The position numbers and the translations under genes are program-made. The notes below the pieces were generated by a model. That model saw only the letters and a program-made list of their open reading frames with translations, made no database searches and was not told the DNA's origin. A stretch of DNA of 64,000 bases from Acidipropionibacterium thoenii DSM 20276 (GTDB lineage: Bacteria > Actinomycetota > Actinomycetes > Propionibacteriales > Propionibacteriaceae): the NCBI RefSeq assembly GCF_000423445.1, contig NZ_AUHZ01000006.1:124001-188000 (forward strand), written 5' to 3'. Shown here piece after piece: positions 1 to 64,000 of this stretch; the first letter of the stretch is position 1, and each line of letters begins with the position of its first letter.

Positions 1-16
1 CTGATCGGAGGAACTG

Positions 17-262
17 ATGAGTGACAACGAGAAGGATCGCGTCCTCGAGACGCTGACCAAGCGACTGGGTGCTCTGGAGGCCGACGTGAGTCGCCTCAAG
101 GCAGCCAGCGCCGATATCCCGGAGGACGTCGTGACCGTGATCAGCGCGGCCGTGGCGGCCTACCTGGGCAACGACGGAAAGGTCCAGGCCATCCGTTTCG
201 CCCCGAGTGAGAACTGGACCCGGCAGGGTCGCAGGACGCTCCAGAACCATTCCATTCGTTGA
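17..262 (+). CDS. Small acidic protein of the transcarboxylase locus
   Basis: This 81-residue protein starts behind a clear GGAGGA ribosome-binding site (positions 7-12) and ends 16 bp before the biotin carrier gene, so the two are almost certainly cotranscribed. Residues 1-35 are charged and look coiled-coil forming. The middle is a short Ala/Val-rich helix, and the C-terminus has an NWTRQGRR stretch followed by basic residues. Small proteins with a C-terminal W...GR motif commonly sit beside biotin-dependent carboxylase or decarboxylase genes, where they are thought to act as small accessory subunits; that is an analogy, not a demonstrated role here. The gene upstream (probably the 12S carboxyltransferase subunit) lies outside the window. 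Confidence 0.75.
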
Positions 263-278
263 CCCGGAGAGACTGACA

Positions 279-644
279 ATGAAGCTCAAGGTGACCGTCA
301 ACGGCGTCGCGTACGACGTTGACGTTGATGTTGACAAGTCCAACAATTCGCCCATCCCGCCGATTCTTTTCGGTGGCGGGTCCGGCCCGGCGCTGGCTCC
401 GGCCAGCGGCGGTGGTGCCGGTAAGGCCGGTGCCGGCGAGGTGCCGGCTCCGCTGGCCGGTACCGTCGCCAAGATCCTGGTGAAGGCGGGCGACGCCGTG
501 AAGTCCGGCGACGTGCTGCTGACCCTGGAGGCCATGAAGATGGAGACCGAGATCACCGCTCCTTCCGACGGGAAGGTCACCGGGATCCTGGTCGCGGTCG
601 GCGACGCCGTCCAGGGCGGCCAGGGCCTGGTGGCTCTGGGCTGA
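279..644 (+). CDS. Methylmalonyl-CoA carboxytransferase 1.3S biotin carrier subunit
   Basis: This is the biotinyl subunit of transcarboxylase, which moves a carboxyl group from methylmalonyl-CoA to pyruvate, giving propionyl-CoA and oxaloacetate in the propionic fermentation cycle. The 121 residues begin [20 protein letters not shown], very close to the 1.3S protein I know from Propionibacterium freudenreichii. A Gly/Ala/Pro-rich linker covers about residues 35-55, followed by a biotinyl domain with PAPLAGTV, the EAMKM motif (biotinylated lysine about residue 87) and a terminal GGQGLV segment. The ATG at 279 is preferred over upstream in-frame codons because it follows a GGAGAG site and gives the family start. 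It is the last gene of the operon and is followed by a strong hairpin. Confidence 0.95.
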
Positions 645-723
645 CCCCGGCTCCAGCTGGGACGGAGCTTCCGGCCGGTTCCTGCGAGCCGGACCGGGGC
701 CGTGCCCCAGCCACGCGGATTCA

Positions 724-760
724 ACGACGCCGCGCTCCTCACCGAGGAGCGCGGCGTCGT
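724..760. terminator. Bidirectional terminator hairpin
   Basis: A perfect 17-bp stem (724-740 with 744-760) closes a 3-nt ACC loop. It lies between the converging ends of the transcarboxylase operon and the SDR gene, so it can serve both. There is no long T-tract, as is usual in high-GC actinobacteria. Confidence 0.85.
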
Positions 761-798
761 GGTCTGTCCGGCAGCTGCGTTGCCGGCTACTGGGCCTG

Positions 799-1536
799 CT
801 ACTGGGCCTGGCGGAAGACCTTGAACTGGGAGGCCTGGGCCCTGGGGCGCACGATCATCCGGTCGATGTTGACATGGTGGGGCAGCCCGGCGATCCAGCG
901 GATGCACTCGGCGATGTCCTCGGCCACCAGGGGTTCGGCGACCCCCTCGTAGACCTTGTCGGCCTTGGCCTGATCGCCGTGGAAGCGGGTCAGCGAGAAC
1001 TCGTCGGTGTGCACCATCCCCGGACTCACCTCGCAGATCCGCACGTCCCGATCGAACAGCTCCAGCCTCAGTGCGCCGGCGACCATCCGCTCCCCGGCCT
1101 TGGCGGCGTTGTAGCCTGCGCCGCCCTCGTAGGGGCCCTCCGCGGCGGTGGAGGTGATGAAGACGATGGTGCCGTTGGCGGCCTCCAGGGCCGGCAGCAG
1201 GGCCTTGGTGACCCTCGTGGTGCCCAGCACATTGGTCTGGTACATCATCTGCCAGGCGTCGAAGTCGGCCTCCTCGACGGGCTCCTGGCCGACCGCACCG
1301 CCGGCATTGTTGACCAGCAGGTCCAGCTTCGGGCCGACCTCCTCGACCAGGGATGCCACCGACTCGGGGGAGGTGACGTCGCAGACCACCGCGCGTCCGC
1401 CGATCTCCAGGGCCAGCGCCTCGATGCGGTCGCGGCGCCGGGCCGCGCAGATCACCGACCAGCCGTCGGCGGCCAGGGCGCGAGCGGTGGCCGCGCCGAT
1501 TCCCGAACTTGCTCCTGTCACCAGTGCAGTACTCAT
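799..1536 (-). CDS. SDR-family NAD(P)-dependent oxidoreductase
   Basis: A classical short-chain dehydrogenase/reductase of 245 residues. The N-terminus MSTALVTGASSGIG carries the TGxxxGIG dinucleotide-binding loop, NNAGG is the family NNAG motif, and YNAAKAG supplies the catalytic Tyr-x-x-x-Lys. The pattern resembles YdfG-type 3-hydroxy-acid or serine dehydrogenases, but the substrate cannot be read from sequence. I start at the ATG at 1536; the open frame extends further, but only through the inverted-repeat terminator upstream. The gene stands alone, flanked by hairpins on both sides. Confidence 0.85.
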   Translation of the reverse strand: MSTALVTGASSGIGAATARALAADGWSVICAARRRDRIEALALEIGGRAVVCDVTSPESVASLVEEVGPKLDLLVNNAGGAVGQEPVEEADFDAWQMMYQTNVLGTTRVTKALLPALEAANGTIVFITSTAAEGPYEGGAGYNAAKAGERMVAGALRLELFDRDVRICEVSPGMVHTDEFSLTRFHGDQAKADKVYEGVAEPLVAEDIAECIRWIAGLPHHVNIDRMIVRPRAQASQFKVFRQAQ

Positions 1537-1562
1537 GTCCTCATTCTTGCGCGCTGCACACA

Positions 1563-1606
1563 GCACCGCCCCGGCGTCCCCCGAATTGGGGACGCCGGGG
1601 CGGTGC
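1563..1606. terminator. Terminator downstream of ptsI
   Basis: A perfect 19-bp GC-rich stem (1563-1581 with 1588-1606) with a 6-nt CGAATT loop. It lies 38 bp beyond the ptsI stop codon and 27 bp upstream of the SDR start, so it probably ends the ptsHI transcript. Confidence 0.85.
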
Positions 1607-1643
1607 AACGGCTGATCTCAGGAGCCGGCCCGCAGTGCCGGGC

Positions 1644-3317
1644 TCAGGACACCAGCACCTCCATGCGCGGATCGGCCAGCTTGAGAGCCGCCGCCTTGGC
1701 CGCGGAGGGGCTCGGTGCGGCCAGTGCGGCCTGGGCGATCACCTCGCACTGTGCCTGGCTGTGCAGCGCCAACGAGGCCTTGACGGCCTTGATCTTGCCA
1801 GCGGCCATCGACAGCGAGCGGATCCCGACGCCGACCAGCACCAGGGCCAGCAGCGGATCGCCGGCGGCCTCGCCGCAGACGCCGATCAACCGGTTGCCGG
1901 CACCGTCACAGGTGGCCTTGACCAGCTGGATGACGGCCGGCTGCCAGGGGGTCAGCAGCTCGGAGAGCTCCCCCTGGAGGCGGTCGGCAGCCATCGCGTA
2001 CTGGGTGAGGTCGTTGGTGCCGATGGAGGCGAAATCCACCGTCTCCAGCACCTGCGAGGAACGCAGCGCAGCAGCAGGCACCTCGACCATCACACCGACG
2101 GTGCTCAGCCCCGCCTTGCGAGCCCGGGAGGAGAACCACCTGGCCTCGTCGGGGGTGGCCACCATCGGCGCCATCACATAGGGCATCCGGTCGGTCTTGC
2201 GGGCAGCCTCGGCCAGTGCGGCCAGCTGGGTGTCCATCAGATCGGTGCGGACCTGGGACAGTCGCAGGCCACGGCGTCCCAGAGCCGGATTATCCTCCGG
2301 GCCCAGGTCGGCGAAGGCCAACGGCTTGTCGGCCCCGGCGTCCAGGGTGCGGAAGACCACTTTCGCGTCCTCGTCGAAGGTGCTCAGCACCTGGGCGTAG
2401 ACATCGGCCTGCTCGGCCTTGGTGGGGGCCTCCTGACGCTCCAGGAAGAGGAACTCGGTGCGGAACAGCCCGACACCCTCGGCGCCCTTCTTCTTGGCGG
2501 CAACGGCATCGGCGGGGGAGCCGATATTGGCCAGCGTGAGCACCCGCAGACCGTCGGCGGTCTGCGACTCGCCCTCGGGGGCCGATTCCAGCACCTCGCG
2601 GCGCTTGTCGGCCCGCTCGGTGAGCCTCACGACGGCGGCGTCCTCGGGATCGATGAGGACCGTGCCGGTGACTCCGTCCAGGGCCAGCTTCGTGCCGGTG
2701 ATGATCGAGCGCGCCTCCGGGCAGCGCACGATCGCCGGGATACCGATCTGGGAGGCCAGGATCGCGGTGTGGGAGGTCGGGCCGCCGGCGGCGGTGATCA
2801 ACCCCTTCACCAGTTCCGGGTCCAGGGTCGCGGTGTCGGCCGGAGCCAGGTCCTCGGCCACCAGGATGGCCGGCCGATCCAGGGTCGGGACGCCGGGCTC
2901 GGGCAGTCCCTGCAGGACTGCCAGGGTGCGGGAACGGACATCCTTGAGGTCGGTGACCCGCTCGGCCAGGTAGCCGCCGGCCGCGCTGAGCTGATCGCAG
3001 AACTCGTCGAAGGCGTTCCACAGTGCATGGCAGGGCCCGTCACCGGTGTGCAGATGGCCTTCGACCGAGGCGATCAGGCCGGGGTCGCGGGCCATCATGG
3101 CCGTCGCGGTGAGGACGGCCAGCGCAGAGGAGTCCGCATGCATGGCCCGATAGTCGAGCCGATCCGCCACCTTGTTGAGGGCAGCACGAACGGTTTCGAG
3201 ATCTTCCTTGATCTCCCCCTTGGGGTCGACCTCGGGCAGGCCGGGAGCAGGGGAGACGACGAGGGCCTCGGCCTGGCCGACACCGGCCGAGACCCCCAGC
3301 CCTGACAGGGTCTGCAT
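1644..3317 (-). CDS. ptsI: PEP-protein phosphotransferase (PTS enzyme I)
   Basis: Enzyme I autophosphorylates with phosphoenolpyruvate and passes the phosphate to HPr, the entry step of every PTS sugar uptake system. The 557-residue length is normal. The phosphohistidine motif GGPTSHTAILA places the active His at about residue 183. The C-terminal PEP-binding barrel shows FRTEFLF, a conserved FASIGTNDLTQY segment, and the catalytic Cys in GVCGEAAGDP. It follows ptsH by 6 bp in the same operon. This single cytoplasmic pair must feed the galactitol-type and sorbitol-type permeases found elsewhere in the window unless other copies exist in the genome. Confidence 0.96.
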   Translation of the reverse strand: MQTLSGLGVSAGVGQAEALVVSPAPGLPEVDPKGEIKEDLETVRAALNKVADRLDYRAMHADSSALAVLTATAMMARDPGLIASVEGHLHTGDGPCHALWNAFDEFCDQLSAAGGYLAERVTDLKDVRSRTLAVLQGLPEPGVPTLDRPAILVAEDLAPADTATLDPELVKGLITAAGGPTSHTAILASQIGIPAIVRCPEARSIITGTKLALDGVTGTVLIDPEDAAVVRLTERADKRREVLESAPEGESQTADGLRVLTLANIGSPADAVAAKKKGAEGVGLFRTEFLFLERQEAPTKAEQADVYAQVLSTFDEDAKVVFRTLDAGADKPLAFADLGPEDNPALGRRGLRLSQVRTDLMDTQLAALAEAARKTDRMPYVMAPMVATPDEARWFSSRARKAGLSTVGVMVEVPAAALRSSQVLETVDFASIGTNDLTQYAMAADRLQGELSELLTPWQPAVIQLVKATCDGAGNRLIGVCGEAAGDPLLALVLVGVGIRSLSMAAGKIKAVKASLALHSQAQCEVIAQAALAAPSPSAAKAAALKLADPRMEVLVS

Positions 3318-3323
3318 TATGGA

Positions 3324-3590
3324 TCAGGCCTCCGGATCGCTGTTCAGGTTGGCGATCAGGGTGTCCAGCACAGCATCGGCGTTGTCGCCCTCGGCCGTCA
3401 GCTCGATGGTCTCGCCGAACTTGGCGCCCAGTCCCATCACGGACAGGATGCTGCGGGCATCGACCGGGGTCTCGCCGGGGCGCCCGATGGTGACCGCGAG
3501 GCCCGACTTGGAGGCAGCCTGGACGAACATGGCTGCCGGGCGTGCGTGCAGACCGCTGGCGGCGGCGATGGTGGTGGTGCGAGTGGGCAT
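3324..3590 (-). CDS. ptsH: Phosphocarrier protein HPr
   Basis: HPr relays phosphate from enzyme I to the sugar-specific IIA proteins. Starting at 3590 gives 88 residues with MPTRTTT at the N-terminus and a good AAGGAG site upstream; the longer in-frame start adds 11 unconserved residues. The phosphorylated histidine is His15 in SGLHARPAAMF. A serine at the regulatory Ser46 position is present in ARSILSVMGLG, although actinobacteria usually lack HPr kinase. It is the first gene of the ptsHI unit and is divergent from gpmA. Confidence 0.95.
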   Translation of the reverse strand: MPTRTTTIAAASGLHARPAAMFVQAASKSGLAVTIGRPGETPVDARSILSVMGLGAKFGETIELTAEGDNADAVLDTLIANLNSDPEA

Positions 3591-3764
3591 GTGAGCTTCT
3601 CCTTCATCGGATGGGCGTGACAACTACACGTCAACACCATGACGATAACCGATGTCGCCCGCCAGGGCGTGGCCGGTCCCCGAAGTTCACCCATATGTGT
3701 GGGATTGGCGCATCCTCTCGGGCCGGGGCTGACCCGCGTCCATCCCGGCGGATAAGCTGGCGCC

Positions 3765-4517
3765 ATGACTTCCAAGCTGATTCTGCTCCGCCACGGCGAG
3801 AGTGAGTGGAACTCCAAGAACCTGTTCACCGGCTGGGTTGACGTCGACCTCAATGAGAAGGGTGAGAAGGAGGCCGCGCACGCCGCAGACCTCCTGGCGG
3901 CCGAGGGCCTGCTGCCCGACATCGTCCACACCTCACTGCTGCGCCGCGCCATCCACACCGCCTACCTGGCGCTGGACGGCTGCGACCGCCACTGGATCCC
4001 GGTGCGCCGCTCCTGGCGCCTCAACGAGCGCCACTACGGCTCCCTGCAGGGCCTCAACAAGGCTGAGATCCGCGAGAAGTACGGCGAGGAGCAGTTCATG
4101 GCCTGGCGTCGTTCCTACGACGTCCCGCCGCCAGAGATCGACAAGGAGGGCGAGTTCAGCCAGTACAACGACCCGCGCTATGCCGACATCCCGGCCGCCG
4201 AGCGCCCGCTGCACGAGTGCCTCAAGGACGTCGTCGCCCGGATGCTGCCGTACTGGGAGTCGGGCATCGAGCCTGACCTGAAGGCCGGCAAGACTGTCCT
4301 GGTCGCCGCCCACGGCAACTCGCTGCGCGCCCTGGTCAAGCACCTGGACGACATCTCCGATGCCGACATCGCCGGGCTCAACATCCCCACCGGCATCCCG
4401 CTGTACTACGAGCTGGATGAGAACTTCAAGCCGGTCGTCAAGGGTGGCCGTTACCTCGATCCGGAGGCCGCTGCCGCCGGTCAGAAGGCCGTCGCCAATC
4501 AGGGCGCCAAGAAGTAG
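3765..4517 (+). CDS. gpmA: 2,3-bisphosphoglycerate-dependent phosphoglycerate mutase
   Basis: This enzyme interconverts 3- and 2-phosphoglycerate in lower glycolysis. The 250 residues begin [16 protein letters not shown], with the phosphorylated histidine at position 10. They continue with the FTGWVDVDL and [11 protein letters not shown] segments typical of the cofactor-dependent enzyme, and the second catalytic histidine lies in [14 protein letters not shown] near residue 182. The C-terminal tail is complete. It is transcribed divergently from ptsHI and ends at a strong hairpin, so it appears monocistronic. Confidence 0.96.
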
Positions 4518-4613
4518 GTCCCGATCGGGCGGCCGGGCACCTTCCGATGGGCATCGGAGGCCCCGGCACCCGGTTGTGATCCAGTCGAAACAGGCTCGAT
4601 CAGGACAGCACAG

Positions 4614-4646
4614 CACGGCCCCCGGGATCAGATCCCGGGGGCCGTG
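4614..4646. terminator. Terminator between gpmA and the deacetylase gene
   Basis: A GC-rich inverted repeat of up to 16 bp (4614-4629 with 4631-4646) is followed by TTGTTG on the plus strand. It sits between two convergent genes and could terminate both. Confidence 0.8.
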
Positions 4647-4712
4647 TTGTGCGTCCGAGTGGCCGGAAACCGCTCGGGAGTGCTCATCGGAGGCGGTCCG
4701 GATGGCGTCGGT

Positions 4713-5807
4713 TCAGCTAATGATCCCGAACTGGTAGCCCTGGGACTTCAGCCAGGCCAGGATGCTCGGCATCGCCTCGGCGGTCTTCTCCTTGATGTCG
4801 TGGTTGAGGATCACCACCACCCGCGGGTTGCCGGACTCGGCGATGGACTGCTTGACCATCGTCACGTACCCGGGGATCGTCGTCGGCATGTGCGCGTCGG
4901 CGTCCCCGCTCATCGCATTCCAGTCGATCGGGACGACGCCGCGCTTGGCCAACCCGGCATTGGCCTTGCTCAGGTCGTTCCAGGACATCTCGCCACCCGG
5001 GTAGCGGAATCCGGAGGGGTCGTAGTCCGAGCCGATCACGGCGCGGGCCTGAGCCAGCGCCCAGTCGTAGTCGCAGGTGACGTGGGCGGCGCGCTGATTG
5101 GCATCGCCATGGAAGAGGTACTTGTAGTCGTGGCTGTAGGAGTGGATGTCCAGGCCGTTGCCGTCGCGCAGGGAGCGGCGCAGCAGGTCGACCGGGACCC
5201 CCTGGAGCTGGGGGGTGATCATGAAGAAGGTCGCCGGGACACCGGCCTTCTCAAGATTGCTGAGCTCCTTGGGGGTGACGGTGGAGTCCGGGCCGTCATC
5301 GAAGGTGATGAAGACCAGCTTCTTGCCCTTGGGGGCGGTCTGGGGCTTGGCCATCCACTGGTGCACCTGGGATGCCGAGTAGGTCCACTTGTCGGCGGTC
5401 TTCGAGTGATTGGTGCCGGCCTCCAGCTCTGGAAGGTCGGGAACCACGGCATCGGGAGCCTTGAAGGTCTTCCAGGTCGTGGGCGGCCTGGTGCAGGAGG
5501 GGTGGACCACCGGGGCCCCGACGCCGTGAGCCCCCGCGGCTGCGGAGGCGGCACCGGGGGAGGCCGGGGAGCCGGAGGCCGACCCGGCAGCGGAGCCCGA
5601 CCCGGTGACGCCATGGGATGACGAGGAGCTGTTCGGCGTCGACGACGATGTTGAGGCGGATCCGGAGATCGAGCACCCGGTAGCGAACAGTGTAGTCGCG
5701 GTGAGGACGCCGATCCCGGCCAGCCGACGTCTCTGGGACCAGCGACGGCTCCGAACCGGGGATCCTGCTGGGGTGGGCCGTTCAGCCTGGGTGCGACGGA
5801 GACTCAT
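4713..5807 (-). CDS. NodB-type polysaccharide deacetylase lipoprotein
   Basis: A predicted secreted, lipid-anchored carbohydrate esterase family 4 protein of 364 residues. It has a long basic N-region, a hydrophobic segment and a lipobox ending FATGC (Cys about residue 45), then a Ser/Gly/Ala-rich linker to about residue 115. The catalytic domain shows motif 1 FITFDDGPDS, motif 2 DIHSYSHDY with the two metal-binding histidines, motif 3 FRYPGGEMSW, and a late ILNHDIKEK histidine. All the expected catalytic residues are therefore present. The family removes N- or O-acetyl groups from peptidoglycan or other surface glycans; the natural substrate is unknown. The gene is followed by the gpmA-side terminator. 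Confidence 0.88.
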   Translation of the reverse strand: MSLRRTQAERPTPAGSPVRSRRWSQRRRLAGIGVLTATTLFATGCSISGSASTSSSTPNSSSSSHGVTGSGSAAGSASGSPASPGAASAAAGAHGVGAPVVHPSCTRPPTTWKTFKAPDAVVPDLPELEAGTNHSKTADKWTYSASQVHQWMAKPQTAPKGKKLVFITFDDGPDSTVTPKELSNLEKAGVPATFFMITPQLQGVPVDLLRRSLRDGNGLDIHSYSHDYKYLFHGDANQRAAHVTCDYDWALAQARAVIGSDYDPSGFRYPGGEMSWNDLSKANAGLAKRGVVPIDWNAMSGDADAHMPTTIPGYVTMVKQSIAESGNPRVVVILNHDIKEKTAEAMPSILAWLKSQGYQFGIIS

Positions 5808-5906
5808 GGATAAAGAACCTCGGTTCCGGGCGCCACGGTGACGCCACCACGAACAGCATAGGTCCGAGCTCGGATGAACCTGTGCCCGACCTGAGAGTCG
5901 GGGGCC

Positions 5907-6575
5907 TCAGAACACCTTCGGCCAGTCCTCGCCCTCGGGAGCCTCGCCGGTGACGATGTAGATGATCCGCGAGCCGATGGCCACCGCATGGTCGGCGATC
6001 CGCTCGTAGTAACGGCCGAGCAGGGCCGTGTCGACGGCCTCCTCGACCCCGTAGGGCCAGGTGTCGCTGAGCAGCATCCGGAACTGGTCGGCGCGGATGT
6101 CGTCGATCGCGGTGTCCTTGTCAGCTAGTTCCCTGGCGTTCTCGGCGTCGCGGTTGACCAGGGTCTGGGAGGCGGTGAGGATCATCTGGTCGGCGATCTT
6201 GGCCATCCTGGTGAACTGAGCGGCGACCGGCTCGGGGACCGCGTGGTCCGGGTAGCGGTGCCGGGCGGTCTCGGCGACGTGGACCGCCAGGTCGCCCATC
6301 CGGGACAACTCGTAGCACATCCTCAGTACCGCCACCACGGTGCGCAGTTCGCCGGCCACCGGCGCCTGGCGAGCCAGCAGGTTGAACGACCGCTGCTCGA
6401 TCTCGTCATGGAGGGTGTCGATCCTGGCGTCGGCACTGATCACCTGTTCGGCCAGGCCCAGATCGGCATTGATGAGTGAGGTGGTGGCTCGCTCCACTGC
6501 GGAGCGCACCAGATCTGCCATCGAGACGATGTCATCGGTGTTCGCGTTCAGCTCATCGTGATAGCTCTCGCGCAT
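5907..6575 (-). CDS. phoU: Phosphate signalling protein PhoU
   Basis: PhoU links the Pst phosphate transporter to the SenX3/PhoR-type sensor and keeps the phosphate regulon off when phosphate is plentiful. The 222-residue protein is all-helical with two repeated PhoU domains. The first carries the acidic metal-binding pattern around EIEQRSFNLLARQAP, the second the related DDIRADQFRMLL stretch. The ATG at 6575 follows an AAGGAGG site. It is divergent from senX3-regX3, the standard actinobacterial arrangement, so all three probably share a phosphate-responsive intergenic region. Confidence 0.95.
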   Translation of the reverse strand: MRESYHDELNANTDDIVSMADLVRSAVERATTSLINADLGLAEQVISADARIDTLHDEIEQRSFNLLARQAPVAGELRTVVAVLRMCYELSRMGDLAVHVAETARHRYPDHAVPEPVAAQFTRMAKIADQMILTASQTLVNRDAENARELADKDTAIDDIRADQFRMLLSDTWPYGVEEAVDTALLGRYYERIADHAVAIGSRIIYIVTGEAPEGEDWPKVF

Positions 6576-6766
6576 AAGGGCGTCCTCCTTGGTTGGGCGG
6601 GATCCGCTCCGGTTGGCATTGGCTGCGGCTCAATCGGTTCTGCTGAACGATCAGCCTAGTTGTCCAGAAGAGCGCAGCCTGTCATCGCGGCAAACCACCC
6701 GTGAACCCTCGGTGAACTCGGATCGGTCCGGTCGAGGCGAATGGGGCCGGTGCAAGGGCTTCTCCT

Positions 6767-8050
6767 ATGATCTGGACTGTGAACTGGTGTCTGTGGTGGC
6801 TGCTCGGCATCGTCGTCGGTGTGGTCATGACACTGGTGATCGTCTGGGCGATCAGGCGCACCCGCCAGGCAGACCAGGATCTGCCGACCGATGAGCCGGC
6901 GGCGCCGGTCGAGCCCACTCTGATCGCGGCGCTGGATGCCCTGCACACCCCGGCCCTGGTGGTCGGCGTCCATGACGAGGTGCGCCACGCCACTCCCGAG
7001 GCGTACGCGGCCGGGTTGGTGGAGGGCACCCGGATCGAGGTCACCGAGCTGCTCGACAGGGTTCGCAGCTGCCGCCACGACGGGTCCCAGTCCCATGAGA
7101 ATCTCGACGTGCGGCCCGGTCCGGGTTGGCCCGTGCTGCACCTGTCGGTGCGAGTCGCACCGCTGGACGAGGAGGGCCAGGTGATCGTGGTCGCGGCCGA
7201 CCGCAGCCCGTTGATGCGTGTCGACCAGGCCCGCAATGACTTCCTCGCCAATGTCAGCCATGAGTTGAAGACGCCGATCGGCGCCGTCTCGATCCTGGCG
7301 GAGGCGGTCTCCGACGCCGCTGATGACCCGCAGGCCGTCGGGCACTTCGCGGGGCGGCTGCACTCGGAGGCGACCAGGCTGGCCGATCTGGTCAACCAGG
7401 TCATTGAGTTGTCGCGAATGCAGTCCGACCAGCCGCAGTTGCGCGCCGATCGGGTCGTCATCGCAGAGGCTGTGGAGCGGGCGGTGCACCGCACCGATGA
7501 GCTGGCGGCCCAGCGCAAGGTCGACCTCGTGGTGCGCTGCGCTCCCGGACTCGTCGTGCTGGGGGATCCCGGTCAGCTGACCGATGCCATCGGCAACCTG
7601 GTGCAGAACGCCATCGCCTACTCCGGACCGCGTGCCCGGGTCTCGGTGGGCACCCGGGCCGAGTGGATCCAGGGACGTGAGATGGCTGAGATCGCGGTGA
7701 CCGACAATGGGATCGGGATCAGCGAGGAGAACCAGGAACGGATCTTCGAGCGGTTCTACCGGGTGGATCCGGCCCGTTCCAGGGCCAGTGGCGGAACCGG
7801 CCTGGGACTGTCTCTGGTCAAACACATCGCCCGTATCCATGGTGGGTCGGTGACGGTGTGGAGCAAGCTGGGTCAGGGATCCACCTTCACCATTCGGCTG
7901 CCCCTGATCCGGCTCGGCGAGACGCCGTCTGCGGGCCAGGCCGGCATCAGTGCGGCGGCCAGCAGTCAGTCGGCCGGGAACCCGGGTGAGGCGAGGCAGG
8001 AGGATGTGCCTCAGAAGCCGGCGGGGCCGGGGATCGATGACCAGAGTTGA
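6767..8050 (+). CDS. senX3: Two-component sensor histidine kinase SenX3
   Basis: Membrane sensor of the phosphate-starvation system, 427 residues. A single transmembrane helix lies at about residues 6-29, followed by a PAS-like region. The dimerisation/phosphoacceptor box FLANVSHELKTP has the phosphorylated His near residue 165. The ATP-binding domain has the N box around IGNLVQNAIAYS, the G1 box DNGIGI, the F box ERFYRVD and the G2 box GGTGLGLSLVKHI. The C-terminal 45 residues are low-complexity. It lies 58 bp upstream of its cognate regulator. Orthology to SenX3 (also called PhoR) rests on architecture plus the phoU neighbour. Confidence 0.93.
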   Translation: MIWTVNWCLWWLLGIVVGVVMTLVIVWAIRRTRQADQDLPTDEPAAPVEPTLIAALDALHTPALVVGVHDEVRHATPEAYAAGLVEGTRIEVTELLDRVRSCRHDGSQSHENLDVRPGPGWPVLHLSVRVAPLDEEGQVIVVAADRSPLMRVDQARNDFLANVSHELKTPIGAVSILAEAVSDAADDPQAVGHFAGRLHSEATRLADLVNQVIELSRMQSDQPQLRADRVVIAEAVERAVHRTDELAAQRKVDLVVRCAPGLVVLGDPGQLTDAIGNLVQNAIAYSGPRARVSVGTRAEWIQGREMAEIAVTDNGIGISEENQERIFERFYRVDPARSRASGGTGLGLSLVKHIARIHGGSVTVWSKLGQGSTFTIRLPLIRLGETPSAGQAGISAAASSQSAGNPGEARQEDVPQKPAGPGIDDQS

Positions 8051-8108
8051 GGGGCAATGACCAGAAGCGACGAGAGTTGACGAGTGTTGACGAGAATGAG
8101 GACCTGAC

Positions 8109-8786
8109 GTGACCCGTGTGTTGATCATCGAGGACGAGGAGTCCTATCGCGACGCCACCTCATACATGCTCCGCAAGGAGGGTTTCGATGTGGTGGAGGC
8201 CGCCGACGGGGTCGCCGGGCTGGCCGAGTACGACGCCTCGGGGGCCGATATCGTGCTGCTGGACCTGATGATGCCCGGCATGCCCGGCACCGACGTCTGC
8301 CGTCAGCTGCGAGCCCGCGGCGATGTCGGCATCATCATGGTGACCGCCCGCGACTCCGAGATCGACAAGGTGGTCGGCCTGGAGCTGGGGGCCGACGACT
8401 ACGTCACCAAGCCGTTCAGCCACCGGGAACTGGTGGCCCGGATCGGTGCGGTGCTGCGCCGCGGTCACGACCAGGACGCGGTGATCGAGGACGTCCTGGA
8501 GGAGGAGGGCGTCCGGATGGATGTCGAGCGTCACGAGGTGACGGTGGACGGGCACCCGGTGTCGTTGGCCCTCAAGGAGTTCGAGGTGCTGGAGGTGCTG
8601 CTGCGCAATGCCGGGCGGGTGATGACCCGTGGCCAGCTCATCGATCGGGTGTGGGGTGACGACTACGTCGGCGACACCAAGACCCTGGATGTCCACATCA
8701 AGCGGCTGCGCGGCAAGATCGAGGTCGATCCCTCCCATCCAGTGAGGGTGATCACGGTGCGGGGGCTGGGCTACAAGTTCGACTGA
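8109..8786 (+). CDS. regX3: OmpR-family response regulator RegX3
   Basis: DNA-binding partner of SenX3, 225 residues, starting at a GTG codon. The receiver domain has the acidic pocket EDEE, the phosphoacceptor Asp52 in VLLDLMMPG, the conserved threonine in MVTAR and the lysine in YVTKPF. The C-terminal winged-helix DNA-binding domain includes KEFEVLEVLLRN and ends with the typical TVRGLGYKF. It would control phosphate-starvation genes. It ends only 26 bp before the first of two large palindromes. Confidence 0.95.
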   Translation: MTRVLIIEDEESYRDATSYMLRKEGFDVVEAADGVAGLAEYDASGADIVLLDLMMPGMPGTDVCRQLRARGDVGIIMVTARDSEIDKVVGLELGADDYVTKPFSHRELVARIGAVLRRGHDQDAVIEDVLEEEGVRMDVERHEVTVDGHPVSLALKEFEVLEVLLRNAGRVMTRGQLIDRVWGDDYVGDTKTLDVHIKRLRGKIEVDPSHPVRVITVRGLGYKFD

Positions 8787-8811
8787 ACCCGGTGCCCTGA
8801 TCCGCCTCTTT

Positions 8812-8883
8812 CCACGTTCGTCCTCGAATCTGGCGTTCGTCCTGGAATTCCAGGACGAACGCCAGATTCGAGGACGAACGTGG
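8812..8883. repeat. 72-bp perfect palindrome, copy 1
   Basis: Positions 8812-8847 are the exact reverse complement of 8848-8883, giving 36-bp arms with no spacer and an EcoRI-like GGAATTCC centre. It lies just downstream of regX3 and of the 3' end of the frameshifted AbiEi-like gene. A second copy sits at 10200-10271; the two differ at two positions per arm, and each change is matched on the opposite arm. It may act as a terminator, but 36-bp arms are far longer than termination needs. Confidence 0.95.
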
Positions 8884-8910
8884 TCTCGGGGCCTGCCCGG
8901 CGTCAGAGCA

Positions 8911-9980
8911 TCACCAAGGACTCCCCAGGAAGGGGTCGTCCCAGGGCGAGTTCTCGTCGGGAGGGGCAGCGGGTATCGGACTGGTCCAGGGGGTCTCGCG
9001 GCGTTCCCGCTGGTCCATCAACCTGCGCAGGCGAGCGGCTGCGGCGGCCGGCCTGCGAAGATCCACCTTGCAGAACCTGATGATCTCCAGGCCCTGGTCG
9101 CGGATCTGAGCCTCCCGGTCCTTCTCGGCGGCCACGACGTCGGAGACCGACTGCCCGGGTCTGACCAGCCGCCCATACTTCTGGACGCCGTCGTACTCCC
9201 CGACGATGCCGTACTCCAGCCAGCCGAAATCGCAGCGAGCGATGAAATGGCCCTCCGGACTGTAGATCTCGATCTGGATGTCGGTGGGGGCGCATCCCTG
9301 AAGCTCGCACATCGCCCTCATCAGCGACTCCCCTCCGCTCTCGGACCGTCCGTCGGCGAATGCCAGACCCGGCGGGCGATGCCATTCCCGGGTCTGCGCG
9401 CGGAACGGTCGACGACCTTCTGCATGGCTTCGCGGGTGCACCCTCTCGCCGCGGCGGCGTCGGCGACCAGGACCCCGGTCGCGAAGCCGAACTGACGAGC
9501 CATATCCACGGTGGTGCGGGCGAGGTTGGTGACCCGGTACGGGCCGACGCGGGTGATCTCGTCGGGCTCCAGCCCGCACACCCGGGTGACGAGCCCGGGA
9601 CGGTGGTGGCCCTGGTGACCCTGCGGAGGCCGGGTGATCCAGACCCGGTCGAGCTCCCCGCGGGACATCGGAAGACCCAGAAGTGCCACCGCCGAGGTGT
9701 GGCTGAGCGCCCAGTCGGGACCTTGAATCACCGGGACGGTGCCCGCGATGAGCTCCACCTGCCGCTGTCTCCCGTCACTGGCCGGTGGCCCCTGCATCAC
9801 GGCACCGTGGCGCACCGGCGTGATGGTGCCAGCCCGGATTGCTGCCTTCAGCTCGTCGTAGGTCATCGCAGTCGAGCACAACTGCCCGACCCGCTGCACC
9901 CTTCTGGCATCGTTTCCCATGTCAGAAGTGAGCCATCTCCGCTGTGCCAGCGCCAGCCTCAGGACGAGATCTGTGGACAA
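8911..9980 (-). pseudogene. Frameshifted AbiEi-antitoxin-like / DUF559-type protein
   Basis: Two overlapping reading frames join into one protein of about 355 residues. The N-terminal frame (9980 down to about 9370) has a helix-turn-helix-like start, the segment AGTITPVRHGAVMQGPP, and the TNLARTTVDMARQFGF region typical of actinobacterial proteins labelled type IV toxin-antitoxin AbiEi-family antitoxin-domain or DUF559. The C-terminal frame (about 9370 to 8911) continues with FADGRSESGGESLMR, DFGWLEYGIVGEYDG and KYGRLVRPGQS, a Vsr/DUF559-like endonuclease fold. Adding one base near 9366-9369 restores RRVLAFADGRSES. No partner toxin is adjacent. It could be a real pseudogene or a sequencing error. 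Confidence 0.8.
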
Positions 9981-10113
9981 CTTCTACCGAGGTGGCAGGT
10001 TGTGTTCCGGACTTGTGGATAACCCGGTCGGGTGATCGGACGCCGATCCGACAGTCGCACGGTCGCAGCCCGGGTCAGTGGGCTGTGGTGCACCTGCATT
10101 CCCGGCGTCCAGC

Positions 10114-10208
10114 TGCTCTGGGGGCCGCCCAGGGTGGTCTGGATCCCACGTTCGCCTGGCAGCGTCTCTGCTCTGGGGGCGCTGGAGGTGGTCTGGATCC
10201 CACGCTCG
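10114..10208. repeat. Imperfect direct repeat, about 40 bp, 55-bp period
   Basis: Two units (10114-10154 and 10169-10208) share TGCTCTGGGGGC at one end and GGTGGTCTGGATCCCACG at the other. The second unit runs straight into palindrome copy 2. In the first, the same CCCACGTTCG start is followed at once by CCTGG, as if most of a palindrome had been lost. Confidence 0.8.
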
Positions 10209-10271
10209 TCCTCAAATCTGGCGTTCGTCCTGGAATTCCAGGACGAACGCCAGATTTGAGGACGAGCGTGG
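10200..10271. repeat. 72-bp perfect palindrome, copy 2
   Basis: Positions 10200-10235 are the exact reverse complement of 10236-10271. Compared with copy 1 at 8812-8883, the left arm has T to C at arm position 6 and G to A at arm position 15. The right arm carries the matching A to G and C to T changes, so perfect symmetry is kept. It lies about 220 bp beyond the 5' end of the AbiEi-like pseudogene, so the two copies bracket that gene. Confidence 0.95.
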
Positions 10272-10503
10272 AGAGGGGGGTGGAAACGGGGCGCCGGAGG
10301 GGACCGGTGGGAGGGAGACAGGGCCGCTGGGAGGAATGCCTCGGCTTGCGGACGCCGGTGCGGGGGCAGGAGGGAGGCCACGGATGGCCTCGCCTGGGGA
10401 CGCCGGTGGGGGGCAGGACGGACGACATGGAAGGCGGTGCCGGTAAGGATGCATCCTCCGGCCAGACGCCCTACCCCGGGGACGCCTCAGGGGTTGGCGA
10501 CCC

Positions 10504-11019
10504 TCAGGAGTTGGCGGGGGTCGACGGGGTCGGCGCCGCGGGGGTGAAGTCGGGCCGGGTCGCGGCGATCACCGGGACGTCGAGGGTGATCGGGTCGGAG
10601 TGGCTGAAGGAGATCGTGATGGCAGCCAGCAGACCATCGGTCAGGTCCGGTGAGGAGACCTGGACGCCGGGGTCGGTGAGGTTGAGCCCCTTGTTCGCGG
10701 TCAGCGGCACCCGGGTGGTGCTGGGGGACAGCTCGGAGCCGTCGGCGTCGTCGGGCTTCAGCGCCCGCCCGGTGACCCCGGTGATCTCGTCGTCGACGCT
10801 GGATACCGCCAGTCCGGTCAGTCTGGCCTGGCCATCCTGGGCGACCAGAGCGACGTTGCGCAGCTTGACGGTGGTGTTGGAGGCATTGACCCCGGCGGCC
10901 TGGGTGTAGGACCGGATGACCTTGGGCTCCATGCTGCACGCCGTCATCGCAGGCAGCAGCAGGGTGGCCGCCGCCACCACGAGAACCGCTTTGCTGGCGA
11001 ACTTGCGCGCGCTGGTCAT
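10504..11019 (-). CDS. LpqE-like lipoprotein
   Basis: A 171-residue predicted lipoprotein. The signal peptide ends in a lipobox AMTAC with the lipidated Cys at residue 28. The mature part starts with PKVIRSYTQAAGVNAS and VKLRNVALVAQDGQ, a pattern shared with the mycobacterial lipoprotein LpqE and with PCu(A)C-like copper-binding folds; a Thr/Pro/Ala-rich tail closes it. I do not see a clear copper-binding His/Met pair, so metal binding is uncertain. Its place beside carD matches lpqE next to carD in mycobacteria, which supports the orthology. I prefer the ATG at 11019 over the one at 11025 because only it has proper spacing (6 nt) from the AGGAG site. Confidence 0.75.
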   Translation of the reverse strand: MTSARKFASKAVLVVAAATLLLPAMTACSMEPKVIRSYTQAAGVNASNTTVKLRNVALVAQDGQARLTGLAVSSVDDEITGVTGRALKPDDADGSELSPSTTRVPLTANKGLNLTDPGVQVSSPDLTDGLLAAITISFSHSDPITLDVPVIAATRPDFTPAAPTPSTPANS

Positions 11020-11459
11020 GGTCATCTCCTGCAGGTGTGGATTCAGCCGCTCCCGGCCTGAGCCGGTGAGCCGAGCCTAGCTGATTGACGCCGCCGCCGG
11101 GCGGGCCCGGCAGACCGTCCTGCGCAGGTTTGCGCAGGGTTCGGCAGCGAGCATCTGGCAAGCGCCGCCGGATGGCCTCACCCGCGTCCCGCCGACGCCA
11201 TCAGCCCGGCCGAACCGGGACGCCGGGACGGGCCCGACCGGCAATGAGGACCCTCCGACAAGGGGATGAGCGACAGGGGAGCACCAGAGGCCGCCTGCCT
11301 AGTCAGCCCGGAGAAAGTGGCTCCAGATCGGCGTGTCGGGCACAGATTTGGCCGGAAGTCAACCCCTTGGTATAGGGTGTAATTGCGGATGACTAGGGAC
11401 GACACCTTCCTCTCAGGGCTTTTTCATGGTAGGATGGACCCCTGAAAGGGGTTGCCTAC
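11020..11459. promoter_or_regulatory. Divergent lipoprotein/carD intergenic region
   Basis: This 440-bp region has no convincing gene. On the carD side, TATAGGGT (about 11372) and TAGGAT (11430-11435) are candidate -10 elements. The latter, with TTCCTC at 11407-11412 and a 17-bp spacer, would give a leader of under 20 nt before the carD start. An AAAGGGG ribosome-binding site precedes the ATG. Promoter assignment is by eye and weak. Confidence 0.4.
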
Positions 11460-11945
11460 ATGACTTTCAACGTCGGCGAAACGGTTGTCTATCCCAATCA
11501 CGGGGCGGCGGTCATCGAGGATCTCGAGACCCGGACCATCAAGGGCGAGGAGAAGCTCTACTTGGTCCTGAGGATCATCGGACAGAACGACCTGGTCGTC
11601 AGGGTGCCGGCGTGCAACCTGGATCTCGTCGGAGTGCGAGATGTCGTGGACGAGGAGGGCCTGGCGAAGGTCTTCGACGTGCTGCGCAAGACGCAGGTCG
11701 AGGAGCCGACGAACTGGTCCCGTCGCTACAAGGCCAATACCGAGAAGCTTCACAGCGGCAACATCATCAAGGTCTCCGAGGTGGTGCGCGACCTGTGGCG
11801 TCGCGAGCGTAATCGTGGGCTGTCCGCCGGTGAGAAGCGGATGCTCTCCAAGGCTCGTCAGATCCTGGTCTCCGAGCTCGCTCTGGCCGAGAAGGTCGAG
11901 GAGGACAAGGCCGAGGAGATGCTCGACGAGGTGCTGGCCTCCTGA
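11460..11945 (+). CDS. carD: CarD-family RNA polymerase-binding transcription factor
   Basis: CarD binds the RNA polymerase beta subunit and stabilises open promoter complexes, especially at rRNA promoters, and is usually essential in actinobacteria. The 161-residue protein starts [20 protein letters not shown], the CarD_CdnL/TRCF-type interaction domain. Its helical C-terminal DNA-binding domain includes [13 protein letters not shown], the conserved tryptophan in VVRDLWRRE, and [16 protein letters not shown]. Length and motifs are complete. In many actinobacteria carD is followed directly by ispD; here about 18 kb of sugar genes intervene. Confidence 0.96.
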
Positions 11946-11971
11946 GCCGGCTCGTCCCAGGTCTCTGAACA

Positions 11972-12019
11972 ACACAGTTCGAGGGTCCCACGAGATCTCG
12001 TGGGACCCTCGAACTGTGT
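11972..12019. terminator. 48-bp perfect palindrome, bidirectional terminator
   Basis: Arms 11972-11995 and 11996-12019 are exact reverse complements, centred on GAGATCTC with no loop bases. It lies 26 bp after the carD stop and 20 bp after the convergent dehydrogenase stop, so termination in both directions is the simplest role. Confidence 0.85.
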
Positions 12020-12039
12020 CCTGGCCGCCTCAGCCGACC

Positions 12040-13074
12040 TCAGGGGACGATCGCGTACTTCGATCCGCGCCCGGCGGCCATGTCCTCCAGGGAGTCCACC
12101 AGAGCCTCCAGCGGGCGCGACTCGGTCACCAGATCGTTGCCGTCGACGATCCCCGACACGAGCATGTCGACCGCCGTGGCGACGAACCGCGGGGTGTGAT
12201 GGAAGACGCCCTTGATGAGGAACTCGTTGTAGTGCATCGCGGTGGTGTCCAGTGGGAAGGAGGCGCCCGCCTTGGTGCCGCCGAACATCACCCCGGTGCC
12301 GCCGGGGCGAAGGGATGCCAGATTCTGCTCCCAGACGGGGGCGTAGCCGGTGGCCTCGATGCCGACGTCGGCCCCGCGGCCGTGCGGGGTGTGCCGCTTG
12401 ATCTGCTCCGCGGCCTGGGAGGGTGTCGTGCCGGGCTCCAGCTGCACGGTGTCGACGGCTCCCATAGCCGCAGCCTGCTCCAGACGCCAGGAGGTCTGGT
12501 CGACGGCGACCACGTGAGCTCCCGAGGCGGTGGCCAGCCGGACGAACATCAGCCCGATCGGGCCGGCGCCGTGGACCACCACGGTGTCGCCGAGCTCGAT
12601 ACCGGCGTCATGGATGCCGTGGACCACACAGGCCAGCGGCTCCAACGGGGCAGCCGCGGTGAAGGACACCGAATCGGGCAGCAGATAGGTGTTGCGGGCG
12701 GCGATGGCGGCCGGGATGACGACCTGCTCGGCGAAAGCGCCCCACAGGAACTGGAGATTCTCGCACAGTGACTCGCGGCCCTTCTGGCAGGCCCAGCAGT
12801 GACCGCAGGGCACGGTATTGGCCGAGACGACGCGGTCTCCGGGGGTGAACCTCGTCACCCCCTCGCCGACCGACTCCACCACTCCGGCCACCTCATGGCC
12901 GAACCTGCTGGGGGCCGGGGGCATCAGGTGATGTCCCCGCCGATAGGTCTTCAGATCGGTGCCACAGGTGGTGGCCGCCTTGACATCGATCCGGATCTCG
13001 CCGGGTCCGGGTTCCGGGGACTCGACGTCCTCCAGACTCAGGTCCCCGGGGCCGTTGAAAAACCACGCTCTCAT
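12040..13074 (-). CDS. Zinc-dependent medium-chain dehydrogenase (alditol or alditol-phosphate)
   Basis: A 344-residue MDR-family enzyme. TTCGTDLKTYRRGHH carries the catalytic-zinc cysteine, FGHEVAGVVESVG the zinc histidine region, and CGHCWACQKGRESLC the four structural-zinc cysteines. VVVHGAGPIGLM is the NAD(P)-binding loop. It ends a minus-strand cluster after PTS IIA and a class II aldolase, so its likely job is to oxidise the alditol phosphate delivered by the galactitol-type PTS to a ketose phosphate. That role is inferred from context; the substrate is unknown. I start at MRAWFFNG (13074), rejecting a 15-residue upstream extension. Confidence 0.85.
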   Translation of the reverse strand: MRAWFFNGPGDLSLEDVESPEPGPGEIRIDVKAATTCGTDLKTYRRGHHLMPPAPSRFGHEVAGVVESVGEGVTRFTPGDRVVSANTVPCGHCWACQKGRESLCENLQFLWGAFAEQVVIPAAIAARNTYLLPDSVSFTAAAPLEPLACVVHGIHDAGIELGDTVVVHGAGPIGLMFVRLATASGAHVVAVDQTSWRLEQAAAMGAVDTVQLEPGTTPSQAAEQIKRHTPHGRGADVGIEATGYAPVWEQNLASLRPGGTGVMFGGTKAGASFPLDTTAMHYNEFLIKGVFHHTPRFVATAVDMLVSGIVDGNDLVTESRPLEALVDSLEDMAAGRGSKYAIVP

Positions 13075-13144
13075 GTGTGTCCCTTCGCGGTAGTTCGTCT
13101 GTCCAGTGGTGGTGCGCACATGCCGTGCGCAGCGATGCGGGAGA

Positions 13145-13795
13145 TCAGTCCCGGCTGCCCGGCAGATAGCCGGACCCGGTGATCTCGGTCATCGCCTCCT
13201 CGAACTGGTCGGTGGTCAGCAGTGCCGGGGTTCCGGCGGTCCGCGCGATCACCCACACCTTGCAGACCCATTCCAGGTAGTCGCACAGCATGTAGGCCTC
13301 GGCCAGATCCTTGCCCCAGCAGGCGGCACCGTGGTTGCGCAGCAGCACTGCCTTGCGCCCGGCCATCGCCGCCGAGACGTTGTCGGCCAGCTCCTGGGTG
13401 CCGAACCGGGCGTAGTCGGCCACCCGCACCGAGCCACCGTGGGGTGCGAGCATGTAGTGGATCAGCGGCAGCGAGTCGCACAGCGTGCCGGCCACCGTCC
13501 CGTAGACCGGATGGGTGTGGATGACGGCGGCAGCCTTCGGATCGCGAGAATAGATGAGCTCGTGGAAGGGCACCTCGGTGGACGGTTTCAGGTCGCCCTC
13601 GAGCTGATGGCCCGCCATGTCGAGCAGACAGATGGACTCCGGCGTGAGATCCGGGTAGGGCACTCCGGAGGGGGTGATGAGAACATGGTCATCGACTCGG
13701 ACGCTGATGTTCCCGGAGGTACCCAGGGTCAGGCCGTCGTCGAGCATCTTCATGCAGTAGTCGATGATCTGTCGGCGGGGGGTCGGGTACTGCAT
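13145..13795 (-). CDS. Class II (AraD/FucA-type) aldolase
   Basis: A 216-residue zinc aldolase or epimerase of the AraD/FucA superfamily. Key elements are LGTSGNISVR (phosphate-binding loop), ITPSGVPY, STEVPFHELIY with the catalytic glutamate, HTHPVYG with two zinc-binding histidines, and LLRNHGAACWG with the third. FucA-like members cleave ketose-1-phosphates to dihydroxyacetone phosphate and an aldehyde; AraD-like members epimerise pentulose-5-phosphates. Its position between PTS IIA and the dehydrogenase fits cleavage of the ketose phosphate made from the imported alditol. An AAGG/GGAG-type site precedes the ATG at 13795. The exact substrate cannot be assigned. Confidence 0.85.
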   Translation of the reverse strand: MQYPTPRRQIIDYCMKMLDDGLTLGTSGNISVRVDDHVLITPSGVPYPDLTPESICLLDMAGHQLEGDLKPSTEVPFHELIYSRDPKAAAVIHTHPVYGTVAGTLCDSLPLIHYMLAPHGGSVRVADYARFGTQELADNVSAAMAGRKAVLLRNHGAACWGKDLAEAYMLCDYLEWVCKVWVIARTAGTPALLTTDQFEEAMTEITGSGYLPGSRD

Positions 13796-13806
13796 CGTGG
13801 TCTCCC

Positions 13807-14274
13807 TCAGGCCTGGCTGGAGATGGCGTCCAGGACGCCGGTCAGGGCCTCCTGGAGCTCCTCGGGGGTCCCGGTCAGCAGCTGCTGGTAGGACTGCTCG
13901 TCCTGGAGCAGGGAGATCACTGAGCCGAGCATGTCGGTCTGGTTCTGGGGATCGGTCACCAGCGGCCAGATGGACAGTCGCACCGCAAGCTCACGCTCCG
14001 GGTCGTCCATCGCGCAGAACGGCGTGGTCTGGGCATTGCGACAGACCAGCACGCCGGGGGTGATGACATGTTCGGGGTCGATATGGGGGATCGCCACCTG
14101 GCAGTGGCCGAAGTCCAGGCCTGTCGGGTACTTCTCCTCACGGGCGCTGACGGCGTCCAGGAAGGTGTCGCGGACGGCTCCCTCGGCCAGCAGCCGGGCG
14201 TTGACGCTCTGGTAGAGGGCCTCCCGGGAGTCGGTGTCGGCGTCGACGACGATGAATTTGGGTGCTTCGGACAT
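13807..14274 (-). CDS. PTS IIA component, fructose/galactitol family
   Basis: This soluble component takes phosphate from HPr and passes it to the IIB protein. The 155 residues match the EIIA-fructose/mannitol/galactitol fold. The phosphorylated histidine is about residue 64 in CQVAIPHIDPEHV, and the ending LLQDEQSYQQLL is typical. It lies 11 bp upstream of the aldolase gene and so is cotranscribed with it. A terminator-like hairpin separates it from the small membrane-protein gene upstream, so it may also have its own promoter. Confidence 0.88.
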   Translation of the reverse strand: MSEAPKFIVVDADTDSREALYQSVNARLLAEGAVRDTFLDAVSAREEKYPTGLDFGHCQVAIPHIDPEHVITPGVLVCRNAQTTPFCAMDDPERELAVRLSIWPLVTDPQNQTDMLGSVISLLQDEQSYQQLLTGTPEELQEALTGVLDAISSQA

Positions 14275-14423
14275 GATGACGGAATTCCTTTGGAGACAGA
14301 GGAGTGTGAGAGGTGGGGGTTGGTCCGCGACCTCTGAGGTCTCGGCGGACCTCAGCCGCGGACCCCGGGCGGAAGAACACCCGGGTCACGGCTGAGAGGG
14401 GCTCCGGGCGGGGCCCCGATGGA

Positions 14424-14459
14424 ACGGCGCCGGGCCTGTGTGTGCAGGCCCGGCGCCGT
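14424..14459 (-). terminator. Hairpin between the small membrane-protein gene and PTS IIA
   Basis: A perfect 15-bp GC-rich stem (14424-14438 with 14445-14459) and a TGTGTG loop, 12 bp beyond the stop codon of the upstream minus-strand gene. In mid-operon it may attenuate rather than fully stop transcription into the IIA gene. Confidence 0.75.
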
Positions 14460-14470
14460 CCCGGGGTTGT

Positions 14471-14887
14471 TCAGCGCACCGGCAGGCGGCGGCGTCGCCC
14501 AGTCGAGAGGCCGAACTGCTGATCTCGGAAACGGAGGAGATAGTTCGGCACCCCCGTCATCTGAGCTACCACCGCGTCGGGCTGGCAACGGCGGATCCAC
14601 AGCCCGCCCGGCCCGGCGGGCATCCAACGATGCTTCGACGCGGTGTCCTGGATCACCGGGACGAGGTGCTTGCGCAGCGCCCGCTCCGATGCCTTCTTAC
14701 CGTTCGGCATGCTGAACAGGGTGGCGCGCATGGCTCGTTCGGCGTCCTTGATGACATGGTGGGCGACCACGATGATGGCCAGCCAGGCCACCAGAGGGAC
14801 GACGATCCAGGTGAAGTGAGCGACGTAGAAGGCCACGACGGACCGCCACCAGCTCCCCAGCACCAGATCGAGCATGCTTTCAACCAT
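14471..14887 (-). CDS. Small membrane protein of the galactitol-type PTS locus
   Basis: A 138-residue protein I cannot assign to a family. Residues about 5-45 hold hydrophobic stretches (VVAFYVAHF and WIVVPLVAWLAIIVVAHHVI) that would make one or two membrane helices. The remaining 90 residues are basic and probably cytoplasmic, ending in a run of arginines. It starts 6 bp after the IIC stop codon, so it is translationally close to the permease and probably works with it. It could be a permease-stabilising partner, loosely comparable to GutM beside sorbitol permeases, but there is no sequence support for that. Confidence 0.7.
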   Translation of the reverse strand: MVESMLDLVLGSWWRSVVAFYVAHFTWIVVPLVAWLAIIVVAHHVIKDAERAMRATLFSMPNGKKASERALRKHLVPVIQDTASKHRWMPAGPGGLWIRRCQPDAVVAQMTGVPNYLLRFRDQQFGLSTGRRRRLPVR

Positions 14888-14893
14888 TGTCGA

Positions 14894-16414
14894 TCACCAC
14901 CCCGCTCCGGCGCCCTGGGCTTCCGCCTCGGCAAGTGCCTTGCGCTCTTCTTCCTCGGCCTCGAGCTCGTCAGCGCTCATGTACTGCTCGCGGTCCTCGA
15001 TGCCGGGCTTGCCGCCACGGATCACGTGGGCGAAGAAGGTGACGTAGCAGACCAGCGCGATGGCGAGCAGGATGATGCTCCAGACGATGAACGCCGTGCC
15101 ATATGCCTTCGCCTGGGCGAATACGAAGAAGAAGGCGAAGAAGTAGGCGATCAGGTGAGCGCCGGAGTCGATCGAGGAGATCTGGCTGGCGCCCTGCGGA
15201 ATGGTGAAGTTCGCCTGATGGGCCAGGATTGTCGTCGCCGGCGCCATGAACGTTCCGATGGTGAGCATGCAGGCCACGAAGAAGGTGCCGATCGCGGTAC
15301 CTCGGGCGATATTGCCTCGGCACCATGTCGTCGCCCAGACCGCGAAGAACGGGGTGTCGGCGAGGTCGGCGAAGGGCAGCATCTGGTTGAGGTGCAGGTA
15401 GCTCATCAGCACACCGAGAGCCAGCGTGATCGGGACCAGGATGATGGCCACGGACATGTTGGCGGGGTAGCCGACCAGGATGGCGGCATCCAGGCCGATG
15501 TTGAGCTCACGGTCGGGGTAACGCGACTTGATCCAGTCCTGAGCGGCGTCCGACAGCGGGATGAGGCCCTCCATCAGCAGCGCAACCATGCGCGGCAGAA
15601 GCAGCATGACGCCGCCCATCGAGATGCCCACCAGCACGATGCCCTTGATCGCGGTGCCCCAGGCGCCGCCGGTCATGTCGGGGAAGTAGGCCAGCAGGCC
15701 GATGACAGCACCGAGGATGGTGCCCATCACCATCGGCTCGGCCCAGGAGCCGAACTTGTCCTGGATGTACTCGGGGGTCATCTTGTTGTGACGGAAGCCG
15801 GGGACGTGGTCGAGCACCTTGTTGAGGCACCAGCCGACCGGGGCCCAGGAGACGGTGTCGGTGTGAGCTGTCGTGACGCCGGGGATCTTGTAGTAGTCCT
15901 GGATGACCGGGGCACAGATGTCAGCCAGCTTCAGCACCACGACCAGCGTGATGAGGCCGATCAGCAGACCGAGCCAGAAGTTGCCGGTGGCGATGTAGAC
16001 GAAGGCCGACGAGAAGATGAAGTGCCAGAAGTTCCACATGTCGACGTTGAGTGTGCTGGTCCACTTCAACGCGATCATGCCGAGGTTGATGGCGATGCCG
16101 AGGATGAAGATCCACGGCACCACCTTGGCTGTGCCGAAGGAGATCGCCGCAGCGACCGGCCAGCCGGCGTCGATGATTGGCAGGTTGAGGCCGGTGTTCT
16201 CGATCATCTTCTGAGCGGCCGGCCCGAGGGTGCTGGTGAGCAGGCCGATGACCAGGTTGATGCCGATGAAGCCGATGCCGATCGTCAGTGCTGCCCGGAT
16301 GGCCTTACCAGGCTTCATTCGGAAGAACAGACTGAGCAGGAATATGATGATCGGCAGGACGACACTCGCGCCCAGACCCAAGATGTACTGGATGACGGTT
16401 GTGACTGTTCCCAT
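14894..16414 (-). CDS. PTS galactitol-type IIC permease
   Basis: The membrane channel of a galactitol-family PTS, 506 residues with roughly a dozen hydrophobic segments. It starts MGTVTTVIQYILGLGASVVLP and includes the family-typical stretches LNLPIIDAGWPVAAA, FWHFIFSSAFVYI and LNIGLDAAILVGYP. The C-terminus is a charged cytoplasmic tail (EADELEAEEEERKA-like). GatC proteins import galactitol, but related permeases carry other alditols and pentoses, so the substrate is open. It is preceded by the IIB gene 154 bp upstream, with two small hairpins between them. Confidence 0.88.
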   Translation of the reverse strand: MGTVTTVIQYILGLGASVVLPIIIFLLSLFFRMKPGKAIRAALTIGIGFIGINLVIGLLTSTLGPAAQKMIENTGLNLPIIDAGWPVAAAISFGTAKVVPWIFILGIAINLGMIALKWTSTLNVDMWNFWHFIFSSAFVYIATGNFWLGLLIGLITLVVVLKLADICAPVIQDYYKIPGVTTAHTDTVSWAPVGWCLNKVLDHVPGFRHNKMTPEYIQDKFGSWAEPMVMGTILGAVIGLLAYFPDMTGGAWGTAIKGIVLVGISMGGVMLLLPRMVALLMEGLIPLSDAAQDWIKSRYPDRELNIGLDAAILVGYPANMSVAIILVPITLALGVLMSYLHLNQMLPFADLADTPFFAVWATTWCRGNIARGTAIGTFFVACMLTIGTFMAPATTILAHQANFTIPQGASQISSIDSGAHLIAYFFAFFFVFAQAKAYGTAFIVWSIILLAIALVCYVTFFAHVIRGGKPGIEDREQYMSADELEAEEEERKALAEAEAQGAGAGW

Positions 16415-16440
16415 GATGGAAGGTGCTTTCTTCTGTCATG

Positions 16441-16509
16441 AGGGTCCTCGGCCGGGCTAGGGTCGAGGGCCCTTTCCATGTGTGGATGATGTGCTCGACG
16501 GGGTCGAGC
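16441..16509. other. Two small hairpins in the IIB-IIC intergenic gap
   Basis: A 10-bp stem with one G-T pair (16441-16450 with 16464-16473) and a 7-bp stem with a GGG loop (16493-16499 with 16503-16509). They may stabilise the IIB transcript or set the IIB:IIC ratio; this is inference. Confidence 0.4.
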
Positions 16510-16568
16510 CGGCTGGGGCGGCGAGACGCACGGCCAGGGCTAGTGACCATGCCTCTCGTGGGCCCGGA

Positions 16569-16862
16569 TCAGCCCTTGAGATCGGCAGCGATCTCGTCGG
16601 CGAGCTTGTCGGCACCGACGCCGGTGAGGAATGCGACTCCGCGGTAGACCTTGATGTCTGCGGAAGGGGCCTTGACGACCGTGGTAGAGACGATGACGTC
16701 GGGCTTGAAGGACGAGGCCTGAGCCGGCACCTCGACCGCTTTGCACTCCTTCATCGTTGCGTTGATGCCACGGTCCTTCAGCAGGCGCTGAAGCTTGTTG
16801 GCTACCTGTACTGATGTGGCGATACCGGTGCCACAGCAGACCAGAACCTTCTTGCTGATCAT
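16569..16862 (-). CDS. PTS galactitol-type IIB component
   Basis: The cytosolic IIB protein transfers phosphate to the sugar in the IIC channel. Starting at 16862 (MISKKVLVCCGTGIATS) gives 97 residues and uses a strong AAAGGAG site. The longer in-frame extension has no such support. The phosphorylated cysteine is in the loop VCCGTGIATS (Cys9/Cys10). It is the first gene after a 281-bp gap containing a TGCAC-N4-GTGCA palindrome, so it probably starts the IIB-IIC-membrane protein transcript. Confidence 0.88.
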   Translation of the reverse strand: MISKKVLVCCGTGIATSVQVANKLQRLLKDRGINATMKECKAVEVPAQASSFKPDVIVSTTVVKAPSADIKVYRGVAFLTGVGADKLADEIAADLKG

Positions 16863-17004
16863 TCTGTCCGTCTCCTTTGATCGGTGGAGGGTGGTGGCCC
16901 TGGGCCGCATCCTCCACGGTTCGGGCAGCTTCTCGCATCCCGACTCCGGTGGGAGCCATTCTGTGGGAGCGGGTTGCTGCCTGTGAATATTGATCGGCCC
17001 ATCT

Positions 17005-17036
17005 TGCACTCATGTGCAGGTGACCTTGAGTCACCT
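17005..17036. promoter_or_regulatory. Candidate SorC-family operator upstream of IIB
   Basis: TGCACTCATGTGCA (17005-17018) is a 5-bp half-site palindrome with a 4-nt spacer. It abuts a second palindrome, AGGTGAC-CTTGA-GTCACCT (17018-17036). They lie about 145 bp upstream of the IIB start, next to a minus-strand CAATATTC that could be a -10 element. The first matches the TGCAC-N4-GTG pattern near 18400. Confidence 0.5.
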
Positions 17037-17143
17037 AGTGGGTCGGGGGTGGCGCGGGCCGCAGCCACCTCGCAGATTCTATGGTTTTTCGTTCAGGATC
17101 GTTGACGAGGGGTCGGCGCACTGGGCGGACCCCCGGACCGGTC

Positions 17144-18202
17144 TCAGTGCTCGCCGCCGAAGAAGGTGCTCCACGGCAGATCCAGCGGGGCGTCGTGCGC
17201 CACGATCTGGTAGAGCGCCCGCAGCAGCGGGAAGTGATCTGAGGGCACCACGCCGCGCGCGATGAGCTTCTCGACAGCCTCGCCGACGACACCGATCGCG
17301 GCGACCCCCTCCAGGGTGACCCCCTTCATCTTGACATTGCGGATCTCGGAGAAGGCGACTCCCTCACCGACGTAGGTGCCGGCGCGGACGTTGCGACCGC
17401 CCATGGTGGTGACGAACATGTCTCCGACCCCGCCGAGGTTCTCGGTGACCAGCGGGTCGCCGCCCATCAGGACGACCATTTCCTTCAGCTCGCGGGCGCC
17501 CTCGCAGAACAGCGCTGCCGCGTAGTTGTACAGCACGTACTTGTCGTTCTGCTTGCCGGCCTTCTTCAGCATGCCGGGGGCGAATCCGCCGCCGAAGGCG
17601 AAGATGTTCTTCATGCAGGAGCCGACCTCGTTGCCGATGAAGTCGGTGGAGGTCCAGATGTGGTAGTAGTCCGTGCGGTACAACGGGGCGAGCTTCTCGG
17701 CGATCTCCTGCTTCTCGGCGCAGAAGGTGACGCAGGTGAGGTGGTGGACCGCCAGCTCGCCGGCGATCGAGGGGCCGACGATGGCAGCCCAGTCCACCTG
17801 GTCGGCCAGCGGGCCCATCTTCTCCTTGAGGACGTCGGGGAGGATGTGCAGGGTGCCGTCCTCGTCGGCGCGCATCCCCTTGGTGATCGACAGGATGATC
17901 TGGCCGGGCTTGGCGAGGGTGGCCAGCTGCTCGCCGGCCCACTCGACGCCGAAGGAGTTGACGCCGCTCATGATGATGTCGGCGTCCTTGACGGCCTCGG
18001 CGGCCTCGGTGAAGTAGAAGGGCTTGACGGACTCGGGGATCTTGAGCCCCAGCACCGGGTGGGTGCCGTCCGCCTTGATGGAGTCGATGATCTCGTCGTC
18101 GAGGTGGGTGCCGATCAGGTTGACCTCGTTGCCGTTCTCGGCAGCAGGGAAGGTGAGCGCGGTGGCCATGATGCCTGCGCCCAGGACTGCAATCTTCGCC
18201 AT
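17144..18202 (-). CDS. GpsA-like glycerol-3-phosphate dehydrogenase family protein
   Basis: A 352-residue NAD(P)-dependent dehydrogenase related to GpsA. The N-terminus MAKIAVLGAGIMATAL holds the dinucleotide loop, followed by ILSITKGMR and VGPSIAGELA. The C-terminal helical domain carries the catalytic-lysine region of the family in IGNEVGSCMKNIFA and the substrate loop around GGVGDMFVTTMGGRN. Being sandwiched between a SorC regulator and PTS genes argues against housekeeping phospholipid synthesis. It more likely oxidises or reduces a phosphorylated alditol or triose made in this pathway. The start at 18202 has a strong AAGGAG site; an upstream extension lacks support. Confidence 0.8.
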   Translation of the reverse strand: MAKIAVLGAGIMATALTFPAAENGNEVNLIGTHLDDEIIDSIKADGTHPVLGLKIPESVKPFYFTEAAEAVKDADIIMSGVNSFGVEWAGEQLATLAKPGQIILSITKGMRADEDGTLHILPDVLKEKMGPLADQVDWAAIVGPSIAGELAVHHLTCVTFCAEKQEIAEKLAPLYRTDYYHIWTSTDFIGNEVGSCMKNIFAFGGGFAPGMLKKAGKQNDKYVLYNYAAALFCEGARELKEMVVLMGGDPLVTENLGGVGDMFVTTMGGRNVRAGTYVGEGVAFSEIRNVKMKGVTLEGVAAIGVVGEAVEKLIARGVVPSDHFPLLRALYQIVAHDAPLDLPWSTFFGGEH

Positions 18203-18399
18203 GATTCTCCTTCTGTGCGGGCACACCGGCGTGGGCTGTCGGAGCCTTGGCCGTGCGCCATGATGACGTCTTGCCCGGGTCGGGTGAGTGTCCCGGTGAT
18301 GGTCGGCGGGGTCAGCGACAGTGCTGAAGCGGACCTGGTCGAACCGACGAGAAGACGCTAACCCCGACGCCTCACCGAAGTCCCGCTCGACGGGGGTTC

Positions 18400-18413
18400 T
18401 GCACAAATGTGGG
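18400..18413. promoter_or_regulatory. Candidate operator upstream of the GpsA-like gene
   Basis: TGCACAAATGTGGG matches the TGCACTCATGTGCA palindrome at 17005 at 10 of 14 positions, including the TGCAC and TGTG cores. It lies about 200 bp upstream of the GpsA-like start, in the gap after the SorC-type regulator gene. Confidence 0.4.
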
Positions 18414-18439
18414 GCGACAGGCTCGTGTGTGGGGTGTGG

Positions 18440-19411
18440 TCACTCCTGCTGGCCTGCCGTGGTTCGGTTGCTCAGCACGGCCTCGGCGACCTCGGAGTCG
18501 GTGACCACCTCGGTGCACAGCCCCCCCGACAGCGCGGCCCCCATCGCCTCCGCCTTCTCCAATCCTGCTGCCACCGCGATCACCCGGGGGGATCGGCGGA
18601 CCGCCTCGAGATCCATCGACAGCGTCCGGGCGTCAAGATCCGGGTCCACCGGATGGCCCGAGGAGTCCACGAAATGGCTCATCACGTCGGCCTTGGCCCC
18701 GGAGGCGCGCAACCGGGCCATGTCCCCGGGGGAGATGTGGCCGGCTCCCACCAGCACCGAGCCGTTGTCGGCGGGCCCGGGGGAGTAGACCAGCAGGTCC
18801 GCGTGGGAGGCCATCTCCAGGGTTCTGGCGACCGAGGTGTCGGCGCGCAGCATGGTGCACAGCTGTGCCGAGCCCAGCACGGTGGGTGCCTGCAAGGTGA
18901 TGGCACGGCCGCGGCCGAGTTCGGCCATCATCACCACCGATCGGCCGACCAGGTCGTTGCGGGTGATGGCCACCCCGCCGTTGGTCTGCACGACAGTGAC
19001 CTCGCGGGTCCAGCCGGGACGGAGGTGGCGGACCACCTGGGCCAGCGTCCTGCCCCAGCTGACGCCAATCACCGAGGGTGCTGGTCGCAGCAGGCTGATG
19101 TTGTCGGCAGCTGCCGAGGCGATCACGTCCAGGGTGGCCTCCACGCGGCCCTGGGTGGGGACGACGATGGCCCGGCTGAGCCCGAAGCGTCTGGTGAGCT
19201 CGACCTCCAGTCGGTGGTGGCGGGCCAGCGGGTGGTCGATGGTGATGTGCACCAGGCCGGAGTCGCGGGCCGACTCGAGCATCCTGCCCACCGTCCAGCG
19301 GCTCAGCGACAGCCGATCGGCGATCGCGGACTGGGTCATCTGCTCGAAGTAGTACATCTCGGCGACGTGGAGCACCTCGATGAGGTGCTCGTCCTTGGTC
19401 TTGCGCGCCAT
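18440..19411 (-). CDS. SorC/DeoR-type sugar-binding transcriptional regulator
   Basis: A SorC-family regulator of about 323 residues. The N-terminal helix-turn-helix lies in MTQSAIADRLSLSRWTVGRMLESAR. The C-terminal sugar-phosphate-binding domain includes VIGVSWGRTLAQVV and the late GLEKAEAMGAALSGG segment. It should respond to a phosphorylated intermediate of the adjacent galactitol-type pathway and control the minus-strand cluster it heads. The start is uncertain: I use MARKTKDEH at 19411, but ATG at 19417 or GTG at 19465 are possible, and none has a good ribosome-binding site, so leaderless translation is plausible. Confidence 0.85.
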   Translation of the reverse strand: MARKTKDEHLIEVLHVAEMYYFEQMTQSAIADRLSLSRWTVGRMLESARDSGLVHITIDHPLARHHRLEVELTRRFGLSRAIVVPTQGRVEATLDVIASAAADNISLLRPAPSVIGVSWGRTLAQVVRHLRPGWTREVTVVQTNGGVAITRNDLVGRSVVMMAELGRGRAITLQAPTVLGSAQLCTMLRADTSVARTLEMASHADLLVYSPGPADNGSVLVGAGHISPGDMARLRASGAKADVMSHFVDSSGHPVDPDLDARTLSMDLEAVRRSPRVIAVAAGLEKAEAMGAALSGGLCTEVVTDSEVAEAVLSNRTTAGQQE

Positions 19412-19931
19412 GGGCATCACTGTAGGGGCAATCGGGTGCCCGATCTCGGGGGTCGGTGGGGACACTCAGCGAAGATGGTCCTGCCGCGCCCAACATGTGT
19501 CCGCATATCTGTGACTGACAGGCGTGCAGGCGCCGCGCTGTGCAGTTGGGCCGATTCGAGCATTCTGACTGCCCAGCAGTGACTGCCCAGAGTCTGCCAG
19601 TTTCAGGGCTGGTCGCGTTCCGGAGGTCATGTTGGGAGCCGATGCCTGACAAGAAGAGGCTTCAGGGCCGACCAGACGGGCTTGGTTCGCGACCGAGTCG
19701 TTCCGGGACCAGCCGATGGATCTTGGCCTCACAACTGATCAGCAGCTCGAGCCTCAGCTGCCACGTCAGTGGAGGTGGTGCGCATTGTCCAGGGCTCTGC
19801 TCACGGCTGGTGGAAAAACCCGTGCAGTGTCTTGTGTGCCGCGCGTAGGTGTGCCATGCTCGTCGTGTGGTCGCAAAAAGATGCGAATCACATGCAAATA
19901 CTTGCACTTCTCGAGACGAAGGAGTTTCGTG
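19412..19931. promoter_or_regulatory. Divergent region between the two PTS loci
   Basis: About 520 bp without a convincing gene, separating the minus-strand galactitol-type locus from the plus-strand sorbitol-type locus. GC content drops towards the right side. It holds the TGCAA palindrome at 19893 and an ACATGTGT element near 19493. Confidence 0.6.
19893..19906. promoter_or_regulatory. Candidate SorC-family operator upstream of the sorbitol-type PTS
   Basis: TGCAAATACTTGCA is a perfect 5-bp half-site palindrome with a 4-nt spacer, ending 25 bp before the IIC start codon. The same pattern with one mismatch, TGCAAGATATTGCC, occurs at 29610-29623 upstream of the opposing aldolase operon. Confidence 0.55.
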
Positions 19932-20606
19932 ATGACCCCTCTACTTGTTGCACCCTGGGGAGGTAGCCAACTCCTGGCGATACCCCTGGATGTCAAATCG
20001 AACGCTGTGATGCAGGGCATCGCATGGTTTGCTACGCACTTCATCGGCCTGTTCAAGGCCGCGGCTGAGAGCTTCGTCGGCCTCGCGACGGGTGTGATCC
20101 CGTTGCTCCTGGTTCTCATCACCTTCATGTACGCGCTCACCACCTGGATTGGTGAGAAGCGAGTCACGCACGCCGTGCAATGGGCAGGTAAGTACGCGGT
20201 CACGCGATACACGCTGATGCCGCTACTGGCGGTCATCATGTTGACGAACCCGATGTGCTACACCTTCGGACGGTTCCTTCCGGAGCGGTACAAGCCGGCC
20301 TACTACGACGCCACAGTGTCGTTCGTGCACCCGGTGACGGCCTTCTTCCCGCATGCGAATGGCGCGGAGCTTTTCGTCTGGGCGGGCGTCTCTGCTGGAG
20401 TGCTGAAGGTTGACAGCGGTGCATATGCACGGTTGGCGGCGCTCTACTTCCTCGTGGGGCTGATCGTCATCCTCATGAGAGGACTGGTGACTCAAGGTTT
20501 CACGAACTTCCTCATCAAGCGTGGCGGGCATGAGGCGGTCTTCCAGAAGTTCGATGAGGACTACGCCCAAGGCCAGATGGAGCGCACTGAGGAGGCAGTG
20601 GCATGA
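19932..20606 (+). CDS. srlA: PTS glucitol/sorbitol-type IIC component
   Basis: A membrane component of a sorbitol-family PTS, 224 residues. It matches SrlA over WFATHFIGLFKAAAESFVG, NPMCYTFGRFLPERYKPAYY, FFPHANGAELFVWAGVSAG and the RGLVTQGFTNFLI end. It is longer than E. coli SrlA at both ends. I use the ATG at 19932, which follows AAGGAG with 7-nt spacing; the open frame extends upstream but only through promoter sequence. The gene overlaps the next by 4 bp. The transported alditol is not known: this family also carries sugar alcohols other than sorbitol. Confidence 0.87.
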   Translation: MTPLLVAPWGGSQLLAIPLDVKSNAVMQGIAWFATHFIGLFKAAAESFVGLATGVIPLLLVLITFMYALTTWIGEKRVTHAVQWAGKYAVTRYTLMPLLAVIMLTNPMCYTFGRFLPERYKPAYYDATVSFVHPVTAFFPHANGAELFVWAGVSAGVLKVDSGAYARLAALYFLVGLIVILMRGLVTQGFTNFLIKRGGHEAVFQKFDEDYAQGQMERTEEAVA

Positions 20607-21628
20607 CAACGGATTTTCCCGCTGTGCGGATCAATAAGGGCGCAGGTGGATGGGGTCCTGGCTTGGTGGTCCGCGTCCATGGCGACCGAAACATCGTTCT
20701 CTCCGTCACCGGTGGAGATGAGCATCCGGTAGCCAAGAGGATTGCTGAGCTGACCGGAGGACGGGTGGTCAACGCCTTCAACTCCGGTGCCCCCGATGAC
20801 CAGGTCATGTGTGCCGTCATCAACTGCGGTGGAACAGCGCGGAGCGGCGTCTACCCGAAGAAGCGCATCCCGACTGTGAACGTCTTCACGGCTTCCCCTG
20901 GAGGGCCACTTCAGAAGTACATCACCGATGACATCTACGTCTCGGGCGTGGGGGTCAGCAATGTCGAGACTGCCGAGGCTGGTACCCCAGCTATCGGCGA
21001 CGATGGCGCTGAGACGGGTCAGGCAAGCCAGCCCCCTCAGCCGGATGGTTCTGATGCCGCAGTGAACAGTACCGCTGTTGGGGAGGTGAAAAAGGAGAGC
21101 GCCTTCTCGAGGTTCATCATCAAGTTCGGCGGAGCGATCGGCTACGTAATTACCAGCCTGCTCAACGCGGGCCGGGAAGGCGTCAAGCTGATCCTGAACA
21201 CGGTCATTCCGTTCATGGCTTATGTGGCACTGATCATGGGAATCGTGAACTACACGGGCCTGGCGAACTGGATCGCCAGGAGCGTGTCGCCGCTGGCAGG
21301 CAGCCTCTGGGGTCTGCTCCTGCTCGGCATCATCACGGGGCTGCCAATTCTGTCACCATTCCTTGGCCCCGGCGCTGCGATCGCGCAGATTATTGGCGTG
21401 CTTATGGGCGCTCAGATAGCAACAGGAGCTCTGCCGGTGCGGTATGCCTTGCCGACATTGTTCGCCATTGACGGCCAAGTTGGATGTGACTTCATACCGG
21501 TGGGTTTGAGCCTCGGCGAGGCGCAATCGGAAACAGTTGATGTCGGTGTTCCGGCGGTGCTCTTCGGCCGTCAGCTCACGTCACCGCTCGCTGTTCTCAT
21601 TGCATACGGATTCTCCTTCTTGGTGTAG
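20603..21628 (+). CDS. srlE: PTS glucitol/sorbitol-type IIBC component
   Basis: A 341-residue fusion of the IIB domain with the second half of the permease. The IIB part (about residues 1-125) carries the phosphorylated cysteine in VINCGGTARSGVYP (Cys75; a second Cys at 70). A Gly/Pro/Gln-rich linker covers about 125-165. The membrane part has LLNAGREGVKLILNTVIPFMAY and LPILSPFLGPGAAIAQIIGV, as in SrlE. Its start overlaps the IIC stop (ATGA). The family's usual substrate is sorbitol, but the neighbouring enzymes do not resemble a simple sorbitol-6-phosphate pathway. Confidence 0.88.
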   Translation: MTTDFPAVRINKGAGGWGPGLVVRVHGDRNIVLSVTGGDEHPVAKRIAELTGGRVVNAFNSGAPDDQVMCAVINCGGTARSGVYPKKRIPTVNVFTASPGGPLQKYITDDIYVSGVGVSNVETAEAGTPAIGDDGAETGQASQPPQPDGSDAAVNSTAVGEVKKESAFSRFIIKFGGAIGYVITSLLNAGREGVKLILNTVIPFMAYVALIMGIVNYTGLANWIARSVSPLAGSLWGLLLLGIITGLPILSPFLGPGAAIAQIIGVLMGAQIATGALPVRYALPTLFAIDGQVGCDFIPVGLSLGEAQSETVDVGVPAVLFGRQLTSPLAVLIAYGFSFLV

Positions 21629-21722
21629 GAGAGTACTGAAGTAGTACATGACATGAGTTGATCCGGGTGGCCAAGTCATTACGAACGGCCACCTGGAGAG
21701 ATCAGGACAAGGGAGTTTTGAT

Positions 21723-22106
21723 ATGGCCACTGTGCTGTGGCAGTCAGAGATAACATTCGTGGGTGAGGATGCCCCAGATCTGCTCGAGGCTGGCGTGATG
21801 ATCCTCTTTGGAGAGCCTGTGCCTGACGCGCTCGCTGAGGTAAGTGTCGTCCACAAGCTTGGCGGGGCTGCCGCAGTCTCCGCCGCATCGGAGGTGGCTC
21901 CGGGTGACGAGGTGCGCTTGGGTGCCGAGGTCTTCACGATCGATGAGGTCGGTGATGTGGCGAATCGGAATCTGGCTGATCTGGGCCACATTGTGGTTTA
22001 CGTCAACAATCCGGATCAGCCTCTGCTACCCGGAGCACTCAAAGCTCATGGTGCGGATATCAAGACACCGGCGATTGGTCAGACTGTCGCCTTGATAAGG
22101 CCATGA
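21723..22106 (+). CDS. srlB: PTS glucitol/sorbitol-type IIA component
   Basis: A 127-residue protein of the EIIA-Gut family, which receives phosphate from HPr. The phosphorylated histidine is most likely His44 in EVSVVHKLGG, aligned with His43 of E. coli SrlB. The following FTIDEVGDVANRNLADLGHIVVYV and the closing IGQTVALI agree with the family. The 94-bp gap after srlE holds an AAGGGAG ribosome-binding site. Together with the IIC and IIBC genes it completes one full permease. Confidence 0.88.
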   Translation: MATVLWQSEITFVGEDAPDLLEAGVMILFGEPVPDALAEVSVVHKLGGAAAVSAASEVAPGDEVRLGAEVFTIDEVGDVANRNLADLGHIVVYVNNPDQPLLPGALKAHGADIKTPAIGQTVALIRP

Positions 22107-22116
22107 GGTGATCTGA

Positions 22117-22557
22117 ATGGAATGGAAATTCGCACTCTACTTGTTCGCCGCAATGATTCTCGCCGTCCCGTTTACTTGGTCTCAGACTCGTCGGTACACC
22201 CGAGCCCTACGCGAGATGGCGGATATTCATAACGACCGATCCAATATTCTTGTGTCTGGCAGGGGCCGTGGCAAGATTCGCGGTGCGGTCGTTATGCTAG
22301 TCATTAACGCTCAATCCAGAACTATTGTCGAGGCCCGTGTGATGGCTGGCGCTTCAGTATTTGCACCAATTCGCCGAAACCTTGCGTTGGAAGGCCCAGC
22401 GGACGATGCAGTCGATCGTGCCGGCGACAAGATGCTCCGCAAGGCGGTGGCTCAGGCTCTCGAACAATTCGACAAGGTCTGCGGAGTCAGAGCGACAGCT
22501 ACACATCGGACCGTGACTCGGTCAATGCGGCAGACCAGTCTATCCACCACCGCCTGA
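22117..22557 (+). CDS. GutM-family glucitol operon protein
   Basis: A 146-residue protein of the GutM family. It has one N-terminal membrane helix (ALYLFAAMILAVPFTW) followed by a short soluble domain with the segment IHNDRSNILVSGRGRGKIRGAVVML and a VEARVMAGASVFA stretch that match GutM. In enteric bacteria GutM is described as an activator of the sorbitol operon, but its membrane helix and constant link to the permease suggest it may instead act at the transporter. It lies 10 bp after srlB. The C-terminal 25 residues are low-complexity. Confidence 0.78.
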   Translation: MEWKFALYLFAAMILAVPFTWSQTRRYTRALREMADIHNDRSNILVSGRGRGKIRGAVVMLVINAQSRTIVEARVMAGASVFAPIRRNLALEGPADDAVDRAGDKMLRKAVAQALEQFDKVCGVRATATHRTVTRSMRQTSLSTTA

Positions 22558-22620
22558 TCGCCACCCATCAGAAGTTTCTCAAGAACAACGAAGTTTTCAT
22601 CCTTTGAAAGGACATATCCC

Positions 22621-23919
22621 ATGGGATACAGCAAGCGTCTCCTCGCTCGTCAAGCAGAATTCGGTCGTCCAGTTCGCGTCGGAGTTGTGGGCGCGGGACA
22701 GATGGGTCGCGGACTTGTCGCACAGGTGCAGCTCGCCCCCGGGCTGGAGGTCGTCGCCGTTGCTGACGTCGACATTGAGCGCGCCACCACCGCTCTGAAG
22801 AACGCCGGGCGTGACGACGCCGTCGTCGAGAATGACGTCGCCAAGGCCTCCGCGATCATTGAGGCCGGTGGATCTGTGGCCATCGAGGACGGTCTGTCGA
22901 TGCCCGAGCTGCCTCTGGACATGGTGCTTGAGGCCTCCGGAGTTCCGGATGTCGCCGCCCAGGTTGCTTATGCGGCTATCACCAATCACACCGACATCGG
23001 TCTGATGACAGTTGAGGCAGATGTCACTGTCGGCCTGCTGCTCTCGTCGATGGCCAATGCCGGAGACTCGATCTACACGATCTGCCGCGGCGATGAGCCC
23101 ATTGAGTGCGTGAAGCTCGTCGAGTACGCCGAGGATCTCGGTCTTGAGGTCGTGGTGGCGGGCAAGGGTAAGAACAACCCGAACCGTCCCACTGATGTCC
23201 CCGACGACGTCGTGGAAGAGGCTCGGATCAAGAAGATGAACCCGAAGATGCTGTGCTCTTTCACTGATGGCACCAAGACGCAGATCGAGATGTGTGCGCT
23301 GTCGAACGCGACAGGGTTCAAGGTCGAGGTCCCCGGCATGCATGGACTTGAGTGCAATATCGACGAGCTTGACCAGAAGCTCGTGCCAGTTGGTGATGGA
23401 GGAGTTCGCCAGAGCGACGGTCCCATCGTTGAGTACGTCACTGGAAATGTGGCCCCCGGCGTGTTCGTCATCGTGAAGTCTCCAAATCCGGTCGTCACCG
23501 AGGAGCTGCAGTATCTGCGTGTCGGTAAGGGCGAGTACTTCAAGATCTACCGGCCCTATCACCTTGCTTCCATCGAGGCCGACCTCTCAGTCGGCGAGGC
23601 AGTGCTGGATCGACACCCCTCCTTCCAGTCGACGACCTGGACCTCGGAGGTCACTGCGGTGGCGAAGCATGATCTGAAGTCTGGGACGAAGCTCGAGGGT
23701 ATCGGCGGACACCATGTCCATGGCTGGACCGTCGACGCCAAGGAGGCGAGCGCGGCCAAGGCGCTCCCGATTGGGCTGGCTGCTGGTTGCGTGCTGACAT
23801 CGGACGTCAAGGCTGGTGAGACGGTCACCTACGACGACGTGGAGATTGACGAGACTCGACCTCTGGTGGCCATGCGTCGGCTGCAGGACGCCATGATCGC
23901 CAACGGCACGATCGGCTGA
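22621..23919 (+). CDS. COG4091-like NAD(P) oxidoreductase with C-terminal SAF domain
   Basis: A 432-residue protein of the group described as predicted homoserine dehydrogenase with a C-terminal SAF domain (COG4091). The N-terminus has a Rossmann loop RVGVVGAGQMGRG (about residues 18-30), a middle homoserine-dehydrogenase-like catalytic region (LEVVVAGKGKNNPNRPTD) and a SAF domain from about residue 350 (AVAKHDLKSGTKLEG, AAGCVLTSDVKAGETVTYDD). No threonine-biosynthesis neighbours are present, so a role on an imported alditol phosphate is more likely than homoserine synthesis. The start has a GAAAGGA site. The reaction is unknown, which makes this the key gene for testing the locus. Confidence 0.8.
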   Translation: MGYSKRLLARQAEFGRPVRVGVVGAGQMGRGLVAQVQLAPGLEVVAVADVDIERATTALKNAGRDDAVVENDVAKASAIIEAGGSVAIEDGLSMPELPLDMVLEASGVPDVAAQVAYAAITNHTDIGLMTVEADVTVGLLLSSMANAGDSIYTICRGDEPIECVKLVEYAEDLGLEVVVAGKGKNNPNRPTDVPDDVVEEARIKKMNPKMLCSFTDGTKTQIEMCALSNATGFKVEVPGMHGLECNIDELDQKLVPVGDGGVRQSDGPIVEYVTGNVAPGVFVIVKSPNPVVTEELQYLRVGKGEYFKIYRPYHLASIEADLSVGEAVLDRHPSFQSTTWTSEVTAVAKHDLKSGTKLEGIGGHHVHGWTVDAKEASAAKALPIGLAAGCVLTSDVKAGETVTYDDVEIDETRPLVAMRRLQDAMIANGTIG

Positions 23920-23965
23920 GCCAAAGACAGGCAAGTTCGCGATACCGGAGGACTCCGGGTGCACT

Positions 23966-24000
23966 CGGGAGGCGTCCATGGCTCGCATGGGCGCCTCCCG
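23966..24000. other. Intergenic hairpin before the zinc dehydrogenase gene
   Basis: A 15-bp stem with one G-T pair (23966-23980 with 23986-24000) and a 5-nt loop, 46 bp after the SAF-protein stop. There is no T-tract. It could partly terminate or stabilise the upstream mRNA. Confidence 0.6.
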
Positions 24001-24039
24001 CCGACAAGAACGTCTCCCGTAGGAAGTAGGGGTAATTCG

Positions 24040-25086
24040 ATGCTGTCCATGAGGTTTCATGCGCCAGGTGATGTGCGCCTCGAGGAGGTCCCTGAGCCAG
24101 TCTGTGGATCGGAAGAAGTCAAGATCAGGGTTCGGAACTGCTCGATGTGCGGTACAGATCTCAAGGCCTTCAGAAATGGTCACCAGATGATCAGCCGCGT
24201 GACGACCATGGGTCACGAAATAGCTGGTGAAATCGTCGACGTCGGGTCCTCAGTATCAAGCAACTGGTCTCCGGGAGACCGGGTTCAGGCTATCTCCAAT
24301 ATCCCCTGCGGAAAATGCTACCAGTGCCGCCGTGGATGGACCCAAGTGTGCGAAAACCAAAACAGCATGGGCTTCCAGTATGACGGCGGCTTCGCTGAGT
24401 TCATGATCGTGCCGGAGGCGATGCTTCGAGCCAATGGTCTGAACAGGATCCCGACGGGCGTTGATTTCGCCGAGGCGAGTGCGGCCGAGCCGTGTTCTTG
24501 TGCCATCAATGCGCAAGAGCAGCTGGGTATCGAGCCTGGCGACTTCGTGGTGGTCATCGGAGCCGGCCCGATCGGGTGCATGCACGCTCGACTTGCCAGG
24601 AACATCCACAGGGCAGGAACAGTGGTATTGGTGAACCGCCGGCCTGGCAGGTTGGCCAGGTCCGCTGAGCTTGTGCAACCCGACTTCGCCATCGACTCAT
24701 CGCAGGACGACGTGGTCGACACCGTGATGGGCCTCACTGACGGCCGTGGCGCCGACGTTGTCATCACGGCCACCCCAGCAGGGAAAGACCAGATTCACGC
24801 GGTGGAAATGGCAGCACGGAATGGTCGGATATCATTCTTCGGAGGCCTGCCGAAGATTGCGCCGACCATCACGCTTGACTCGAACTTGGTTCATTACCGG
24901 CAGCTCCACATCCATGGCACGAATGGCTCCACGCCTGAACACAACCGGCTGGCCCTCGAATACTTTGCAACCGGGACGCTGCGAGCTAACGACCTCATCA
25001 CCCACCGAATTCCACTCAAGGAGGGCTTGAGGGCCTTTGATGTGCTGGCCAGTGGCGAGGCCATCAAAGTCACAGTCGAGCCGTAA
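24040..25086 (+). CDS. Zinc-dependent medium-chain dehydrogenase
   Basis: A 348-residue MDR-family dehydrogenase. NCSMCGTDLKAFRNG holds the catalytic-zinc cysteine (about residue 37), MGHEIAGEIVDVG the zinc histidine, and CGKCYQCRRGWTQVC the structural-zinc cysteines. VVVIGAGPIGCMHARLA binds NAD(P). It is similar in plan to the dehydrogenase at 12040-13074, and both are placed in PTS loci, so both probably oxidise alditol phosphates to ketose phosphates. The start at 24040 gives the usual N-terminus and follows an AGGGG site; the longer open frame runs through a hairpin. Confidence 0.84.
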   Translation: MLSMRFHAPGDVRLEEVPEPVCGSEEVKIRVRNCSMCGTDLKAFRNGHQMISRVTTMGHEIAGEIVDVGSSVSSNWSPGDRVQAISNIPCGKCYQCRRGWTQVCENQNSMGFQYDGGFAEFMIVPEAMLRANGLNRIPTGVDFAEASAAEPCSCAINAQEQLGIEPGDFVVVIGAGPIGCMHARLARNIHRAGTVVLVNRRPGRLARSAELVQPDFAIDSSQDDVVDTVMGLTDGRGADVVITATPAGKDQIHAVEMAARNGRISFFGGLPKIAPTITLDSNLVHYRQLHIHGTNGSTPEHNRLALEYFATGTLRANDLITHRIPLKEGLRAFDVLASGEAIKVTVEP

Positions 25087-25181
25087 AAGGGTCCAAAGCG
25101 GAAAAGTATGCAGGCCAATCAACGGGCGATCATCGGTCCCGCGTCAAATATGCCGTGAACTACATACGAGGAGAAAGTGCT

Positions 25182-26222
25182 ATGAAAACCCGAATTCTGT
25201 GTGTTGGAGATGGAGCTGTAGGGACTGCATTGATGGAGGAGCTGAGGCCGCTGGAGAGCCTTGGAGCTGAGATCACCATCGTGCAGGATGCTGATTCCAC
25301 CACGCTGCCCGAGTACATGGACCGTCTCGCACTGGTGGAAAGGGAAGGCTTGGGGGCGATCTCCTCCTGCCAGGCCTTGCTGGACAACTGTGCCGATGCC
25401 GACGTCATCGTTGTGGACGGCACTCCGGTTGGCAGCGATGTCATTGAACGCTCGACTAATCTCAAGCTGGTAGCAGTCTTGCGCGGAGGAGTTGAGAATG
25501 CCGACCTCAAGCAGCTCGAAGAGAGGAATATTCCTCTCGTGCATGCGCCCCAGCGCTCTGCCGACGCCGTAGCTGACTACACGATCGGAATGATGATTGC
25601 TGAGAACAAGAATATTGCTCGTAGCCACCATCTCATCCTCGAGGGTCAATGGTGCAAGAACTACCTTAACCGGGACTACGTCCACAATATGAAGACACGC
25701 ACAGTCGGAATTGTGGGGTTTGGTCAGATCGGATCGCGAGTGGCGAAGCGCCTGATTGGATTCGAAAGCAGAGTGATTGCTTTCGATCCGTTCATGTCTA
25801 CTGCACAGATCGAGAAGGTGGGCGTCACGGCGGTGGACACCCTGGAAGAACTCCTTGAACGGTCGGACTTTGTGACTTTGCACCTGAGGACCTCGCCGCA
25901 GACTTATCACATCATTGATGGCCCGGCTCTGGCGCACATGCAGCGGACCGCTTACCTCATCAACACCGCACGATCATCGTTGGTCGATGAGGCGGCCCTG
26001 GTCGAAGCGCTCCAGCAAGAGCGGATCGGGGGAGCGGCTCTCGACGTGTTCGACATTGAACCGTTGCCTAGCGATCACCCATTCCTGAGCCTGCGGAATG
26101 TGACGCTCACGCCGCATATAGCTGGTACGTGTGCAGATACCTGGCACGCATCTGTGGAGATCGGACTGGAGGAGTTGACCCGCTACCTCAAGGGTGAGGC
26201 TCTTCAGAATCGCAGGATCTGA
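25182..26222 (+). CDS. D-isomer-specific 2-hydroxyacid dehydrogenase family protein
   Basis: A 346-residue member of the phosphoglycerate/formate dehydrogenase superfamily. VGIVGFGQIGSRVAKRL is the NAD loop, the substrate-binding arginine is in LINTARSSLVDE, the acidic relay residue is in ALDVFDIEPL, and the catalytic histidine is in LTPHIAGTCADTW. There is no C-terminal ACT domain, so it is not a regulated SerA. It could reduce or oxidise a 2-keto or 2-hydroxy acid produced by the pathway. The ATG at 25182 has a strong GAGGAG site. GC content is lower than the genome background. Confidence 0.83.
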   Translation: MKTRILCVGDGAVGTALMEELRPLESLGAEITIVQDADSTTLPEYMDRLALVEREGLGAISSCQALLDNCADADVIVVDGTPVGSDVIERSTNLKLVAVLRGGVENADLKQLEERNIPLVHAPQRSADAVADYTIGMMIAENKNIARSHHLILEGQWCKNYLNRDYVHNMKTRTVGIVGFGQIGSRVAKRLIGFESRVIAFDPFMSTAQIEKVGVTAVDTLEELLERSDFVTLHLRTSPQTYHIIDGPALAHMQRTAYLINTARSSLVDEAALVEALQQERIGGAALDVFDIEPLPSDHPFLSLRNVTLTPHIAGTCADTWHASVEIGLEELTRYLKGEALQNRRI

Positions 26223-26352
26223 CTCCTGGGGCTCTCGACTCCCGTAGGGTTGAGCGGAACCTGTGAGAGCATCGCCCGTGTGCGGGCCACCGTCCACGCA
26301 AGGGCAGTGGGCGTTGTTGCAGAACACGGAGTCGAGAGGGGGAGATGCAGTC

Positions 26353-27312
26353 ATGGCTCCACGTCGGGACGTGCAGACCTTGGTCAAGGTCGCGACGATG
26401 TACTACGCGGAGGGACAGAACCAGTCTGCTATTGCCAAATCCCTTGGCATCTCCACGTCCAGCATCTCCCGGATCCTCGCTCAGGCTCGAGACGACGGCC
26501 TTGTCACCGTGATCATCCGGGACCCGTCCAAGGCGGTTGAGCGTCGCACTGACCTTGAGAATGCTCTGGTGAAGGAGTTCGGACTGCATCGTGCTTGGGT
26601 CGCCGCGATAGGGCCGGGCTCGCGCTCACTGGATGAGGTCGGGAGACTGGCCGCTGAGGTCTTCGTGGAGTACACCGCGCAGGTGAGGTCAGTCGGGCTC
26701 AGCTGGGGGCGCACAGTCAGGGCATTCGTGCAGTCCGTGCCTGATCAGCCGACAAGCTTGCCGCTGGAGCTCTACCCGCTGTCAGGTGGGATGTCGGACC
26801 AGGATGCCAACCTGTCTGGCAACGCCGTCGTCCAAGAGCTTGCTGGCCGCTGCGGCGGTCACGCCCATCGAATTGATGCCCCAGCCATTGTTCAGTCTGC
26901 CAGGACTGGAAAGGCGATGCTCGATGAGCCGGTGGTCGCCCGGGCATTGGAAGCAGCTCAGGACTGCGATCTCGCCATCGTTGGCGTGGGATCGATGGGT
27001 GTGCACTGGTCAGCCGGACTTGTTCGCTCGATGAGACTCGATCCAGAGCAGTTGGAACAGGTACGCGCCGCCGGGATCGCTGGTGACGTGTGTGGCAGAT
27101 TCATCAATGATGATGGGAAACCGGTCCTCACACCTGCTGATGATCACGTCATTGGACTGACTTTTGAACAGCTCTCCCATATCGAACGCGTGATGGGAAT
27201 CGTGTCCGGTGCGGAGAAGTCCCGAGGAGCAGCGGCTGTGCTCAGGTCGGGGATTCTCACCGGCATCGTGCTTGATGAGAATTTGGCTGAAGTGGTGCTT
27301 TCGGCGTCCTGA
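26353..27312 (+). CDS. SorC-family transcriptional regulator of the sorbitol-type locus
   Basis: A 319-residue SorC-family regulator. The helix-turn-helix is in QSAIAKSLGISTSSISRILAQAR, and the sugar-phosphate-binding domain contains SVGLSWGRTVRAFV, a conserved ELYPLSGGM segment and the closing GAEKSRGAAAVL. It closes the plus-strand PTS cluster and lies tail to tail with the aldolase operon. The matching TGCAA palindromes upstream of srlA and of the TIM-like gene suggest it controls both. The start at 26353 is chosen for the GGGGAG site and because it removes an unconserved 30-residue leader. Confidence 0.87.
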   Translation: MAPRRDVQTLVKVATMYYAEGQNQSAIAKSLGISTSSISRILAQARDDGLVTVIIRDPSKAVERRTDLENALVKEFGLHRAWVAAIGPGSRSLDEVGRLAAEVFVEYTAQVRSVGLSWGRTVRAFVQSVPDQPTSLPLELYPLSGGMSDQDANLSGNAVVQELAGRCGGHAHRIDAPAIVQSARTGKAMLDEPVVARALEAAQDCDLAIVGVGSMGVHWSAGLVRSMRLDPEQLEQVRAAGIAGDVCGRFINDDGKPVLTPADDHVIGLTFEQLSHIERVMGIVSGAEKSRGAAAVLRSGILTGIVLDENLAEVVLSAS

Positions 27313-27409
27313 GCGCAGCCGCAACAATGCTATCTGCTGTCCTCGCCGTGTTCTCCGTGGGGCGGCCCGACTATCCGCGATCCGGATGGGTCGTTCGTCA
27401 GCTCAATTT

Positions 27410-28273
27410 TCATGCCACGGCCTGGTCGGCATCGTAGATGCATGTCATGAACGCCTTGACATTGGATGCGATTGCTTCAGTTGCAGCGCTCGCGACGTCA
27501 GGATAGACGAAGACATCAGAGTGTTGGTCGAGTAATCTTCGGGCACCGTCCAATCCAGCTTTGACCGAGTAGGTGTAGTAGTTGATCTTCCTCACCCCTT
27601 CGGCGATACATCGGCGGTATTCTTCGTTGCTGAGACCGGAGCCGCCGTGCATGACGATCGGGACTCCCGCCTCGCGCCGCAGACTCCTTACGAGGTCGAA
27701 GTTTAACTTCGGTTCGCGGTGATACAGGCCGTGGACGGTACCGAACGAAGCGGCCAGGCAGGTGACTCCGGTGCGTTCCACAAACTGTTTGGCCACGGCG
27801 GGGTCGGTGTAGAGAGCTTCATCCGCGACTCCCTGATCGGGATCGCCGTTCTCGTTGCCAGTCATCACTCCCAGCTCTCCCTCAACGCCAGCGCCGTAAC
27901 CGTCAGCGATCTGGACAGCTTCTGCGGTCGTCTCGACGTTGCGCTCGAACGGCATACGTGATCCATCCAGCATCACCGAGGTGAACCCCAGCTCCAGGCC
28001 AGTGCGGATGTAGTGGAGATCCTCACCATGGTCTATATGAACCACGCACGGTACCGAAGCTCGTTCGGCAAGGGAGACCATTGCTGGCCCGATATCGGTG
28101 ATCCTATTGATTTTCTCGTGACTTTGGGCGTGGGCCAAAATTACCGGAACATTGAGCTGCTCGGCTGCTCTTATCGTGGCCACCAGTGACTCAAAAATAG
28201 GTGTGTTGACTGCGGCAATTGCGCATTGATGATCCTCGGCGTAGTCGAGGGCGTCTTTGAGACCGATGAGCAT
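27410..28273 (-). CDS. Class II ketose-bisphosphate aldolase (FbaA/GatY/KbaY family)
   Basis: A 287-residue zinc-dependent aldolase of the type that cleaves fructose- or tagatose-1,6-bisphosphate to dihydroxyacetone phosphate plus glyceraldehyde-3-phosphate. Zinc-binding histidines appear in PCVVHIDHGED, GTVHGLY and IVMHGGSGLS, and VNTPIFESL is the family N-terminal motif. It is the last gene of the isomerase-YjbQ-aldolase operon. Since no sugar-phosphate kinase is present in the locus to make a bisphosphate, the substrate may be a ketose-1-phosphate or a four-carbon analogue. That is inference. Confidence 0.85.
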   Translation of the reverse strand: MLIGLKDALDYAEDHQCAIAAVNTPIFESLVATIRAAEQLNVPVILAHAQSHEKINRITDIGPAMVSLAERASVPCVVHIDHGEDLHYIRTGLELGFTSVMLDGSRMPFERNVETTAEAVQIADGYGAGVEGELGVMTGNENGDPDQGVADEALYTDPAVAKQFVERTGVTCLAASFGTVHGLYHREPKLNFDLVRSLRREAGVPIVMHGGSGLSNEEYRRCIAEGVRKINYYTYSVKAGLDGARRLLDQHSDVFVYPDVASAATEAIASNVKAFMTCIYDADQAVA

Positions 28274-28277
28274 GACG

Positions 28278-28811
28278 TCACTCTCCGATGACAGCGACTT
28301 TAATCTTGCGGTCGCGTTCGCGGTTGGGGTCCCAGTCGACGAAGTAGATGTAGCCCACAGCGCCGATCTGGAGAGCGGAGTTGTCGATGACGAAGGTCTG
28401 GGATGCTCCGATGAGCGTACCGCGAAGGTGGGCCTCGGTGTTGAGGAGACTCTCCAGATCGGGCACCAGAATCGTCGAACCGGTGCTGGTAGCGCCGTCG
28501 GTCATGTTCTGAACTGCCTCGACGTGAGCGGGTCCGGGGTGGTGATACTGGTTGTTGGTCATGCAGCGGGGGAAGATCTTGTCCAAACCCTCGTTGAGAT
28601 CGGCTTGGATATATTCGTCGCCGGCGAAATCTACGTCATGGCAGTACTCCTCGAAGAACACAGAGCAGGTGGTATGCGTCGACGCCACTGTGCAGATGCC
28701 TGATTTGACTCCCGATGCTGCGACGATGCGGCGCACCTCATCGGTGATCTCGAAATAGGTGGGTCGGCCGGCCTTGGACCGAACTTGGATGGTGTCAATG
28801 TTGACGGTCAT
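28278..28811 (-). CDS. YjbQ/UPF0047-family protein
   Basis: A 177-residue protein of the YjbQ (UPF0047) family. Visible family motifs are VASTHTTCSVFF (with the Thr-His-Thr-Thr core), EGLDKIFP, the YHHPGPAHVEAVQNM histidine cluster, and GTLIGASQTFVIDN. Some family members have weak thiamin-phosphate-synthase activity, but the physiological role is unsettled; family members also occur in sugar catabolic clusters. It ends 4 bp before the aldolase start and follows the TIM-like gene by 19 bp, so all three form an operon. It may handle a phosphorylated or reactive intermediate, but nothing here proves it. Confidence 0.82.
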   Translation of the reverse strand: MTVNIDTIQVRSKAGRPTYFEITDEVRRIVAASGVKSGICTVASTHTTCSVFFEEYCHDVDFAGDEYIQADLNEGLDKIFPRCMTNNQYHHPGPAHVEAVQNMTDGATSTGSTILVPDLESLLNTEAHLRGTLIGASQTFVIDNSALQIGAVGYIYFVDWDPNRERDRKIKVAVIGE

Positions 28812-28830
28812 AGTTTAGATTTCCTTCTTG

Positions 28831-29589
28831 TTACTTGCTGTGCAGGTCCTTCTGAACAGTCGAAGCGATATGAGGATTGGGGGTTGCGTCTAGCAGCCTG
28901 TTGCGGCGGTCCTTTTCGGCGCGCAGGGCGGTGAGCATGTCAGAGATGGTGGACCGCCAGTCTGGTGCACAGACGATGCCACTGGTTCCACCCGAGGCGT
29001 CGGCTCCGAGCGCCAGTACTCTTGCGACGTCCTCACCGGTGGACACGCCCGCTCCCTGGAGCACCATGATGGCGGGGTTGACCTCCTTGACCGCGGCGGT
29101 GGAATCCCGGATGTAGTCGTCAGTGGTGAGCGAGCCGGTGCCGATATTGGAGGAGGGCTCGCAGATCATCACGTCGGGTCCCAGCTGTGCGACCACCCGA
29201 CACTGGGCGATGGAGTCGGCGCAGACCACTGTGGCGAGCCCGACCTCACGGGCGCGCATCAGAGCGGCGTCCAGCTCGGCCAGGGTGAGGGGGTGCTCGG
29301 CGTGATTGAGCACCACGGCCCGGGCCCCGGCCGCCACCAGTGACTCCGGCAGGATGTGCCCCATCCCTCGGCCGGGATTGATGGGGTCCATGTGCTGGGC
29401 GGTGACGATCAGTCTCTCCGTCTGCTCGGAGACAAGCCGGATGTCTGCGTGCTGGACGGTGAACATGATGTCGACACCGAAGTCTTGGCTCAGGCCGTCG
29501 GCAAGCTGGGCGAGTTCCAAGGCCTGGTCGCCGTAGAGATAGGCCTTCGGATTGATGATGAGAAACGGAGCCTCGATGACCCGATTCAT
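28831..29589 (-). CDS. Triosephosphate-isomerase-like sugar-phosphate isomerase
   Basis: A 252-residue TIM-barrel protein. The three catalytic positions of TIM appear conserved: lysine in INPKAYLY (NPK for the usual NWK), histidine in LNHAEHPL (for GHSERR), and glutamate in ICEPSSNIGTG (for YEPVWAIGTG). The altered surroundings mark it as a paralogue, comparable to the isomerases of erythritol and threitol catabolism (EryH/LerI type), rather than housekeeping TpiA. It heads the operon and has a GGAGG site. A substrate such as erythrulose phosphate or dihydroxyacetone phosphate is plausible but unproven. Confidence 0.8.
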   Translation of the reverse strand: MNRVIEAPFLIINPKAYLYGDQALELAQLADGLSQDFGVDIMFTVQHADIRLVSEQTERLIVTAQHMDPINPGRGMGHILPESLVAAGARAVVLNHAEHPLTLAELDAALMRAREVGLATVVCADSIAQCRVVAQLGPDVMICEPSSNIGTGSLTTDDYIRDSTAAVKEVNPAIMVLQGAGVSTGEDVARVLALGADASGGTSGIVCAPDWRSTISDMLTALRAEKDRRNRLLDATPNPHIASTVQKDLHSK

Positions 29590-29609
29590 CTGACCTCCAA
29601 GGGAGTAGA

Positions 29610-29623
29610 TGCAAGATATTGCC
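29610..29623. promoter_or_regulatory. Candidate operator upstream of the TIM-like gene
   Basis: TGCAAGATATTGCC repeats the TGCAA-N4-TTGCA palindrome found at 19893-19906 with one end mismatch, 21 bp upstream of the TIM-like start codon. It suggests both operons of the sorbitol-type locus answer to one regulator. Confidence 0.5.
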
Positions 29624-29771
29624 CGTAAGGGGAAAATTTGTGCGTACTGGAATCATCCCACGGAGGTTCGAGGTGCACAAGCCCACCGGGAAGGTTCGCG
29701 CGTCACCTGCCTGAACCTGGCCACCCGATCTGGCCGCCACCGCGGTTTCGGCCGACGATAGAGTCACGACC

Positions 29772-30548
29772 ATGGCAGAACCCGTGGTGGCCCTCGTGAT
29801 GGCTGCCGGTATCGGCACCAGGTTCGGTGGGCCGGTCCCCAAGCAGGTCAAGGAGCTCACCGGCAAGGCGGTGGTGGCGGTGGCGGTGGAGGCGATGGCC
29901 GCCGGCGGCTGCACCGATGCAGTGGTGGTGGTCAAGGGCGGTATGCACAACCACTTCCGACTGGCCCTGGCGGCGTCCCCCATCCCGGTGCGGTTCGCCA
30001 CCGGCGGCGCCAGCCGCCAGGAGTCGGTGCACCACGGCCTGCAGCTCATCAAGAACCATCCGCAGCTGTGCCAGGCGCGCAAGGTCCTGATCCATGACGC
30101 CGTGAGGCCGCTGGTGCCGGCCTATGTCGTCGAGGATGTGCTGGCCGCCCTGGACGCCGGGGCGGTCGCGGTGACCCCGGCGGTCCCGGTGGTCGACACC
30201 ATCCGCCAGCTGGACGGCGAGACCTCCACGGTGATTGACCGATCCACCCTGCGAGCTGTCCAGACCCCCCAGGGATTCGACCGGGAGGTCATCACGGGCT
30301 GTCACGAGAGGCTGCACGAGGAGGGCGGGGAGGTCACCGATGACGTCACCTGCTGCCAGAACTACGGCTACCCGGTGGAGCTCGTCGGAGGCTCACGGAT
30401 GGCACTCAAGATCACCGAACCGCTGGATCTGGACATCGCCGAGACGCTGCTCAAGGCCACCGCGGGAGCCGGCCACCACTCCGGACGCCGGGTCCGCAGG
30501 GTGCTCAGCGGGATGGATCCCCGACCCTCGCACCGGCGTCGCGGATGA
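29772..30548 (+). CDS. ispD: 2-C-methyl-D-erythritol 4-phosphate cytidylyltransferase
   Basis: Third enzyme of the MEP isoprenoid pathway; it joins CTP to methylerythritol phosphate. The 258 residues include the nucleotide-binding loop [17 protein letters not shown], the catalytic DAVRPLV motif, and [10 protein letters not shown] with the [10 protein letters not shown] region. A basic tail of about 20 residues extends past the usual end. It overlaps ispF by 4 bp (ATGA). The first enzymes of the pathway lie elsewhere. Confidence 0.94.
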
Positions 30549-31027
30549 TCCCGCAGATCCGCACCGGCATCGGTACTGACGTCCACCAGCTGGTGGACGG
30601 CGTGGAGATGCACCTGGCCGGGTTGTTCTTCCCCGATGAACCGGCCGGGCTGGCCGGGCACTCGGACGGTGATGTCGCCGCCCACGCGATCTGTGATGCC
30701 CTGCTCTCGGCCGCCGGGCTGGGGGATCTCGGTGCCAACTTCGGCACCGATCGTCCCGAATGGGCCGGGGCTGCCGGGGCGGCATTCCTGACCGAGACGG
30801 TGAGGATGCTGGCCCGGGCCGGCTGGCAGGTGGGCAATGTCGCCGTTCAGGTGATCGGGAACCGCCCGAGGATGGCGGCGCGGCGCCACGAGGCCGAGGC
30901 ACTGCTCACCGATGTGGTCGGTGCGCCGGTCTCGGTCTCAGCGACCACCACAGATCACCTCGGACTGACAGGGCGGGGCGAGGGGGTCGCGGCGATCGCC
31001 ACCGCTCTCATCGGCCGGCAGGGCTGA
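30545..31027 (+). CDS. ispF: 2-C-methyl-D-erythritol 2,4-cyclodiphosphate synthase
   Basis: This enzyme cyclises the IspD/IspE product in the MEP pathway. The 160-residue protein has the metal-binding GIGTDVHQL at its N-terminus, the conserved [24 protein letters not shown] and a closing [20 protein letters not shown]. It is translationally coupled to ispD. Its last 90 bp overlap the 3' end of the convergent MATE gene on the other strand. Confidence 0.94.
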
Positions 31028-32452
31028 AGCCGGCGCGACCGGCACCAGGGGCTCCACCACCGAGGTGGGCGAGGCCGCCGGCACCGCGGTCGGGAGGACC
31101 GGCGGCGCACTGCCGGCCAGCTCATCGGCGACCAGTCGGCGTCGCAGCACGAGCCAGGCGATCGTCACCGGCACCAGGGCGAGGAACCAGGCCAGCGGCG
31201 CCGCGATGCACACCCCCAGGAATCCGATGTGACCGACGAGCACCAGACCGGCGATGATCCGCACCACCAACTCCATCACCCCGGCCATCGTCGGCACCGA
31301 GGTCGACCCCAGGCCCTGGACCGTGTTGCGCAGCAGGAACAACAGTGCCAGCACCCAGTACAGCGCAGAGTTGATGACCAGGTAGCGGTGCGCCAGGGCC
31401 ACCACGGTCTCCGCCCCGGAGCCCACGAACACTCTCACGACGGACTGTCCCCACAGGTAGATCATCGCGCCGAGCAGGACGCCGAAGCAGCTGGCGATGA
31501 TCCCTGTCCGGAAGACGCCCACGCGGATCCGGCGGGGTTGAGCGGCTCCCCGGTTCTGCGCCACATAGGTGGTCATCGCTACTCCGACCGAGGCCAGCGG
31601 GGCGACCGCCATCTGGTCGACGCGCATCGCCGCGGTGAAGGCGGCAACCGTCTCGGATCCCAGGTTGTTGACGCCGTACTGCAGGATGGCCGCCCCGGTG
31701 GCGATCACCGACATCTGGAATCCCAGGGTCAGACCCAGCCGAAGCGACTCGCGCAGCTCGTCGTGGGTGACCGCCAGATCGGCTCGACTGAGCCTCAGAA
31801 TCGGCATCCGGCGTCTGATCAGTACCAGGCACAGCACCACCGATAGGCCCTGGGCGACGACTGTGGCGGCCGCAGCGCCGCCCACTCCCATGCCCAGACC
31901 ACCGACGAACAGGACCACCAGCCCGGCATTGATCAGGCACGAGATCACCAGGAAGATCAACGGCGTCCGCGAGTCGCCCAGGGCCTGGATCATCGCGGAC
32001 AGGAAGTTGAAGGCCACCATCGCCGAGGAGCCGGCGCTGAGCACCATCAGGAACACCGTGGAGTCGTGGACCAGTTCGGGGGGAGTGTCCATCCAGCCCA
32101 GCACGGTGCGGGCCCCCGGCGTTCCGGCCAGGGTGGTCCCCACCGCGATCCCCGTGATGATGACCAGCCCGGCGGCCACCCGTCGGCGCACCGCCGGCAG
32201 GTCGCCGGCTCCGAACGCCCGGGCCACCGGGATCGCCAACCCGGTGGAGGACCCGATGGAGAAGCCGATCAGGAAGAACTGGATGCTTCCAGATGCCCCG
32301 ACCGCGGCCAGCGCATTGACTCCGAGCAGGCGGCCCACCACGGCTGCATCGGTGAAGGAATATGCCTGCTGGAACAGGTTGCCGATCAGCAGCGGGAGGG
32401 TGAACAGCAGGATCAGCCGCACCGGAGGTCCGGCGGTGAGGTTCTTCGTCAT
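30938..32452 (-). CDS. MATE-family multidrug/metabolite exporter
   Basis: A 504-residue membrane protein with about 12 helices. Typical MATE features are [20 protein letters not shown] at the N-terminus, [11 protein letters not shown], and [17 protein letters not shown] proline/serine/alanine-rich hydrophilic tail of about 60 residues follows the last helix, and its coding region overlaps the 3' end of ispF by 90 bp. Substrates are usually cationic drugs or metabolites and cannot be predicted. The overlap may make the tail a frame extension of no functional importance. Confidence 0.88.
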
Positions 32453-32467
32453 GATGTGCCCGCCAAG

Positions 32468-33106
32468 CTATCGCAGTATGGAGCTGATATGGGGATCGGC
32501 GTCCAGCAGGCCGGTGAGTCGGGAGCTTCCCCAGACGCCGACCACCTCCGCCGCTGCGAGGTCACCGGGCTCGGTTGCCACCAGCCACGAGTGGTCGTCG
32601 GGCCAGATCAGGTCGGGACTGTGTCGGAAAGCCATTCGGCCCATGGTGCTCTCCCACCTCGTGACGGCCTCCAGCCGTCCACGGAACAGGGCGAGGTCAC
32701 GGCCCTGGAAAGTGAGCGGGTTGTGCAGCATGTCGTCCCACCACTGCCTCAACAGGGCCCTCTGACGGGCACCGAAGGCCGCCATCCGGACCCCCTTGTC
32801 GGCCGCCCAGATGGAGGCTTTGGCCAATCTGCCCGGCTCATCGGGGATCAGGACGGGAGTACCGAACTCGCCTCCCCAGAAGCCTGCTCGGCCGGTCCAC
32901 TGGCCGTAGGTGACCTCGATGCACAGGTGAGCCGGTGTGGCCTGCCGCAGGCATCCGACCAGACCTTCCAGGGCATCGTCCGGCAGGCCTTCCGGGCCGC
33001 AGGCGAGCCTGCGATGCTCCTCGAACCGGTCGTCCAGTGCGCCGGGCTCCTCGAGATCGGCCAGCCAGGACGCGAAGTGCAGGTCGTCGGTGCGGCTGAT
33101 GGGCAT
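32468..33106 (-). CDS. Hypothetical actinobacterial protein
   Basis: A 212-residue soluble protein without a signal peptide. The C-terminal half contains HSPDLIWPDDHSWLVATE, which resembles a motif (SPNLWWPEDRAW...) I recall from uncharacterised actinobacterial proteins; I know no function for it. The N-terminal half has WTGRAGFWGGEFG and a few tryptophans that suggest a compact ligand-binding fold. It starts upstream of the MATE gene on the same strand with 15 bp between, so they may be cotranscribed. Confidence 0.65.
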   Translation of the reverse strand: MPISRTDDLHFASWLADLEEPGALDDRFEEHRRLACGPEGLPDDALEGLVGCLRQATPAHLCIEVTYGQWTGRAGFWGGEFGTPVLIPDEPGRLAKASIWAADKGVRMAAFGARQRALLRQWWDDMLHNPLTFQGRDLALFRGRLEAVTRWESTMGRMAFRHSPDLIWPDDHSWLVATEPGDLAAAEVVGVWGSSRLTGLLDADPHISSILR

Positions 33107-33179
33107 GACGACATCCTGACATGGCCACTGCGTGACCCCGTCACCGGCCCGGTGCCGGGGCCGCCCAGGGGTGTTCGGA

Positions 33180-34301
33180 TCAGCTGGTCTGGGCGCTGTC
33201 GTAGCGGCGCAAGGTGTTGGCGGTGATCTGTTCCAGATCGATCTCGTGGCCCAGCCCGGGGGAGGTCGGCACCTGGACCCAGCCGTCGGTGGCGATCACC
33301 GGCGGGACGATGACGTCGCGGGCGTAGTACTTGTCGGACCCGGAGACGTCGGAGGGCAGCGTGAACCCGGGCAGCGAGGAGATCGCCACATTGGCGGCCC
33401 GCCCGATCCCGAACTCGTGCATCCCCCCGCACCAGACCGGGATCCCGGCGTCCCTGGCGATGTCATGGGCCGCCCGGGCCACCGTCAGCCCGCCCATCCG
33501 CGAGACCTTGATATTGAGCACCCGGCCGGCCCTCAGGGCGATCATCAGCCCCAGATCGTGGAGATCCTCGACCGACTCGTCGAGGCAGATGTCGGTGGCG
33601 ATCCGTTGCTGGAGGCGGGCATGGCCCAGCAGATCGCGGGGAGCGAAGGGCTGCTCGATCATCGTCAGCCCGAAGTCGTCCAGCTCCTTCAGATGAGACA
33701 TCGTCTCGTCATCTGAGGTGTAGACGCCGTTGGCATCGACATGCATGTCCAGCTCCGGGAACTCGGCGCGCACCGCGCGGACCGGCTCGATGTCCCAGCC
33801 GTGGCTGATCTTGAGCTTGACCCGGTGATACCCGGCCGTCACCTGGTGTTCGACCTGGCTGAGCAGGTCATCGATGGTGGCCTCGATCCCCAGTGAGACG
33901 CCGGCCCGCACCTGGCTGCGGGTGCCCCCCAGTGCCGATGCCAGCGAGACTCCCTGGGCGCGCGACCACAGATCCCAGGCCGCCCCGACCAGGCCGGCCT
34001 TGGCGAAGAAGTGACCGCGGATCCTCGACCAGAGCGCGTCGACCTGTTCGGGATGGTCCCAGTCGGCGTCCAGCACGGTGGGCAGCAGGAAGGCGGTGGC
34101 GATGTCCCAGGCCGTCGAGGTGGTCTCCGAGCAGTAGAAGGGTCCCGCCGGAGAGGCGATCTCCCCCCAGCCGGTCTGGCCGGCTGCGTCGGTGAACTCG
34201 ACGAGGATGTGGTCGAGGGTGGACTTGGCATGCGAACTGGTCTGGAACCGGTGGACCAGCGGAAGCCTGACCTCGAAGAGCCTCGCTCGGGTGATTCTCA
34301 T
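33180..34301 (-). CDS. N-succinylamino acid racemase / o-succinylbenzoate synthase family enzyme
   Basis: A 373-residue enolase-superfamily enzyme. The two catalytic lysines are in VKLKIS (KxK) and NIKVSR. The metal ligands follow the superfamily order in DANGVY, IEQPF and LDESV. Members act as OSBS in menaquinone synthesis, as N-acylamino acid racemases, or both. No other menaquinone genes are nearby. It is the last gene of a three-gene unit with a GNAT acyltransferase and lies close to an M20 deacylase, the three-part arrangement known for D- to L-amino acid conversion through N-succinyl intermediates. I therefore favour the racemase role. It overlaps the SIS gene by 4 bp. Confidence 0.82.
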   Translation of the reverse strand: MRITRARLFEVRLPLVHRFQTSSHAKSTLDHILVEFTDAAGQTGWGEIASPAGPFYCSETTSTAWDIATAFLLPTVLDADWDHPEQVDALWSRIRGHFFAKAGLVGAAWDLWSRAQGVSLASALGGTRSQVRAGVSLGIEATIDDLLSQVEHQVTAGYHRVKLKISHGWDIEPVRAVRAEFPELDMHVDANGVYTSDDETMSHLKELDDFGLTMIEQPFAPRDLLGHARLQQRIATDICLDESVEDLHDLGLMIALRAGRVLNIKVSRMGGLTVARAAHDIARDAGIPVWCGGMHEFGIGRAANVAISSLPGFTLPSDVSGSDKYYARDVIVPPVIATDGWVQVPTSPGLGHEIDLEQITANTLRRYDSAQTS

Positions 34302-35062
34302 GAGTTCTGGTCGCTCTCCTGTGGGTCGTCGCTGTCGTCTGCCATCTTGTCGTCACTGTAGATGCCGGCGTCCTGATCCCAGTAGATCCCCAGCGCCGTG
34401 GTGGCGGTGTCGCGGTTGGCCAGCCGGCGTCTGGCCCCCTTGGCCGAGGCGCTGGCCAGGGAGCTCAGCAGGTGGCACACCGCAGCCATCGCGGTGGGGG
34501 AGTCGGCGAAGGAGGCCGAACCGGTGTCGACCAGGATGAGCACCGAGGCGTACTCGGCCAGCGGTGCGTCGGCACCGTCGGTGACGACCACCAGACGCCC
34601 TCCCGACTGTGCGAACAGCCGCCCGAGCCGCACCGTCTCGATGCGGTAGCGGCGCAGGCTGAACACGATGCAGACGTCGGAGGGGCGGACATCGCTCAGC
34701 ACATCGGTGGCGCTGGGGCCATCGCCGATGAGCATCACGTTGGGAAGAGTGGCCGCCAGATCGGCATTGAGCAGGGCTGCGTAGGCGGCCGATTTGCCGG
34801 CCCCGGCGATGTACTTGCGGCGCGAGGCCAGGATGAGGCCGGCGGCCCGGGACAGGCTGGAGTCGGTGGCCAGGGTCGCGAAAGTGGATTCCAGTGAGGC
34901 CCGCTCGGCCTCCATCAGGTGGGCCTGAAGTGCCTCCCCGCTGAGGCTGGGACGCAGCCGCAGCATCCGGTCGCGAGGGCTGGCCGGTCCCCTGCTCGTG
35001 GTGGGGCCGGCGCTGCCCCCGGTGGCGGAGCCTGCTCCGGAGCTGGTCTCGGCCGTGCTCAC
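34298..35062 (-). CDS. SIS-domain protein resembling an RpiR regulator without its HTH
   Basis: A 254-residue protein with a single SIS sugar/ligand-binding domain (about residues 80-215, including YIAGAGKSAAYAALLNADLA and FSLRRYRIETVRLGR). In RpiR/MurR regulators an N-terminal helix-turn-helix of about 75 residues precedes this domain. Here the first 35 residues are low-complexity Ser/Gly/Ala and no helix-turn-helix is visible. It starts at GTG with a 4-bp overlap with the acyltransferase gene and a 4-bp overlap with the racemase gene, so it is part of the amino-acid racemisation unit. It may sense a ligand or be an enzyme; the function is unknown. Confidence 0.72.
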   Translation of the reverse strand: MSTAETSSGAGSATGGSAGPTTSRGPASPRDRMLRLRPSLSGEALQAHLMEAERASLESTFATLATDSSLSRAAGLILASRRKYIAGAGKSAAYAALLNADLAATLPNVMLIGDGPSATDVLSDVRPSDVCIVFSLRRYRIETVRLGRLFAQSGGRLVVVTDGADAPLAEYASVLILVDTGSASFADSPTAMAAVCHLLSSLASASAKGARRRLANRDTATTALGIYWDQDAGIYSDDKMADDSDDPQESDQNS

Positions 35063-35925
35063 AAAGCTCCTCCGCGGTCCGGTACCGCCCGGTAGACCGA
35101 CAGATCGGGTCCGAGCCGGCGGCAGGAGACGAGCACCAGTCCTGACCCCATCACATCGGACAGCGTCGTGCGCAGCCTGTCGCGGACCTCCTCGGTGCCG
35201 TCCTCGGAATGGTCACCCGCCACGATGCCGGAGGGGATCGGGATCCACGCGCCCTCGCCGTCGGCGACCGCAGTGGCCGGCTCGGCGTCTCTGAGGTCAT
35301 CGGGGATCGGCAACTGGTGCTCCTCGTCGTAGCGGTCTGCGGCGTCTCGCAGATTCCACTCCACGATGGCGCGGTCGCTGTGCGGTCGGCCGTAGTAGTC
35401 GACGACGAACTCGCGGCCCACCCCCTGCAGGGAGTCGAGATTGAAGTGGCCGTTGCGGGCGAACAGCGGGTTGTACCCCCAGCGCATGTGACTGGCGCCC
35501 CAGTCCCGGGCCACCTCGGCCTGGCGCAGTTTGAGGATCCTGCCGATCCCGTGGCCCTGCATGCTCGGGTCCACCACGGCGGCCTGGGAGTAGTGGAAGG
35601 GCTTGTGGGTCTTCGGGGCGAGGGCCGAGAACCCGTAGGCGAAGCCGACCAGGGCGCCGTCGGGGAAGTCGCGCTGCACCCCTATCGAGGAGCCGCCGTT
35701 GCGGCCCAGCGCGCTGAGCAGGTTCGCGTTGAGGGATAGTTCTGGCAGGTCGTAGTTGAAGGCGCGGCGGTACAGCCGGGCCGCCTCGCCGAACTCCCTG
35801 GCCTCGGTCAGGGTGCCGCAGTACAGCTTCACCACCGGATTGCTTGCGTCGAGGCTGTCGGCGCCGCCCCTGGGCTCGGCCGAGATCTCCCTCATGTCCT
35901 CCATGGTGCTGAAGATACGTTTCAT
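35059..35925 (-). CDS. GNAT-family N-acyltransferase (COG3375-like)
   Basis: A 288-residue GNAT protein. The acetyl-CoA-binding region is in VVDPSMQGHGIGRILK, followed by RWGYNPLFARNGHFNLDSL, a motif of the COG3375 group that often neighbours N-succinylamino acid racemase genes. In the described pathway such an enzyme succinylates D-amino acids so that the racemase can invert them. It begins the operon GNAT-SIS-racemase and is divergent from the M20 gene at 36080. The acyl donor (succinyl- or acetyl-CoA) cannot be read from sequence. Confidence 0.78.
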   Translation of the reverse strand: MKRIFSTMEDMREISAEPRGGADSLDASNPVVKLYCGTLTEAREFGEAARLYRRAFNYDLPELSLNANLLSALGRNGGSSIGVQRDFPDGALVGFAYGFSALAPKTHKPFHYSQAAVVDPSMQGHGIGRILKLRQAEVARDWGASHMRWGYNPLFARNGHFNLDSLQGVGREFVVDYYGRPHSDRAIVEWNLRDAADRYDEEHQLPIPDDLRDAEPATAVADGEGAWIPIPSGIVAGDHSEDGTEEVRDRLRTTLSDVMGSGLVLVSCRRLGPDLSVYRAVPDRGGAL

Positions 35926-36079
35926 ATGTTGCGTCCTTGTTACCGGGGGGAGATCTGGCGGAAGTCCCTAGGATGACCCGATAACACGTTCGCACAAGGA
36001 TGAACGGCCAGCTCAGGGGTGCCTGGAGGATTCCCGGAAGCTCACGGCTTATGATCGGTAAAAACGAGAAGGGGCTCAC

Positions 36080-37158
36080 ATGACGCAACCGGGATCCCAG
36101 ACTCTGGTGCTGGCACGGCTCGAACAGCTGGTGCGGGTCGAGAGTCCCTCTCGCGACGCCGCGGCCAGTCGTCAGATCACCGACCTGCTGGTCGCCTGGT
36201 TCACTGAACTCGGCCTGGTGGCCCGGCGCATCCAGAGTGCCTCCGGGGTCCATCTCATCATTGATGATCCGGGTGACGGGGTGGGAGCGCCGATCCTGCT
36301 GGTGGGTCACTCCGACACCGTCTGGGAGCACGGCGACATCGAGACCCGGGTGCCCTGGACATGAAGTCGGGGCTGGTGATGATCATCAGCGCCCTGGAGC
36401 GACTGCGCGGGGTGGCGCACCGGCCGGTCCGAGTGGTGATCACCTGCGATGAGGAGAGCGGTTCGCCCACCGGCGAGGCGATCTGCCGGCAGGCTGCTGA
36501 GGGGGTCGCAGCGGCGATCGGTTTCGAGTGCCCCCATCCCGACGGGGCCCTGAAGGTGGGACGCCGCGGTTCGACCCGGCTGCGGGTCTCGGTCACCGGA
36601 CGGGCCGCCCATGCGGCGCTGGACCCGGAGTCGGGGATCTCGGCGATCGACGAGCTGGTCGATCAGTTGGTCGGGGTGCGCGGGGTGATCGCCGAGGCCA
36701 ACCGGATCGACGAGGTGCTGTGCAATGTGGGGATCATCTCCGGTGGCGCCCGGGCCAATGTCATCCCTGACCATGCCGAGGCCGAGATCGGGTTGAGGTT
36801 CCTCGAGGCTCGCAGCGAGGCTTTCGTGCTGGACCGGTTGACGTCGTTGACGCCGATCCGTGCGGGCGCCCGGATCGACAGCGAGATCCTCACCCACCGC
36901 CCGACCTGGGCTCCGAAGGCCTCCGATCAGGAGCTGCTGGCCGAGATCGCAGCGGCCGGGGCGGGCCTGGGCCAGACGATCGAGGGACGCCCCGCCGCCG
37001 GGGCCGGGGACACGAACCTCGTCGGGGGGCCGTTGGGCATCCCCGCGGTCGACGGTTTCGGGCCGATGGGCGGTGGCGCTCATGCGGTGAGCGAGCACAT
37101 CCTGGTGCCGACCCTCTTCGAGCGGCTGGACCTGTTGGTGGGATTTCTCCGGCGCTAA
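36080..37158 (+). pseudogene. M20-family peptidase/deacylase disrupted by a deletion
   Basis: The gene begins with a normal M20 N-terminus (SQTLVLARLEQLVRVESPSRD) and reaches the metal-binding GHSDTVWEHG, then stops in frame at 36364. The second frame picks up with PGALDMKSGLVMIIS, and continues through TCDEESGSPTGEA to the C-terminal metal ligand. Compared with carboxypeptidase-G2-like relatives, about a dozen residues that normally join TVW...G to GPG.xDMK are missing, and the frame is shifted, with the junction near 36345. If real, the last step of the D- to L-amino acid route (removal of the N-acyl group) is lost or truncated. An assembly error is the alternative. Confidence 0.82.
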
Positions 37159-37168
37159 GTGACCGGCT

Positions 37169-37885
37169 TCAGCGCCTGCGCAGGTCGCGCAGCCACTCCA
37201 TCACGGGATTGGGCGGCCCTGGCGGGTAGTCCGGGGCACGGCCGATGTCCCTGCTGAGCCGTCGGCTGTCGAGAGCCCCCATCGCCAGCAGCGCCACACC
37301 GGACACGACGCCGCAGACCAGCAGAGCGCCCGATGGCGGAACCAGCAATGGCGTGAAGCAGCCGGCCGCCATCAGCAGCCAGCAGATCAGGTGCCAGGGG
37401 GTCAGGGCCGGCGAGCGCTCGGCCAGCCAGCGGATCCCGAAGGCGACCACCGCCAGCACCACGGGGCTGATGAGGGGCGCAGTGCCCACCGGTAGATCCA
37501 TCGACAGGGTGGCCACCACCGCCATCACGCCGGCCAGTCCGGCTCCCAGCACCACGGCAGTCCTGGTCGCGGAGCGCGTCATCTCACGACGGGTCCGGTA
37601 GTTGTGACACATCCCGACGGTGGTGGCCAGCCCCAGGGTCACCACGATTGCGGCGGTGGCCGGGTTGGATGCGGTCAGTGAGGTGAACCCAAGAGTGAGC
37701 CCGATCCCGATCTCGCCGGCACCGGTGACGGTGTCCGGCAGTACAGGGGCGGAAGGACTCGGCGTGGGGGCGCGCTTCGAGTCCTGTGATCCCGAGCGAG
37801 TGTCGGCCACGCTGGGCCGGGACCTCTGCCGGGCCTGCGGGCGTCCCTTCGCCCTGGACCTGCTGCGGGATCGCGAGCTGCTCAC
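37169..37885 (-). CDS. Hypothetical multi-pass membrane protein
   Basis: A 238-residue protein starting at GTG. The first 45 residues are a basic, disordered Ser/Arg/Pro/Gln-rich tail. About six membrane helices follow (for example AAIVVTLGLATTVGM, LGAGLAGVMAVVATL, LVCGVVSGVALLAMGAL), and a proline-rich C-terminus ends the protein. I do not recognise a family. There is no clear ribosome-binding site, so it may be leaderless. It is convergent with the M20 gene. Confidence 0.65.
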   Translation of the reverse strand: MSSSRSRSRSRAKGRPQARQRSRPSVADTRSGSQDSKRAPTPSPSAPVLPDTVTGAGEIGIGLTLGFTSLTASNPATAAIVVTLGLATTVGMCHNYRTRREMTRSATRTAVVLGAGLAGVMAVVATLSMDLPVGTAPLISPVVLAVVAFGIRWLAERSPALTPWHLICWLLMAAGCFTPLLVPPSGALLVCGVVSGVALLAMGALDSRRLSRDIGRAPDYPPGPPNPVMEWLRDLRRR

Positions 37886-37959
37886 ACCGTCGATGATACG
37901 GGCAGACCATGATCAGTTATCTGCCAGAGCGGGGAATCCGCGCTGGCAGATGACTGATC

Positions 37960-38607
37960 TCATGATGCGGTCGCTGGGCTCAGGGATGCAGAGAAGTCTG
38001 AAGTTCTCGTGATCCAGGCGATTGAGTCAAATATCCATCCCACCGCGACCGGATCGTCTGGGATATCGACGCAAATCACGTTGTCCTGTGCGTGATAGGT
38101 GAAATTATTAGCGTCAATAAAGAACTCTGACAGGGATTTTATGAAGGCGGGTTGGACTGAGCCGATGTGCGCCATGCATGTTGATTTGCCGCCGGTCCAG
38201 CCGAGCCACCGATCACGCTGTTCATAGAGACCCCAGTATGTGTCCCGGGAGTTGCCGGTCCATGCCTCGAGTAACTGGGATTCTCCGGTGAGTTTCACAC
38301 TTTGAGTATGTGAGATACCGAGCATCCTCAGTGTCTCGACGATGCACGACATGAATTGTCCGCCTGGTCCTGTGATGCATGTTGTGGGTACGACATCGGC
38401 GCGAAAAGACACCGAGATCATGTCTGCGGACATGCCGGTTGCACTGGCTGCGGCATAGCTCCAGCGGGGTGGCCCCTCATCAATCGGCGAACGGAGGCCA
38501 AGACCGTCGATGACCGGATAGAACACTTGGTCCAAGGCGGGGACGGGTCTCTTTGGTGAGGCAACTGTCAGGTCGGCCGTTATCGTGGCCGGGGTTCCGA
38601 GGCTCAT
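37960..38607 (-). CDS. Hypothetical protein coupled to the secreted-protein gene
   Basis: A 215-residue protein with no recognised domain. Its ATG overlaps the stop codon of the upstream gene as TGATG, so the two are translationally coupled and probably work together. Several cysteines are present (TTCITG, MSCIVE, STCMAH, NVICVD), with a tryptophan/tyrosine-rich middle (DTYWGLYEQRDRWLGW). GC content is clearly lower than the flanking genes. There is no obvious signal peptide from this start. Horizontal acquisition is likely; the function is unknown. Confidence 0.6.
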   Translation of the reverse strand: MSLGTPATITADLTVASPKRPVPALDQVFYPVIDGLGLRSPIDEGPPRWSYAAASATGMSADMISVSFRADVVPTTCITGPGGQFMSCIVETLRMLGISHTQSVKLTGESQLLEAWTGNSRDTYWGLYEQRDRWLGWTGGKSTCMAHIGSVQPAFIKSLSEFFIDANNFTYHAQDNVICVDIPDDPVAVGWIFDSIAWITRTSDFSASLSPATAS

Positions 38608-39092
38608 CACCACGGGGAGCACGCCAACGTGACGACATTGGACTGCACAACACCCGGTGGATCGGCATAGCCAATGATGTCCACACCAACAGTCCCCATG
38701 AACTGATGATTGTCATGCGCCTTGCATTTCCTAGCGGCCGGAACCCATTTTTCGCTTCCAAATCCTGGCGCCACTGTAGCCGTTGAACTTGCGACAAGAA
38801 CCCATACTCCCCACTTCTTGGCGTAGAGACGCGTCGTGACCTTGGCGCGCGTTGCGCGGAATGTGGTACTTTTCTTCCATCCACCATGAACATTCACATT
38901 TCCGTGAACCGTACTGGAAAAGTGGGGATTGTCGATCTTCGACTCAAATAGTCCAGCATCTCGCGGTGCGATATTGGACGTCGAGGAGCCGGTCTGAGAC
39001 GAGGTTTCTGGGGCAGCTTGCGCAGGAATTGCCACAACACAGAATAAGATCGCTACGGCAGCGGTACTTCCTGCAAGTTTCTTGTGGTTCAC
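38607..39092 (-). CDS. Secreted protein with signal peptide, unknown function
   Basis: A 161-residue protein with a clear Sec signal peptide (MNHKKLAGSTAAVAILFCVV, then a predicted AQA-AP cleavage at about residues 26-27). The mature chain is small, basic and Trp/Lys-rich, including HGGWKKSTTF and KKWGVWVLV. Two late cysteines (ARKCKAHD and TLACSPW) could form one disulphide. Size and character would suit a secreted effector or a pro-peptide, but there is no family match I can name. It is the first gene of a low-GC two-gene unit. Confidence 0.65.
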   Translation of the reverse strand: MNHKKLAGSTAAVAILFCVVAIPAQAAPETSSQTGSSTSNIAPRDAGLFESKIDNPHFSSTVHGNVNVHGGWKKSTTFRATRAKVTTRLYAKKWGVWVLVASSTATVAPGFGSEKWVPAARKCKAHDNHQFMGTVGVDIIGYADPPGVVQSNVVTLACSPW

Positions 39093-39196
39093 AACCGTCC
39101 TTCTTTCGTCGGAAGTAGTACCATTCGTGCGGTATCACGTGATTAAGAGCCTATGGGTGGCATGTGAGAAGCGCAATAGATCTGATGAAAGTCTGA

Positions 39197-39225
39197 CCGA
39201 TCGGGCAGGAAGCCTGCCCGATCGG
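39197..39225. terminator. Hairpin terminator downstream of glyA
   Basis: A perfect 13-bp stem (39197-39209 with 39213-39225) with an AAG loop, followed on the plus strand by GCAATTGTTGG. It is 225 bp past the glyA stop and also upstream of the secreted-protein gene. Confidence 0.75.
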
Positions 39226-39360
39226 GCAATTGTTGGCATTTGCGATGACGTGAGTCTGGTGATTGAGGCCGTGTCTCGGGCAGGCGACATCGGGAGCCCC
39301 AGGTGCGCGTTGAGCAACCCCAATCCAGGCAGGTCGTTCCCAAGACTCGTCAGATGAAGA

Positions 39361-39414
39361 TCGGTTGTGGCCCGCAATCACCGAGGATCGTCGAGCCACA
39401 ACCGAAGCGGTTGT
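39361..39414. other. Competing inverted repeats just after glyA
   Basis: TCGGTTGTGGC (39361-39371) pairs with GCCACAACCGA (39395-39405). The ACAACCG part of the latter can instead pair with CGGTTGT at 39408-39414. The two hairpins exclude each other. They lie 36-90 bp beyond the glyA stop codon. Confidence 0.6.
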
Positions 39415-39450
39415 AGCAGAAGGAGCGTTTGGCTCTTCCCGGACGACGGT

Positions 39451-40917
39451 TCAGAGCTCGAGGCCTGGGTACAGCGGGAAGTTGCCCACCAGCTCATCGG
39501 CCTCGGCGTGGACCCGCTCAGCGACGCCGTCGGTCATCGCGTACTTGGCCTTGCCGGGCTTGCCGCTGGAGGCGGTGACCGGGGTGGTGGCCTTGAGGGC
39601 CTCGACGATCAGCGCCGCGACCCGGTCGAACTCCTCGGCGCCGAAACCGCGCGAGGTCAGCGCCGGGGTGCCGATCCGGATGCCCGAGGTGTACCAGGCG
39701 CCATTGGGATCGGCAGGGATCGAGTTGCGGTTGGTGACGATGCCGGAGTCCAGCAGGGCCGACTCGGCCTGACGTCCGGTCAGCCCGAAGCTGGTGGTGA
39801 CGTCGAGCAGGTTGATGTGGTTGTCGGTGCCATTGGTGACCAGCTTCACACCGCGGCTCATCAGTCCCTCGGCCAGCGCCTTGGCGTTGTCAGCGACCTT
39901 CTGGGCGTAGTCCCGGAAGGCCTGGGTACGAGCCTCGGCCAGGGCGACGGCCTTGGCGGCCATCACGTGGGCCAGCGGTCCGCCGAGCACCATCGGGCAG
40001 CCGCGGTCGACGTCGTCGGCGTACTCCTTGGTGACCAGCACCATCCCGCCGCGCGGTCCGCGCAATGACTTGTGGGTGGTGGTGGTGACCACCTGGGCGT
40101 GGGGGACCGGGTCCTCGTCGCCGGTGAACACCTTGCCGGCCACCAATCCGGCGAAGTGGGCCATGTCGACCATCAGGACCGCGCCGATCTCGTCGGCGAT
40201 CTCGCGCATCTTCGCGAAGTTCACCCGGCGCGGATAGGCCGAGTAGCCGGCCACGATGACCAGCGGCTTGAACTCCAGGGCCAGCTCGCGGATCTTGCCG
40301 TAGTCCAGCAGGCCGGTGGTCGGATCGGTGCCGTAGGACCGCTGGTCGAACATCTTGCCGGAGATGTTGGGGCGGAATCCGTGGGTGAGGTGCCCGCCGG
40401 CGTCCAGGCTCATCCCGATCGAGCGCTGGTCGTTGAATCGGTGGCGCAAGGTGTCCCAGTCCTCCTGGGACAGGTCATTGACGGTCTTGGAACCGAACTC
40501 GGCCAGTGCCGGCATCTCCACATGATGAGCCAGGATCGACCAGTAGGCGGTGAGATTGGCGTCGATGCCCGAATGCGGCTGGACGTAGGCGTGGTCGGCC
40601 CCGAACAGCTCGCAGGCGTGCTCGGCGGCGACCGCCTCAACGGTGTCGACGTTCTGGCAGCCGGCGTAGAAGCGGTGCCCGATGGTGCCCTCGGCGTACT
40701 TGTCGGAGAACCAGGTGCCCATGGTGGCCAGCACCGGCAGTGAGGCGTAGTTCTCGGAGGCGATCAGCTTGAGGGAGTGTCGCTGGTCGTGCAGTTCTGC
40801 GCGGGTGGCCTCGGCGATCCGGGGCTCGACGGAGCCGATGATGTCCAGCAGCGTCTGGTACGCCGGGGCGGCCTGCTCATTGATGCTCGCTGGCTCTGGA
40901 TAGGTCGAGTCGGGCAC
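39451..40917 (-). CDS. glyA: Serine hydroxymethyltransferase
   Basis: A PLP enzyme that converts serine and tetrahydrofolate to glycine and methylene-tetrahydrofolate. The cofactor lysine is in [14 protein letters not shown], and [29 protein letters not shown] and [12 protein letters not shown] are canonical. At 488 residues it is about 60 longer than the common enzyme. The extra residues lie mainly after [14 protein letters not shown] ([20 protein letters not shown] and following), an insert I recall from a subset of chlamydial and actinobacterial SHMTs. The start is GTG with an AGGAGG site. It is divergent from the 2-hydroxyacid dehydrogenase. Confidence 0.95.
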
Positions 40918-41018
40918 GGAATCCTCCTGTTGTGTGGGCGCAGCTCAATCTAGTACCCGGGCGTGGCGAGCGGGCAGCGGTGAGATGGCATGGTGGTGTG
41001 CGGCGACAAGGAGACGAT

Positions 41019-42047
41019 GTGACTTCCGACGACGAGACCGGCCTTCGGCCCAATGTCCTGGTCTGCATGGACACCGCCATCGCGACGCGCCATCTCGACC
41101 TGGAACGGCTGCAGCGCATCGGACGGCTGGTGGCGGTGGTGGAGCGCTACGACGAACTGCCCGGCACCGACCTCGGGGAGATCGACGTGCTCATCTCCGG
41201 GTGGGGGACGCCGCCCCTGAACGCGGCTGTGCAGGCGCTGATGCCGAGGCTCCGCGCGGTGCTGCACACCGCCGGCACCGTCAAGGAGGTGGTCACCCCC
41301 GCACTGGTCGAGCGCGGTGCGCTGGTGACCAACAATGTCGCCGAGAATGCCGACCCGGTGGCCCAGTACACTCTGGCGGCGCTGCTGTGGTCGGGCAAGC
41401 GAGTGCCCTGGCTGGCCCGTGGGGCCGCCGACCTGCTCGATCCGAGGACTCGCGTGGAGACCGTCCTCGAGTTGTCCAACTGGCGTCGGACGATCGGCAT
41501 CATCGGCTTCTCCAGAGTGGGCCGTGCGGTGCTGGAGGCCCTCACCCAGCCGTTCCTGACCCGCACCATGTCCCCGGAGCTGCTGGTCGCCGATCCCTAC
41601 GCCGACGCCGGAAAGGTGGCTCGGGCCGGGGCCCGGCTGGTGGGTCTCGATGAGCTGCTGGACCGCAGCGACGTCGTCAGCCTGCACGCTCCCCGGACTT
41701 CCGAGACGATCGGCATGATCGGGGCCCGGGAGCTCTCCCTGATGCGCGACGGCGCCACCTTCATCAACACCGCGCGAGGAGCCCTGGTCGACCACGACGC
41801 CCTGCTGGCGGAGTGCTCGACCGGTCGGCTCAGCGCCATTCTGGACGTCACCAGCCCTGAGCCGCTGCCGCCCGACTCCCCATTGCTGAGCTGTCCGGGG
41901 ATCATCATCACCCCGCACGTGGCCGGCTCACTGGGCAGCGAGATCGACCGGATGGCCGACGGTGCGCTCGACGAGCTGGAACGGCTGGCATCCGGGCGCC
42001 CTCCGCGTGAACCCGTGCCGCTGGCCGAGCTGGGCAGACTGGCATGA
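41019..42047 (+). CDS. 2-hydroxyacid dehydrogenase family protein
   Basis: A 342-residue member of the D-isomer-specific 2-hydroxyacid dehydrogenase superfamily. TIGIIGFSRVGRAVLEAL is the NAD loop (with Ser for the second Gly-flanking residue), the arginine is in FINTARGALVDHDALL, and the histidine is in IITPHVAGSLGSE. The usual acidic residue region reads ILDVTSPEPLP. The GTG at 41019 is chosen because AAGGAG lies 5 nt upstream; a longer frame runs into the glyA promoter. The substrate is unknown. It resembles the protein at 25182-26222 in family only. Confidence 0.82.
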   Translation: MTSDDETGLRPNVLVCMDTAIATRHLDLERLQRIGRLVAVVERYDELPGTDLGEIDVLISGWGTPPLNAAVQALMPRLRAVLHTAGTVKEVVTPALVERGALVTNNVAENADPVAQYTLAALLWSGKRVPWLARGAADLLDPRTRVETVLELSNWRRTIGIIGFSRVGRAVLEALTQPFLTRTMSPELLVADPYADAGKVARAGARLVGLDELLDRSDVVSLHAPRTSETIGMIGARELSLMRDGATFINTARGALVDHDALLAECSTGRLSAILDVTSPEPLPPDSPLLSCPGIIITPHVAGSLGSEIDRMADGALDELERLASGRPPREPVPLAELGRLA

Positions 42048-42093
42048 ACGACGTCTCCCCGATCAACGCCCAGCGGTTCCTGCCGGCCTGAAC

Positions 42094-43305
42094 TCAGGCC
42101 CGTTCCCGGTGCTGCCGGCGCCGATCGCCCAGCAGCTCCCAGACCAGCACCAGGGCCGCCGCCAGTACGAAGCCGATCCCGGCCAGCGTCACGCCGTGCC
42201 AGCCGAACCGGTCCCACAGCCCGACCGCCACGGCCGATCCCACCGCTCCGCCGATGAAGTACAAGGTCATGTAGATCGAGTTGAGCCGCGAGCGCAGCGC
42301 GGTGTCCTGGCTCTGCACGACCGCCAGATTGGTGACATGGGCGGCCTGCAGACCGCAGTCCAACAGGATGAAGCCGAGGCAGAACATCGCCAGATGGGCC
42401 GAACCGAACCACATCGAGATCCAGCCGATCAGCAGCAGACCGATGCCGAGGGCCACCACCTGGGTGCCCAGGCCGCGATCGGCCAGCCGTCCGATGGGGC
42501 CCGCACCCAGGGCACCGATCACCCCGAGCAGGCCCACCAGCCCGATGGTCGCCGGTCCCAGCCCGAAGGGAGCACCGGCCAGCAACGGCGTCATCGTCGC
42601 GAAGCAGGCACTCATCGCCGCGAACAGCATGAAGGACATCACCGAACGGGTCCGCACCTTGGGGAACCGCAGCCATGCGCCGATCATCGACGCCGGGAGC
42701 TCGGTGAGGCTGAACCGCGATCTGGGGGCGACCGTCGGGAGCTGGCGCCACAGCATCGCAGCGATCACCAGCAGCAGACCGCCGACCAGCCAGTAGACGG
42801 TCGTCCAGCCACCCACCAGGCTCAGCATCCCCGACACCGCCCGGGCCACCAGGATGCCGATCAACAGGCCGGTCATCATGGTGCCGACCGCCGAACCCCC
42901 CTTGCCGGGGGCGGCCAGGTCGGAGGCGAAGGGCACCAGGACCTGCGCGGCCACCGAGAAGACCGCCGCGGTGCCGGTGCCGATCAGCAGCATCGGGAAG
43001 TTGACGGAGGCCGCCGCCACCAGCTGACCGGCAGCGGCCAGCAGCACCAGGATCACCGCGAGCTTGCGGCGGTCCACCATGTCGCCCAGCGGCACCAGCA
43101 GGAGCAACCCGAGTCCGTAGCCGAACTGGGCCACCGTGACGCTGGAGGCCGCCGCCGAGATGCTGACATGGAAGTAGCCGGAGATCTCATCGATGAGCGG
43201 CTGGTTGAGGTAGTTGCCGCCCACCGTCAGGCCGGCGGTGACGGCCATCAGCATCAGCAGCCCCCGGCTGAGCCCTCGTTCCCCCCGCTGTGCCGCACGG
43301 TTCAT
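42094..43305 (-). CDS. MFS transporter (12 TM, exporter type)
   Basis: A 403-residue major facilitator protein with about 12 hydrophobic segments. The MFS loop 2-3 motif appears as PLGDMVDRRKLAV, and the equivalent second-half loop as GRLADRGLGTQ. The pattern fits exporters of the arabinose/YgaY-like or drug type. I use the ATG at 43305, which follows GAGAGG at 6 nt; a TTG two codons upstream is the alternative. It is in a minus-strand run with the methyltransferase and rlmB but has no obvious functional tie to them. Confidence 0.83.
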   Translation of the reverse strand: MNRAAQRGERGLSRGLLMLMAVTAGLTVGGNYLNQPLIDEISGYFHVSISAAASSVTVAQFGYGLGLLLLVPLGDMVDRRKLAVILVLLAAAGQLVAAASVNFPMLLIGTGTAAVFSVAAQVLVPFASDLAAPGKGGSAVGTMMTGLLIGILVARAVSGMLSLVGGWTTVYWLVGGLLLVIAAMLWRQLPTVAPRSRFSLTELPASMIGAWLRFPKVRTRSVMSFMLFAAMSACFATMTPLLAGAPFGLGPATIGLVGLLGVIGALGAGPIGRLADRGLGTQVVALGIGLLLIGWISMWFGSAHLAMFCLGFILLDCGLQAAHVTNLAVVQSQDTALRSRLNSIYMTLYFIGGAVGSAVAVGLWDRFGWHGVTLAGIGFVLAAALVLVWELLGDRRRQHRERA

Positions 43306-43329
43306 TCTCAACCTCTCGGACGCCTGCCC

Positions 43330-44097
43330 TCAGCGATGATCCCTCAGCCGTGTGACCCAGCACTCGGTGGTCATCGGGATCTCCACCGTGCTCAAGGTTG
43401 CCACCTGCGGGTCGGTGGACAGGATCTCCCGCCATCGGGCCATCCACCTGGTCCGGTCCTGCTCGCCGGCGGTGAGCCACTGGGAGTGGGTCTGCCACAG
43501 GCGCAGGAAGTCCTCCTTGGAGAGAGTCATGGTCCAGTCCACCTCGTGATGGCTGAACGGCAGCCAGTCCGGCCCGGGATGGGCCGGGACCCGGTCGGCC
43601 GACCGACCGAGTTCAGAGCCGCGCGGCAGGTCGCAGACCTGGTCGATGAGGCTGAGCCATCCGGACTCGGTGTGGTCGATGTTCCAGGCCAGGCCCAGCG
43701 TGCCGGCCCCGGCGATCACCCGTCGCAGTTCGCTCCCGGCGGTGGCGGCGTCCATCCAGTGCCAGGCCTGCCCGACGACGGCCGCATCCACCGAACCCTC
43801 CGACAGCGGGATGGCCTCGGCGGTGCCGACCAGGCACTCCACCTCCGGGTGCCGCGAGCTGAGCTCGGCGAGCATCTCGGGCGACGGGTCGACCGCCGAC
43901 ACCTGGAGCCCGAGTCTCAGCAGCTGGTCGGTGAGCTTGCCGGTCCCCGCTCCCAGGTCGAGCACCCGGGAGTCGGGTCCGAGGTCCCCGATGAGCAGGG
44001 CGGCCGCCTCCAGCGGGTACTCGGGCCGGTAACGCTGGTAATCCGCCGCGGCGGCCCCGAAGGAGCCCGCACGAGCCGCGCGGCGCCCTCCTGACAT
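43330..44097 (-). CDS. Class I SAM-dependent methyltransferase
   Basis: A 255-residue protein. The SAM-binding loop is VLDLGAGTGKLTDQLL, the acidic residue after strand 2 is in SAVDPSPEMLAEL, and the later strand 4 reads VVGQAWHWMD, typical of the UbiE/YcgJ-like group. The N-terminal FGAAAADYQRYRPEYP is also characteristic. The start (44097) is one base after the rlmB stop, so the two are coupled. The methyl acceptor is unknown. Confidence 0.82.
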   Translation of the reverse strand: MSGGRRAARAGSFGAAAADYQRYRPEYPLEAAALLIGDLGPDSRVLDLGAGTGKLTDQLLRLGLQVSAVDPSPEMLAELSSRHPEVECLVGTAEAIPLSEGSVDAAVVGQAWHWMDAATAGSELRRVIAGAGTLGLAWNIDHTESGWLSLIDQVCDLPRGSELGRSADRVPAHPGPDWLPFSHHEVDWTMTLSKEDFLRLWQTHSQWLTAGEQDRTRWMARWREILSTDPQVATLSTVEIPMTTECWVTRLRDHR

Positions 44098-44098
44098 C

Positions 44099-45082
44099 TC
44101 AGGAACGGGCCCGGGCCACTTCGTAGAGCGCGATGGAGGCGGCCACCGAGGCATTGAGGGATTCCACGCCGGTGATCGGGATGGCCGCCACCTGGTCGCA
44201 TCGTTCACGGGTGAGACGGGCCAGCCCCTCCCCCTCGGAGCCGACGACGATCACCAGCGGGGAGTCCAGACCGGGGATCTCGGCGATCTCGGAATCGGCC
44301 TCCCCGGCCAGCCCCACGATCGTGTAGCCGGCCTTGCCGAGGGTGGTGAGCGCCTGGTTGAGGTTGGAGGCCATCGCCACCGGGATCCGGGCCGCCGCAC
44401 CGGCCGAGGACTTCCAGGCCGCCGCGGTCATCGACGCCGAGCGCCGCGAGGGGATCAGCACCCCCTGGGCTCCGAAGGCGGCCGCCGAACGGATGATGGC
44501 GCCCAGATTGCGAGGATCGGTGACCTTGTCCAGGGCGACCACCAGCCCGCCGTGCGGATCCTCGGCTCCGGCCGCGATGAGATCCTGGACACCGGCGTAG
44601 TCGTACTCGGGAAGCCGGACAGCCACTCCCTGGTGGACCGCTCCGCCGGTCATCCGGTCCAGCTCGCCACGGGTGGTCTGGAGCATCGGGACATTGTGAT
44701 CGGCGGCGTAGGACAGGATCTCGCGCAGCCGCGAGTCGTGCTCGGCCCCCTCGGCGACGTAGGCGGTGGTCACCGGCAGGCCGGCGTGCAGGGCCTCCAG
44801 GACCGGATTGCGCCCGACCACCCATTCGGGCCCTGCGGGCTTGGCTCCGGCTCGGGACCCCTGCCCGGACCCGCCCTGGCGACTCGCGGGGCGACCCCCC
44901 TGAGCGGCGCGCTGCTTGTCCTTGTAGGCCTTGTGATAGGGCCGGTCCTCGGCCCTCGGGGTGGGTCCGCGGCCTCTCAGGCCCCGTTTGCCGTGGCCGC
45001 CGGAGCCTGCCGCACTGCCCTTTCCGGCGAACTTACCGGCCTTCTTGGCGCCGGCGCCGCGCCGCTGCTGGTTGCCAGCCAT
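44099..45082 (-). CDS. rlmB: 23S rRNA (guanosine-2'-O)-methyltransferase, TrmH/RlmB family
   Basis: A SPOUT-fold RNA methyltransferase of 327 residues. A long basic, Gly/Arg/Lys-rich N-terminal extension (about residues 1-80) probably binds RNA. It is followed by the substrate-binding domain (VVGRNPVLEALHAG) and the knotted catalytic domain with DPRNLGAIIRSAAAFG, VVGSEGEGLARL and NASVAASIALYE. In actinobacteria it is commonly placed beside cysS, as here. Modification of G2251 in 23S rRNA is the expected activity; assignment to RlmB rather than another TrmH-family enzyme is by context. Confidence 0.88.
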   Translation of the reverse strand: MAGNQQRRGAGAKKAGKFAGKGSAAGSGGHGKRGLRGRGPTPRAEDRPYHKAYKDKQRAAQGGRPASRQGGSGQGSRAGAKPAGPEWVVGRNPVLEALHAGLPVTTAYVAEGAEHDSRLREILSYAADHNVPMLQTTRGELDRMTGGAVHQGVAVRLPEYDYAGVQDLIAAGAEDPHGGLVVALDKVTDPRNLGAIIRSAAAFGAQGVLIPSRRSASMTAAAWKSSAGAAARIPVAMASNLNQALTTLGKAGYTIVGLAGEADSEIAEIPGLDSPLVIVVGSEGEGLARLTRERCDQVAAIPITGVESLNASVAASIALYEVARARS

Positions 45083-45204
45083 GGTCTCTCCTCGAGTCGT
45101 GGTGCCCAGTATCTCTTCTTGGGTGGGTGCACCGTGTCTGGGCGGTGCCGCAGCGCCGGGGTCTCTCGGTGCTGCGGAGGTGGTGGGTCAGTGGGTGCCG
45201 GGGC

Positions 45205-46698
45205 TCACAGCGACCAGCGGGCGCCGGCCGGGGTGTCCTCGACGGTCAGTCCGAGACCCGCAAGAGTGTCGCGGATGCCATCGGCAGTCGTCCAGTCCTT
45301 GCGGGCGCGCGCCTCGGCGCGCTGGGTGAGCATCGCCTGGACCAACCCGTCGACGACAGGTTCCAGCCTGTCGGAGTCGGTCGCCGAGGTGTGGTCGTCC
45401 CACTCCGGGCTGTCGGGATCCAGCCCCAGCACCGCCAGCATCCGCCGGACGCCGGCCAGCACCAGGGCGGTCTGTGCGGGGTCGCCGGCGGCGATCGCCT
45501 TGTTGCCCGATCCGATCGCCTCGAACAGGGCCGCGACCGCACCTGGGGTGCCCAGGTCGTCGTCCATCGCGGCAGCGAACCGCAGTTCCTCGGGAATCGG
45601 GATGACGCCCTCGGCGGTCGCCACGGCCTCCGCCCGTCCGGCCCCTGCCGATGCGGCCGCGGGGGTCGGGGCCCCGCCGAGCAACTCCTCGGCCCGGCGC
45701 AGGAACCCGTCGATCCGCTCGATGGCCTTCTCGGCCTCCTCGAGAGACCCCTGGGTCTGCTCGCCGGCCGGGGAGAACTCGATCATCGAGCGGTAGTGCG
45801 GTGCCAGCAGGAAGTAGCGGACCGCCCTCGGGTCGTGCTCACGGGTCACCTCGGTGACCCGTGCGGTGTTGCCCAGGGACTTGCTCATCTTCTCCCCGGC
45901 CATCGTCACCCAGGCGTTGTGCATCCAGTAGTGGGCGAAGGGCCGACCCGCCGCCGCCGACTGGGCCAGTTCGTTCTCATGGTGGGGGAAGCGCAGGTCG
46001 ATGCCACCACCGTGGATGTCGAAGGCATCGCCCAAATACTTGCCGGCCATCGCCGAGCACTCCAGGTGCCAGCCCGGCCGGCCCCGGCCCCACGGCGTCG
46101 CCCACGAGGCGGTCAGCGGTTCGGTGTCCTTGTGGCCCTTCCACAGCGCGAAATCGCGCGGATCGTGCTTCCCGCGTGGATCGGAGTCCTCGGCCGGGGC
46201 CATCTCGTCGACCTTCATCCCCGACAACTCGCCATACCGCGGCCAGGACTTCACATCGAAGTAGACATCCCCCGAGCCGTCGTCGGCAGGGTAGGCGTGA
46301 CCGGCGTCGATGAGGATCTGAATGAGCTCGATCATCTCGGGGATGTGGCCGGTGGCGCGCGGCTCGTAGGTCGGCGGGCGGCACCCCAGGGCGTGGTAGG
46401 CCTCGTGCAGCTCGGTCTCGAAGTGGTAGGCCAGTGCCCACCACGGGACCCCCTGGGCAGCGGACTTGGCGAGGATCTTGTCGTCGATGTCGGTGACATT
46501 GGCGACCACCGTGACCTGGTAGCCGCAGTACTCCAGCCAGCGTCGCAGGACGTCGAAGACGACCTCCTTGCGGATGTGGCCCAGATGCGGGGAACCCTGC
46601 ACCGTCATCCCGCAGTGGTAGATCGACACCTGGCCGGGAATCAGCGGGGTGAAGGTCTCAATCTGACGCGAGGCGGTGTTGTAGAGCTGAAAGGTCAC
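45205..46698 (-). CDS. cysS: Cysteinyl-tRNA synthetase
   Basis: It charges tRNA-Cys with cysteine. The 497-residue protein has the zinc cysteine in [15 protein letters not shown] (HLGH being the HIGH signature), the second zinc region around [27 protein letters not shown], and the KMSKS motif in EKMSKSLGN. The C-terminal helical domain is complete to ARWSL. The start is a GTG at 46698 without a good ribosome-binding site, so it may be leaderless; a 46-residue upstream frame extension is not plausible. It is divergent from the small gene at 46737. Confidence 0.95.
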
Positions 46699-46736
46699 GG
46701 GGAACAGGTTACCGGCGCCTCTCCTACCATGGGGAC

Positions 46737-47030
46737 ATGGCCGAGATCCGCAAGCACAAGACCTCATCCAACCCGATCGCCGCAGCACTGGCGGCGGCGA
46801 TGGGCGAGCCGATCCGCCCGGTGACGCCGGGAGCACGACCAGCCGGGGCCGAGGAGGACGACGACCGGCCGGAGGCTGCTGGACCGGCGAGCCTGTCGGT
46901 GTCGGCCGGATGGCAGGGATTCACCGTCACCTCAGTGCCGCCGGTGGTCGTGCCGGGGGTGGCGGATGCTGCATCGGAGGACGAGGGCCCCGACGATTCG
47001 GACCCCGACGACCCCGCAGACGGCGCCTGA
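46737..47030 (+). CDS. Hypothetical small acidic protein
   Basis: A 97-residue protein with a basic start ([20 protein letters not shown]), an Asp/Glu/Pro-rich middle and a highly acidic tail. One hydrophobic strand-like stretch ([14 protein letters not shown]) stands out. It has no recognised domain and is probably largely disordered. It ends exactly where the convergent DUF4032 gene ends (no gap). Its codon pattern looks coding, but support is moderate. Confidence 0.55.
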
Positions 47031-48431
47031 CTACTTCTTGGACCGGGCCCTCAGGGCGGCCATGTCCAGCATCTCCGGGCCGGGGGTGGCGTCCTCCTCC
47101 TCGGCCTCCCAGGGGTCGAAGGGGGGCTCCTCCTCCTCGTCCTCGACATAGCCCAGCGAGGGGTCGTAGGGATTGACCATCTTGTGGACCGCCTGGTCGG
47201 AGACATTCTCCCCGGCCACCGGGACCACCGACTCGATGCTCATCGCCTCATCGGGCAGTTTCGCCAGGACATCTCGGACGTAGCCCTTGGCGGCCTCGAT
47301 GTGGGAGACCTCGCGGTGCTCCCGCTGGGACTGGTACCAGCGGTAGTCCAGCACCTCGTGGAAGAACTGCGCCAACTCCCGTTTGCGGTTCAGCTCCGGA
47401 GGGATCTGGGCGACCACCGGCTTGAAGCACTCGGTGAGCCACATATGGGCGACCACCGACTCGTCGACATGCTGGAGGCCCTTGCGGGCCCGGAAGGTGT
47501 CCAGATCATTGAGCAGCCGCCGCGCCTGGTTCTCCTCCACGTCCAGGCCGGTCAACCGCATCAGCCGGCGCTGGTGGTGGCCGGCGTCGACGACCTTTGG
47601 CTGGATGCGCAGGGTCGAACCGTCGGGGGAGGTCTCGATGTCCAGCTCGGCGACGTCGAAGCCCAGGGCGTTGAGCCGGCGGACCCTCGACTCCACCTGG
47701 GAGATGTCGGAGCCGGCATACTCCTCGGCCCCGGTGAGCTCGTCCCACAACTCCCAGTAGCGGGTCTCGATGGTGTTGACCAGATTGAGCGGGTCCAGCG
47801 AGGAGTCGAGCATGTCGCCCTCCTCCAGGTCGAGGAACTCGCCGAACATATTGGTGCGGGCGATCTGGAGGTCGTGGGCCCGCTGGCCGTCGGTGAGCTG
47901 GTCGTGCAGTTCCCCGGTCTCGGCGTCGACCAGATAGGCGGCGAAGGCGTCGGCGTCTCTGAGGAAGAGCACATTGGACAGCGAGACGTCTCCCCACAGG
48001 AAGCCCACCAGGTGCAGCCGCACCAGCAGCACGACCAGGGCGTCCAGCAGCCTCATCACCGTCTCCTGGCGCACGCCGGTGTGGAACAGCGACCGGTAGG
48101 GCAGCGAGAACTGCAGGTGGCGGGTGATGAGAATCGGGTCCAGCGGTTCCCCCTCGGCATCGACCCTTCCCGTCACGACGCCGATCGCCTCCACCGAGGG
48201 GGTGCCCAGTCGCTTGAGATCACTGAGCAGCCGGTACTCGTGGATCGCCAGGTGCTCGATGACCTCCTTGGCGGCGTAGACGTCATTGCCCACCTTGATG
48301 AACCGCACCACGTGGCGCGAGATGCCGCGCGGCAGAGCCACCAGGCGATCAGTCGGCCACTGTGCCAGCGGGGTGCCCCACGGCAGGGGGAGCAGCCGGG
48401 CGTCCGGTTTTGCCGACAGGAATCGCGTCAC
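47031..48431 (-). CDS. DUF4032 / LPS-kinase-like protein
   Basis: A 466-residue protein of an actinobacterial family known as DUF4032, with a lipopolysaccharide-kinase (Kdo/WaaP)-like region. The N-terminal half resembles a protein kinase fold: VGNDVYAAKEVIEHLAIHEY could hold the ATP-binding lysine and its glutamate partner, and LHLVGFLWGDVSLSNVLF resembles the catalytic loop (GDVSLSN). The middle has the conserved EEYAGSDISQVESRVRRL. The C-terminal 60 residues are very acidic. It is widespread and uncharacterised; a phosphotransferase activity is an inference from these motifs. Confidence 0.82.
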   Translation of the reverse strand: MTRFLSAKPDARLLPLPWGTPLAQWPTDRLVALPRGISRHVVRFIKVGNDVYAAKEVIEHLAIHEYRLLSDLKRLGTPSVEAIGVVTGRVDAEGEPLDPILITRHLQFSLPYRSLFHTGVRQETVMRLLDALVVLLVRLHLVGFLWGDVSLSNVLFLRDADAFAAYLVDAETGELHDQLTDGQRAHDLQIARTNMFGEFLDLEEGDMLDSSLDPLNLVNTIETRYWELWDELTGAEEYAGSDISQVESRVRRLNALGFDVAELDIETSPDGSTLRIQPKVVDAGHHQRRLMRLTGLDVEENQARRLLNDLDTFRARKGLQHVDESVVAHMWLTECFKPVVAQIPPELNRKRELAQFFHEVLDYRWYQSQREHREVSHIEAAKGYVRDVLAKLPDEAMSIESVVPVAGENVSDQAVHKMVNPYDPSLGYVEDEEEEPPFDPWEAEEEDATPGPEMLDMAALRARSKK

Positions 48432-48488
48432 GGGCCAAGTCTGCCATCCTCCCGGGGGTCACCGGAGGTTCCGCGCACGATGAGCGAC

Positions 48489-49718
48489 TCAGGAGGCCGC
48501 TCGGTCGAGGCCCTCGGTGAGGCAGCTCACCAGATCCTCTGCCGGCTCGATGCCGACACTCATCCGGATCATGGACTCGGTGACGCCGGCGTCCGCCTTG
48601 GCCTTCTCGCTCATCGCGGCGTGGGTCATCGAGAAGGGATGGCAGACCAACGACTCGACGCCACCCAGGGATTCCGCCAGAGTGAACCCCTGCAAGCCAT
48701 CGAGGAATCGGCGTACGGCGTCGATCCCGCCATTCAACTCGAAGCTGAGCAGGGAACCGGGACCCTCCTGCTGGCGGGCGGCCAGGTCGTGGCCGGGATG
48801 GTCGGCGAGCCCCGGCCAGTACACCGCCGAGACGGCGCGGTGGCCGGTGAGGGTCTCCACCACCCGACGTGTGTTGTCGGCGTGAACCCGGATCCGGGCG
48901 TCGAGGGTGCGCAGACCACGTAGCGTCAGCCAGGCGTCGAAGGGGGAGGCGGTCACGCCGATCACATTGGCGATGTAGCCGATCCGCTCGGCCCGCTCGG
49001 CGGTGGCCGAGACCACCGAGCCGCCCACCACATCGGAGTGTCCGTTGAGGAATTTGGTGTCGGAGGCCACCACATAATCGGCCCCCAGCTGCAGCGGGTG
49101 CTGCAGGATCGGGGAGCAGAAGGTGTTGTCTACCGCCACCACCGCACCGGCGCGATGGCCCAGCCGGGAGGCCTCGGCGATGTCGGTGATGCGGAGCAAG
49201 GGGTTGGACGGCGTCTCCACGATGACCAGATCGGTGTGCACCGGGGCCTCGTCGAAGCGTGTCAGAGCATGCTCGAGGGCGTTGAGATCGGTCTCGTCGA
49301 CCCAGTCGACGGTGAGCCGTCCGGTCTGCGACCAGGTGTCCAACAGCCGCCAGGTGCCGCCGTAGCAGTCGTGGGGGGCGATGACGTGGCCGCCGACCGG
49401 GACCGTGGTCTCCACCAGCAAGGTGATGGCCGACATCCCCGAGGAGGTCACTGTCGCCCCGGCGCCGTGCTCGAGGGTGGCCAGCGCCTCGGCCAGCAGA
49501 TCGCGGCTGGGATTGTGGCCCCGCGAGTAGTCGAAGGCGGGGCGTCCGTCCAGTCCGGAGAAGGCGTAGTTCGTCGACAGGTACAGCGGTGGGACCACCG
49601 AGCTGTGCTGGTCGGGGGCGGCGATCCCGGTGGTGAGGCCTCGCATCAGCTCCGACAGCCCCTCCCGGGCGGGTGTCCCCGACAGTGGAGTGGCCAAGTG
49701 GTGGTCCTGCGAGCTCAT
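48489..49718 (-). CDS. metB: Cystathionine gamma-synthase
   Basis: A PLP-dependent enzyme of the Cys/Met metabolism family, 409 residues. It joins O-acyl-homoserine and cysteine to cystathionine on the way to methionine. YSRGHNPSRDLLAEALATLE, SSGMSAITLL, VIVETPSNPLLRITDI and the cofactor lysine in SDTKFLNGHSDVVGG are clear. The closing RMSVGIEPAEDLVSCL is typical of this family. Distinguishing synthase from gamma-lyase by motif alone is not secure. I see no riboswitch upstream. Confidence 0.85.
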   Translation of the reverse strand: MSSQDHHLATPLSGTPAREGLSELMRGLTTGIAAPDQHSSVVPPLYLSTNYAFSGLDGRPAFDYSRGHNPSRDLLAEALATLEHGAGATVTSSGMSAITLLVETTVPVGGHVIAPHDCYGGTWRLLDTWSQTGRLTVDWVDETDLNALEHALTRFDEAPVHTDLVIVETPSNPLLRITDIAEASRLGHRAGAVVAVDNTFCSPILQHPLQLGADYVVASDTKFLNGHSDVVGGSVVSATAERAERIGYIANVIGVTASPFDAWLTLRGLRTLDARIRVHADNTRRVVETLTGHRAVSAVYWPGLADHPGHDLAARQQEGPGSLLSFELNGGIDAVRRFLDGLQGFTLAESLGGVESLVCHPFSMTHAAMSEKAKADAGVTESMIRMSVGIEPAEDLVSCLTEGLDRAAS

Positions 49719-50004
49719 GCGACTCTCCTGGGATGTTCGGTTGGTGCTGGCTGTGACTCTAGACGTCTGCGCGGGGGAGTCGGTCCAGTCCTGCCCGGCT
49801 CGGACGGGCGGCGTGCGGCCGGTGGGACGCCGCCCACGCGGTGAGGCCTCCGAGCCGTCGGGGGCGATCCGGACGAGGGTACCTGGGCACAGGAGGGTTT
49901 TAGAAGAGGTTCTCAGGATTTCTTTCGCTTTCCTTCAGGATCAGTTACTGTGTCCGAGAGCTCCCTCCAGAGTTCCTCAGACCGTTGTCCACGGATGGTG
50001 AATC

Positions 50005-51018
50005 ATGTTCCACACGACCCGTACCGGCCCCAGGCGTGCCCAGCAGGAGGGCGATGACGCGGATTCGAGGGTCGATCCCGTCGATCCGGGCGATCTCTGC
50101 CAGCCACGACGAGCCCGGCCCGCTGCCACTGCGCTGGTCAGGCGCCGGGCGGTCGCCGGGATCAGCGCCGTGGCGGCACTGGCGGTGATCGGCGGCAGCG
50201 TGGTGACCGGCATGACTGCCGGACGATCCGCCGACTCCGATCAGGCCGACGTCGCCCTGGTGACCACGACCTCCCCGACTGCCGGTCAGAGGTCTGCTGT
50301 CGCCACGCCCACGACTGCATCGAGCGCGCGCAACAGCACCGGGGTCAGTCGGGAGCAGAGTTCGCGCACCCCGCTGGCCGATCCCAGTGGCACCGCCTCG
50401 GCCAGCCGGGCCGCTGGCAACGGTGGCCGCCTTGCGGAGACATCTGGCCGCGCGGCGGCCGGCGGATCCACCGCCTCCAGCAGCACCACCCCCGGCTCGG
50501 CGAAGAAGGCCACGGAGAAGGCCGCGAAGAAGGCGACGGTATCCAAGACGTCGGCGACCACCGGGAAGTCTGCAGCCTCGAAGAAGTCTGCAGCCTCGAA
50601 GAAGGCCACAGCTTCGAAGAAATCGGCGGCCTCGACGAAGAAGGCGGGCAGCAACCAGCGCACACCTGCCAGCAGTTCGGCCTCCAAGGTCGACGTCGGG
50701 AAGACCTCGGGGCTGTCCGCCCACACTGTCGCCGTGATGAAGGCGGTCAAGGCGCGATACCCGCAGGTCAGCTTCATCACCGCAGGGGCGCATGACCACG
50801 TCAGCGGGCGTGCCGTCGACATCATGGTCACCGGCCGCCTGGGTGATGAGATCGCCGCCTATGTGCGCGCCAACTCCTCGAGTCTGGGCGTCAGCTACGT
50901 CATCTGGGCCCAGAAGATCTGGAGCACCTAGCGCTCCTCGGAGGGTTGGCGGGGGATGCCGGACCGTGGCTCGGCGACCGCCAACCACTTCGACCATGTC
51001 CACGTGTCGGTGAGGTGA
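50005..51018 (+). pseudogene. Secreted VanY-like peptidase domain protein with in-frame amber stop
   Basis: The main frame encodes 308 residues. It has an N-terminal membrane/signal helix (about residues 45-70), a long Ala/Ser/Lys linker with tandem AASKKS-type repeats (about residues 165-225), and a C-terminal domain of the ARB_07466/D-Ala-D-Ala carboxypeptidase-like type (SGLSAHTVAVMKAVKARYP, HVSGRAVDIMV, YVIWAQKIWST). A TAG at 50929-50931 then interrupts it. The same frame continues for 28 codons with GWRGMPDRGSATANHFDHVH to a TGA at 51018, exactly the C-terminus the family should have, including the metal-binding His-x-His. It is therefore a recent nonsense mutation, a readthrough gene or a sequencing error. 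Confidence 0.85.
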
Positions 51019-51049
51019 TCCGGGCCCGCCGATCGACCGGATGCGCGTC

Positions 51050-51088
51050 AACGCCCCCGAACCCACCTGTGGTGGGTTCGGGGGCGTT
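51050..51088. terminator. Bidirectional terminator
   Basis: A perfect 18-bp stem (51050-51067 with 51071-51088) with a TGT loop, ending in GTTG. It lies between the convergent VanY-like gene and the ABC ATPase gene. Confidence 0.88.
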
Positions 51089-51126
51089 GTGCGGACTGGC
51101 CGGGTCGAGCCCGGCCGGTTCTCCGA

Positions 51127-52239
<1,113 letters not shown>

Positions 52240-52454
52240 AGTTCGGCTGTTCCTTTCCACGGGCAGGTACGTGCCCGACGATCCTTAGTGGAAGACGGCG
52301 GCCTGATGACCGCCCCGGTCGGCTCGGTGGAGTACCGCTTCGACCTGAGCCTGAGCATAGCCGTTCTGTACGACGTTGAGGTGCAGTGCATGCATCATGT
52401 CGCCAACGGTGGCGGCCGCTATCGGTATCCGCTGTGGGGGCGGGCGCAGCGCGG

Positions 52455-53981
52455 CTACTTCTCCGAGGTCTGCGGCGTCATGAAGGCGGGCTTCTGGAAG
52501 CACAGTGCGCAGACCGCGCCGAGCAGGATCACCGCAGCCGGCAGGGCGACGGTCTGAGCCATCGCGGTGCTGAACGGTGCATGCAGGAAGCTCGGCAGTT
52601 GTGCGGCGCCGGCGGCCCCCGAACCGCCCTGTCCACTCGAACCGCCCTGTCCACCCGAACCGGCCTGGCCGCCGGTGGCTGCCGACAGCTGGGTGGTGAT
52701 CCGGTTGGCCATCAGAGCTGCGACCCCGGCCGATCCGACCACCGCCCCGAGCTGACGGGTGGCGTTGAAGACGCCCGATCCCGCGCCGGCCTGGTGAAGG
52801 GGCAGATTGCGGGTGGCGGTGGCCGAGATGGTCCCCCAGACGAAGGCGCTGCCGATCCCCATCACGGCGGAGGGCAGCAGCAGCCATGGCCAGCCGATGG
52901 TGGGCGAGATCATCAGGGAGTACAGCCACATCCCGGCCGACATCAGCAGCACCCCGGGCCCGGCCAGCAGGGCGGGATGGACCCGGTCGGTGAGACGCCC
53001 CGCGGGCGCTGCGAGCACCAGGCCCAGGATCGAGGAGGGGGCACTCATCAGCGCGGACTCGGTCGGGGTCATCTCGTGGACCAGCTGGAAGTAGTAGATG
53101 AGTGGCACGAACAGGGAGGTGACGGAGAAGCCGACGGTGGCGATGGCGACATTGGCCAGCGAGAAGTTGCGGTCGCGGAACAGTCCGAGGGGGAGCAGTG
53201 GTTCGTTGCGGTTGACCGCCTGCCACCAGATGAACAGCGCCATGATGACCACTCCGGCGACGATGCCCGACCACACCCAGGAGTTCCAGCTGTAGGTATT
53301 GCCCTCCTGGAGGCTGAACACCAGCAGGAACATCGCCGCGCCGGACAGCCCGACCCCCAACCAGTCGAACTTGTGGGCGTGGAGTTCCAGATCGGGCACC
53401 AGTCGGTTGACCAGGACGAACGCGAGAATGCCGATCGGCACGTTGATGAAGAAGATCCACTGCCACCCGAGGGAGTCGACCAGGACACCGCCGAGGATCG
53501 GACCGATGAGGGTCCCGACGCCGGCGGTGGCACCCCACAGGGCCATCGCGGTGCCGCGGGAGTTCTTGGCGAATGTGCGGGTGAGCACCGCCATCGGCTG
53601 GGGGGACATGATCCCCGCTCCCAGTCCCTGGACCGCCCGGGCGGTGATCAGGTTGGCGATCGCACTGCCGGGAAGGTCCTCGGACAGCCCGCACCACAAG
53701 GAGGCCAGGGTGAAGACGGTCAGGCCGATCAGGAAGACCTTTCGGGGTCCGAATCGGTCGCCGAGCCGTCCGGTGACCAGCAGGGGCACCGCGCAGGTGA
53801 GCAGGTAGGCGCTGGTCACCCACAGCACACCCGTGGTGGAGGTGGACAGTCCGCGCTGGATCGACGGGTTGGCGACCGACACGATGGTCATGTCGATGAG
53901 GATCATGAAGAAGCCGATGAGCATCGCCCACAGCGAGGGCCACGGCTTCTTCTGGCCGTCGGCCGCCTGGATGTCAGTCAT
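52455..53981 (-). CDS. DHA2-family MFS drug exporter (14 TM)
   Basis: A 508-residue proton-coupled exporter of the EmrB/QacA type with about 14 membrane segments. Family motifs are LIDMTIVSVANPSIQ in helix 1, GRLGDRFGPRKVFL in loop 2-3 and the motif C-like GATAGVGTLIGPILGGVLVD. The segment between the last helices is a Gly/Gln/Ser repeat (SGGQGGSSGQGG). The substrate is unknown. It is transcribed towards the ABC ATPase gene, with about 200 bp between. Confidence 0.87.
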   Translation of the reverse strand: MTDIQAADGQKKPWPSLWAMLIGFFMILIDMTIVSVANPSIQRGLSTSTTGVLWVTSAYLLTCAVPLLVTGRLGDRFGPRKVFLIGLTVFTLASLWCGLSEDLPGSAIANLITARAVQGLGAGIMSPQPMAVLTRTFAKNSRGTAMALWGATAGVGTLIGPILGGVLVDSLGWQWIFFINVPIGILAFVLVNRLVPDLELHAHKFDWLGVGLSGAAMFLLVFSLQEGNTYSWNSWVWSGIVAGVVIMALFIWWQAVNRNEPLLPLGLFRDRNFSLANVAIATVGFSVTSLFVPLIYYFQLVHEMTPTESALMSAPSSILGLVLAAPAGRLTDRVHPALLAGPGVLLMSAGMWLYSLMISPTIGWPWLLLPSAVMGIGSAFVWGTISATATRNLPLHQAGAGSGVFNATRQLGAVVGSAGVAALMANRITTQLSAATGGQAGSGGQGGSSGQGGSGAAGAAQLPSFLHAPFSTAMAQTVALPAAVILLGAVCALCFQKPAFMTPQTSEK

Positions 53982-54087
53982 GCAGTACCTGTTTCGTCGT
54001 GTCGTCGTGATGAGCTGCCTGTGCCGGGGCCCGGCGGCGACGCGATGCTACTCCGGGGCCGTACCGGGTCCCGAGCACTCGGAGCGC

Positions 54088-54180
54088 TGATGCGCCGAGC
54101 TGCTAGCACTTGACGTGGTGATGCGCCGAGCTGCTAGCACTTGACGTGGTGATGCGCCGAGCTGCTAGCACTCGACGATG
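54088..54180. repeat. Three 31-bp tandem repeats at the sdaA 3' end
   Basis: The units (54088-54118, 54119-54149 and 54150-54180) are near-identical. The first two are exact; the third changes at the sdaA stop codon region (TTGACG to CTCGACG). Each copy holds the reverse complement of the sdaA last codons and TAG, so the stop region of sdaA has been duplicated outwards. Confidence 0.85.
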
Positions 54181-55679
54181 TTCACAGCGAGGCCGCCACG
54201 GGCGGTCTCCTTGTACTTGGTCTTCATGTCGCGGCCGGTGGCCATCATGGTGCGGATCACCTGGTCGAGGCTGACGATCTGCTGCTCATCCCCGGCACAG
54301 GCCAGCCGTGCGGCGGTCAATGCCTTGATGGCACCCACCGCGTTGCGCTCGATGCACGGGATCTGCACCAGGCCCCCCACCGGATCACAGGTGAGCCCCA
54401 GGTTGTGCTCCAGTCCGATCTCGGCGGCGTTGCACACCTGGTGCACGGTGCCGCCCATCACCTGGGCCAGCCCGGCGGCAGCCATCGAGCAGGCGGTGCC
54501 GACCTCTCCCTGACATCCCACCTCGGCCCCCGAGATGGACGCCGACTGCTGGAAGATCGCCCCGATCGCCCCGGCAGTCAGCAGGAAGTCGACCACGGCG
54601 TCATCCTCGGCAGTGCCGGCCAGATCCTCCTCCGGGTCGGACTGCCCGCCCGGCACCAGGTACCGCACCACCAGGTGCACGGCGGCCGGAACGATCCCGG
54701 CGGCACCATTGGTCGGTGCTGTCACGACCCTGCCACCGGCGGCATTCTCCTCGTTGACCGCCAGCGCCCAGACCGTCAGCCAGTCCATCGACCCGAACGG
54801 TTCCGGGGCGCCGGCGGAACGGCGCTCCCGATCCATCAGATCCTGCCTCATCCGCTTGGCCCGGCGTCTGACGTGCAGGCCTCCTGGCAACGTCCCCGAC
54901 CGGGAGCAACCTCGCTCGACGCAGCTGCGCATCACCTCCCAGATGTGCAGCAGTTCTGCCCGCACCCTCGCCTCGACGGCCGCCGGATCGCCTCCGCGCG
55001 ATGCCGGGTCGGCCAGTTCCCCGTCAGGTGACTGTCCACCGGACGGCCCGCCGGTGCGCAGCGAGATCTCGTTGGCCATCATGATCTCGGGGATGCTCAT
55101 CCGGTTGTCGACGCAGTGCTCGAGCAGCTGCCCACCGGTCCGGAACGGATAGCTCACCGCAGTGGAGTCCGGGACCACGGCAGGGTGGCCGTCCTCGCCG
55201 TGCTCGACGACGAAACCGCCCCCGATCGAGTAGAAGGTCCGCTTGCTGAGGACCTTGTCACCGGCCCAGGCGGTGAAGATCATCCCGTTGGGGTGGAAGG
55301 GCAGCGAACGGGTGCGGTGGAGAACGAGATCCTCATCGGCGTCGAAGGCGATCTCGTGCCCGGAGTCGGTGTGTGCGGCGTCCAACCGGAGACGGCCGGT
55401 GGAACGGATCTCAGCCTCCCTGGGCCTCATCCGATCGGTGTCGGCGGTGGTCGGGTCCTCACCCTCCAGACCCAGCAGCACTGCCGCCTCGGAGCCGTGG
55501 CCGTGGCCGGTCGAGCCGAGGGAGCCGAAGAGCTCGGCCCGCACCCGTGTCACCTCACCGAACCCCGATTCACGGCCGAGATCGGACACGAACCTCTGGG
55601 CAGCGCGCATCGGCCCCACGGTGTGTGAACTGGAGGGGCCGATGCCGATCTTGAAGATGTCGAAGACGCTGACTGCCAC
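54165..55679 (-). CDS. sdaA: L-serine ammonia-lyase (L-serine dehydratase)
   Basis: An iron-sulphur enzyme that deaminates serine to pyruvate, 504 residues. The N-terminal part carries [19 protein letters not shown]. The C-terminal domain supplies the cluster cysteines in [17 protein letters not shown] and [17 protein letters not shown]. It is longer than E. coli SdaA (about 454) because of an insert at about residues 180-230. The start is GTG at 55679 with no ribosome-binding site, so leaderless translation is likely; the frame upstream lacks family similarity. The 3' end has been triplicated. Confidence 0.9.
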
Positions 55680-56014
55680 ACAGTGATTATGGGCAGTGGC
55701 CGGATCTCCCGCATCCTTCGCGGTGAATGCGACGACTCCGCGAGGCCTACGCCCCGAGCTCTCGGGTCTCTGCTCCAGATGCGGGGTCACGCACCGGGGC
55801 CGGTCGCGGTGCCGGGGACCGGGCCGGGCTCGAATCGAACAGTTTGGTAACCGGCACGGCGATTTCGGCCGAACACGTTGACAACGCACCCCGTTTGCGC
55901 CGACAGTGGAACTGTTCATATGAAAGACGGTTTCGAAAAAGGTTTTTGTAACCTCCGTGTCTCTGTGATGACAACGTGTTTCAGGCGACGGCGGGTACGG
56001 GCAGGGGAGCGGGC
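55680..56014. promoter_or_regulatory. Divergent sdaA / ROK regulator promoter region
   Basis: A 335-bp gene-free stretch. The part nearest the ROK gene (about 55905-55975) is AT-rich and includes GAAAAAGGTTTTTGTAACC (an AAAAAGGTTTTT inverted repeat near 55940), a plausible operator for a ROK repressor. The sdaA side is ordinary high-GC DNA. Confidence 0.45.
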
Positions 56015-58336
56015 ATGGCAGTCGGTGACCAGGAGGCGAAGCGCGTCAGGGCTGACGCCGTCCTCGCCGCGGTGCGCGCCGCCAGTCCGGACCCCAGCAC
56101 TGTTCGGGAACTCGTCGCCACGACGGGGTTGTCGAGACCGACAGTGATCTCGTTGCTCGCGAGCCTGGACCGGTGCGGGGTCGTGAGGCGGTCCGACCTC
56201 ACGGCTGAGAACGGTGTGGGACGACCGGCGTCCAGCTGGGAGATCAACCCGCAGGCGGGGATCGTCGTGGCGGCAGACATCCTGGTCACCTCGGCCCTCA
56301 TCGTCGTGGCGGCGGTCGACGGGGAGATTCTGCAGGCACGAACGGTCTCCCTCGACCGGCAGGAACGTGAGGCCAGGCTGGACGAGGTGACGGAGGCCAT
56401 CTCGACGATGGTGAGCCAGTCTGAGCCTGAGCACGGTGACCTGCGCCAGATCGGGATCTCGACCACCGGCATCATCGACGGGGATGGCGCTATCCAGCGC
56501 AGCGATCTCGTCCCGCAGTGGAACGGGTTGGCGCTGGGCGCGGAGCTGTCCGCCCGCCTCGGCGCCCCGGCCTTCGTCGACAACGACATCAACCTGGCGG
56601 CTTACGGAGAGTTCGTGACGCGTCGTCAGAGCGGCACGATTCGAGCCGACGGCGATCTCCTGATGGTGCACATGACCCGTGGTTTCAACACCGGCCTGGT
56701 GCTGGGCGGGCGAGTGCATCAGGGCAGGCAGTGGAATGCCGGCGAGGTCAGTGACGTCCTCGGCCAACCGTACGACCAGTTCGACAGCCCCAGCCAGGAA
56801 TGGGTCAATCAGTGTGCCGTGGTGATCGGCACGGCTGCCGCCGTCATCGACCCGGATCTCATCGTCGTCACGGGCCCCACTCCCAACTCCCTGCCCGGAG
56901 TCCGCCGGGTTCTCGCCCGAGTCATCAGCAACCGACCCGCCGACGCGCCGCCGCTGGTCGCCGAGGTGTCCCGGCTCGGCTGGGGAGCGTCGGTCACCGG
57001 AGCTCTCGGGATGGCCCTGCGTGAGGCCCTCCGCGGCCTGCTCGGCGTCCCTGACCCCAATCCGGTCGAGTTACGTCATTTCGGCCTCGTCACATCCGAA
57101 CTTCAGAAGGGATCCCACACCACTATGTCGACATCCACCCCTGCACCACTGCACAGCGACACCCTGCGGGTCGGGGTGGTCGGTGTCGGTGCCCGGTCCA
57201 GGCTCGCCCTCAACACGGAGCTGGCCGAGAACAACGGCGTCATCACCGCCGTGGCCGAGCCCCATCACCTGGCCCGGCAACGGATCGCCGACCGGCTGCA
57301 CAAGGATCCCGATGAGGTGTCCATCAGCCCGGATGTCGAGGGACTGATCAGTGCCGGCGTGGACGTCGCCTTCGTCACCTCTCCCGACGACACCCATGCC
57401 GATGTCACCTGTGCGCTGCTGGAGGCCGGCATCCCGGTCTACCTCGAGAAGCCACTGGCCATCACGATGGAGTCGGCCACCCGGGTGCTGACGACCGCCT
57501 TCCAGACCGGCACCAAGCTCTACGTCGGCCACAACATGCGTCACATGAACGTGGTCCGTTCGATGCGGGACCTGATCCGTACCGGTCGGATCGGTGAGGT
57601 CAAGGCCATCTGGTGCCGCCACTTCGTCGGCAACGGCGGGGACTACTACTTCAAGGACTGGCACGCCACCCGTGAGCACGGCACCGGCCTGCTGCTCCAG
57701 AAGGCCGCCCATGACATCGACGTGATGCACTGGTTCGCCGACTCGCACACCACCGACGTGGTGGCGATGGGCGGGCTCACCCTCTACGACCAGGTCACCG
57801 ACCGGCGCTCCCACTCCGATGAGCTCATGGGGGACTGGTTCTCCCACGACAACTGGCCGCCACTGTCCCAGAAGGGGCTCAACCCGGTCATCGACGTGGA
57901 GGACGTCTCGATGATGCTCATGCACATGGAGTCGGGCGTCTACGCCTCCTACGAGCAGTGCCACTACACACCCGACTACTGGCGCAACTACACCGTCATC
58001 GGTACCGAGGGTCGCATCGAGAACTTCGGTGACGGGGAGGGCGGCCTGATCCGGCTGTGGAACAGGCGCACCGAGTACAACGGCGACGGTGATGAGCAGT
58101 TCCCCATCATCGGGGACGCCAACGGCCACGGTGACGCCGACGTGCTCACGGTCTCCGAGTTCATCCGGTTCGTGCGTACCGGCGCGCACACCGACACCTC
58201 CCCACTGGGCGCCTGGTACGCGGTAGCGGCCGGCATCCAGGCCACAGACTCGCTGCGGAACGGCTCCGTGCCGCGGCGGATCCCATCGCTTCCCGATGAG
58301 ATCGTCACGTACTTCCTCAACAACCAGGTCAAGTGA
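56015..58336 (+). CDS. ROK-family regulator in frame with a Gfo/Idh/MocA oxidoreductase
   Basis: One uninterrupted frame of 773 residues encodes two modules. The first (about residues 1-355) is a ROK repressor. Its helix-turn-helix is around VRELVATTGLSRPTVISLL and its ROK domain has GISTTGIIDGDG and APAFVDNDINLAAYGEF. The second (from MSTSTPAPL, about residue 371) is a Gfo/Idh/MocA oxidoreductase with VGVVGVGARSRLAL as dinucleotide loop, VYLEKPLAIT as catalytic EKP motif, and LLLQKAAHDIDVMHW. No stop codon separates them, although an AGAAGGGA site and ATG at 57125 allow separate initiation. It heads an ABC sugar-uptake operon. The chosen start follows GGGGAG. Confidence 0.82.
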   Translation: MAVGDQEAKRVRADAVLAAVRAASPDPSTVRELVATTGLSRPTVISLLASLDRCGVVRRSDLTAENGVGRPASSWEINPQAGIVVAADILVTSALIVVAAVDGEILQARTVSLDRQEREARLDEVTEAISTMVSQSEPEHGDLRQIGISTTGIIDGDGAIQRSDLVPQWNGLALGAELSARLGAPAFVDNDINLAAYGEFVTRRQSGTIRADGDLLMVHMTRGFNTGLVLGGRVHQGRQWNAGEVSDVLGQPYDQFDSPSQEWVNQCAVVIGTAAAVIDPDLIVVTGPTPNSLPGVRRVLARVISNRPADAPPLVAEVSRLGWGASVTGALGMALREALRGLLGVPDPNPVELRHFGLVTSELQKGSHTTMSTSTPAPLHSDTLRVGVVGVGARSRLALNTELAENNGVITAVAEPHHLARQRIADRLHKDPDEVSISPDVEGLISAGVDVAFVTSPDDTHADVTCALLEAGIPVYLEKPLAITMESATRVLTTAFQTGTKLYVGHNMRHMNVVRSMRDLIRTGRIGEVKAIWCRHFVGNGGDYYFKDWHATREHGTGLLLQKAAHDIDVMHWFADSHTTDVVAMGGLTLYDQVTDRRSHSDELMGDWFSHDNWPPLSQKGLNPVIDVEDVSMMLMHMESGVYASYEQCHYTPDYWRNYTVIGTEGRIENFGDGEGGLIRLWNRRTEYNGDGDEQFPIIGDANGHGDADVLTVSEFIRFVRTGAHTDTSPLGAWYAVAAGIQATDSLRNGSVPRRIPSLPDEIVTYFLNNQVK
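57105..57127 (+). promoter_or_regulatory. Internal ribosome-binding site and start of the oxidoreductase module
   Basis: AGAAGGGA (57105-57112) lies 12 nt before an in-frame ATG (57125), at the point where the ROK-like sequence ends and the oxidoreductase-like sequence begins. The oxidoreductase may therefore be made alone as well as in the fusion. Confidence 0.5.
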
Positions 58337-58361
58337 CCACAGGAGAATCTAGGAGAAGACC

Positions 58362-59654
58362 ATGAAGAGGCGTAGTTTCCTCACCGGAGCGGCCGCACTG
58401 GCCGCAATGGCCGTGGCCGGCTGTGGGTCCAAGGAGAGCTCGAGCTCCTCGGCCCCAGCCACGATCGACCCCGACACGACCGCCAACCTGACGCTGGCCT
58501 ACTGGGACAAGAACCAGACGGGCACCGTGACGGCCAATATCAAGAGCTTCAACGAGAAGTATCCCAAGGTCAAGGTGACCACCAACCTGACCGCCTACGC
58601 GGACTACTGGACCAAGCTCAAGACCCAGGCCCAGGGCAATGAGATGCCCGACGTGCTGTGGATGAACGGCCCGCACATCCAGCTCTACGCCTCCAACGGA
58701 ATGCTGGCCTCGCTGGACGGTCTCACCTCCCAGGGCATCGGCTGGGGCAACTACCCCAAGGCCCTGGTGGATCTGTACTCCTTCGACGGCACGCACTTCG
58801 GTATCCCGAAGGACTTCGACACCATCGGGGTGTTCTACAACAAGGACATCTTCAAGGCAGCCGGCGTCGCGGAGCCCAAGGCCGGCTGGACCTGGGACGA
58901 CTTCCACCAGAAGGCGAAGGCGATCTCCGACTGGGGCAAGTCCAAGGGAGTCTGGGGCTGTGCGGCCGCCTTCAACAGTGACGCCCAGTCCACCTACTAC
59001 AACACCATTCCGCAGGCCGATGGCTTCGTCATCAAGGATGGTAAGTCCGGCTATGACGACCCGAAGACCATCGCCGGTCTGCAGTGCTGGACCGACTGGA
59101 TCAAGGACGGGTCGGTGGCGCCCTCCAAGGTCGCCACCTCAACTCCTCCGGACCAGATGTTCGAGAACGGCAAGTGTGCGATGTTCTGGGGCGGGGACTG
59201 GATGGCCTCCCAGCTGGCCACCGATCTGAAGGGCAAGGAGGAGACCTTCCAGGTCGTCGAGCTGCCCAAGGGTGCCAAGCAGGCCACCGTCATCCATGGC
59301 CTCGGCTGGTCAGTCGCTGAGAAGTCGGCCAACAAGGCCGCCGCCCTGGCCCTGGCCGCGCACATGGGATCTGAGGCGGCCCAGACGATGGAGGCCAAGA
59401 ACGGCACGGCCATCCCGGCCTTCAACGGCACCCAGGACGCCTGGGTCAAGACCTATCCGCAGTGGGACATGCAGCTGTTCGTCGACGCCGCCAGCGACTA
59501 TGCCGTTCCCTACCCGGTGAGCAAGAACACCGCCGTGTGGGCTGACAAGGAGCCGGACTACCTCACTCCGGCCTTCAGCGGAACGACCCCGGTGCCGACC
59601 GCCGCCAAGAATCTGGCCGACTTCATGAATGCCGCGCTGGCCAAGGAGAAGTGA
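58362..59654 (+). CDS. Extracellular sugar-binding lipoprotein of a CUT1 ABC importer
   Basis: A 430-residue family 1 solute-binding protein. The signal peptide MKRRSFLTGAAALAAMAVAG has a twin-arginine-like RRSFL, then a lipobox with Cys21, then a Ser-rich linker. The mature protein shows FNEKYPKVKVTT, DVLWMNGPHIQLYA and GIPKDFDTIGVFYNKDIF, typical of binding proteins for oligosaccharides or glycosides. The sugar cannot be predicted. It follows the oxidoreductase by 25 bp with an AGGAGA site and overlaps the first permease start. Confidence 0.88.
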   Translation: MKRRSFLTGAAALAAMAVAGCGSKESSSSSAPATIDPDTTANLTLAYWDKNQTGTVTANIKSFNEKYPKVKVTTNLTAYADYWTKLKTQAQGNEMPDVLWMNGPHIQLYASNGMLASLDGLTSQGIGWGNYPKALVDLYSFDGTHFGIPKDFDTIGVFYNKDIFKAAGVAEPKAGWTWDDFHQKAKAISDWGKSKGVWGCAAAFNSDAQSTYYNTIPQADGFVIKDGKSGYDDPKTIAGLQCWTDWIKDGSVAPSKVATSTPPDQMFENGKCAMFWGGDWMASQLATDLKGKEETFQVVELPKGAKQATVIHGLGWSVAEKSANKAAALALAAHMGSEAAQTMEAKNGTAIPAFNGTQDAWVKTYPQWDMQLFVDAASDYAVPYPVSKNTAVWADKEPDYLTPAFSGTTPVPTAAKNLADFMNAALAKEK

Positions 59655-60616
59655 TGACTGAAGTTGGTGCTCGGGACGGCCGTGCCGTCCCGAGCCCCGG
59701 CTCCGCCAGCCCCAGTGGCCGGCGTCGCCGGGGCTCGCCGACAAGTGTCGGTGCCTGGCCGGTGGCATTCATCGGGCTGCTCATGCTGGGTGTGGCGGTC
59801 TTCTACTACTGGCCCATCGTCAAGAACCTCATCACCTCCTTCCAGCAGACCAACGCCTTCGGCGGTGACCCGCAGTTCGTCGGGTTCGACAACTACACCG
59901 CACTGTTCCAGGACCCGGGTCTGGGGCGCGCGATCGTCAACACCGTGCTGTACACCGTGATCCTGCTGCTGGGAGTTCCGCTCTCGGTCGCCATCTCGGC
60001 AATGATCGAGCTCAAGGGACTGCGGTTCAAGGGCCTGTACCGGACCGTTTACTTCATGCCTTATCTGGCGATGCCGATGGCCGTGGCACAGGTCTGGAAG
60101 ATTCTGTACAACGGCGATTTCGGACTCATCAACCAGGTGCTCAAAGGACTGAGGGTGAGCAATCCGCCGTACTGGCTGGTGACACCCTGGCTGGCGCTGA
60201 TCTCGGTGTCGGTCTTCGGCCTGTGGTGTGCCATCGGGTTCAATGTCATCATCCTGTCCAGCGGTCTCAAGAGCATCCCGGTGGAGCTCTACGAGGCGGC
60301 CTCGATTGACGGCGCCACCGGCCTCAAGCAGTTTCGATGGATCACTGTTCCGCTGCTGACACCGTCCATCTTCTTCCTCACCATCATGACGACGATCGGC
60401 GGGTTCCAGCTCTTCGACGCGATCTACGCGATGATCTCGCGAGGCAATCCGGTCGAACCGCAGACCCGATCACTGGTGAGGCTGTTCTACCAACAGGCTT
60501 TCGTCGACAGCAATCAGGGCGGTGGCGCGGCTATCGCGATCGTCATCCTGGCAATGGTGGCGGTGGTCACCGTCATTCAGTTCATCGGCCAGAAGAAGTG
60601 GGTGAATTATGTCTGA
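59654..60616 (+). CDS. CUT1 sugar ABC transporter permease (MalF-like)
   Basis: A 320-residue inner-membrane permease with about six helices. A short basic, Ser/Pro-rich N-terminal tail precedes FIGLLMLGVAVFYYWPIV. The ATPase-coupling EAA loop reads ELYEAASIDGATGLKQFRWI. I choose the ATG at 59654, which overlaps the binding-protein stop and has AAGGAG 5 nt upstream. It overlaps the next permease by 8 bp. It pairs with that permease to form the channel. Confidence 0.9.
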   Translation: MTEVGARDGRAVPSPGSASPSGRRRRGSPTSVGAWPVAFIGLLMLGVAVFYYWPIVKNLITSFQQTNAFGGDPQFVGFDNYTALFQDPGLGRAIVNTVLYTVILLLGVPLSVAISAMIELKGLRFKGLYRTVYFMPYLAMPMAVAQVWKILYNGDFGLINQVLKGLRVSNPPYWLVTPWLALISVSVFGLWCAIGFNVIILSSGLKSIPVELYEAASIDGATGLKQFRWITVPLLTPSIFFLTIMTTIGGFQLFDAIYAMISRGNPVEPQTRSLVRLFYQQAFVDSNQGGGAAIAIVILAMVAVVTVIQFIGQKKWVNYV

Positions 60617-61481
60617 CTTCACCACCGCCGAGATAGCGAGGATGGCCAGCAAGCAAGGCCATACCTCGCAGCGGCGGTTCATCCCGGTGCACGTCCTGCT
60701 CATTCTCGGGGGCCTGTGCATGGTCTTCCCGTTCGTCTACCAGATCCTCATGTCGCTGTCGACGAACTCGCAGATCCAAGCGGTGCCGCCACGGCTCATC
60801 CCGAAGAGCTGGGAGTGGGGCAATTACGCGAGCGTGTTCTCCAAGTTGCCCTTCATGCACCAGTTCTGGGTGTCAATCGAGATCACCGTGATGCGCACCG
60901 TGGTCCAGCTGGTGCTGTGCTCGATGGCCGGCTATGCCTTCGCCCGGATGAGGTTCAAGGGCCGCGGCGTCCTGTTCGGACTGCTGCTGGCCATTCTGAT
61001 GGTTCCCGGTCAGTCCTATCTCATCGGCCAGTACCAGGTGGTCCAGAGTCTTGGCCTGCTGGAGACACCTTGGGGAATCGTGCTTCCCGGCTTCTTCTCG
61101 GCCTTCGGTGTCTTCCTGATGCGTCAGGGATTCATGAGCCTGCCGGTCGAGCTCGAGGAGGCTGCCAGATTGGATGGCTGCAATCCTTGGCAGACGTTCT
61201 GGCGGGTGATGTTCCCGTTGGTGACGCCGAGCCTGTTCGCGGTGGCGATCACCACGGTGCTGTGGTCCTGGAACGATCTGTTGTGGCCTCTGGTGGTCAC
61301 CACTCGTGAGGAGTCGATGCCCTTGAGCGTCGGCATCGCCACTCTGGCCGGACAGCACGCCAGCGATTATGCGCTCATGATGGCCGCCTCAACGATGGCC
61401 ATGGCGCCGATCTTCATCCTCTTCTTCAGCATGCAGAAGCGGGTCATCGAGGGGCTGGCAACCTCCGGACTCAAGGGTTGA
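60609..61481 (+). CDS. CUT1 sugar ABC transporter permease (MalG-like)
   Basis: A 290-residue permease with six helices, starting FIPVHVLLILGGLCMVFPFVY. The EAA loop is ELEEAARLDGCNPWQTFWRV, and LWSWNDLLWPLVV is typical of the MalG group. It ends the importer operon, in which no ATP-binding subunit occurs. The MsiK/UgpC-type protein at 51127-52239 is the nearest candidate. Confidence 0.91.
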   Translation: MSDFTTAEIARMASKQGHTSQRRFIPVHVLLILGGLCMVFPFVYQILMSLSTNSQIQAVPPRLIPKSWEWGNYASVFSKLPFMHQFWVSIEITVMRTVVQLVLCSMAGYAFARMRFKGRGVLFGLLLAILMVPGQSYLIGQYQVVQSLGLLETPWGIVLPGFFSAFGVFLMRQGFMSLPVELEEAARLDGCNPWQTFWRVMFPLVTPSLFAVAITTVLWSWNDLLWPLVVTTREESMPLSVGIATLAGQHASDYALMMAASTMAMAPIFILFFSMQKRVIEGLATSGLKG

Positions 61482-61509
61482 GGTACTGGCGACGGGTATC
61501 GTCGGTCAC

Positions 61510-62307
61510 ATGGATCGCCCCACCGACGAGCAGCTGGACCCCTGTCAGCAGGGGTCCGAAGAGCGCGTCGCAGACGCCTACGACGAGTCTGAGTCCGGTG
61601 TGACAGCCGTCCAGAATCCCGAGGAGGAGCCCTGGTGGCAGGACTCCGGGATGCCCTGGCACCAGAAGCCCACCAGAACCGACTACTGGTGCATGGGCTG
61701 GATCGGCGTCGTCGCCGTGTTCGGGATGGCGATGATCCCCCTCAAGGGATGGCTTCTCGGGCTGAGCCCGGACGTGATGATGGGCGTCTCCGGATCGCGG
61801 ATCGGTGCGGCCGCGACCGGCGCGATGGTCTCGGTGGGGAAGTCGCCGCACTGGATCGCCTGGCTGGTGCTCGGCTCGCTGGTCTCTATCAAGCTCGACT
61901 GGGTCTACTGGTGGGCCGGCAAGCTGTGGGGGCGCGGCATGATCGAGGTCTGGGCCGGCAGCTCGGAGCGCGCCAGGAAGCGCTACGACCGGATGGAGAA
62001 ATGGGCCGGCAAGCTCGGCTGGCTGGGGATCCTGATCGCCTACGCGCCGATCCCGCTACCGCTGATGCCGGTCGTCTTCGTGCTCTCCGGGGCCTCCGGG
62101 ATGAAGCTACGCAGCTTCATGATCCTCAACTTCATCGCGGCCACGGCGTGGAACCTGGGGTTCATCGCCGCCGGATACGCGGTCGGCGACCCGATCGTCA
62201 ACCTGTTGCAGGGATACGGGAAGATCGTCAACTACGTCACTGTCGCGTTGCTGATCGCCGTCCTGGTGCCGGGGTTCCTGAGGGTCGGCAGGAAGTCCGC
62301 GCGCTGA
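61510..62307 (+). CDS. DedA/VTT-domain membrane protein
   Basis: A 265-residue membrane protein with an acidic N-terminal tail of about 55 residues. The VTT/DedA core shows GSLVSIKLDWVYWWAGKLWG, the amphipathic RMEKWAGKLGWLGILIAYAPIPLPLMPV re-entrant-loop region with its proline-rich element, and ILNFIAATAWNLGFIAAGY. DedA proteins flip or transport lipids such as undecaprenyl phosphate or act in pH homeostasis. It lies 28 bp after the importer operon but has no evident link to it. It is convergent with the macrodomain gene. Confidence 0.82.
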   Translation: MDRPTDEQLDPCQQGSEERVADAYDESESGVTAVQNPEEEPWWQDSGMPWHQKPTRTDYWCMGWIGVVAVFGMAMIPLKGWLLGLSPDVMMGVSGSRIGAAATGAMVSVGKSPHWIAWLVLGSLVSIKLDWVYWWAGKLWGRGMIEVWAGSSERARKRYDRMEKWAGKLGWLGILIAYAPIPLPLMPVVFVLSGASGMKLRSFMILNFIAATAWNLGFIAAGYAVGDPIVNLLQGYGKIVNYVTVALLIAVLVPGFLRVGRKSAR

Positions 62308-62327
62308 GCCGGCTCCGGGAGGCGGCG

Positions 62328-62846
62328 TCAGTCCTGTTCCATCGCCGTGCGATATCCCCTCTCGACCTTGCTGTCGAAAGCCACCAGCACGATCCGGGTG
62401 ACGACATCGGGGCGGGCCTGCTGACAGGTCTCCACGGCGATCCTGGTCGCCGGCTCGACCGGGTAGCCGTAGACCCCGGCCGAGATGCAGGGGAAGGCGA
62501 TGCTGTAGGCACCCAGCTCGTCGGCGACCGCGATGCTGTTGCGGTAGCAGGCCGCCAGCTGACCGTCCTGGAGCCCCGATCCGTCCCATACCGGGCCGAC
62601 GGTGTGGATCACCCATTTGGCCGGCAGGTTGCCTGCCGAGGTGGCCACCGCCGCCCCGATCGGCAGTCCTGAGCGGTATCGCGTCTGGCGGATCGCGCGG
62701 CACTCGATGTCCAGGATCGGCCCGGCTGCGCGGTGAATGGCACCGTCCACCCCGCCGCCCCCGGACAGCGCGGAGTTGGCGGCGTTGACGATGGCGTCGA
62801 CCTTGAGTGTCGTGATGTCGGTTCGAAGGATCTCCACGCTGGCCAT
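62328..62846 (-). CDS. Macrodomain ADP-ribose hydrolase
   Basis: A 172-residue macrodomain protein that binds or hydrolyses O-acetyl-ADP-ribose or ADP-ribosyl groups. VDAIVNAANSALSGGGGVDGAIHRAAG is the ADP-ribose-binding loop. Its closing loop region reads IAFPCISAGVYGYP, the hallmark of YmdB-like enzymes. I start at the ATG at 62846 (MASVEILRTDI); a GTG six codons upstream is possible. Confidence 0.9.
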   Translation of the reverse strand: MASVEILRTDITTLKVDAIVNAANSALSGGGGVDGAIHRAAGPILDIECRAIRQTRYRSGLPIGAAVATSAGNLPAKWVIHTVGPVWDGSGLQDGQLAACYRNSIAVADELGAYSIAFPCISAGVYGYPVEPATRIAVETCQQARPDVVTRIVLVAFDSKVERGYRTAMEQD

Positions 62847-62896
62847 GTGCGCATTCTCGCGCACGCAGCCGTGGGTGTCAGCCCCTCGCTGATGAC

Positions 62897-63790
62897 TCAG
62901 ACTCCGCGGATCGCCTTGGCCGGCGGCCGGTCACCGCGGATCGAGGCCACCATGTCGGCCACCCGCCTGGTCGCCTGGACATCGTGGGCGCGGATCACGG
63001 TGGCCCCCAGCCAGGTCGCCACCGCCACCGAGGCCAGCGTTCCCTCCAGTCGGTCGTCGACCGGAAGGTCCAGCGTCTCCCCGACGAAGTCCTTGCGGGA
63101 GGCGGCCACCAGCACCGGGAAGCCCAGCGCCACGAACCGGTCGGTGGCGCGCAGGCAGGCCAGCGAGTCGGTCGTCGTCTTGCCGAAGTCGAGGGTCGGG
63201 TCGACGATGATCCGCTCGGCGGGGATCCCGATCGACAGATCGTGTGCGGCACTGCGGGTCAGCTCGGCCAGGGCGTCCGTCACCACTCCGTGCTCGTAGT
63301 GGACGTGATGCGGATCGGTGCGCGGCGGCAGCCCGCCGGTGTGCGAGACGACGTGGCCGGCCTCCAGCTCGGCCGCCACGGCGGCCAGCTCAGGGTCGGC
63401 ACCCGCCCAGGTGTCGTTGACGACGTCGATCCAGTCCTGGCAGGCACGCGCCACCGCGGAGCGCCAGGTGTCCAGACTGAGCAGGACCTCGGGATGCTCG
63501 GCGCGGGCCTTCTCCAGGAAGGGCGCCACCCGTGCGATCTCCTCCTCGGGGGAGACAGCGGGGCCGTCCTGACCGGCTCTTACACCTCCGACGTCGACGA
63601 TGTCGGCGCCTTGGCCGGCCACCTCGTCCAGGCGGCGCAGGGCGTCGTCCAGGGTGTGGCGGGCCGGGGTGTAGAAGGAGTCGGGGGTGCGGTTGATGAC
63701 TGCCATCAGCGCCGGATGGGATGCGTCGAAGCGTCGTTCACGCAGGATCAGCGCAGTTGGCTGATGTGATGTCGAGTCTGGGCCCAGCAC
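62897..63790 (-). CDS. FolP2-like dihydropteroate synthase paralogue
   Basis: A 297-residue TIM-barrel pterin-binding protein starting at GTG. It has the family MAVINRTPDSFY and DPTLDFGK motifs, and VIRAHDVQATRRVADM at the end. However, the normal DIGGESTRPG loop is replaced by VDVGGVRAGQDGP, which I associate with FolP2 paralogues of mycobacteria; FolP2 there lacks dihydropteroate synthase activity. The gene next to it encodes a histidine phosphatase. I therefore prefer a paralogue with another role over sulphonamide-target FolP1. Confidence 0.82.
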   Translation of the reverse strand: MLGPDSTSHQPTALILRERRFDASHPALMAVINRTPDSFYTPARHTLDDALRRLDEVAGQGADIVDVGGVRAGQDGPAVSPEEEIARVAPFLEKARAEHPEVLLSLDTWRSAVARACQDWIDVVNDTWAGADPELAAVAAELEAGHVVSHTGGLPPRTDPHHVHYEHGVVTDALAELTRSAAHDLSIGIPAERIIVDPTLDFGKTTTDSLACLRATDRFVALGFPVLVAASRKDFVGETLDLPVDDRLEGTLASVAVATWLGATVIRAHDVQATRRVADMVASIRGDRPPAKAIRGV

Positions 63791-63795
63791 GTTGC

Positions 63796-64000
63796 TCAGG
63801 CTACGCCCGCGGTGCCGGTCCAGGTGCGGGTGATGACCTCACCATTGCCCAGCTCCAGGGTGAAGTCGCACTCGCGGTGGGTGCGTCCGTCCAGCACGGC
63901 GATGAGGACCCGCAGGGCATCGCCGTGCCCCACGACGACGACCTGGGCCGGTGGGTGGCCGTGGTCACACAACGCCAGGTCGGCGAGGAATGAGCGGCTG
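63796..64000 (-). CDS. Histidine phosphatase superfamily protein (C-terminal part)
   Basis: Reading the minus strand from the window edge gives 67 residues ending at the TGA at 63796-63798. They contain VVVVGHGDALRVLIAVL, the second catalytic histidine motif of the phosphoglycerate-mutase/histidine phosphatase fold, then a beta-rich end (LELGNGEVITRTWTG). The N-terminal RHG motif lies outside the window. Mycobacterial FolP2 neighbours include sugar-phosphoglycerate enzymes, which makes a glucosyl-phosphoglycerate phosphatase possible but unproven. It ends 5 bp before the folP2-like start. Confidence 0.8.
   Translation of the reverse strand, partial: SRSFLADLALCDHGHPPAQVVVVGHGDALRVLIAVLDGRTHRECDFTLELGNGEVITRTWTGTAGVA

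Follow-up and report, generated by a model that had tools for sequence, protein, structure and literature searches.

A sorbitol-type PTS operon with a DXR-II-family oxidoreductase in Acidipropionibacterium thoenii is a candidate for 2-C-methyl-D-erythritol catabolism

We analyzed a 64,000-nucleotide stretch of the A. thoenii DSM 20276 genome (contig NZ_AUHZ01000006.1, positions 124,001 to 188,000), referred to here as the window. It contains an island of genes that begins with a sorbitol-family PTS (Table 1). Gaps between the plus-strand genes are only −4 to 120 bp, an operon-like arrangement, and ATG 19932 is the preferable start for IIC, being preceded by an AAGGAG-like site. A first-pass annotation, made from the sequence alone, had named PTS IIC, IIBC, and IIA, GutM, a COG4091 oxidoreductase, two dehydrogenases, and SorC, opposed by TIM-like isomerase, YjbQ, and aldolase genes. 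All of these, with their order and strands, were borne out. However, it missed that the oxidoreductase belongs to the DRL/DXR-II family and that ispD and ispF are next door (no second ispF was found in the genome). It was correct that no sugar-phosphate kinase is visible, because neither a kinase nor RpiB was found among 20 genes Pfam-scanned between 13.8 and 34.3 kb. The adjacent galactitol-type PTS block is possibly related to the island and possibly separate.

Table 1. Genes of the island and its neighbors (window coordinates)
Feature	Position	Strand	Evidence
IIC, srlA-like sorbitol-family PTS	19932..20606	+	PF03608 220 bits; NF049923 190 bits, cut-off 150
IIBC, srlE-like sorbitol-family PTS	20603..21628	+	PF03612 + PF07663; NF049924 412.5 bits, cut-off 400
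IIA, srlB/gutA-like PTS	21723..22106	+	PF03829 87 bits
GutM-like protein	22117..22557	+	PF06923 44.6 bits
DRL/DXR-II-family NAD(P)-dependent oxidoreductase (COG4091)	22621..23919	+	PF21135 DRL_cat 197 bits
Zinc-binding MDR dehydrogenase	24040..25086	+	PF08240 + PF00107
D-2-hydroxyacid dehydrogenase	25155..26222	+	PF02826 198 bits
SorC-family regulator	26263..27312	+	PF04198 182 bits
Class II ketose-(bis)phosphate aldolase	27410..28273	-	PF01116 260 bits
YjbQ/UPF0047 protein, exceeds usual family length	28278..28811	-	PF01894 88 bits; TIGR00149 66.9, slightly below cut-off 67.75
TIM-like isomerase, archaeal type (PRK04302)	28831..29589	-	NF003302 192 bits, cut-off 132; 1HG3 3.7e-45
ispD, MEP cytidylyltransferase, housekeeping neighbor	29772..30548	+	PF01128 177 bits
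ispF, housekeeping neighbor	30545..31027	+	PF02542 175 bits
Adjacent galactitol-type PTS (IIA, IIC, IIB), GpsA-like dehydrogenase, second SorC regulator	13807..19465	-	Pfam

The suggestion that the island was acquired also stood. Its GC content is 0.575 to 0.607 (1.5-kb windows, 20.0 to 29.5 kb), compared with mostly 0.66 to 0.70 outside, and further dips occur at 38.0 to 39.5 kb and 60.0 to 61.5 kb. The block appears to have been inserted, because carD directly adjoins ispD in 8 of 15 DRL-lacking genomes of the family. Its genes are 66 to 92% identical in a congener (L024), and PTS, DRL, and TIM/FBA/YjbQ genes are found together again in three Bacillota loci (L137, L142, and L144). This conservation and recurrence exclude a chance grouping. 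The ispD-ispF neighborhood may partly be a hotspot, because PTS-type genes adjoin it in genomes without DRL: gat genes in three congeners (L154, L155, and L158) and enzyme I and HPr genes in one genome (L153).

To place the island, we used two sets of DRL loci: 68 named loci and a sample of 40 (38 drawn from the phylum Bacillota and 2 from an alphaproteobacterial class). The core of sorbitol-type PTS, GutM, DRL, and SorC recurs in Actinomycetota, Bacillota, and Pseudomonadota. At least two PTS genes are near DRL in 50/68 named and 24/40 sample loci, SorC is near DRL in 52/68 named loci, and gatC is no more than 9 kb away from DRL in 10/68 and 8/40. PTS genes are missing at 18/68 and 16/40 loci; some of these are short contigs, but L097, L098, and L100 to L111 are truly different.

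The PTS family and GutM are shared with the sorbitol (gut/srl) operon, and IIC and IIBC exceed the NCBIfam sorbitol transporter cut-offs. This might be a conventional sorbitol operon that also carries unrelated genes. However, the window has SorC, DRL, and carbon-carbon cleaving modules that the gut/srl operon lacks, and no SDR-type sorbitol-6-phosphate dehydrogenase was found among the ten proteins scanned from 19.9 to 29.6 kb. IIA is far under the TIGR00849 sorbitol subfamily cut-off, GutM is far under its sorbitol-specific cut-off, and DRL and its partners accompany the same PTS type in other phyla. Therefore, a substrate other than sorbitol, as originally suggested, is probable, and we regard a sorbitol operon as highly improbable. 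The zinc and 2-hydroxyacid dehydrogenases had been listed as part of the gene set. Among the actinobacterial loci examined they are beside DRL only in the window and L024, so they do not look like core components. (Zinc-dehydrogenase-like genes also occur directly after DRL in one Bacteroidota locus, L098, and inside several Bacillota DRL loci.) Our best reading assigns no step to either and treats both as accessory add-ons.

The COG4091 protein is not a generic oxidoreductase but a member of the DXR-II/DRL family. It scores well above the PF21135 cut-off of 27 bits, has a SAF domain (PF08666, 22.9 bits; cut-off, 21), and matches the Brucella DXR-II structures 3UPL and 3UPY over its full length (phmmer, about 1e-92), sharing their Rossmann, DRL_cat, and SAF architecture (PMC3847144). 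It retains K191, K193, N194, N195, T229, H250, R320, and Y322. K191, K193, and T229 are inhibitor/substrate-binding residues and R320 is an interface residue, and PMC3847144 names Gly121 as highly conserved in DXR-II. The window DRL and nearly all actinobacterial DRLs have Ala121 instead of this Gly and Lys174 instead of a dimer-interface Glu (L064, with Glu174, is an exception). N194, N195, and T229 are missing from eight DLO-like rows of the alignment (L039 to L043 and L146 to L148). In a quick, unfinished tree, 3UPL joins alphaproteobacterial DRLs, most of them E1 linked (97 to 99% SH-aLRT), whereas the deep forks joining the actinobacterial DRL clade are weakly supported. Unlike Brucella-type DXR-II, the window DRL belongs to a PTS operon, its genome encodes DXR-I as well, and we propose that this DRL works in the opposite direction.

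The commonest partner module consists of E1alpha and E1beta, which are within 9 kb of DRL at 35/68 named and 17/40 sample loci. Among loci bearing E1alpha, 22/38 and 14/18 have it after DRL in the same orientation and no more than 250 bp away. The order DRL-E1alpha-E1beta-E2 is annotated on plasmids of Sinorhizobium, Rhizobium, Pseudoroseomonas, Nitratireductor, and Aminobacter, and tblastn revealed it in S. fredii NGR234, a strain represented in the published DXR-II clade, although not necessarily by the DRL of this operon. Two plasmid loci have no PTS, but one has an ABC transporter and a sugar kinase and the other an MFS transporter and an FGGY kinase, as would be predicted for a DRL that requires its polyol in phosphorylated form. 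DRL-linked E1alpha proteins have a mean identity of 53 to 57% between phyla, compared with 44 to 49% to five acetoin-type E1alpha proteins and 39 to 41% to one pyruvate-type protein. Thus, relatives of the island, although not the window, share E1alpha-E1beta-E2 with acetoin dehydrogenase (acoABCL) operons, but their E1alpha proteins are on average closer to one another across phyla. One of five distant DLO-type loci (L041) also has E1/E2-like genes (27 to 39% identity). There was no tblastn match to E1alpha, E1beta, or E2 in window positions 8001 to 40000, so the first-pass annotation had no chance to notice this module. Instead, the window has the TIM/FBA/YjbQ module, which is carried by 17/68 named DRL loci, so that the linkage of COG4091, GutM, YjbQ, and TIM-like genes is maintained in relatives. 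Among 39 well-flanked named loci with a PTS, 24 have only E1, 12 only TIM/FBA/YjbQ, 2 both, and 1 neither. Therefore, the two modules replace each other.

The original suggestion for the substrate was a linear alditol. In such a pathway, the COG4091 protein would be a plain secondary-alcohol dehydrogenase acting on a tetritol or pentitol phosphate. The PTS family is indeed a linear-hexitol family, and a related locus without DRL (L189) has TIM-like, RpiB, and Dak-type kinase genes together, which is how they occur in known tetritol routes. Erythritol/threitol catabolism uses TIM-like and RpiB isomerases (EryH/EryI and LerI), and the scheme we propose below likewise includes a TIM-like enzyme that isomerizes a ketose phosphate. 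However, the window genes scanned include no erythritol/erythrulose kinase and no RpiB, and they add a class II aldolase and YjbQ. Furthermore, breakdown of a linear alditol phosphate would not require the E1 proteins found at so many DRL loci. The substrate-binding residues are kept in the window DRL, and DXP/MEP rearrangement is the only DRL family activity described in PMC3847144. Membership in this family argues for a C5 polyol that is branched, and we consider the linear alditols originally listed unlikely.

DRL could also be a second, biosynthetic DXR or function in methylerythritol salvage into isoprenoids, explaining the adjacent ispD-ispF. ispD is present in 24/68 named DRL loci, and in a Bacillota locus (L138) ispD-ispF are about 120 to 145 bp after DRL. 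In Aedoeadaptatus (G159), ispF and ispG are present, DXR-I was not found, and DRL is outside any PTS operon (L105). The 2013 DXR-II survey (PMC3847144) reports active enzymes from Chloroflexus, which has only the mevalonate pathway, and from Finegoldia, in which it found no further genes of either the MEP or the mevalonate pathway. It also poses the question of how a second, unrelated enzyme evolved in bacteria with DXR-I. Against a biosynthetic role, DXR-I is present in the window genome and in 12/16 DRL genomes tested, neither a PTS under SorC control nor an E1/E2 complex belongs in biosynthesis, and the carD-ispD junction is found without an insert, as described above. In addition, three genomes with PTS-DRL-E1-E2 loci (G151, G152, and G161; loci L053, L051, and L086) had no IspF, IspG, or DXR-I match in their assemblies, one of which is a MAG and for which completeness is not given, but had mevalonate kinase above the cut-off. 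In these genomes, DRL should therefore have no part in making isoprenoids. (IspF, IspG, and DXR-I are all present in G154, another Brachybacterium.) We consider a biosynthetic role very unlikely.

We propose that the core genes for PTS IIC/IIBC/IIA, GutM, DRL, and SorC are probably a catabolic operon for 2-C-methyl-D-erythritol. The analysis establishes which genes are present, their homology, the conservation of their residues and linkage, and the occurrence of the operon in genomes where none of the MEP pathway genes tested was found. From this we infer the substrate, the direction in which DRL works, and all steps beyond MEP. The PTS would import 2-C-methyl-D-erythritol and deliver MEP, which DRL would oxidize to DXP, reversing the opening steps of the terpenoid pathway. 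SorC would sense MEP or DXP. DXP (CH3-CO-CHOH-CHOH-CH2OP) would then be broken by either of the two interchangeable modules. In many relatives, the acetoin-dehydrogenase-like E1alpha/E1beta/E2 would cut between C2 and C3 to produce acetyl-CoA and glyceraldehyde 3-phosphate, the same methyl ketol cleavage chemistry as in acetoin dehydrogenase but with DXP as the proposed substrate. In E. coli, DXP can arise through a mutant PDH E1 (PMC3424233), so enzymes of the E1 type are able to act on the carbon skeleton of DXP. For the window, we propose that YjbQ and the TIM-like isomerase shift the carbonyl from C2 to C4 and that the aldolase splits the resulting 5-deoxy-pentulose 1-phosphate into DHAP and acetaldehyde. 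The outline in the first-pass annotation, import as a phosphate followed by oxidation, isomerization, and aldol cleavage, fits this chemically coherent scheme. Some points count against it. The DXR reaction is known in the MEP-forming direction, and its reversal in vivo is an assumption. Ala121 and Lys174 depart from published DXR-II. Also, with no E1/E2 in the window, the route there has to rely on the isomerase-aldolase proposal, which is the weaker one.

The main rival substrate is D-apiitol (2-C-hydroxymethyl-D-erythritol). The PTS would produce apiitol 4-phosphate, and a reverse DXR-II-type rearrangement would convert it to D-xylulose 5-phosphate for the pentose phosphate pathway. The chemistry is the same, with OH in place of H. 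A Ligilactobacillus locus has DRL, PTS, fructose-6-phosphate aldolase, and transketolase, with no E1/E2 in the stretch shown, and 12/40 sample loci have a transaldolase/FSA gene; these enzymes fit a pentulose phosphate better than DXP. There are also PTS-DRL loci without further modules, for example in Listeria innocua. However, xylulose 5-phosphate needs no lipoyl-dependent E1/E2, yet this is the commonest partner, and three DRL-linked E1alpha proteins that we scanned had the acetyl-transferring PDH type as their best match, although below its curated cut-off. On balance, apiitol seems rather unlikely. Bacterial apiose/apionate pathways unbranch and cleave branched-chain sugar phosphates, as in our scheme, but to our knowledge they involve no DXR-type rearrangement, and none of their genes were recognized in the window by inspection.

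A methylerythritol catabolic pathway of this kind was not found in the literature searched. If the proposal is correct, it shows how bacteria could use 2-methylerythritol, with the plant compound and the atmospheric, isoprene-derived one as possible natural substrates. 2-Methylerythritol occurs in plants and has been studied as a marker of isoprene-oxidation aerosol. A catabolic role would also account for the retention of an apparently redundant DXR-II by many bacteria, directly answering how a second DXR arose in bacteria with DXR-I, and it would suggest a role for E1/E2 complexes annotated as generic 2-oxoacid dehydrogenases. More tentatively, DRL might be mainly a catabolic MEP dehydrogenase, fed by a PTS or a kinase, with DXP cleaved by the acetoin-dehydrogenase-like lyase or the YjbQ isomerase route, and recruited to isoprenoid synthesis only in some lineages (Brucella-like and Peptoniphilaceae).

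In 15 aligned sequences, including the window, the catalytic positions of the TIM-like protein (N13, K15, H96, E98, and E144; window numbering) are invariant, in line with the first-pass annotation, and K15, H96, and E144 align to the archaeal TIM 1HG3. Aldolase residues H79, D81-H82-G83, H181-G182, and H209-GGS are also invariant in 15 sequences, and YjbQ has 36 invariant positions across 15. That YjbQ is a ketose-phosphate isomerase is the weakest assignment in the scheme, and we offer it as a possibility that leans toward doubtful; if true, a widespread orphan family gains a function. The TIM-like gene itself is not tied to DRL. It is present in 19 family genomes, 10 of them outside the 17 that have DRL at at least 60% identity, and at one locus (L184) TIM and YjbQ genes are apart from DRL, accompanied by an ABC transporter and an FGGY kinase.

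The first-pass annotation had described a group of genes at 19.9 to 29.6 kb, and all of them are present: a sorbitol-type PTS, GutM, a COG4091 oxidoreductase (here placed in the DXR-II family and called DRL), a zinc dehydrogenase, a 2-hydroxyacid dehydrogenase, and a SorC regulator on the plus strand, and a class II aldolase (FBA), YjbQ, and a TIM-like protein on the minus strand. The low GC content of this island was also borne out (0.575 to 0.607, versus mostly 0.66 to 0.70 outside). Its plus-strand genes lie close together, −4 to 120 bp apart, and a tRNA search of the whole window found none. The functional outline offered in the first pass holds in part. Judged from its sequences, the island is most likely a methylerythritol catabolic system. 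The PTS would deliver 2-C-methyl-D-erythritol as its phosphate (MEP), and DRL would oxidize MEP to DXP. A literature search of titles and the starts of abstracts, with subscription literature mostly outside its range, found no account of bacterial methylerythritol or DXP catabolism among the papers listed (20 of 1,241 for one query and 20 of 452 for another), and an exact-phrase search found nothing. As far as titles and the starts of abstracts show, this is a new form of PTS polyol catabolism. Two other substrates were rejected: sorbitol, given that the partner genes are conserved and that we saw no sorbitol-6-phosphate dehydrogenase, and erythritol or threitol in a pathway of the kinase-RpiB type, because the kinase and RpiB were absent among the scanned genes.

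Coordinates of features in the window and in loci from other genomes
Sequence	Position	Strand	Feature
Window	13807-19465		Galactitol-type PTS (IIA, IIC, IIB), GpsA-like dehydrogenase, SorC
Window	19932	+	PTS IIC, better start
Window	29772-31027		ispD and ispF, just beyond the island
Window	37960-39092		Low-GC spot (0.56)
L098 (Draconibacterium)	3133-5500		DRL and zinc dehydrogenase
L178 (Clostridioides difficile plasmid)	4968-10888		Regulator and E1alpha-E1beta-E2-E3
L184 (G016)	7930-16842		TIM and two YjbQ genes with transporter and kinase
L189 (G079)	3780-10834		Kinase, RpiB, and aldolase run

The window DRL scores 197 bits against Pfam DRL_cat and aligns with the Brucella DXR-II structures 3UPL and 3UPY at approximately 1e-92 (residues 6 to 427). 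DXR-II is described as converting DXP to MEP; its inhibitor fosmidomycin is anchored by K191, K193, and T229, and its dimer interface includes R320 (PMC3847144). The window protein retains all four of these residues, as well as N194, N195, H250, and Y322; G121 and E174 are not retained. N194, N195, and T229 are absent from eight more distant DLO-like sequences (L039 to L043 and L146 to L148). A quick tree was built from 92 of the 122 aligned sequences (30 were omitted as short, near-duplicate, or crowded). In it, 3UPL clusters with alphaproteobacterial DRLs, most of which adjoin E1 genes of an acetoin-dehydrogenase-like complex (97 to 99% SH-aLRT), and the deeper forks are weak.

The first-pass annotation had proposed examining the neighborhoods of COG4091-family proteins for GutM, YjbQ, and TIM-like genes. 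We did this, and the linkage recurs. Of the 147 genomes in the window's family, 28 have DRL matches (E ≤ 1e-20): 17 reach at least 60% identity and the others 31 to 37%. An alignment of 16 close relatives, used to scan the GTDB species-genome collection, picked up 68 loci. Genes no more than 9 kb from DRL include at least two sorbitol-PTS genes in 50/68, SorC in 52/68, GutM in 50/68, E1alpha and E1beta in 35/68 (33 also with E2), TIM, FBA, and YjbQ together in 17/68, and ispD or ispF in 25/68. In the Bacillota, DRL was found in 36 of 398 genomes (E ≤ 1e-60). A second set of 40 loci, comprising 38 of 40 Bacillota matches and two of three alphaproteobacterial-class matches, has the PTS in 24/40, E1alpha and E1beta in 17/40, TIM, FBA, and YjbQ in 3/40, and ispD-ispF in 1/40. 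These counts are not independent events, because some loci come from near-identical species and some MAGs contribute more than one contig. E1alpha lies on the same strand no more than 250 bp after DRL in 22 of 38 loci that have it in the first set and in 14 of 18 in the second.

The E1/E2 and TIM/FBA/YjbQ modules tend to be mutually exclusive. PTS-bearing loci of the 68-locus set that extend 5 kb or more to either side (n = 39) comprised 24 with E1 only, 12 with TIM/FBA/YjbQ only, 2 with both, and 1 with neither (Fisher p = 2.8e-7, relatedness ignored). The matching numbers for the 40-locus set were 12, 2, 1, and 3 (p = 0.17, not significant). This is the pattern that two alternative uses of one intermediate would give.

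For the E1 branch, cleavage of DXP is plausible chemistry. In E. coli, a mutated PDH E1 gave DXP in vivo, and purified PDH gave deoxyxylulose (PMC3424233). Therefore, a DRL-linked E1 might plausibly split DXP into glyceraldehyde 3-phosphate and an acetyl group. In L077, a Microbacteriaceae locus, the E1alpha linked to DRL scores 357 bits to the acetyl-transferring PDH type, below the curated cutoff of 394. DRL-linked E1alpha proteins of Actinomycetota, Bacillota, and Pseudomonadota share 52.9 to 57.2% mean identity between groups, versus 44.1 to 48.8% with five acetoin-type proteins and 38.8 to 40.7% with one PdhA (types partly self-labeled). Only the Paracoccus record among the five names acetoin dehydrogenase; we took those of Klebsiella, Acinetobacter, C. 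difficile, and Enterococcus to be acetoin type. In a quick tree, the C. difficile E1alpha clusters with a DRL-linked spirochete sequence, so the DRL-linked proteins do not form a single clean clade. The C. difficile plasmid from which this E1alpha comes (L178) encodes a sugar-binding regulator with E1alpha-E1beta-E2-E3, adjoining an MFS transporter and glycosidases, and DRL is absent from this stretch.

The window has the other module. Class II aldolases use DHAP as the donor, so DXP itself is not a likely substrate. If the carbonyl of DXP were shifted from C2 to C3 to C4, beside the phosphate carbon, the product would be CH3-CHOH-CHOH-CO-CH2OP, which the aldolase could split into DHAP and acetaldehyde. 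The second shift (C3 to C4) would be a TIM-type reaction (R-CO-CHOH-CH2OP to R-CHOH-CO-CH2OP) carried out by the TIM-like protein, in which the catalytic residues are retained. By elimination, the first shift (C2 to C3) would fall to YjbQ. Window-type YjbQ occurs in 11 of 147 family genomes (E ≤ 1e-20). Ten of these 11 have DRL at no less than 60% identity; in the other, G001, a run of ispD-TIM-FBA-YjbQ genes reaches the contig end (L185). TIM is less tied to DRL than YjbQ is, with 9 of its 19 genomes among the 147 having DRL at that identity. In G016 (L184), TIM and two YjbQ genes accompany an ABC sugar transporter, an FGGY kinase, and an amidohydrolase in a stretch from which DRL is absent. 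The TIM-YjbQ pair thus has a place in another pathway, and its role may extend beyond a single sugar phosphate. A single run in G079 (L189) encodes a Dak1/Dak2 kinase, RpiB, an aldolase-SDR fusion, a DeoC-type aldolase, TIM, and a class II aldolase; the set resembles a pathway of the tetritol or deoxysugar type.

The zinc and 2-hydroxyacid dehydrogenases were considered as core steps. Of the actinobacterial loci, only the window and L024 have these genes after DRL, and in L187 a zinc dehydrogenase of 66% identity lies away from DRL, so we dropped them. However, in a Bacteroidota contig from Draconibacterium (L098), a zinc dehydrogenase 40% identical to that of the window directly follows DRL. 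A SorC-like gene is present there, and no PTS was found on the contig.

Annotated loci in other phyla vary in transporter and kinase. Sinorhizobium Rm41 has a sugar kinase, ABC transporter, SorC-type regulator, DRL, E1alpha, E1beta, E2, lpdA, and lipA; S. fredii NGR234 has SorC-DRL-E1a-E1b-E2-E3 (by tblastn). Priestia has E1beta-E2-lpdA, a regulator, an MFS transporter, a regulator, DRL, and an FGGY kinase, and Listeria innocua has a regulator, DRL, GutM, and a sorbitol PTS. DRL-E1-E2 occurs with a sorbitol PTS that has its own enzyme I (Pseudoroseomonas and Rhizobium B230/85), with GutM and PTS IIC farther along (Nitratireductor), or flanked by ABC transporter genes in a stretch with neither a kinase nor SorC (Aminobacter). 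An E1alpha match directly adjoins the DRL match in 14 of the best 25 DRL plasmid records. Therefore, the route to the phosphorylated substrate can vary, with DRL and the downstream complex left in place. A Ligilactobacillus salivarius plasmid (L171) has DRL, a sorbitol PTS, a regulator, fructose-6-phosphate aldolase, and transketolase, adjoining inositol genes. The substrate of this locus may be another branched polyol, for example apiitol. D-Apiitol is also the closest rival to methylerythritol as the substrate of the island.

DRL might instead be a backup enzyme for isoprenoid synthesis. The window genome encodes IspF (found once), DXR-I (the unrelated enzyme for the DXP-to-MEP step), and IspG, combined with a mevalonate kinase over the cutoff. 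In 16 DRL genomes that we selected from the loci, DXR-I is present in 12, and no match to IspF, IspG, or DXR-I was found in 3 whose completeness was not reported: Brachybacterium phenoliresistens (G151, L053), a MAG (G152, L051), and Sediminivirga luteola (G161, L086). Each has PTS-DRL-E1-E2 and a mevalonate kinase over the cutoff; another Brachybacterium (G154) has IspF, IspG, and DXR-I. If these absences are real, DRL there cannot serve isoprenoid synthesis via the MEP route, and we rejected a backup role for genomes that have the operon and in which no MEP genes were detected. Such a role is likely in Peptoniphilaceae. Aedoeadaptatus (G159) has IspF and IspG, DXR-I was not detected in it, and its DRL is near ileS without PTS or E1 (L105), as expected for a biosynthetic role. 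G159 belongs to a set of Tissierellia-type genomes (L105 to L111, L143, and L145) that all have DRL near ileS without PTS or E1. (CarD, CysS, IleS, and IspE labels in relatives are our own, from sequence beginnings.)

The recurrent proximity to ispD-ispF fits an MEP-related substrate, and part of it may be neighborhood conservation or a hotspot. In Microbacteriaceae (e.g., L077 to L083 and L085) the island is on the opposite side, between ispF and cysS, and one Bacillota locus (L138) has a contiguous DRL-ispD-ispF-cysS run. We downgraded this adjacency as proof of function because the site holds other PTS genes without DRL (L153 to L155 and L158) and apparent remnants of a decayed island, namely ispD-TIM-srlB without DRL in a related genus (L186 and L187). 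Enzyme I, HPr, and gat genes flank ispD-ispF in L153, and three congeners have galactitol PTS, GpsA-like, and SorC genes between carD and ispD, two of them with TIM too. No sorbitol PTS, DRL, or E1 was found at the ispF loci of 15 family genomes chosen nonrandomly from a list of DRL negatives; carD adjoins ispD in 8 of the 15, and in 5 ispF comes next, oriented the same way.

The galactitol-type PTS beside the island perhaps imports a related compound (1-deoxyxylulose, for example, or a stereoisomer). Of the 68 loci, 10 have gatC near DRL, as do 8 of the 40, and Pseudoroseomonas and Rhizobium plasmids have a second PTS beside the DRL operon (IIC, plus IIA and IIB in Pseudoroseomonas). Elsewhere in the window, the low-GC spot contains two small ORFs, one with a signal-peptide-like start, which we take to resemble a lactococcin-972-type secreted peptide region.
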